A stretch of DNA of 29,320 nt. Origin: a virus. The DNA lies in the IMG/VR virus record IMGVR_UViG_3300027797_000096, positions 1 to 29,320 of that record. One strand, given 5' to 3'. Shown piece by piece: positions 1-29,320 of this stretch. The notes under the pieces are model-generated. The model saw nothing but the letters and a program-made list of their open reading frames with translations, did not search any database and had not been told where the DNA came from. The translations under genes were made by a program, and so were the position numbers. Position 1 is the first letter of the stretch; every line of letters starts with the position of its first letter.

Positions 1-847
1 CAGCTACCAACGATTGTGTTCTAGAAGCAATTGCATCAAACACAACACCGGGGAAAGTTCCAGTATTGAATCCTATTTTAACCACGTTGGCAGACGCTGT
101 CATTGTTGTAGATAACACTGTGCCAGACAAACTCAAGGAATAAGTGCCAGGGCCCCCGGTTGTGCCTGACAGTTGTCCAGTAATTATTGTGCCAGTTGCT
201 ATGCCATTTGCTGCAACCACTTGGCCCACCGATAACGAACCAACAGCAATGCTAGTAACTGTTAGCACATTACCAAATTGACTTCCTATAAACTGAGATG
301 TGTTTGTGAATCCTGGTATGGGCAAAGCTGGAGTAAAAGTAGTTTTGCTAAAAATACCAAGAATGGTTCTTGCCACATACAATACCAGTATGGTTTGTGT
401 TCTGCCTGCAGTATCTATAACATCTTCTACATTGAATCCCGTAATTCCCTGATTGGAATTGTAGATTGGGCCAGCAAGCACAGTATTAAGTCCGTCGTTA
501 AAATGCATCTGACCCAACACATTGTCAATCCAAATATCACCCACTCCAATGTTGCTTGGCACTGTGGCTGAAACAATTGTTCCGCTTGTGGTAGTGAATG
601 CAGATCCATTGTAAATTTTAAGTCTATTTTCACTGGTGTCGTACCATAATTGGCCGGTCAACGGATAGTTGGGTTGACTTGAATTGGAGAAATTTTCCAA
701 CAACCTTACAAAGTTATCATTAAAAAATCCACCATACCCTGTGGAGTTTTTACCTATAAGTGTGAGGTCTGTGACTGTTTGATTTATGGTACCATCGTTA
801 ACTTTAGTTAACGTTGTGCCATTGGTGAGTGTAATGTTATAGCTCAT
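1..847 (-). CDS. Tail fibre-like structural protein, N-terminal part (gene runs off the window at base 1)
   Basis: The first 282 codons are open and no stop is reached before the window edge. The start is ATG at 847-845; its A is the last base of the upstream gene's TAA (TAATG overlap), so translation is probably coupled, and only a weak GGG lies upstream. The first 90 residues are paralogous to the N-terminus of the upstream fibre gene: both have a DGTIN segment, then LLENF, then a GQLWYDTS motif followed by L-K-x-Y-[ND]-G. In fibre proteins of marine T4-like phages such a shared N-terminus is likely the virion attachment part (inference). Further on, around residues 190-250, is a glycine-rich module with VGQVV and GIATGTII that recurs in the giant protein of this window. 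No receptor-binding end is visible because the C-terminus is missing. Structural or fibre role is likely; the exact role is unknown. Confidence 0.85.
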   Translation of the reverse strand, partial: MSYNITLTNGTTLTKVNDGTINQTVTDLTLIGKNSTGYGGFFNDNFVRLLENFSNSSQPNYPLTGQLWYDTSENRLKIYNGSAFTTTSGTIVSATVPSNIGVGDIWIDNVLGQMHFNDGLNTVLAGPIYNSNQGITGFNVEDVIDTAGRTQTILVLYVARTILGIFSKTTFTPALPIPGFTNTSQFIGSQFGNVLTVTSIAVGSLSVGQVVAANGIATGTIITGQLSGTTGGPGTYSLSLSGTVLSTTMTASANVVKIGFNTGTFPGVVFDAIASRTQSLVA

Positions 848-3093
848 TAAATTTTACCCGTAAATATTATGTAGTTAATAGTTTGGTACGGATTCATTAC
901 ATTAATACCCGATCCAGTTGCGCCATTAACTATTCCGGTATTAGGAATGCCTGAACCTGTGCTAGAACCACTTAAACCATAACCTGCTGTGGCGCCGCTG
1001 GCAGAATCCGACGCACTGCCTGGAGAACTTCCAGCATAGTATGAAACGCCGGCAGCACTTTTCAAAGTATGTGTGTGATCTGGCAAGTTGGCAGATGTAA
1101 GTGCAACAGATCCAGTTGCAGACATATTACTTGCACCCACAACACTGGCAGCAACTTCATTGACTCGATGTGCAGAAGTGCTGGGATTGCCGTTCAAGTC
1201 AGTAACAGTGTTAATCTGAGTGCCACCATTTTTGCTAGGAACAGTATTGTTGTCGTTAATCATGTTGTCAGCACCCAACGGAAAACGGCTTCGTAGGTCA
1301 GGTAGTGCAAATGTTCCAGCACCTAACAAGTATGCTGAATTTTTATAAGTAAATCCAATAACGCTAAACAAATCTGGATATGCTGAAATTAAAACCTCAG
1401 ATCCGTCACAGAACAAGTAGCCTGTTGGCAACAATGTTCCGGCAAATGGCAGTATGGTGGCAACAGGAACCAATGCCAAATGCTGTGTAAATACATTCTT
1501 GGTCATCTTGAGCAAGCCAGAACCTGCTCTGAAAACTAATAACTGGTCACCAACAAACGAATCAGACGCAGCTGGTTTACTGCTGATAACATTAGCACTG
1601 ATGGTTGTATTAAAAACAGCAGTACCAGTTTCACTTTGTCCATTAAAACTTACAGAATTACTAGTTAAGTCGCCTGCAAGGCTGAAAATAGTTGGACTGG
1701 CCAACAAAGCTGCAGATCCACTTACACTGCCTTCTAATATGCCAGAAAATACTCCAGAAAAATTTCCAGCAAAGCTGCTTGCATAAATGTTTCTAAAAGG
1801 TCGTGTTAGTGATCCAATATCATACACACCTGTTGCCACATATGGAATTCCCAAGTTGGTTGCTTCAGTTGCGTTTGTGCTGTATCCTGGCACCAGTACT
1901 GGAGCTGCAATAGGAGTCAATGAGTTATCATAGTAATTGAAGAAACTTTGTCCATACACAGTCAAACTGTTGCCAATAATGGCTTTTTTTGCCACTGCTA
2001 AACCGCCCTGAGAAACAATACTGCCTGCGGCTGTGGTAAACAATGTGCCGGTGCTGTAACTGGCATCAGCTGTGCCCAGTATGTTAAGACCCGTGGATGC
2101 TGTGATAGTACCAGTCACATCCAATGCCGTGGCTGGATCTATTTTATCAACACCGATACCAACCTTGCCTGAAGGGTCAGCATGAATTACTGTGGTTAGC
2201 ACACCAGAAGAATTGGTTAATCTGATATTTAGACTTGAACCGCTTCCGCCATAAGTGATTGTGGGTGTGTTATTGGTTACGCCAATGTTAAGTCCCAAGT
2301 TGGAACCTATACTGATACCAGTGTCAACACGAATGTTGAACGGAAAATTAGTAACGTTTGTGGTGCCGTCAGTGGTTAAAAAATTACTTGCATTGATCAC
2401 AGCACCGTTGACTAATAAACCATCAGCACTGACGGCTGTTCCATGAAATCTAGTTGGACTCACTGTGCTGGTTGCATCAACTGTGCTGAGTGTGATGCCT
2501 TGATTCACTGTGGCAAATCCCAGTATGGTGGCTTTGGGTATAAATTTTTCTTTACTTATTATGCTGATTCTAGAATTATTGGCATACATGGATATAACAC
2601 TGTGAGGAATGTTACTTGTATCAATAATTTCTTCAACAATTGGTCCTGTTTGTGTGCCTGCGCTGAACTGTGGTCCAATCAGTACCCAGTTACTGCCTGT
2701 GAAAAAATACAACTGATTTGTTGAAATATTTGACCACAAGTCACCTGCCACACTGCTGGCAACCGCTGGCGCAGACGAACTTTTTTTCAAGTTACCAGCA
2801 GTTGACCAGTTGGTGCCGTCATAAACTTTTAGTATGCTGGTACTGGTATCGTACCATAATTGCCCTTGAAGTGGTGGACCCATTGGATTATTAGGGTCAG
2901 TGCCTGGAGCAAATGGTGATGCAAAATTTTCTAACAGATGTAAAAAATCTTCAGCAATTGCTTCACTGTATTTTGGATAAGATTGACCAACGAATTTTAA
3001 ACTGGTTGATGTGGAATTAATAGTACCATCTGCAACCCTGATTGGCACTTTGTTTGGGTTTGTGGTATCAGTATAAGAAACTTGATAAGTCAT
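847..3093 (-). CDS. Short tail fibre-like protein with tail collar domain (receptor-binding candidate)
   Basis: A 748-residue protein starting at ATG 3093. An in-frame TTG five codons upstream would give 753 residues, but the ATG has a Shine-Dalgarno GGGAG six bases before it. Residues 1-85 share their pattern with the next fibre gene (DGTIN, LLENFA, GQLWYDTS), probably the baseplate attachment segment. The middle has phage-fibre motifs such as KVGIGVDKIDPATALDVTG, then a beta-rich region. Around residues 543-610 is a phage tail collar domain (LPFAG, PTGYLFCDGSE, LPDLRSRFPLG). An H-T-H motif near residue 672 resembles the H-x-H metal site of T4 gp12, and the end has the NVMNPYQTINYII pattern typical of collar and short-fibre proteins. 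It is likely a trimeric fibre that contacts the host. Whether it is a true gp12 equivalent cannot be told from sequence alone. Confidence 0.9.
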   Translation of the reverse strand: MTYQVSYTDTTNPNKVPIRVADGTINSTSTSLKFVGQSYPKYSEAIAEDFLHLLENFASPFAPGTDPNNPMGPPLQGQLWYDTSTSILKVYDGTNWSTAGNLKKSSSAPAVASSVAGDLWSNISTNQLYFFTGSNWVLIGPQFSAGTQTGPIVEEIIDTSNIPHSVISMYANNSRISIISKEKFIPKATILGFATVNQGITLSTVDATSTVSPTRFHGTAVSADGLLVNGAVINASNFLTTDGTTNVTNFPFNIRVDTGISIGSNLGLNIGVTNNTPTITYGGSGSSLNIRLTNSSGVLTTVIHADPSGKVGIGVDKIDPATALDVTGTITASTGLNILGTADASYSTGTLFTTAAGSIVSQGGLAVAKKAIIGNSLTVYGQSFFNYYDNSLTPIAAPVLVPGYSTNATEATNLGIPYVATGVYDIGSLTRPFRNIYASSFAGNFSGVFSGILEGSVSGSAALLASPTIFSLAGDLTSNSVSFNGQSETGTAVFNTTISANVISSKPAASDSFVGDQLLVFRAGSGLLKMTKNVFTQHLALVPVATILPFAGTLLPTGYLFCDGSEVLISAYPDLFSVIGFTYKNSAYLLGAGTFALPDLRSRFPLGADNMINDNNTVPSKNGGTQINTVTDLNGNPSTSAHRVNEVAASVVGASNMSATGSVALTSANLPDHTHTLKSAAGVSYYAGSSPGSASDSASGATAGYGLSGSSTGSGIPNTGIVNGATGSGINVMNPYQTINYIIFTGKI

Positions 3094-3094
3094 T

Positions 3095-3706
3095 TTATAC
3101 TCCCACAAGGCCAGTTAGACTTTGTATACGCACAGTGTAGTCAATTTGAATAAGTCTATTCAAACTTTTAAGAACTGGATGAAAAATAACATGTGTCAAT
3201 AACAAACTTTGGCCGGTTGGGCTATAGCTTACCAGTCCAAGTTCGTCAAAAGTAAAAGTGCTGCTGTTGTCAGTTGTGGTATCAAATGCTGTTTGTCCGC
3301 TGGGTTCGCCGTAATCTAGCAAACAAGTGACAAAAATATCACTGTAATTTGTACCAGTGGTGTGTCTAACTTCTGTAAAATTTCTAGTGGGATCTGTGTT
3401 GGTACTACTTCGTTCATCAACTACCTTGCTGTATGTTTGATTATATAAACTGGCATTGGCGCCAGATGAGTTTGGTGTAAGATAGCTGACAATTCCAGTA
3501 GGATCAATTGCTGTGCCGCCGTTGCCAAATGCCATTTGGTAGATAAATCCGCCGGCAACACTGTTGGCCAACGACTGGGCCATGGCAATACTGATGTTTT
3601 CATAGTGGATGGCATTGCGTTTATTGATATAAACTTCAGCAGAAATGGGGTCATATATTTTGATATGTCCTTCTATGTGGATTCCAGTCTGGTCTTTAGT
3701 CTGCAT
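3095..3706 (-). CDS. Conserved-type phage virion structural protein, role unknown
   Basis: A 203-residue protein with no signal peptide or membrane segment. Its phrasing (GIHIEGHIKIYD near the start, KRNAIHYEN, MAFGNGGTAID, LLDYGEPSGQ, FDELGL, and LTHVIFHPVLKSLNRLIQID near the end) resembles a small structural protein that I associate with tail and baseplate clusters of marine T4-like phages; I cannot attach a T4 gene number. The start ATG at 3706 has an AGAGAGA-type ribosome site. It is the first gene after a 43-base gap carrying a GATAAATA element, so it probably heads its own late transcript together with the two fibre genes downstream. Its stop codon is one base from the next gene's ATG, so the two are likely translated together. 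A small adaptor between baseplate and fibre is possible but is only inference. Confidence 0.8.
   Translation of the reverse strand: MQTKDQTGIHIEGHIKIYDPISAEVYINKRNAIHYENISIAMAQSLANSVAGGFIYQMAFGNGGTAIDPTGIVSYLTPNSSGANASLYNQTYSKVVDERSSTNTDPTRNFTEVRHTTGTNYSDIFVTCLLDYGEPSGQTAFDTTTDNSSTFTFDELGLVSYSPTGQSLLLTHVIFHPVLKSLNRLIQIDYTVRIQSLTGLVGV
3100..3104 (-). promoter_or_regulatory. Ribosome binding site GGGAG that decides the fibre gene start
   Basis: On the minus strand GGGAG is followed by TATAAA and then ATG at 3093. The six-base spacing favours this ATG over the in-frame TTG at 3108, which itself lies just upstream of the site. Confidence 0.7.
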
Positions 3707-3726
3707 AATGATCTCTCTTTATCTTA

Positions 3727-3734
3727 TATTTATC
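3727..3734 (-). promoter_or_regulatory. Candidate T4-type late promoter, GATAAATA
   Basis: Minus-strand GATAAATA followed by TAAGA matches the T4 late consensus TATAAATA in seven of eight positions. It lies in one of only two gaps above 10 bases in the window, with 20 bases between the element and the ATG of the 203-residue gene. No -35 box is expected for T4 late promoters. The same octamer occurs at nearly the same distance before gp6. Confidence 0.6.
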
Positions 3735-3749
3735 AATGTTTATTAACTG

Positions 3750-6446
3750 CTAGTTTATTGTTATATCAATGCTTGGACTAGGAAATATTCCCAAACGAAC
3801 GTTCATAACATATCCAGTTGCAGTGTTTATTGTTATTGGTAACGTCGCCGATCCACTGTCAACCGTCATTGTACCAACTAGCGCCTTATTGATATTGGAA
3901 ACAGAAAACGGAGGAGTTGCGGCGGCGGACAGGGTAGTCCACCTAGCATTAACTCCAGTGTGTATTTCAACCCTTGTTGGATATTGTTCATAAAAAGTAG
4001 CTTCATAAATCATAGTAGGAGTGGTTTCAGCGGAGTTATAAACATGGTGTCCTTCCCATCTGATTCTAAATGTTCTATTTGGGGATGTTCCTTCAATCCC
4101 GTGATAAATTCGAAACGCTTTGTTATCTGCCGCAGATATCATAATTTTAGGGTAAGGAGGCTCAGCTGGGCCTAGTTGTGCATAAGCAACAGATCCTCCG
4201 CCAAATGTGATATAAGTGTTAGTGCCTATATACACACTGCTGTATGTTTGGCCTAAATATGTAATGTTAAATGGCAGAGGTACAGTCCAATATCCATCGT
4301 CTCCGCTTGATGATCCTGTATATGATAATCCAGCTGGCACAGTTGGAGTTGATAATGTTAGAGATCCTGCGCCAAGTAGATTGTTTGTGATAACACTGTG
4401 AGTTGCAGATCCAGAAATTGTTTCAATCCTATTACCAGTATTTGGTCTAGTATTAAAAAAAGCTGAACTAAGTATCGTGGCGCTTGATGAATAAACACCG
4501 CTTAGGCCGGTGTCTTGCAATGTAGGAGTAGTTGTTTGTGATCCTGGTTTAGCTGTTATTAAATATTGAACAGGTGTACCGTTTGGAATATTGGTGGTGG
4601 CGAGAGTGATAGTTGCAGTTTGTCCATTGGTCCTTGTTGAATAATCGGTTGACAAAGCAAAAGTTGCATTTTTATTAAAACTGTTTACAGCATTTCTTCT
4701 TGGGTAGACTTGGCCACTAGGAGGTCTATGTTTGTCGACAACTGAAGGAAACGGGGTTGGATAATAACCTCCAACATCTGCTGTTGGGTGTCTTGTTCCA
4801 CGAAGTACAAGCATCTGTACATTACTAGACGAATTAAATGATGGTCCTGCATCTTTAGAATCTTGAGCTCCGCCACTAGTACTTAACATAGTAGAAGGGC
4901 AAGCATTCTTGATATATGCTCTAGCATCAGCTTGTGTCATTCTAGGATATTTTTCAGCAAGACATGCAAGTACGCCAGCGGTCTGAGGACCACTCATGCT
5001 GGTTCCTGGACATTTTTTAAAATTATTATTAGTAGTGTCTGTTAGACCTAGTGCCGCTACTCGAGGATCTGTAGTATTGGTGTTATCATACAAATCTGAA
5101 TTTGCTTTCCAAATACTTTGAATTCCAGAGCCAGGTGCATAGCAATCAATACGAGGGCCATAATTACTAAATTCTGCTTTGTAATCTCCAACTTCAATTG
5201 AAGTTGCATCATATATATTTGTAGATGTTTCATTATGTTGACCACTTGCGCCAGAGCAAATAATTTTTGTACTTTCGGTGCCGCCATCGGCAGCTCCAGG
5301 ACTACTGCCACGATGAATGTAATATGTTGTGCCGTTCTGTATCATGGTATTATTATAATCCAGGCCGCCTATTGAATCTTGGTAAAAATAACTATTACCT
5401 GCACTTGCTACAATAATTACACCTTCCGCCATTGCTTCAATCATATCAACATCAGTTGCAGTATTTCTTGCAGGAAATGCGCCTCCAATATTTAATCGAG
5501 CAATATTTTGTATAACGTTTGCATCCCAAACATACGATCCTTGTGTACCACTTGTTGGAAAATATTCAACGCCTCGGATTGTTAGTTTAGATATTGAAGC
5601 AGTTGATAAGGCGCCGCCTCGATAACCCCAACTGTTATTCATTACTGTGGGATTTTTTACACCAGTTAACGGATTAACTGGTTTATTTTTGTGGAATTCT
5701 TTTACATAATCAATTGAGTCATTATAGGTTAAATTAAAAATGTTTGCATCTCGTGCCCAGCCTTGTGTATTACCAGCAACAGTGCCTGTGGTGTGGGAGC
5801 CATGTTCTTGTAGTCTTTCAGCACTGTAAGGGTATTCTCCCACAGCTCCGCCAGTAACTGCTGGATTATGCTGGTACCAATTGTATTCTACCATTCGAGG
5901 GTAACCAGTACCATCTGGGTTTTTTTGATATTCTAATGTTGTTGGATATGGGCATCCATCGTCCATAATTACAACGTCAACATTTCTGCCAGAAGAATCT
6001 GCTATTATAGAAGCTGATTGATTGATTGTTCCTGTTGATCCCCAGTTACTGATGTCTGTTGCTCTAAGAACACGAAGTAGTCCCCAATTAATATCTGTTG
6101 CACTACTTGCTACAGCTTTGTTAAATTGAGCAGATGTTTGTTCAAAACTAAAAGGCGCTTTAATGAATCCAAGGTCTTCAGGATTCAATTCAACTGCCAA
6201 AACTCGCGGATCATCAAGTACCAGTGCCGCTTCATCATACGTCATCATATATTCAGTATTCCTACTCGATGGTTTACGATTAACGCATTCTATTGATCTA
6301 ATAGGTAATACATTATTAATGCCGCTGCCGTTTGTTTCCATGTTGTCATAAAATTCTGTTGAATCTTCAAAGTTTTTTAAAGTAACAATATACTTTTTTA
6401 AACTTTTATCATCAGGATTACCAAGATGTGGAATCGGATCTGTCAT
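3750..6446 (-). CDS. Subtilisin-family (S8) serine protease with propeptide-like N-terminus and C-terminal beta domain
   Basis: An 898-residue protein. The catalytic set is readable: Asp162 in IMDDG, His215 in EHGSHTTGTVAG, oxyanion Asn351 in ASAGNS, and Ser483 in GTSMSGP. The S8 fold spans about residues 135-520. Residues 15-105 (KKYIVTLKNF ... DDPRVLAVELNPED) look like an inhibitor I9-type propeptide, so the enzyme may mature by self-cleavage. No signal peptide is seen, which suits a virion or cytoplasmic protein. Residues 520-650 are Ser/Thr/Gly-rich linker and beta sequence. Around 660-840 is a domain with DDGYWTVPLPF and a VYIGTNTYITFGG stretch, resembling nidogen-like or related beta-sandwich modules. 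A GAGG ribosome site lies six bases before ATG 6446, and the upstream stop is one base away (TAACATG). Its place among baseplate and fibre genes suggests a virion-borne enzyme acting on host surface protein, or a maturation protease for the structural proteins. Family assignment is firm; role is inferred. Confidence 0.93.
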   Translation of the reverse strand: MTDPIPHLGNPDDKSLKKYIVTLKNFEDSTEFYDNMETNGSGINNVLPIRSIECVNRKPSSRNTEYMMTYDEAALVLDDPRVLAVELNPEDLGFIKAPFSFEQTSAQFNKAVASSATDINWGLLRVLRATDISNWGSTGTINQSASIIADSSGRNVDVVIMDDGCPYPTTLEYQKNPDGTGYPRMVEYNWYQHNPAVTGGAVGEYPYSAERLQEHGSHTTGTVAGNTQGWARDANIFNLTYNDSIDYVKEFHKNKPVNPLTGVKNPTVMNNSWGYRGGALSTASISKLTIRGVEYFPTSGTQGSYVWDANVIQNIARLNIGGAFPARNTATDVDMIEAMAEGVIIVASAGNSYFYQDSIGGLDYNNTMIQNGTTYYIHRGSSPGAADGGTESTKIICSGASGQHNETSTNIYDATSIEVGDYKAEFSNYGPRIDCYAPGSGIQSIWKANSDLYDNTNTTDPRVAALGLTDTTNNNFKKCPGTSMSGPQTAGVLACLAEKYPRMTQADARAYIKNACPSTMLSTSGGAQDSKDAGPSFNSSSNVQMLVLRGTRHPTADVGGYYPTPFPSVVDKHRPPSGQVYPRRNAVNSFNKNATFALSTDYSTRTNGQTATITLATTNIPNGTPVQYLITAKPGSQTTTPTLQDTGLSGVYSSSATILSSAFFNTRPNTGNRIETISGSATHSVITNNLLGAGSLTLSTPTVPAGLSYTGSSSGDDGYWTVPLPFNITYLGQTYSSVYIGTNTYITFGGGSVAYAQLGPAEPPYPKIMISAADNKAFRIYHGIEGTSPNRTFRIRWEGHHVYNSAETTPTMIYEATFYEQYPTRVEIHTGVNARWTTLSAAATPPFSVSNINKALVGTMTVDSGSATLPITINTATGYVMNVRLGIFPSPSIDITIN

Positions 6447-6447
6447 G

Positions 6448-7944
6448 TTATACCTCTAGTTGAACTAGCTTCATTGTTATTGTAATTGCGGCAGTACTAC
6501 CGCTTCTGTTAACTACTTTAACTTGTATACTAGTTGACGGCGATACCTCATCACTAAATCCAAGTACTGCTGGAGAAAATAGTTGTGTATTTGCACCAGT
6601 TGTAATAACTTCTGCAATTACGCCCGATCCTGGTGTTGGATCTGAAGTGATGGTTCGACTTGCATCTGCAGTTCTTGCGGCGGAAGAAGTATAAACAGTT
6701 ACCCATGCGGCGGCAGAAGTTTGGATGCTTAATAGCATATAACTTTTCCAACCAGTTATAGTGATATTTCCGGCTGCGTCATTTGCCAATGATGCTGTTG
6801 TGCCGGCAATTGAATTTCTTGCAGGTATAGAAGAGTATTGAGGAATATTCAAAACGTTGCCAACAAAAGTTGCCGCACCACTGGATCCAGTTGTGGTAAG
6901 CGTTATGGGTGCTTGGTAGTCAGTTCCGGCCACTGCAATGGATAATGCACCTGTAGTAGTTGTGCTTTTAACAATGCCAGTTGCCAATGCACTGGTACCC
7001 GGAGCATAATCTGTTCCGCTGGTTGCGGCCGAACGAGTTGTTCCCGAAGATTTCACTATGCCGGTGACTGATTGTGCTGATTGATAGTCAGTACCTGCCA
7101 CAGCTGCAACAAGTGCATTGGCTCCATTGCCTTTCACAATACCAGTAATTGTACCTATTGGTGCTTGATAGTCAGTTCCGGCCACGGCCGCTGATACAGC
7201 AGTGCCGTTGCCTTTTAATACACCAGAGACACTGGTAGTGATTGTGATGGCAGGAGTTGATGAACTATTTGCCACAGTTCCTGCAAAACCGTTGACGCTG
7301 ACCACACTAATTGAAGTCACAGAGCCAGTACCTGCCACTGAAGTTGGTTTCCATTGACTTGTGCCAGCTTCCCAAGTCAACACTTGACCGTTGGTAGGTG
7401 CCGGAGACACTGTGTTGACGTCACTTAACGCATTAATACTGGTGACAGAATATGCTGCTGGAACATCGCTGGCACTGGCCAACGCTACCCAGGCGCCGCT
7501 GTGTGCAAAATACATCTTTCCATCTGCATGACTGTGTGCAATGGCTCCATGATATGTAACCGCGCTTGGAAATGCAGCTTGATTGTCATAGTGAAAAGGA
7601 ATAACACTGCTTGCTATTGGTGCAACAATTGCTCCAGAATCATTAATTGTCACTAATGAATTTTGAAGCAATCTTCCAGTTACACCGTCAAACCGTGTGA
7701 TTGCATTGTCTGTTGTTGACGACGGGCCAGCTGTGCCCGTGGCGCTAATAACTCCATTGTTGATTACAACAGATGTACCGTCAACTTTGACACCGCCCAG
7801 TACACTTGTTGTTGCTGTTGGTAATGAATAGATAGAATTGTACAGTTCCGTAAAGTTTGAGTTGATCTTTTGAGCGCCAGTACGTAGTGTATCACCAGTT
7901 CCGTCGTTTGGTAACGATCCTGTTTCAATAATTTGTTTTGTCAT
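6448..7944 (-). CDS. Repeat-containing phage structural protein (fibre/baseplate type)
   Basis: A 498-residue protein. It opens with ETGSLPNDGTGDTLRTGAQK followed by INSNFTELYN, a motif I recognise from the N-termini of many marine T4-like structural proteins. Residues 60-190 contain the fibre-like phrases NAITRFDGVTGRLLQNS and GQVLTWEAGTSQWKP. Residues 240-350 hold four tandem units of about 27 residues, each starting G-[IV]-[VL]-K and ending near GTDYQ. The last 120 residues form a separate beta-rich domain (GWKSYMLLSIQTS ... KVVNRSGSTAAITITMK). No enzymatic motif is visible. It lies between the giant protein and the protease; upstream stop TAA and this ATG are three bases apart, with AGGGA just before. 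Likely a virion protein of unknown position; a decoration, whisker or short-fibre role is possible. Confidence 0.85.
   Translation of the reverse strand: MTKQIIETGSLPNDGTGDTLRTGAQKINSNFTELYNSIYSLPTATTSVLGGVKVDGTSVVINNGVISATGTAGPSSTTDNAITRFDGVTGRLLQNSLVTINDSGAIVAPIASSVIPFHYDNQAAFPSAVTYHGAIAHSHADGKMYFAHSGAWVALASASDVPAAYSVTSINALSDVNTVSPAPTNGQVLTWEAGTSQWKPTSVAGTGSVTSISVVSVNGFAGTVANSSSTPAITITTSVSGVLKGNGTAVSAAVAGTDYQAPIGTITGIVKGNGANALVAAVAGTDYQSAQSVTGIVKSSGTTRSAATSGTDYAPGTSALATGIVKSTTTTGALSIAVAGTDYQAPITLTTTGSSGAATFVGNVLNIPQYSSIPARNSIAGTTASLANDAAGNITITGWKSYMLLSIQTSAAAWVTVYTSSAARTADASRTITSDPTPGSGVIAEVITTGANTQLFSPAVLGFSDEVSPSTSIQVKVVNRSGSTAAITITMKLVQLEV
6896..7223 (-). repeat. Four tandem 27-residue repeats (GIVK ... 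GTDYQ) within the 498-residue protein
   Basis: Translated on the minus strand, four units follow each other: GVLKGNG..AAVAGTDYQAP, GIVKGNG..AAVAGTDYQSA, GIVKSSG..ATSGTDYAPG and GIVKSTT..IAVAGTDYQAP. Unit length is 26-28 residues. The repeat is seen at protein level and partly at DNA level (tgcttgatagtcagttccggcc recurs in parts). Units of this kind are frequent in phage fibre proteins and suggest a repetitive beta shaft. Confidence 0.85.
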
Positions 7945-7947
7945 TTT

Positions 7948-10900
7948 TTATCCCTGATCAAATGTTAGGTCGGCGCCGTCAAATCTTGTTGCGGCACTGT
8001 CGAAAGAAGAAGAAGAAGATTCCACAAAAACTGGGCCTTCCGTATTTAGCTGGTATTGTGTGTACCAAACGCCCGGAGCAGCTTTGATGAACGATGCTAT
8101 TTTACTATCGTCATTCATGATGTTTGTGCTGCTATCCCACAATGTGAGTGTGCGTTTGACCACTGTAACAGTAGTTCCAACTGCCAACTTGTTAGTTAAT
8201 CTAAGTTCGTTAGCCGTGCCGTTAACAGAAAAATCAGCGTCAAATGTCACATCGCCTGCTGGACTGTAGGGTGCTTGATTTATATTAAAGACCTTGTACG
8301 GTTGTTTTTGCAACCTGATGTTGCCTATAAAGAACGACCAGTTTGCACTGTCATTGGCAAATGTGTTTTTACTGGTGTGAGCAGCTCCTGATTTTCTCCG
8401 ATAGGTATAATTACCAACATTGACAATGTCCAACTCGTTATAAATCGTGTTTGGTGTCCACATTGCGATATCATCATATCCACCTACAAATACCTCAATT
8501 TGGTCTGTCTGTCCATACCCAACTGGAATACTGGTTGGATACAGGGTCCAATATGTGGAATTGGCTGGCGTGTAATCTACTCCAACTGTTCTACTGGATA
8601 ACAAACTCACTGTTTTTCTACAGTAATAGTAGGAATTGTTGTACACAACAACATCATTAAGTTTATAACTGGACACTGGATCAAATGTTCCAATCAGTAA
8701 ATAACCAGCATTAGAGAACCAAGCTCGAACACCTGTTGGTTCGTAATTTGTATCAACAGAGTTTTGATTACCTTTAGTTGGAGCAAAACTTAATTTTACT
8801 ATGTTAGTGCCATTAGACAACACCTGTACAGTTTGTACAGAATCGTTGTAAGGAACAGTTTCAGATGAACCAATGTCTTGCACAAAGGTTCCAGCATAAT
8901 TTAAGTCAAATATGCCAGTGCCCGAAGTGCCGCGGCGCAATTTGGACAGCACGTTTCCTGTTTTTGCAAAATACTCTATACGCTCGCCCCTAATTTCAAT
9001 TACTCCTGGTGAATTTCTTACAATGTCGGGTTCTTCAAAATTAGTGCCGTCGGCTAACACAATACTGGTACTATTCCAGCGCAGATCTGTAAGTAGTTCT
9101 GTTCTCTTGGACAAGTTTAATCTCTTGTAGATTGTGCGATTTAACATGTCTTTAAATTGCATGTAAGAAATTCCTGCTGTGATAACATTACTACCAAATG
9201 TCATCAACGAAATTTTATCAGTTAAACTGAGAGAATTTGTTAATTGAATGGACAAGTGGTCGTCTAACAATTTATAATCAACGCCAGGCACTAGTAATGT
9301 GGAATTTTTCATTACCCACACATAACTTTCATTCAACACAGCTCTGTCCAGTGTGATTAATCCTCCAATGATTGACTGATACTGATAATACTGTACAGTT
9401 TCTGGTGTTAAGTTTGCAGCAGATTTAACCATTAGAGTGGTTCGTTCAACGTCTAGTGTGTTGTGATTAAACGAACTGGTCACTTGCACAACATCAGAGC
9501 TGGTGTATGCTTGTTTAAATGTTATTTGATTCGTGGTTGGATTGTAAGAATATCCAGCATTAGTTGTTATACTAATTGTTAATTTGGTATTTTTGTACTT
9601 GCTGTAAGCAGCTCTGGTAAGCTGTACTGTGACACCTGCCAGATCAACGCTGTAATCGTTTCCTGGAACCAACAATATGTTGTTTGCCACCACAATCACA
9701 TCTTGTGCTGAAATTGTGTATGGCGTCACACGATTTGCATCCAACGGGTACGAATATATATTGCTCTTGATAGTAAAATAAGAGTTAACAGGTGCATTCA
9801 AAATAGTTTGATTGGCACGTACAATCATGTTGGTTTCGTTGGGTAAAGATCTTCCCACAAGATTTTGTAATGTATAAGTGGTACCACCAGTTGTTGGAAT
9901 TATTTCAGAGTTTGTAACTGAAAACGTACGAGTATCTCCGCTAACTATGATGTAATTTATAAGAGCACCTGCTGCAACAGGCATGTCAAATCGCATTCCA
10001 ACAGAATTGTTTATTTCGTAAGTGTCGTCTGTTTTAAAGAACACTGGATTTTCAACTATGCCATTAACATACACCAGTCCTGTAAAGCTGTCAAGCCATG
10101 GAGCCTTTGTGACAAATTCAGTGGTATCACCGTCACCAACAAAATAATCAAGATCCAATATGTTTGATCCAGAGAATCCAATAACAAAGATAGTTAAAAT
10201 TTGTTTTGCGGCAGGAGCTGTTGAGAGAACCAGTCGCTTGTTTTCATAATCAACTGTGTAATCAGAATTTACAGTCTTGACAGTGTTGCCTATTTTTAAA
10301 ATAATTGATCCTGTATTAACAGGAATGGTTCTTAAACCAAAAGTAGTTGTAACACCGTCAGCAACGTAATTGTCTATTGCAATGTTTGCAGAGCCAGATG
10401 AAGGTCTGTCAAATACTTTAATTGCCAAAGTATCTACAATTTGTCCTGGCACAACTTCTTCCGGTGCTGGACTTGTTGTTTCAGACACAAACGCATCACC
10501 GTCCAACACAATATCGTCAGCAAGTATGCCTCGAGCAGTTGAATACACTAGGTCACCGCCAGATATATCAGTATCGTAATCAGTTGGGACAATTGTTCCA
10601 TCACTTGTGCTTTGACGTAAAATAAACACATCGTCATCATTTACAACATATGCATTGGGTATATTAATTGTGTAAGATCTGCTGCCGTCTGATTTAGTAG
10701 TAGTTAACACTAGTGGGGCAGGTGTGGTGCCTAATACAGGCGTAGAAATTACTGCATTATCATTATATTCTCTCCAGTTACCCGCTGACAAAGATACTGA
10801 GAATTGAGACACTGCTGAATGTGTAATTTTACAAACATACTTGGTATTATTGAAAAGCACAGTAGCTCCAACACTATAACCAAAAGAAGCACTCCATGGC

Positions 10901-13900
10901 CCAGGCGATACTACCGGGTAAGCTGGGTCATCAATTCGTATGGGGTCCAATTTCCCATAAATGTTTATGTGACTTCCAACCAATACTGGATCACTTAACA
11001 AAATAGTACCGTTAGAATAAGATACAACTTCAATAGGCTGACTCAGTATTCTTGTAAACAACAACGAAGTGTTATTGGCCAGTGTTGAATAGATAATCTG
11101 ACTCAGTGTTAATTTTGTTGAATTTTCTATGCTAACAATTGTTGTATTATAACCAAACACAGTTTGTGATGCACATGTGACCACATCGCCAATTTTTAAG
11201 TTTGCAGTGTTGGCCACTGTTAATGTTTTTGAACCTGCTGCATTTGTAACAAATGTCAACGTCGAGCCCACTGTTGGAATACTGTTTGGCGCAGCAGTGA
11301 TGTACACATAACGTAATGTAACTCCACTCACCACCACAGTTTGTGTTTTAGTAACAGCTTGAGTGCTGAAGCCTGCGCCGGTTACTCCCATGCCTGCAAC
11401 AATACCTGTTAAACTAGAAACAGTTAATACAGTGCCTAGTAAATAAAAATTATAGTTTCCAGCAGCATCAAGAGTAAGGTTATTGGAAATTATCACAATA
11501 GTGCCTGCTACTTGTATAACTTTGGACCCAGCAACTACCCCAGTTCCGCTCACATATTGTCCAATCACAACATTTGGTACAGCATCAAATGCAATGGAAG
11601 ATTGACCGGCTGTGCCGTTAGTAGCTGTTAGAGTAGATTGAATATTGGTAGAATAACCCACTAATGTGGAACTGATATTGGATGGGCTACTGGAATTCAC
11701 TGTGGTGGTCACAGACACAGCTGGCTGATTAATGAATAAACTAAAAGGCCATACCAATGTTGTGCCGTCCGACGGTGCTGAAATTACATAATTTTTTATA
11801 TGATATACGTTGATATTTGTGCCAACTACTGGCGTAAAATCAACAGCATATGGCAATGCACGAGTGGTTGCAGTGGCCTGGATAACATAGTCCGTATATG
11901 TATTGTCATACGTGTCCCATTTATCTAATGCATAAGGTGTAACTCCCCAACCGTTCTTAGAAGCAAATCCAAGATTACCAACAATATTTCCACCATAATC
12001 CACACCAGTCATTAGTTGAGATAATTCTTTACCTAACATGCCAGTGGTTGGATTGTAATAAAATTCAATACGGTCTACAGCATTCAGTAATGAAATGTCT
12101 TTTATGTAATTGATTACAATCTTAGAATTCAATGCAGGTGCAACAGCAATGTCTGAAACAATAAATGTCAGTGTTCCGTAATACTGAGTTTGACCATTCA
12201 CTATCTTTGTTTCCGTTGCCAGTGTATATGTTTCTCTTAATACCAAAATGTCATTGATATATACGCTAGATTTTCCTACTTTAATATCCGGTGCCCAAGT
12301 TAAAACAAATTGTTTTTTAGAGCCGGATCCAACAAATGAATCAGTTACATCTAAATTTATAATGTATTGTTTTCTATTAGTTCGGTCAAATTTTATGCCG
12401 ACTAAATTGGATCTCGCAACACCGTTTCCAATAATTGCAACGACTTTGGCCGGCGTTCCTGTTGCAGATAACCCGCTATTAACACTAACAGTGGGTGCTG
12501 ACAAGTAACCACTACCGGGTGTTTTTAATATGATTCGATTTATAATACCGTTTGTAAAATATGCTTCTGCAGTGGCACCTGTGCCGCTGTCACTAGTTAT
12601 GATAACTTGAGGCGTTGTGACATAACCACTACCGCCATCAACAATAATCAGTTCAGTAACACTGTACCCAGTATTGTCTAACCAGAACTTCCATGGATAA
12701 GATTGAATTTCTGGTTGGTCTGCGGTGATAATGCCGTTGGATACTGCTGTGTTTATTGCAAATGCAGATGAATTTTTAACAACAGATGGCAAGTCAAAAT
12801 CAGTCACTGCACTGTAGCTTGGATCCAACGAGGTGTACTGGCTGATATATTCTCGTATTTTAGTTCTATACGGTTTAACTTCAGCCACATAGTCTTCAAA
12901 GTTACTTAAATTATCAATAGGATAGTACACTGGCTGATCTAGTTTTCCCACATGGTGCGTGGCACGAACAAAACTTGTTTTAAAAATCCAATCAATATAC
13001 AATTGCTCGCTGTGTGCATATCGTACACTTCGTAAGAATAAATCTAAATATGTTCCTTTGAGATCTGTTCCTATGAAAATATTATCTTTTAATGTTTTAA
13101 GTATAATTCTCAACTCAGTACTAGCCTTGACGTCAAATGCACCTTGGTCAAACGTACTGGAATCATAACCAACTGCACTGAATTGTGTCTGATACAAACT
13201 AGAACTCAATTGAATTGTGCCGTTTTGAATTCCAACAATTGTGTAATTTTGTGTCCAATCTGTTGTATTAAGATTAGCAAACTTTTCTATCAGCACCCAG
13301 TTTCCTGAATTAACTTTTAAAACTTTAACCAATTGTCCAATTGATACATCGATGAGATTTAAATCAAATGTTGTGTGAACTACAAAATCCGGCGAGCTGA
13401 ACTGATTATAGCCAGTGGCATACCAATCAATCTTTGACCAATAATTTCTAACATCGAACGATTGTGTTAAAGAGCGTGACCACAGATTATTATTTGGATC
13501 GTATGAATAAATGCTCCAATTTCCACTGGCTAAACTGTCGTTCTTTACTAGAACAGAATAACTTCTAACACTACAAACAGTACTGTCAGGATTGTAGCCT
13601 TCACCAGAAGAAACAATAGTTGCTGATACAATGCTTCCAGCAGAATTAATTATTGCCTTTGCAACTGCACCTTTTCCTGGTCCTACAATATCAATGAAGG
13701 GAGGAATTATATAACCCTTACCAGTTGCAAATATTTTAATTCCAGTAACCCTGCCATCAACGATAATCGGTGTCAAGGATGCTGCTTGGAACAAATTAAT
13801 ATTGGCATATGGCAATTCTGCATCAGTATCCAATACGATATCAAATTTTCCAGACAATGCTGTTGGTTGTGTATCGTACAATTCCAAACCTTGTATATCG

Positions 13901-16900
13901 TAGTTTTCTGTTATCTGATATTTTAAGAAAATAGTATTAACAGCTTCCACAAATTGCTTCAATGCCTCTGTTCGGTTGATAAACATACCCTGTCTAGGTC
14001 TATTTTCAATGCCATACTTTAACTTTGGTGGTAGATTGATGTCAGGCACTGGGCGTCCTGCTTCGTCTGCACCGCAAAGACTATCAACCCATTTTTGCTG
14101 TATAGCATCTGGTATTTCAACTGCTGTATCTTTGCTTATCAACTTCCACTGTGAGTGAACATTCTGGTCAACTTTGTCAATGGTCCAATATTCTATAGCC
14201 AACACAGTATCAGTACTATTTAAATATTGACTTATGTTTGCAATACTGAAAGAATCTTTACCAATTAATGCAATATAAGTGTACGCATTTCCTCTTGGAT
14301 TAGAAATTAGACTAGATACCGACTGAGCCGATAATCTACGACCTTCCACAGTTGGAACTATTGCTTTGTTTTTAACCCAGTAATAGTATGTGTTGATAAA
14401 TTTCTTAGTTATGTTGTTATAAGATTTTGTAACCGAATATGCACGGTTACCGTATAGACTTAATCCGCTGATACCATTTGCAAGGCCCTCGGGTGTGTCA
14501 GCAATAGCGTCCCAAGCTGCGGGCAATAAACTAGAAGATATCCATTCGTAGATATCTATGCTGGCACCTTGTGCTAATTTGTTCCAAGCATTGTTTCTAT
14601 AAGAAATATCTTCAAAGTACGGATCAATAAATTTGGCAGTTCTTAAATCCCACCACAGTTGGCCAACTTGCGGAGATGCCCAGTAAGAGCCAGTGTCAAT
14701 GTTTACAGTTGGGCCTGGTGAAACCAGACTGCTGTAGAAATAAGTTGCAGGATCGTAGAACGATTTATACTTGATTTCTGCATCTGCGGGACCTGGAACT
14801 TTTCCTTGGTTGGGATCAATTATGTCTAATTCTACCAACAACTTACTGGTAACTCTGTCGTACAAGAATGCTTTTTTAATTTTACCAATATTCACAACTG
14901 GAATTTGTGAACGATAAATCTTCCATGTGAAATTGTTAGGAAACTTGTTATAAACATATGCTTTGCCAGTATCCATTAACAACCCATTGTCTAGTCTTGG
15001 CAAACCCACAACTACAGAATTACTACCCACTGCAAATCCCACGCCGTATCCACTGGCTGGTATATCAATGTTGTCAAGACTTTCGCTATACACCCACTTG
15101 GTAGCATACCTGTCGTATATATCAACCCGTCCTGCATTTGGTAAAGGTGTTACAAATCTTGTAGACTGATTATCAAAAGTAGTTTGATTAATGTTTTCTG
15201 CTGACTTGGGATCATTTACATATGTAGATACCTGTGTTACACCGTTTTCGTCTGTGTAGGTATATGATGATAACAGTTCTAAATATGCATCAATTGTGGT
15301 AGAGATTGATGTTGAGCCAGATTGGCTGTATACCACCAACGTGTCATCAGTCATAAACGCCAGTTTGCTTCCAAAGAATGCACGGTCTTCTTGATTAAAA
15401 TGATTTATCAAGGTCTGCACTGGAACGAGTGGAGTCAACCCAGTTGTTTGATATATGTTGACTGTGCCGGTCGATCCTTGTCCTATTGCTAGATATTGTC
15501 CACTTCCAGAAATACTAACAGCAAGGTTACTTGTGTTGGTAAATCCTGTGTATGTACGAGTCAGTGTGCTGTCAACTGTGTTGTAAAGGTAGACTGAATC
15601 GCTGGAAGAAACAGCCAATGTGCTGTTATCATTGCTTAATGATAGGCCAGTTCCAAAGTAACTAACTCCACTAGGGCTAGTTACAAAGTCTTTATAAGCC
15701 CAAGCTGTTGTTACAAAATTTAATGTGCCAACTGGTGTGCTTGTAGGAGGCAAGGATAAAATTAAAGTATTTGCACTGGACACTGTTGATATTGCAAATA
15801 TCAATGTTGGATCACTGTCTAGCTGAATTTGTGTAATACTTGTCAATAAGTTTTGTGATGCTGACACAATAATGTATACATTTCCATTACTGGTAATTCC
15901 TTTAGAATATATTTCAGCGCCTGCTACTACACCTGTGCCAGTGACCAACATGCCAATGGTGATGTTTTCAACCTTTATTAAAATTCCCAATGAGTTTGTG
16001 ATATTTCCAGGTACAGATACTGGAAATACTATTCTAGACAATACAGAATTAACTGTCTGACTATTTAAAAATGCAGGACTTTGCACATACATACCTGATG
16101 TAATGCCAATTGCAGATGTTACTTTTAATGTTGTTCCTGTACTGCCAACATTATCATATGCAGTGGATACATTAAGTGTTGAAGTGTATGATAATTTAAA
16201 AACTGTGCCGCCGTTGCCAGTGGCGCCAATATACAATACTGAATTTCCAAATTCTAATGTTTCGCCAAACGATTGGCCAGCAGCAGGAGCTGGGCTGATA
16301 ATACTGTCAACTAAATTGTAAAGGTTGTTAGAATCTTTTTGGTACAGAGATACCATGCCCTGTTGCATTAATGAAGAATTTGTTCCCTGATTGTCAACTG
16401 GAATATAAGGTATATTTTTCCAATAGTATGTGTTGGTTACAAGTATATTTGCGGGCACATCCAATGTTGCTTGATATGCTTTGTCTATTCCCACCGATAC
16501 AATATCACCAACTTGGTATGTGTTAGACAAACTCCAACTTGGTTTCAGTTTGGTAGAAACATTACCGACTCTTGGAGATCCAGTGGCCAGCCATGTTCCG
16601 TCAGGGCTTATGGCAATAGTAGATGCAACCAAAGTAAGTGCATTAAAATCAGCTTGTGCAGAAAACGGGAACTGTATTTCTTGTCGACGAATCCACGGAG
16701 TCTGTAATCCCACCTTATCATAAATTACAACGTTGCCGTTTAATGCGCCAACGGCCAACAAGTTACCCTGTTTGTTTATTGATGTAACATATCCAAATTG
16801 TAAATTTGCGGATGGTGCGGTGTTAGATAAAAGTTGTTGCTGAAATACTGGATTGTATATCCAAGTTGCCCACGAGCCGTTGCCGCCGTTGTCTGTCCAT

Positions 16901-19900
16901 ACCAAATCATTCTTTTGTAAGTTTGTGGGTAGAATAGAATCTATATCATCTATGGAAGATGTGCGTTGCGGGATTAGACCATATATAATTATTTCGTTGA
17001 TTTGAAGAACAGACAAGTTGGGAAAAGCATCTATTGTTGCAGACACTGTAATTTTATTCAAAACTACACTTGTTACTTCATAAAAACCACTCAGTGTGGG
17101 AACTTGTGAAAGCCCAATAAAGGTGCCAACTTGTAGATTAGGAGTAACATCTGTTGTAATTGTTAATAACTTATTAGCATATGTTGCACCAGTTGCACGT
17201 ATTTGAATATCAGTGTATCGATAAACATTCCATCCTGCAGGATCAAACGCACACCAGATGTACGAACCTTCATTCAACTTGTTGGGATCCAACACAACTG
17301 TTCCGGCTCCGGAGCCAACACCTGTGGCAACAAACGATAATCCAACAGTGTTTGCTGTTGCACCAATCTGAGTAAAATCTGTAGTGGCGTCCACTGATTT
17401 AATTATGTAAGATATGCCCACAGTGATACTGGTCACTGGTTGTCCTAACAATTGATTAGTTGAACTTATTGCAACATACACATCTGCAGAATTTACATAG
17501 CCCGCACTTCTTAAAAATTGATTTGACTTTGTTGATTCAAATACTGGAAAAGGTGTTGCTGTGTAGCCCAGCGGTTTTACATAAACATCAGTGATAGGTT
17601 GTTGTACAACAAATGGATTTAATTTGTTGTCCAAATTTTTCACCAATGCTGTGGCTTGGGGATTATTTAAATATTTGCTTTCATCTAATATAAATTCAAT
17701 TTCTTCAAACGCATTTGTAGTACCGTAGCGGCCAGTTCGAACAGCCCATTCTTCATAGAATGTAAGACTTTCTCTATTTTCTGAATTCAGCACACCAAAC
17801 AACTGATTCAAAACATTTTGTGTGCCTTTTTCTCGAATCATGCCTTGATAAAATTTAAACTCACTTACTGGATCTTGAATAATATTATTTAAATATTGAC
17901 GCTTTTGATATCCAATTAGGTGGTGGGCCATTGTTTGTTGTGCAGTATTGAAACTGTCAACATCGGCGCTGTAAAAATCTGTAAACTGAGATGCAATAGT
18001 TGTCCAGTTAGGCAAAATTTGATCTGTGGGTTTATTAAGTAATTTGGTCCATTGCTTGTAATCAAATTTTTCAGACCCAGGTATCAGATTTCCCGTCATG
18101 GGTTCTGCTTGGAAGTAAAATTGTCCATACTTGGCAATGTCGCCAACATTATAATCTTTCCAAGGTTGCCATTCGTCTATTTTAGCAGCATCAAATATAA
18201 ATCCTGGAATATCTAAACCAGCTGTCCAGCCTGTGGTAACATATCCACTAACTTTCAGTCGGTCTCTGCGATAACCACTAGTAGGACTGTATATAATGTC
18301 ATTAAAAATAGTTGTGTTGTTAACTATTACAACATGCTCGTGTTGCACTAGATAAAAGCTGGCTCCGTAGATGCCTTCAGTAGATTTTGGTATATAAGCA
18401 ACTTTACCGTCTTGGTGGTAACTGTCTAAACTGGTTAGGTCAAATGGTGTTCCATCTACTTTAAAAATTTCGTAAGGATTAAATTGACTAGCAATGCTGT
18501 CAACTACCGCTAGGTTTGTGGTAAAATTAATGCCGTTAGCAGAAGGACTTAAACTAATAACACTGCTGCCAACATTGCTTAATCCTGGCAACATATTCCA
18601 CTTGCTGGCATCAAACGCATTTGACAATGGAATATTGTATAATGCACTGTAGAAATCACCATCATACTTTACAATTGATCCATAAGTGTATGATTGATTT
18701 GCTTCCCAGTCTTGCCACTTGTCTACGCCAGTGCTCCAATTTTGTGTAGTCCAGAATAAAAATTCGTTAGCACTGGACAGCCAATTGGATACTGTGCCAT
18801 AGTTCTTGTTAAAGTCATTGAACAAGAACCCTTGATCTTTTAAATATTCGCCGTACCCTAGTAGAAAATCAACTACAGATTGTATATCTGGAAACAATGT
18901 CCCATAAGGTGCTACTAAAACTTGATTGCTATCCCATTTGTTTCTGATATTTGCAGAAGAACCGCCGTTCATAGGAAGGCTAGGAAGTTTTGCAAAATTA
19001 AAAGTATTAAATGTTTCATCAGCTACGGAATTTTGTGTTGAACGATAGTACGAACCATTGTACTGTACAACGGAACCAAGCACATAATTCTCGCCAGGAG
19101 TCCATTCTGAATAATCTTCAGAAATGCCGCCCACAGTGATTCTGCTGCCAGTGCCAAGAAATTGGTAATATTTAAAATAAGGCTGAGATAAACTGTAACC
19201 TTTTATTTCAAATCCAGTAGATACTTTTGTAATAACTACACCGCTGTAGGTTATCTTTTTAACAGGAGTAGATTTATTTAAAAATACAGAGTAGTCATCT
19301 GGCGGCACAAATACATTGCCAGTGCTGGAGGGAGTTTTTGACTCCAATAACAAATTAAATTGCGGCTTGTTGGTGTATGCTCCCACTCGATAACTTAATA
19401 AAGGTGTTAACCTTGACAAGTCTGTTGAATAAGAATTATAACCAGCAACATTATTACTAAAAATATAATTGAATATCAAATCAACAATATAGTTAACTAA
19501 GCCTGCGGTTTGTACTCGAGTAGAACTGGAGTAGGTGCTAGGTAATAATACATCTGACGGTTTTAGTCTCAATCCAGTATCTGAATATATCAGTTGCCCA
19601 GCAATGTTTCTAACAACACGCGATCTGTCCAACAACATACCAAATGTATTAGCTGGTGTCAACAACAAGCTGGCTATTACCACACTAAACGGATAGTAAC
19701 TACTTCTAGTCCAAGCAGATTCTACCGGGCTTCCATCTCCAAATACAAAATTATTATTGATACTTGGTTGTGATAGTCCGGATGCAAGGCCCGATTGTAA
19801 TGGACTAATTAAATTACCAAACTCGTCAACAGGTATGTGCGACATTAAAAATGGTTTAGCACGATCTGAAAAATACACCGGTGGTGTGTTTGGTTCCTTG

Positions 19901-22900
19901 ACTGCGCCATCAGCAATGTCTTGCCACATGGGTAGGTTGTCGCTTGAGTATGGAGCAGGACCATACACAGTTGTCCACCATTTGGGTTCTATTGCAAATC
20001 CCAGCATTTCCCAAGGACACAAATGTGGCCTGTCAGTATCTAAGATATATCTATAAATTCCTCTCCAATATGCAGGTATAGAAGTTTTGTCAGGTGCGCC
20101 AGACAATGCATAGTTGTAAGTAAAACTATTTGTTCTGTCATAGTTTAGTGGGGTAGTTAGATCTTTTCCTACCAAACCAGTCCATTTATAAAAATTAGGA
20201 GCCAGTACATTATTAAATTCAGTTCTTGAATAATCTGATTTTCTATTGTAACTAGGAATTATTTTTGAAATATCAAAAATATCAGTGTCGTATTTTACTT
20301 TGATGTTGTTAAAAATTCGTTTTTCAAGTTCTAATATTAAATCATCTCGGTAATCGTTATATGCCAAAACAACACTGCCGTCGTGACCTTGAATAACCAT
20401 TTGAGGATTGATCAATGTTGTATCTAGATATTTTTTAGGCACAAAAGCTGGCCACATGCCCAGTTTGGTCGGTGTTGCTGGAACAAAACTGCCGTCGGTA
20501 TTTTCGTATTCAACTGTTCTAATGATGTTGCCGTTGGCAAGATTAACAGACGGATCGATTGATACAAAACCCGACACGTTGAAGTTATAATCTTGTCCGT
20601 GAACTAATTGTACTCCGTTAAGATAGATTCCCACAGCTTTATTAGAAAGTTTATCTAAAGAAAATACAGTTGTTAATGGGTAATTTTTAATTCTATAATC
20701 AACTACTTTTAGACTGGTTGAAATAGCTGCACCATACGGTACCATGTCACTCAAGTAATAAGGAGCCACTCTTGGTTTGTTGTTGTTTAACTTGTTCAAC
20801 ACCATTTCAAATAATGTAACTGGGTCACCGTCGACTCCTAATGAACTTGCAGAATTGATAAAGTTTTGTTTGAAACTATTATAATCTGTTCTTGCTTGTT
20901 CCATTGCCTTGATCACATTGTTTGATTCTGAGCAAATGTGATAAACACCAAGACTCAGTGGGCCGCTGTGCTGTACAAATTTAGTGCCGTACGGGGTGAT
21001 ATTTCCCAAGTCTCGAATGTTTTCATGATCCGGATCATATGTTTGATTTGCAGTGGTTTGTGAGTTATTGAATTCCTCACTTGTCTCCATAGACTCTGGT
21101 ATGTTATCAACAATGGACGCAACATGATCAGCCACTTCGCCCAGAGTGAAATTTGTCATATTATCATTTAACGGATTATTTTGAAAATTCAAAGGAATTT
21201 CGTAATATCCGTTTTGATTAATGGCCTGAGCAGAAAATGCTCGTATGGTCAATACATCGTCTAGTCCGATAGGTGTTGTTAAACTGATTGTTTTGTAAGC
21301 AGACGTGCTGTTAATTGTCCAGAATGAAGGATCTAAACGTATGCCGTTAACATACAATTTTACCTCCAAGTCAGATAACTTGCTGGAATCATCAAAGATA
21401 TCAATTGGAAAATTATTAGTAAGCCCTGAATTTTTGTATATTCTAACTGCTGCTTGCGAATTAGTTACTACGGAAGTTTCCCAGCCGTTGGAATATGTTA
21501 AATTTCCGCCGTAATCTCTTATAGACAAATATCCAACATTGATATTCTGTGTTTCAACAATTGAAGTTTTTTTATATTCAAATGTGTCTGTTGCTAGATT
21601 GAAATTAAAAACAATATCGCCTATGTTGTTAACATTTTGATAAGATAACGGAAATCCCAGTACAGGATCAGGCACTCCTGAGTTTGGAATTTTGTAGGAA
21701 AATATCTTAGTTCCTGCAAACGTTGAGCCGGTGTACGTGGATAAATTTGAAAAACTAACACCGTCATTGTCAAACATGTCAAACAACGGAGCCTGATTAG
21801 TGGCTGTTTTGGTTTGTCCTTCTATCCATGTGATGCCGTTGAACCAAAACATTTTGCTTTGATATTTTGCGCCTTGTCGTACCAATACCACTTGTCCAAT
21901 TTCAGGTGTGGCAACTTCCACTAAGTGTATCTGATTACTTCCGGTGTTTAGATTTCTAACGTCTACATATTCAACTTTGTAAATTTTATTTTGTACTAGT
22001 GGGTCCGGGTCAGCTGTGAATATAACCAGCATGCCCGGCAACAAATCAAAATTGTCAATGTTGTAACCAATAGTGCCTTCGATAGTTGAAAATGCATCTT
22101 GTGTAAATGTGTCTATTAAGTCAATATCGGGTATTGCTGTTGTACCCAAATTGTGCAATTTGATATTTGGCAGGAATTCAATAATCGGTCTAATAGCTCG
22201 AGTTGTTTGATCTAAACTAATAGTGTTGTTGTTAAACTGGGCAGAAGCTGCAATTACATCTTTGTGGAACCAGCGATTGTATCTGCTCCAAGGATTACGA
22301 TCCTGACTACTTCTGTTGATGGTTATGTAATCAACAGTGCCAGCATACCCAGTTGCATCATCGAACGGCTCAACGTCCCACGGCATACTGTCAAACGGTA
22401 GTGTGTTAGTTGCTGAATACGGGCTGACTATTTCTAAAATGTCTGTGGATATTAATTTAATGGCAGTGCCAACACCTTCCACATAGAATTGTCCGTTGGC
22501 GTAACTTTCAGGGTACACAATGCCGCCGAACGACAATTTCATACCATTACTTAAAGTGATACCATTGTCCAGTGTGGCTGTTTTTTTTCCTAAAATTTCT
22601 GCTTCAACGTCAATACTTGTGTTTTCAAGCAGTTCAGAAATTTGTATTGCGCCGCCAAGATCAATGTCATTTTCACTTTGATAATACAAAATACTAGGGG
22701 TTTGTTTAGTAACAGTGAATGTGATTGTTCCAGATGTAACACCGCTGGCACTGACTGATCCTTGGTAATTGTAGCGGTCAGTTGTGCCTGTTGATCTTGC
22801 TGTTTTAAAACTGAAAGGATTGTTAGGACTATTGATATTAAATGTGTATGTTTTTCCTCTATACAATCTCAAAACTGGATTAGGTGTTAGGCCGTCAGGA

Positions 22901-23433
22901 GTAAACACAAATTGGTTGTTGGTTCCTTGTCTCTGAACTTCCACAGTGTATGTGCTATTAATAACTCGCTCTTCACCATAAATTGTTATGGTGTCAGGGC
23001 CATATGGTAGCCAATAATAATTTTGAAAATTAACAAACTTGTCCCAATCAATGTGTGGATTCCAACTGTAAAATTCTTGCTTATTAAGTCTAGCATGATT
23101 ATCAGTGTTGCCGCCAAACACATTGATTTGATTTATATAATCAATGTAATCTTTAAAGAAGGTAACATTGCCCACTGTGTCTTTGATTGTTACGCCGGGC
23201 TCTAATTGATAATCTTGTCGTGATTTATCAGATGCTTCTATATACAAATCTGTTCCCACACTTGCTCTGGCATTTTCTCTACCAACGTAACCACTGACTT
23301 TTGTCAATGATCCAGGTTGAAACAGCTGATCTATTGTGCTTTGTAAAAATTTCTTGTTGGCTGGAGTTTGATAAAACTTAGGCAGTAAATTTGCACTAAG
23401 TCCCTTGTTGCCATTGACATTGGAAGTGGCCAT
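7948..23433 (-). CDS. Giant 5161-residue baseplate/tail structural protein (gp7/gp8 position)
   Basis: One uninterrupted frame of 5161 residues follows the gp6 gene with a TAATG overlap and a GGAGG site nine bases upstream. It occupies the T4 gp7/gp8 position, but I see no direct similarity to those proteins. The N-terminus (LLPKFYQTPANKKFLQSTID, SGYVGRENARAS, FVNFQNYYWLPYGPDT) and segments near 1240 (ESAWTRSSYYPF), 1860 (YQGMIREKGTQN) and 3520 (EVKPYRTKIREY) resemble very large structural proteins of marine T4-like phages, probably the conserved core. Inserted modules: seven CBM5/12-like repeats (starting at residues 1444, 1576, 1755, 2300, 4180, 4917, 4992); an FG-GAP-like beta-propeller (2213-2845); seven VNG/dY beta modules (about 690, 932, 3722, 4375, 4452, 4580, 4700); paired GSGY repeats (3221-3288, 3592-3649); and V-x-GTG modules (2433-2582, 3932-4130). 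The C-terminus has a serine run and repeated FD motifs. No signal peptide or membrane segment is seen. A structural role is near certain; the glycan-binding role is inferred. Confidence 0.92.
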   Translation of the reverse strand: MATSNVNGNKGLSANLLPKFYQTPANKKFLQSTIDQLFQPGSLTKVSGYVGRENARASVGTDLYIEASDKSRQDYQLEPGVTIKDTVGNVTFFKDYIDYINQINVFGGNTDNHARLNKQEFYSWNPHIDWDKFVNFQNYYWLPYGPDTITIYGEERVINSTYTVEVQRQGTNNQFVFTPDGLTPNPVLRLYRGKTYTFNINSPNNPFSFKTARSTGTTDRYNYQGSVSASGVTSGTITFTVTKQTPSILYYQSENDIDLGGAIQISELLENTSIDVEAEILGKKTATLDNGITLSNGMKLSFGGIVYPESYANGQFYVEGVGTAIKLISTDILEIVSPYSATNTLPFDSMPWDVEPFDDATGYAGTVDYITINRSSQDRNPWSRYNRWFHKDVIAASAQFNNNTISLDQTTRAIRPIIEFLPNIKLHNLGTTAIPDIDLIDTFTQDAFSTIEGTIGYNIDNFDLLPGMLVIFTADPDPLVQNKIYKVEYVDVRNLNTGSNQIHLVEVATPEIGQVVLVRQGAKYQSKMFWFNGITWIEGQTKTATNQAPLFDMFDNDGVSFSNLSTYTGSTFAGTKIFSYKIPNSGVPDPVLGFPLSYQNVNNIGDIVFNFNLATDTFEYKKTSIVETQNINVGYLSIRDYGGNLTYSNGWETSVVTNSQAAVRIYKNSGLTNNFPIDIFDDSSKLSDLEVKLYVNGIRLDPSFWTINSTSAYKTISLTTPIGLDDVLTIRAFSAQAINQNGYYEIPLNFQNNPLNDNMTNFTLGEVADHVASIVDNIPESMETSEEFNNSQTTANQTYDPDHENIRDLGNITPYGTKFVQHSGPLSLGVYHICSESNNVIKAMEQARTDYNSFKQNFINSASSLGVDGDPVTLFEMVLNKLNNNKPRVAPYYLSDMVPYGAAISTSLKVVDYRIKNYPLTTVFSLDKLSNKAVGIYLNGVQLVHGQDYNFNVSGFVSIDPSVNLANGNIIRTVEYENTDGSFVPATPTKLGMWPAFVPKKYLDTTLINPQMVIQGHDGSVVLAYNDYRDDLILELEKRIFNNIKVKYDTDIFDISKIIPSYNRKSDYSRTEFNNVLAPNFYKWTGLVGKDLTTPLNYDRTNSFTYNYALSGAPDKTSIPAYWRGIYRYILDTDRPHLCPWEMLGFAIEPKWWTTVYGPAPYSSDNLPMWQDIADGAVKEPNTPPVYFSDRAKPFLMSHIPVDEFGNLISPLQSGLASGLSQPSINNNFVFGDGSPVESAWTRSSYYPFSVVIASLLLTPANTFGMLLDRSRVVRNIAGQLIYSDTGLRLKPSDVLLPSTYSSSTRVQTAGLVNYIVDLIFNYIFSNNVAGYNSYSTDLSRLTPLLSYRVGAYTNKPQFNLLLESKTPSSTGNVFVPPDDYSVFLNKSTPVKKITYSGVVITKVSTGFEIKGYSLSQPYFKYYQFLGTGSRITVGGISEDYSEWTPGENYVLGSVVQYNGSYYRSTQNSVADETFNTFNFAKLPSLPMNGGSSANIRNKWDSNQVLVAPYGTLFPDIQSVVDFLLGYGEYLKDQGFLFNDFNKNYGTVSNWLSSANEFLFWTTQNWSTGVDKWQDWEANQSYTYGSIVKYDGDFYSALYNIPLSNAFDASKWNMLPGLSNVGSSVISLSPSANGINFTTNLAVVDSIASQFNPYEIFKVDGTPFDLTSLDSYHQDGKVAYIPKSTEGIYGASFYLVQHEHVVIVNNTTIFNDIIYSPTSGYRRDRLKVSGYVTTGWTAGLDIPGFIFDAAKIDEWQPWKDYNVGDIAKYGQFYFQAEPMTGNLIPGSEKFDYKQWTKLLNKPTDQILPNWTTIASQFTDFYSADVDSFNTAQQTMAHHLIGYQKRQYLNNIIQDPVSEFKFYQGMIREKGTQNVLNQLFGVLNSENRESLTFYEEWAVRTGRYGTTNAFEEIEFILDESKYLNNPQATALVKNLDNKLNPFVVQQPITDVYVKPLGYTATPFPVFESTKSNQFLRSAGYVNSADVYVAISSTNQLLGQPVTSITVGISYIIKSVDATTDFTQIGATANTVGLSFVATGVGSGAGTVVLDPNKLNEGSYIWCAFDPAGWNVYRYTDIQIRATGATYANKLLTITTDVTPNLQVGTFIGLSQVPTLSGFYEVTSVVLNKITVSATIDAFPNLSVLQINEIIIYGLIPQRTSSIDDIDSILPTNLQKNDLVWTDNGGNGSWATWIYNPVFQQQLLSNTAPSANLQFGYVTSINKQGNLLAVGALNGNVVIYDKVGLQTPWIRRQEIQFPFSAQADFNALTLVASTIAISPDGTWLATGSPRVGNVSTKLKPSWSLSNTYQVGDIVSVGIDKAYQATLDVPANILVTNTYYWKNIPYIPVDNQGTNSSLMQQGMVSLYQKDSNNLYNLVDSIISPAPAAGQSFGETLEFGNSVLYIGATGNGGTVFKLSYTSTLNVSTAYDNVGSTGTTLKVTSAIGITSGMYVQSPAFLNSQTVNSVLSRIVFPVSVPGNITNSLGILIKVENITIGMLVTGTGVVAGAEIYSKGITSNGNVYIIVSASQNLLTSITQIQLDSDPTLIFAISTVSSANTLILSLPPTSTPVGTLNFVTTAWAYKDFVTSPSGVSYFGTGLSLSNDNSTLAVSSSDSVYLYNTVDSTLTRTYTGFTNTSNLAVSISGSGQYLAIGQGSTGTVNIYQTTGLTPLVPVQTLINHFNQEDRAFFGSKLAFMTDDTLVVYSQSGSTSISTTIDAYLELLSSYTYTDENGVTQVSTYVNDPKSAENINQTTFDNQSTRFVTPLPNAGRVDIYDRYATKWVYSESLDNIDIPASGYGVGFAVGSNSVVVGLPRLDNGLLMDTGKAYVYNKFPNNFTWKIYRSQIPVVNIGKIKKAFLYDRVTSKLLVELDIIDPNQGKVPGPADAEIKYKSFYDPATYFYSSLVSPGPTVNIDTGSYWASPQVGQLWWDLRTAKFIDPYFEDISYRNNAWNKLAQGASIDIYEWISSSLLPAAWDAIADTPEGLANGISGLSLYGNRAYSVTKSYNNITKKFINTYYYWVKNKAIVPTVEGRRLSAQSVSSLISNPRGNAYTYIALIGKDSFSIANISQYLNSTDTVLAIEYWTIDKVDQNVHSQWKLISKDTAVEIPDAIQQKWVDSLCGADEAGRPVPDINLPPKLKYGIENRPRQGMFINRTEALKQFVEAVNTIFLKYQITENYDIQGLELYDTQPTALSGKFDIVLDTDAELPYANINLFQAASLTPIIVDGRVTGIKIFATGKGYIIPPFIDIVGPGKGAVAKAIINSAGSIVSATIVSSGEGYNPDSTVCSVRSYSVLVKNDSLASGNWSIYSYDPNNNLWSRSLTQSFDVRNYWSKIDWYATGYNQFSSPDFVVHTTFDLNLIDVSIGQLVKVLKVNSGNWVLIEKFANLNTTDWTQNYTIVGIQNGTIQLSSSLYQTQFSAVGYDSSTFDQGAFDVKASTELRIILKTLKDNIFIGTDLKGTYLDLFLRSVRYAHSEQLYIDWIFKTSFVRATHHVGKLDQPVYYPIDNLSNFEDYVAEVKPYRTKIREYISQYTSLDPSYSAVTDFDLPSVVKNSSAFAINTAVSNGIITADQPEIQSYPWKFWLDNTGYSVTELIIVDGGSGYVTTPQVIITSDSGTGATAEAYFTNGIINRIILKTPGSGYLSAPTVSVNSGLSATGTPAKVVAIIGNGVARSNLVGIKFDRTNRKQYIINLDVTDSFVGSGSKKQFVLTWAPDIKVGKSSVYINDILVLRETYTLATETKIVNGQTQYYGTLTFIVSDIAVAPALNSKIVINYIKDISLLNAVDRIEFYYNPTTGMLGKELSQLMTGVDYGGNIVGNLGFASKNGWGVTPYALDKWDTYDNTYTDYVIQATATTRALPYAVDFTPVVGTNINVYHIKNYVISAPSDGTTLVWPFSLFINQPAVSVTTTVNSSSPSNISSTLVGYSTNIQSTLTATNGTAGQSSIAFDAVPNVVIGQYVSGTGVVAGSKVIQVAGTIVIISNNLTLDAAGNYNFYLLGTVLTVSSLTGIVAGMGVTGAGFSTQAVTKTQTVVVSGVTLRYVYITAAPNSIPTVGSTLTFVTNAAGSKTLTVANTANLKIGDVVTCASQTVFGYNTTIVSIENSTKLTLSQIIYSTLANNTSLLFTRILSQPIEVVSYSNGTILLSDPVLVGSHINIYGKLDPIRIDDPAYPVVSPGPWSASFGYSVGATVLFNNTKYVCKITHSAVSQFSVSLSAGNWREYNDNAVISTPVLGTTPAPLVLTTTKSDGSRSYTINIPNAYVVNDDDVFILRQSTSDGTIVPTDYDTDISGGDLVYSTARGILADDIVLDGDAFVSETTSPAPEEVVPGQIVDTLAIKVFDRPSSGSANIAIDNYVADGVTTTFGLRTIPVNTGSIILKIGNTVKTVNSDYTVDYENKRLVLSTAPAAKQILTIFVIGFSGSNILDLDYFVGDGDTTEFVTKAPWLDSFTGLVYVNGIVENPVFFKTDDTYEINNSVGMRFDMPVAAGALINYIIVSGDTRTFSVTNSEIIPTTGGTTYTLQNLVGRSLPNETNMIVRANQTILNAPVNSYFTIKSNIYSYPLDANRVTPYTISAQDVIVVANNILLVPGNDYSVDLAGVTVQLTRAAYSKYKNTKLTISITTNAGYSYNPTTNQITFKQAYTSSDVVQVTSSFNHNTLDVERTTLMVKSAANLTPETVQYYQYQSIIGGLITLDRAVLNESYVWVMKNSTLLVPGVDYKLLDDHLSIQLTNSLSLTDKISLMTFGSNVITAGISYMQFKDMLNRTIYKRLNLSKRTELLTDLRWNSTSIVLADGTNFEEPDIVRNSPGVIEIRGERIEYFAKTGNVLSKLRRGTSGTGIFDLNYAGTFVQDIGSSETVPYNDSVQTVQVLSNGTNIVKLSFAPTKGNQNSVDTNYEPTGVRAWFSNAGYLLIGTFDPVSSYKLNDVVVYNNSYYYCRKTVSLLSSRTVGVDYTPANSTYWTLYPTSIPVGYGQTDQIEVFVGGYDDIAMWTPNTIYNELDIVNVGNYTYRRKSGAAHTSKNTFANDSANWSFFIGNIRLQKQPYKVFNINQAPYSPAGDVTFDADFSVNGTANELRLTNKLAVGTTVTVVKRTLTLWDSSTNIMNDDSKIASFIKAAPGVWYTQYQLNTEGPVFVESSSSSFDSAATRFDGADLTFDQG
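8004..8018 (-). repeat. Trinucleotide run (AAG/CTT)5 coding for serines
   Basis: Five perfect AAG triplets on the plus strand encode a short serine run (ESSSSSFD) close to the C-terminus of the giant protein. Such runs can change length by slippage without breaking the frame; here it is short and may simply be a linker. Confidence 0.6.
8325..8460 (-). repeat. CBM5/12-like repeat 7 of the giant protein
   Basis: Residues 4992-5036: W-T-P-N-T-x-Y, then L-D-I-V, a Y-R-R strand and a closing W at residue 5032. The W-x(5)-Y ... Y ... W spacing matches the other six copies. Confidence 0.6.
8535..8685 (-). repeat. CBM5/12-like repeat 6 of the giant protein
   Basis: Residues 4917-4967: F-D-P-V-S-S-Y-K-L-N-D-V-V-V-Y, then SYYYCRK and a closing W at 4962. 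Phe replaces the first Trp. It is separated from repeat 7 by only about 30 residues, so these two form a tandem pair at the C-terminus. Confidence 0.6.
9190..10310 (-). repeat. Cluster of four VNG/dY beta modules in the giant protein
   Basis: Residues about 4375-4748 contain four related units of 45-50 residues: IILKIGNTV..SDYTVDY, LVYVNGIVE..DDTYEI, VIVVANNIL..NDYSVDL and YVWVMKNST..VDYKLLD. Each is followed by a hydrophobic strand and an alternating I-x-I or I-x-L strand. The pattern resembles the VYVNG ... Y units of T7-type tail fibre N-terminal domains. Three further single copies lie near residues 690, 932 and 3722. Confidence 0.65.
10765..10896 (-). repeat. CBM5/12-like repeat 5 of the giant protein
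   Basis: Residues 4180-4223: W-S-A-S-F-G-Y-S-V-G-A-T-V, then KYVCKI and the closing GNW at 4220. The conserved W, Y, G, V, Y and closing W are all present. Confidence 0.7.
11040..11640 (-). repeat. Region of V-x-GTG beta modules in the giant protein (second copy region)
   Basis: Residues about 3932-4130 contain repeated units such as VIGQYVSGTGVVAGS, IVAGMGVTGAGFS and LKIGDVVTCAS, each followed by T-x-I/V and a short beta strand. Related units lie at residues 2433-2582 and in the fibre gene at bases 95-275, so this is a module shared between genes. Confidence 0.6.
12490..12660 (-). repeat. Paired GSGY repeat, second copy
   Basis: Residues about 3592-3649: IIVDGGSGYVTTPQVIIT ... GTGATAEA, then IINRIILKTPGSGYLSAPTV. 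Two half-repeats of about 30 residues share GSGY-x(3)-P-x-V. The same double unit occurs at residues 3221-3288. Confidence 0.75.
13571..13772 (-). repeat. Paired GSGY repeat, first copy
   Basis: Residues about 3221-3288: IKIFATGKGYIIPPFIDIV ... KGAVAKAI, then SIVSATIVSSGEGYNPDSTV. It is a diverged version of the double unit at 12490-12660, with G-[KE]-GY in place of GSGY. Confidence 0.75.
15690..16135 (-). repeat. V-x-GTG beta modules inserted in propeller blade 3
   Basis: Residues about 2433-2582 contain ITSGMYVQSPAF and ITIGMLVTGTGVVAGAEI units related to those at residues 3932-4130. They lie between strand 4 of blade 3 (TVFKLSY) and the start of blade 4 (FGTGLSL), so they appear as an insertion within the propeller. 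Confidence 0.55.
16405..16536 (-). repeat. CBM5/12-like repeat 4, inserted in a propeller blade
   Basis: Residues 2300-2343: W-S-L-S-N-T-Y-Q-V-G-D-I-V, then AYQA and the closing YYW at 2338. It lies between the LATGSPRVG strand and the GMVSLYQKD strand of blade 2. Confidence 0.75.
18040..18171 (-). repeat. CBM5/12-like repeat 3 of the giant protein
   Basis: Residues 1755-1798: W-Q-P-W-K-D-Y-N-V-G-D-I-A-K-Y, then FYFQAE and the closing KQW. The W-x(5)-Y-x-x-GD-x-[VA]-x-Y core is fully present. Confidence 0.75.
18590..18708 (-). repeat. CBM5/12-like repeat 2 of the giant protein
   Basis: Residues 1576-1615: W-E-A-N-Q-S-Y-T-Y-G-S-I-V-K-Y, then FYSALYN and the closing SKW at 1612. All core aromatics are conserved. 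Confidence 0.75.
18970..19104 (-). repeat. CBM5/12-like repeat 1 of the giant protein
   Basis: Residues 1444-1488: W-T-P-G-E-N-Y-V-L-G-S-V-V-Q-Y, then YYRSTQN and an aromatic NFAKLPSLP end, where Phe takes the place of the closing Trp. Confidence 0.7.
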
Positions 23434-26400
23434 TAAACAGCGCCTCCAAATGTTGAGCTAGTTACTACTTGATTAGTGGTAACACTGTTTGACGAGGAAG
23501 TTATTGTTTTTAAATTGGTGCTGGTAAAGCCTGGAACAATAACAATATCGTTAGTGGTGGCACAACTTAAAAATATTTTATCACCCTGGCATTGTATTTC
23601 AAATAAATTACCAAAGTACAACCCTGGTTGTTTTGGTACTATGGCAAAATTTATAATGTCTGGTGCTAGTTGATTCATAACGTATGTGCTTAACTCAGTG
23701 AAGTAAAATGTGTCGCCAAAGTCCCAGTTGTCCAAGGTAAAGAAAGTGTTGATTGCAGCTAAAATTCGTGCTTGGACATCTGCATTTGACACAGCAGAGT
23801 TGGGATTAATCATGACGTTGAATGTTGCTTGTAGTGCAGGGGTTGCTTGGATGCCAAACAGCAAGGTATAGCTGACTGGATGGTATATGATTTCATCAGA
23901 AATTGACTTGATTAGATTTAAATTAGGAGCCAGCAATGTATTTAATTCATCGCTGCTAGGTGGCAGCGGAGGTGTGCCTCCAGAATTGATCCATTGTCTG
24001 AATGCAGTGTCATAGCTGGATGTCAACACGTAAATGTCAATTATATTGCTTGTGCCAGGATCTATCCTTGAGTCATAGTCTGCACTGTGTATATATTGAA
24101 ATTTCAAATCAGTTCTTCCAATGTATACTTTATAATCCAATGTTGGAGCCAATTGAGTGGCGCCTGAAAGATTCAACTGAAGCACAGTGTCAGTGTTCAC
24201 AACATAAAAATAAGTGCCATCAGGATAGTCCCTCAAGTTACCAATACTGCTTTGTGTTTGCACAATCCTCACTGGGCCTTTAACTGGATCATTTTGAATA
24301 TATTTGTAATCTTCCTGTCCTTCTGAAATCAGATATCGATGTTGCACAATATACTTTTTAAGAGGGTTAACTGATGGATTTACAATGTCTAAAAACATCT
24401 GAGGATTATTTGGTGTATTGGTTCCATCCGCATCTAAAAATGCCACAACCACTTTTTTAGAATCTACATAGCCGTCTTGGCCAATGTATTCAGATACTAT
24501 TTTCCAACCTAAATCCTGTGTAAATGAAACAGTGTCGTCGGGTTTTGGGTTAATACTGAGAACATTGATTTTGTCTGTTATGGTTTTGGATGTAACTGAA
24601 TCATAAATTTTTGCTGTGGTATCAAAATAGAAAGCAGATTGTTGATCGCTTTCAAATATGTAACGAAGATTTCTAGAAGTGATAGTATAAATTTCAGTAT
24701 TTGTGGTGAACAAAATTAACCAGCTGGAATCCAACTGTAAATTAGATTGATTTCCTTGATTTGCCAAATTAAATGTGTTTGTTAAATTTAAATTATTAGA
24801 AAATATAATTTGCCAAGTTTGGATTGTTGCATCGTAACGAAGGCCAAAGTTCTCGTTGGCAAAAATTAAATCAATCATTGTGGTTATGATTGACGGTGTA
24901 AGTGTTATTGCAAATTTAGGAATAATCTGTACAGCCAACGCACCTGTGGGGATCACTTTGTTCATCACAATAGGGCCAGTCGTGGTGTTGTCTATTGTGA
25001 TTTTGCCAGTGTTATTTCCAGTACCGTCGTCCACTACACTTATGACTTGTGCCCAAATATAACTGGCTGAGCCAGGCACAGTGGCTGTTCCAGTCACAAG
25101 TGCATTGTTGTTATTTGTGTCAAAGTATTTGCCTGTGGGTGCCATAAATTTTACTAAAGATCCTGCAGTCAAATACTTCAAATTAGTAGCAGTAAATGAC
25201 CCAACTTTATAAGGAGTACTATCTAAAATACTTCCAATGTAACCGCTGACTGAGTTACTGTCCAATGTGACCACATACCAGGAAATGTTGAGACTGATAT
25301 TCAAATAATCTAAGAAATTTGCATAATAAAAATTCTTTAAACTGTCAGAATCTAAAATATCATACAGGGTGTTGTATATTACTCCTTCGATATCAGTCTC
25401 AACTATAAAAGAAAAATTTACAGCAGCCGTGTATTCATCTTTATAAAGTATACCATCATCTGCAAACACATTAGTGGTACTGTATTTTCCAGTAGGATCT
25501 AACAAATCAAAATAACGGCTAATACCACTACTGGTTCTGTTTAATGATTTTACTTTTGAAACTTGCAAGTTGGTGGTCAACGGACTAATATTGTAATCCT
25601 CACCTGTTATCATACGATTTTGTGTATAATAGTTTTGAGGAGCATTGATCTTAACGCTGGCGTTTGTTTCAGCTGTGGTTGCATTAGCCACACTGGTTAC
25701 AAGATTCAAACTGATACTCAATGTTTCTAATTGATTGGTTGAACTTCTATAAGGAATATTAACAACCACGTTGACAATATCAGCTGGAGAAATAGTGTAA
25801 GATAAGCCGTTGCTTACTCTGTAATAAACTCTGAATCCGCCTAATGGCAAGTTACCAAATATGCCATCACTGAATGCCAAACTGATTGCATCACCGGCTC
25901 TGGTAATGACATTGTAAATATCTTTAATGTCAGAATTTAAACTGTTGTAAATTATGTTGTTGCCAGTGGTTGCAGGCACTTGTGTCCATAAAGATTTTTC
26001 CAAGCCGTTGCTTTGATCTAAACTATATAACCAAACATCAGAATCGTTGATGTTTTGTGTATTGATATCTATGCTCTGATTACTAGTTGGTTGTGTTACT
26101 GTGAAAGTGCCCTGGTTCAAAGTGCCTTGTGTAAAATTAAAAAAGAATCCAGTGCTTGGACTACCGGCGCCATATCCGTCGTCTTGATAAATGCATGCTG
26201 GTTTGTTTCCAACTTTTGGAGGCTCTTCGTATATGTAACTTTTTCCTTTGAATGTTGTGCTGGTAATTTCAAAATTCATGTTGCGGCCAGCAATTGTTTT
26301 GCTGAAAAAGTAAGCAGGTACATCTCTGTTTATTGCGTTGAATCTGTATTGCGCTGTGGGGATATTGCCAATGGTGGCAGCATCAATGGGATTGCCAAAT

Positions 26401-26906
26401 TGCTGAGTTGACGGTAAAGCAGCATTGATTACTTTGATGAATTGGTCATACCAGTTGTTGTTACTCGGGTCATTCCAACTGACAAATTGTCCTGACAAAT
26501 TTCTACCGTTGGAATCAATCACATTCTCTGTTGTTTGTACTGTGTTGAATTTTAACAAGCCTCTGGCAGCAACTGTTCTGCTGGCATTGTAGTTGATCAT
26601 ACGGGCCAGACGTAACACACTGTCTCGTCGTTCTGCAAGTTCTAAAAAGTTTTCGCGAGCATTCAAGTCAACTCGGAAAGCTATGCTTTGGCCCACATAT
26701 GCAATAAGGTCAATTAGGGCAAGGTATTCGCTAGACTCAATATAATCGTTAAAATCTTCAGGAAAATTAGTGCGAATATAGTCAATCATCGTACGACGAA
26801 GATTGTTAAAATCGTAGCTCTGGAAGTTGGCGTTCTTAAACGATTGGTATATTTTTTGCCAGTTTTCAGCAATCAATAAGTTATTTTGACGATCCGTTGA
26901 GCTCAT
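23433..26906 (-). CDS. 6: Baseplate wedge protein, gp6-like, enlarged
   Basis: An 1157-residue protein of the T4 gp6 / Baseplate_J type. The N-terminus (SYDFNNLRRTMIDYIR, then SEYLALIDLIAYVGQS, ARENFLELAERRDSVLRLAR) is characteristic of gp6 in marine T4-like phages. Residues 430-480 contain NAPQNYYTQNRMITGEDY, the conserved entry to the Baseplate_J core. The C-terminus (DNWDFGDTFYFTELSTYV, GNLFEIQC, DKIFLSC) matches the gp6 end. T4 gp6 is 660 residues, so this one carries several hundred extra residues, mostly between about 560 and 960. In T4, gp6 pairs and clamps gp7, gp25 and gp53 to form the wedge ring that triggers sheath contraction. Start ATG 26906 has AGGA six bases upstream, close behind a late promoter candidate. 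The next gene overlaps by one base. Confidence 0.93.
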   Translation of the reverse strand: MSSTDRQNNLLIAENWQKIYQSFKNANFQSYDFNNLRRTMIDYIRTNFPEDFNDYIESSEYLALIDLIAYVGQSIAFRVDLNARENFLELAERRDSVLRLARMINYNASRTVAARGLLKFNTVQTTENVIDSNGRNLSGQFVSWNDPSNNNWYDQFIKVINAALPSTQQFGNPIDAATIGNIPTAQYRFNAINRDVPAYFFSKTIAGRNMNFEITSTTFKGKSYIYEEPPKVGNKPACIYQDDGYGAGSPSTGFFFNFTQGTLNQGTFTVTQPTSNQSIDINTQNINDSDVWLYSLDQSNGLEKSLWTQVPATTGNNIIYNSLNSDIKDIYNVITRAGDAISLAFSDGIFGNLPLGGFRVYYRVSNGLSYTISPADIVNVVVNIPYRSSTNQLETLSISLNLVTSVANATTAETNASVKINAPQNYYTQNRMITGEDYNISPLTTNLQVSKVKSLNRTSSGISRYFDLLDPTGKYSTTNVFADDGILYKDEYTAAVNFSFIVETDIEGVIYNTLYDILDSDSLKNFYYANFLDYLNISLNISWYVVTLDSNSVSGYIGSILDSTPYKVGSFTATNLKYLTAGSLVKFMAPTGKYFDTNNNNALVTGTATVPGSASYIWAQVISVVDDGTGNNTGKITIDNTTTGPIVMNKVIPTGALAVQIIPKFAITLTPSIITTMIDLIFANENFGLRYDATIQTWQIIFSNNLNLTNTFNLANQGNQSNLQLDSSWLILFTTNTEIYTITSRNLRYIFESDQQSAFYFDTTAKIYDSVTSKTITDKINVLSINPKPDDTVSFTQDLGWKIVSEYIGQDGYVDSKKVVVAFLDADGTNTPNNPQMFLDIVNPSVNPLKKYIVQHRYLISEGQEDYKYIQNDPVKGPVRIVQTQSSIGNLRDYPDGTYFYVVNTDTVLQLNLSGATQLAPTLDYKVYIGRTDLKFQYIHSADYDSRIDPGTSNIIDIYVLTSSYDTAFRQWINSGGTPPLPPSSDELNTLLAPNLNLIKSISDEIIYHPVSYTLLFGIQATPALQATFNVMINPNSAVSNADVQARILAAINTFFTLDNWDFGDTFYFTELSTYVMNQLAPDIINFAIVPKQPGLYFGNLFEIQCQGDKIFLSCATTNDIVIVPGFTSTNLKTITSSSNSVTTNQVVTSSTFGGAV

Positions 26907-26924
26907 AGTAAGTCCTAATATCAG

Positions 26925-26932
26925 TATTTATC
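26925..26932 (-). promoter_or_regulatory. Candidate T4-type late promoter, GATAAATA(CT)
   Basis: Minus-strand GATAAATACT matches the T4 late consensus TATAAATACT at nine of ten positions. It lies in the 50-base gap between gp25 and gp6, with 18 bases between the element and the gp6 ATG. A start about seven bases downstream would leave a leader of roughly 12 bases containing the AGGA site. No -35 box is needed in this class. Confidence 0.65.
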
Positions 26933-26956
26933 GAATAAAATTATGTGCGTAGTTTA

Positions 26957-27388
26957 TTAAGTGGTGAGGCCGCTGTCTTGGTCAAACTTTAATTGCATGC
27001 TTTCCTGTATGTTATACAACACATATTGCAAAGTGCATTGAATCTCTAAACCAGTTTCGTATGGTGTTATTAAAATATTACCAGCTTGAACACGTGGATC
27101 ACTGTTGAAGATTTGATTGACATTTTGCAATATTAAATTTTGCACTTCGTCTGTCAATGGCTCAAATATCAAATCCCAGATTATGGTACCAAACGCAGGT
27201 TGCATTAGTCGCTCACCTTGCCTTACATAAAAATGATTTAATATATCTTGTTTGATCAATTCAAAATCATACAATGCAAAATTCTTACTTTTTCTACTGA
27301 CTGTGCTGAATCCTCTATAGCGTTGTACTTTGAAATCTGGTATGTTGCCATTTTGTGCAATAACTGTTTTTGTGTATAAATTAGCCAT
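26957..27388 (-). CDS. 25: Baseplate wedge protein gp25
   Basis: A 143-residue protein of the GPW/gp25 family. The signature GERLMQPAFGTIIWDLIFEP spans residues 58-77, in the same place as in T4 gp25 (132 residues) and the related TssE proteins of type VI secretion. The preceding region (FALYDFELIKQDILNHFYVR) and the C-terminal strands (NILITPYETGLEIQCTLQYV) fit the fold. In T4, gp25 binds gp6 and gp53 in the inner wedge core and starts sheath assembly. It lies between gp5-like and gp6, an order seen in other T4-like phages outside the T4 group. ATG 27388 follows the upstream stop by two bases, with AGGA 11 bases upstream inside the previous gene. Confidence 0.96.
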   Translation of the reverse strand: MANLYTKTVIAQNGNIPDFKVQRYRGFSTVSRKSKNFALYDFELIKQDILNHFYVRQGERLMQPAFGTIIWDLIFEPLTDEVQNLILQNVNQIFNSDPRVQAGNILITPYETGLEIQCTLQYVLYNIQESMQLKFDQDSGLTT

Positions 27389-27390
27389 GA

Positions 27391-29163
27391 TTAATTATTT
27401 CCTTTTAAGAAGGTGTCCTGTGTGAGACCATAAACAGTCCATGCATCAGCAGGGTCAATCATTATTTCTGAAAAATCTGATTGATCAGCAATTTGTTCTT
27501 CGTCAGTGTCCTCATATCTACTGTCCAGGTCCCTGTTGGTTTTTGCTGACTTAACTTTTAATGGATCTAAATTTTCATGGTACGGATAAGGTTCAGTTGT
27601 TGGCACACGCAACATGATGCTTGGGGGTATAACATCCTCCACAAACTCTCCAGATTCATCTGACAACTTGTGTAATTTTAATCGCTGGGGTAGTGCAGCT
27701 TCACTTGCTTCTGCGGCTTCTGCGGCAGTGGATGCTGCAGGCCCGTTGAGGTTGATGTTTCCTCCAGAGATAGTGGTGTTAGACGCACTGATTTCCATGT
27801 TGCCGCCAGAAGTTTGAAAATTGTGGCCGCCAATATTGAAATCAAAATCTCCGCCTACCTTGTGCTGATATGCTCCATCAAACACTTTATCTGTGGCGCC
27901 CAACACATGTTGCAAATAATTAGTGTCGTATAATTTGTTAACATCTTGTTTGACATGGTGAGTGTAATTTTGCTCATACGTTTTGTCAACATCCAGTTTG
28001 ACTTGTATTTTTTGATTACCGTCAACAATTAAAATTTGATCTTCAATCACATGGGTGTGTTTTTCACCGTGAACTTTGGTATTAAAATTTCTGCCGCATT
28101 CCATGTTGATATCGCGATCAGCATAAAAATTTAAATCAGTTTGTGTATGCACACTGATACTGTCTTGTGCAAAAATATCTATCTTGCCATCACTGGTTAG
28201 TTCAATCCATGTTGTGCCACGAGAATTACCTATATAAATCAGATCCTCTGTGTTGTGCATTAGTATCTGATGACCAGTGCGTGTGCGCAATCTAATTAAT
28301 TCATTAGCGGGCAATGTTGGATTGCCATCAGTTTCTTCAGCGTCAATACTGGCATAGTCAGGCGGACCTTTTGATGCTGTTTTTTTACGCAACCAATTGG
28401 CGTCACCGTCGTCCATGACAAACGAACTTCCGCCTAGTCTGCTAACAAATGTGTCTGCCAGCCATTCAGCCTTGCCAGTTTTAAATTTCTTTGCACCACT
28501 TCTTTTATCCAATGGTCCAGGTGTACTGATACCAAACACATTGCTGGGACTTTCTCGTCTGGAACTGCTGGTTGTGATTCCACGAACATCGTCAAACAGC
28601 AATCCTTGATTGGTCAATACAGTGGTAAACGGATGTTGTGGTTTCAAATTCTTGTCCGGATCGCCTGGTGTGTTATTATCTTTTATTTTTTTATTGTACT
28701 CAGCAGTGGGAACTCGACCGAGCACACCATTATTATCTGATTCAACATCTTCTACAACTTTTTGCGTGGCAGCATTACCGGGTATCATGAAATTCATATT
28801 TTCATCTGCTACGCAACCCATCCAATAACCGCGTTTTGGATCTCCGTCAATAAAAATCACAACCACAGTTACTCCCAAGTCAGGCGGTACCATCCACATG
28901 CCATAACTTTTTTGTGTGTCTGCATAGTCATCATTTTTGCCATTGTATTTTTCACTGGTAACTCCGTAAAACGGAGACATGTATTTTACCTGATGAAGCT
29001 GAGTTTCGCTATTGGTGCCGCCCACTGGTTTTAAGATTTCAACTTCTAATATTCCCATATAAGTTGGATCAAAATTACTAACCACTCTTGCTAAGAAAGG
29101 TCCAGGTCTAGGGGCTGTGTGGGGTGTGCTGTACTCTTCAAATTCATTATCATTGGTTGACAT
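27391..29163 (-). CDS. 5: Baseplate hub/spike protein, gp5-like, without lysozyme domain
   Basis: A 590-residue protein. Residues 15-130 (FLARVVSNFDPTYMGILEVE, then MVPPDLGVTVVVIFIDGDPK, GYWMGCV) form the N-terminal OB-fold of gp5/VgrG spikes. Residues 190-215 hold QGLLFDDVRGITTSSSRRES and FGISTPGP, which I know from gp5 proteins of marine T4-like phages. The middle has no lysozyme motif, unlike T4 gp5, so no cell-wall cleavage is predicted. Residues 290-470 are a VgrG-like repetitive beta region (HQILMHNTEDLIYIGNS, KIDIFAQDSISVHTQ), including a histidine-rich part (368-440) with three units of about 16 residues, D-K-x-[YF]-[DE]-x(2)-Y-x-x-H-V-like. An Ala/Glu stretch (473-490) leads to a tail with RVPTTEPYPYHENLDP. 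ATG 29163 has AAGGA six bases upstream. It probably forms the trimeric tail spike through which the tail tube ends. Confidence 0.9.
   Translation of the reverse strand: MSTNDNEFEEYSTPHTAPRPGPFLARVVSNFDPTYMGILEVEILKPVGGTNSETQLHQVKYMSPFYGVTSEKYNGKNDDYADTQKSYGMWMVPPDLGVTVVVIFIDGDPKRGYWMGCVADENMNFMIPGNAATQKVVEDVESDNNGVLGRVPTAEYNKKIKDNNTPGDPDKNLKPQHPFTTVLTNQGLLFDDVRGITTSSSRRESPSNVFGISTPGPLDKRSGAKKFKTGKAEWLADTFVSRLGGSSFVMDDGDANWLRKKTASKGPPDYASIDAEETDGNPTLPANELIRLRTRTGHQILMHNTEDLIYIGNSRGTTWIELTSDGKIDIFAQDSISVHTQTDLNFYADRDINMECGRNFNTKVHGEKHTHVIEDQILIVDGNQKIQVKLDVDKTYEQNYTHHVKQDVNKLYDTNYLQHVLGATDKVFDGAYQHKVGGDFDFNIGGHNFQTSGGNMEISASNTTISGGNINLNGPAASTAAEAAEASEAALPQRLKLHKLSDESGEFVEDVIPPSIMLRVPTTEPYPYHENLDPLKVKSAKTNRDLDSRYEDTDEEQIADQSDFSEIMIDPADAWTVYGLTQDTFLKGNN
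27915..28060 (-). repeat. Histidine-containing repeats in the gp5-like spike
   Basis: Residues about 368-416 of the spike protein hold VDKTYEQNYTHHVKQ, VNKLYDTNYLQHV and, continuing just beyond, TDKVFDGAYQHKV. Each has a D/N-K, an aromatic, and a Y-x-x-H. Regularly spaced histidines in a beta-helix spike could bind a metal ion, as seen in other contractile-tail spikes; this is inferred. Confidence 0.55.
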
Positions 29164-29172
29164 GCATTATCC

Positions 29173-29320
29173 TTAGTAATCGTATACATCGCTGCTGTCT
29201 TCTACTGGGTCTTGCGTTTGCAATTCAATAGTTGGAGCAGATGCTGGAGTGGAGTCAGTTGCTGGCTTGGCTTGTTTTTGCGTGTTTTCGCCTTCAGTCA
29301 CGTTTGCTGTGTTTTTAACG
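29173..29320 (-). CDS. C-terminal end of an unidentified upstream gene
   Basis: A 48-codon open tail ends at TAA (29175-29173), nine bases before the ATG of the gp5-like gene. The residues are Ala/Thr/Pro/Gln-rich and end acidic (DPVEDSSDVYDY), a disordered tail. The start and the folded part lie outside the window, so no family can be given. The close spacing to the gp5-like gene makes co-transcription likely, and a baseplate or tail gene would fit the context. Confidence 0.7.
   Translation of the reverse strand, partial: VKNTANVTEGENTQKQAKPATDSTPASAPTIELQTQDPVEDSSDVYDY

Follow-up and report, generated by a model that had tools for sequence, protein, structure and literature searches.

Most of the virion enzymes for which clearance of the host surface is known are polysaccharide depolymerases or peptidoglycan hydrolases. 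In the depolymerase tail spikes and branched tail adaptors, the enzyme gene lies beside gp10-like or fibre genes and is swappable between phages. Proteases of the S8 family are also on record, having been noted in T4-like cyanophages in 2010 (PMC3037559). The window analysed here, the whole 29,320-nt stretch of the viral record IMGVR_UViG_3300027797_000096 (positions 1-29,320), encodes a homologue of these cyanophage proteins (T4-GC_292; phrog_9158; S-H38, S-CREM1, S-WAM2, P-SSM2), and in S-H38 and S-CREM1 the order of genes is as in the window, with a long baseplate gene, a gp10-like gene and then S8. Cyanophage members of what we term class A share with the window both the domain that ends the upstream protein (adaptor A) and a short motif behind the protease domain, whereas in the P-SSM2 type (class B) the upstream domain and the motif are different. 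The window protein is longer than the cyanophage form (898 versus ~550 aa), carrying extra C-terminal beta domains, and its gene lies on a jumbo-type backbone.

By backbone, the window is nearest to two jumbo phages, Agrobacterium phage Atu_ph07 and Sinorhizobium phage Phosso, both of which have a baseplate cluster related to that of the window and an S8 protein near tail genes. However, these proteins are different, at about 1250-1290 aa (L215 5635-9390 and L216 9447-13310, respectively): they give no tblastn match with the window protein, are encoded elsewhere in the genome, and have no adaptor-A domain. Bacterial proteinase-K-like subtilases share the fold, the catalytic set and, by prediction, the propeptide-like domain with the window protein, which differs from them in lacking an evident hydrophobic N-terminal signal peptide, in being encoded among phage tail genes, and in having a disordered motif as well as C-terminal domains like those of fibres. 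Unlike the depolymerase tail spikes, the window enzyme is a protease and a separate polypeptide, and a profile search found no beta-helix depolymerase domain in it. In the Tfa and T4 gp38 chaperone or cap pairs (PMC10579305), the second gene likewise lies directly downstream of a fibre gene, but here that gene encodes a protease with an intact active site, and we found no sequence relation to those proteins.

The protease gene and its operon

The original prediction placed a subtilisin-like protease between baseplate and fibre genes, and the gene order in the window bears this out. The predicted ORF is real, with an ATG start and 898 codons for amino acids, and lies on the minus strand, on which the prediction was silent (Table 1). 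In order of transcription, S8 is preceded by a gp5-like hub, gp25, a gp6-like wedge, a 5161-aa giant protein and a gp9/10-type protein, and is followed by genes for a small conserved protein and a collar-domain fibre, and then by the first part of a further fibre gene. The gp9/10-type protein (P0005) matches PF07880 at residues 3-40 (E 1e-07), corresponding to a baseplate-anchoring N-terminus. The hub matched OB-fold and C-terminal trimer models, with no match to a lysozyme domain. The two last fibre genes (2-847 and 847-3108, both minus strand) have the N-terminal domain phrog_15511 in common, which suggests that the fibres were duplicated in tandem and share one attachment site.

Table 1. 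Features of the protease locus in the window.
Feature	Position	Strand	Support
gp5-like hub	27391-29163	-	
gp25	26957-27388	-	
gp6-like	23433-26906	-	
Baseplate gene block	23433..29163	-	Profile matches (Pfam, phrog)
Giant protein, 5161 aa	7948..23433	-	
P0005, upstream partner, gp9/10-type baseplate or fibre protein, 498 aa	6448..7944	-	PF07880; phrog_677
Adaptor domain, last ~127 residues of P0005 (372-498), phrog_15343	6451..6831	-	C-terminal upstream of S8 in 86/86 loci
Junction: P0005 stop codon, 1 nt, S8 ATG	6446..6450	-	
P0001, S8 protease gene, 898 aa	3750..6446	-	PF00082 E 1.4e-19; phrog_9158 E 1.8e-76; model; Foldseek
Propeptide-like N-terminal domain, about residues 13-95	6162..6410	-	AlphaFold secondary structure; Foldseek
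S8 catalytic domain, about residues 119-520, boundaries approximate	4887..6092	-	Profile, model, Foldseek
Catalytic Asp162 codon	5961..5963	-	D in 86/86 loci; Glu in S-CAM1
Catalytic His215 codon	5802..5804	-	H in 86/86 loci
Oxyanion Asn351 codon	5394..5396	-	N in 86/86 loci
Nucleophile Ser483 codon (GTSMSGP)	4998..5000	-	S in 86/86 loci
Motif RPPSGQVYPR, residues 574-583, within disordered stretch 550-589	4698..4727	-	pLDDT 30-37
C-terminal beta domains, residues 595-898	3753..4664	-	Model
P0004, small conserved protein downstream of S8, phrog_11259	3095..3706	-	Jumbo-phage homologues, <=54% identity
P0003, collar-domain tail fibre; in-frame ATG at residue 6	847..3108	-	PF07484 E 1.3e-17

The ORF matched Peptidase_S8 (PF00082) with an E-value of 2.5e-22 (72.7 bits against a cut-off of 21.8), and the phrog_9158 profile matched over the full domain, at residues 13-560. 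The catalytic set was located exactly where it had been predicted, at D162 (VVIMDDG), H215 (EHGSHTTG), N351 (SAGNS) and S483 (PGTSMSGP), with the motifs in the order correct for the family and GTS around the serine. Conservation in relatives, to which the original prediction was tied, was found throughout. All four residues are kept in 29/29 aligned phage sequences (the window counted in) and in each of 86 IMG/VR loci, a set that contains near-copies and comes from a scan favouring window-like sequences (63 sequences, isolates counted in, are left once near-copies are removed). These loci are 35-97% identical to the window, and the conservation is far above chance. Judging by these features of the sequence, the gene very probably encodes a real S8 protease that is predicted to be active. 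A T4-type prohead protease was rejected as an identity, as only the S8 family was matched and the gene sits among baseplate and fibre genes; the 'subtilisin-like' domain of tail sheaths (PF04984) was likewise rejected, the window protein having no match to it.

One homologue, from a cultured cyanophage, departs from this pattern. In S-CAM1 (L046 6359-8614) the catalytic Asp is replaced by Glu (VDIVTLESG) and the domain contains an insertion, making it a natural variant for asking whether catalysis matters. Such a substitution would fit an S8 domain that is mainly a binding or structural part of the tail tip, with proteolysis incidental, as would the ability of a non-protease family to fill the same slot (see below). 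We regard this explanation as improbable, since binding alone would not require the catalytic set that all 86 loci maintain over 35-97% identity.

In an AlphaFold2 model of the window protein (pLDDT 80), the propeptide-like domain has the strand order beta-alpha-beta-beta-alpha-beta over residues 17-87, as in I9 propeptides, and the Foldseek matches of the model include the pro-forms 3afg, 3whi and 9ues. By sequence there is no match to Pfam I9; I9-type propeptides are common in S8 subtilases, but not universal. Based on the model, the protein is probably made as a proenzyme. The core finds its best PDB matches among proteinase-K-like enzymes, at a TM by target of 0.69-0.77. A portion of the C-terminal region is similar to a tail fibre from a Stenotrophomonas phage and to a protein encoded by cyanophage S-SRM01. 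Separately, a recurring segment, GTYYYICQFHSGM, was observed in the C-terminal parts of S8 proteins in L025 (S-H9-1), L027 (ACG-2014j), L151 and L167, and in a further protein family described below (L048). Segments of the GTYYYICQFHSGM type resemble the cupredoxin copper-site motif (Cys, His, Met), a candidate likeness.

The two-gene module and the C-terminal motif

Adaptor A was first noticed in isolates, whose copies are 45-58% identical to that of the window. In 86/86 IMG/VR loci (class A), the gene directly upstream of S8 ends in this same ~126-aa domain, and the spacing from the upstream stop to the S8 ATG is 1 nt in 61 of them, with a range of -4 to +8 nt. The remainder of the adaptor-bearing protein differs between loci, with lengths of up to 1577 aa; a strict gp9/10 N-terminal pattern was present in 18/61 intact upstream proteins, and several more are similar. 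In a 161-kb relative, one ORF carries the motif and one carries the adaptor, and the two adjoin. Distances between adaptors correlate with distances between S8 proteins (r 0.37; reached in 0/2000 permutations), a correlation also expected from the shared descent of linked genes. We conclude that S8 is almost certainly the second half of a conserved two-gene module, of which an adaptor-ending baseplate or fibre gene is the first. The earlier view of the gene as a protease within a structural operon thus stands as far as synteny in relatives and the retained catalytic residues are concerned, but it had overlooked the obligate upstream adaptor partner, the shared C-terminal motif and the S53 or non-protease proteins that can occupy the slot.

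This motif, roughly R-x-x-[ST]-G-x-x-[YFW]-P-R, is found just behind the protease domain in both S8 and S53 proteins, and the window sequence RPPSGQVYPR is the only such motif among the proteins of the window. The form R..(S/T)G..[YFW]PR, or one near it, occurs in 106 of 110 distinct S8 proteins, where shuffled tails would lead us to expect 8; the loose pattern was picked after viewing the sequences, such that this count describes that set and is not an independent test. In the ~550-aa S8 forms, the motif sits about 7 residues from the C-terminus. We modelled a natural fusion of adaptor and S8 (L063, a read-through chain in which a TAA located 3 nt before the S8 ATG is read as Gly) with AlphaFold, using an unpaired, shallow alignment. 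Both domains were folded, the adaptor as a beta-sandwich (pLDDT 91-98), while the motif was disordered and undocked. It is possible, if somewhat doubtful, that the motif mediates docking of the protease on the adaptor. A profile search of adaptor A against solved structures gave no match.

Class-B S8 proteins (P-SSM2-type) are more distant, and their upstream partner ends in a domain particular to that class, for which no relation to adaptor A was detectable (hhalign probability 0.1). After the protease domain, 4/5 of them carry a different motif, around [FY][NS]P[FY].

Backbone, lineages and other occupants of the slot

The closest relatives of the window S8 are metagenomic virus contigs, and an alignment-based scan recovered no fewer than 587 homologous stretches. 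The relatives in culture are T4-like cyanophages, in which the protein is annotated as a subtilisin-like protease, a peptidase or a hypothetical protein. The gp6-like protein and P0004 of the window have their closest counterparts in jumbo phages, and the adaptor and S8 pair is present on contigs of 270 and 275 kb; by these sequence affinities, the window backbone is of the jumbo-phage type. A cyanophage identity for the window virus was rejected on the same two proteins and on the absence of psbA from the 161-kb relative, which is possibly a fragment. Scans for tRNAs in the window and in this relative found none. In Phosso, a P0004 homologue follows directly after the long structural gene, and the window therefore has an extra pair, gp9/10-like and S8, at that point. 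In a quick tree of 63 S8 cores, contigs bearing P0004 and cyanophage isolates did not form two clean groups: the P0004 label changes 6 times, with at least 5 changes forced by well-supported branches, although contigs without the label are possibly too short to show P0004. The mixed labels suggest exchange between lineages.

Searching from the adaptor instead of from the protease gave 75 loci, in which the next gene was S8 in 64, an S53 protein in 5, P0004 in 4 and short ORFs only in 2. Among adaptor loci in bacterial or archaeal genome-bin contigs, which are probably viral, S8 follows in 5/8 and a third family in 3/8. The S53 proteins in the S8 slot (L144, L174, L183, L184 and L202) are of kumamolisin type and 411-425 aa long, and their C-terminal end carries the same motif as S8. 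Compared with kumamolisin (E 8.8e-31), the S53 protein matches from residue 31 on, implying that the usual long propeptide is absent. Members of the third family follow the adaptor with the same tight spacing and are 608-956 aa long, with an N-terminus like 'GNTGW...ALE' and no Pfam match; they were observed in S-BM3 (L047 6383-8209), Sf-CH1b (L048 6386-8683), S-SCSM1 (L217 45709-47679) and L208-L210. S-BM3 also encodes, three genes upstream of the adaptor gene, a far longer protein of the virion region that bears the annotation 'peptidase S8' (T4-GC_519; L047 1-3421). With an S53 protein or a non-protease found after the same adaptor, the slot looks exchangeable.

Four contigs of the window type (L171, L177, L179 and L182) have a gp9/10-like adaptor gene without S8, followed by P0004 after 57 nt. 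These contigs, which may be near-copies of one another, suggest that the protease is dispensable in some lineages, and could be used for a natural comparison in which the protease is missing. They also bear on a second option in the original prediction, namely that S8 matures the 5161-aa giant protein. The two genes do belong to one operon in the window, and in S-H38 and S-CREM1 the gp10-like and S8 pair likewise comes after a long gene. Nevertheless, we hold this option to be highly improbable: the pairs of many relatives lie in other contexts, with no detectable homologue of the giant C-terminus in the stretch examined; the four contigs keep a homologue of that C-terminus and have no adjoining S8; and in Phosso and Atu_ph07, which possess a long gene comparable to it, the S8 protein belongs to a different type and is encoded elsewhere.

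Virion evidence and proposed role

Mass spectrometry identified 45 proteins in purified virions of phage S-SCSM1 (PMC9602691). In the GenBank record of this phage, a 'virion protein' label is placed on an S8 protein (SSCSM1_228) and its upstream partner (SSCSM1_227). The same label is borne by ORF213 and ORF214, both named as detected by mass spectrometry in PMC9602691, while several structural genes are without it. The label is also on SSCSM1_231, which is an adaptor-A fibre, and on the protein that follows it, SSCSM1_232. Through this annotation label, it is likely, though not certain, that the class-B S8 of S-SCSM1 rides in the virion. The virion-borne subtilisin of the original prediction accordingly gains likely support, which comes from a distant class-B homologue only. 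Taking the evidence together, we think there is a good probability that the S8 protease is a virion component.

An assembly role has to be weighed here, in which S8 would bind the nascent tip of the upstream-encoded fibre, trim or mature the fibre or other tail proteins, and then leave or stay inert. Coupled synthesis is suggested by the place of the gene directly downstream and by the almost constant spacing of 1 nt, fibres with a cognate chaperone cap encoded downstream are known (PMC10579305), and the propeptide-like domain would permit timed activation. However, it would be odd if a maturase specific for its substrate were replaced in the slot by an unrelated S53 protein or a non-protease, the S-SCSM1 homologue bears the 'virion protein' label, and the window S8 has extra fibre-like beta domains. 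We consider such a role unlikely, while granting it some weight.

On balance, and with somewhat better than even confidence, we favour a protease that is carried in the virion, mounted on a fibre and directed at host surface proteins. The intact active site, the tie to the end of a tail protein and the replaceability by another protease fit a fibre-mounted surface enzyme better than a single-substrate maturase; similarly, the obligate adaptor, the shared motif and the S53 or non-protease proteins in the slot speak more for an exchangeable part mounted on the fibre than for a maturase of the giant protein. The adaptor domain would form the distal end of a tail appendage, and the protease would be held there, perhaps via the R..(S/T)G..[YFW]PR motif, travelling in the virion with its propeptide removed. 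On adsorption, the enzyme may cut proteins of the host envelope or extracellular layer, allowing the phage to reach its receptor. That a surface protein is the target seems slightly to be preferred. The module would be a protein-degrading counterpart of the polysaccharide-depolymerase tail spikes.

The S8 family in phages was already known; what we have not found described is the pairing with the adaptor, the shared motif, the S53 alternative and the jumbo-type backbone. Literature searches on phage subtilases, tail fibres, S-layers and virion proteases, with most subscription journals outside their reach, returned no description of this pairing. The module suggests a role for phrog_9158 and phrog_15343, both now listed as of unknown function, and the pairing of adaptor and motif offers a marker for finding further tail-mounted proteins. 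More tentatively, aquatic T4-like and jumbo phages may share an exchangeable mount, in which a ~126-aa domain at the fibre end holds a separate protein via a short motif and S8, S53 or another family is swapped between lineages, giving many virions a protein-cutting tail tip. If true, a protease mounted on fibres this widely would imply that these abundant aquatic phages face a main barrier in protein surface layers.
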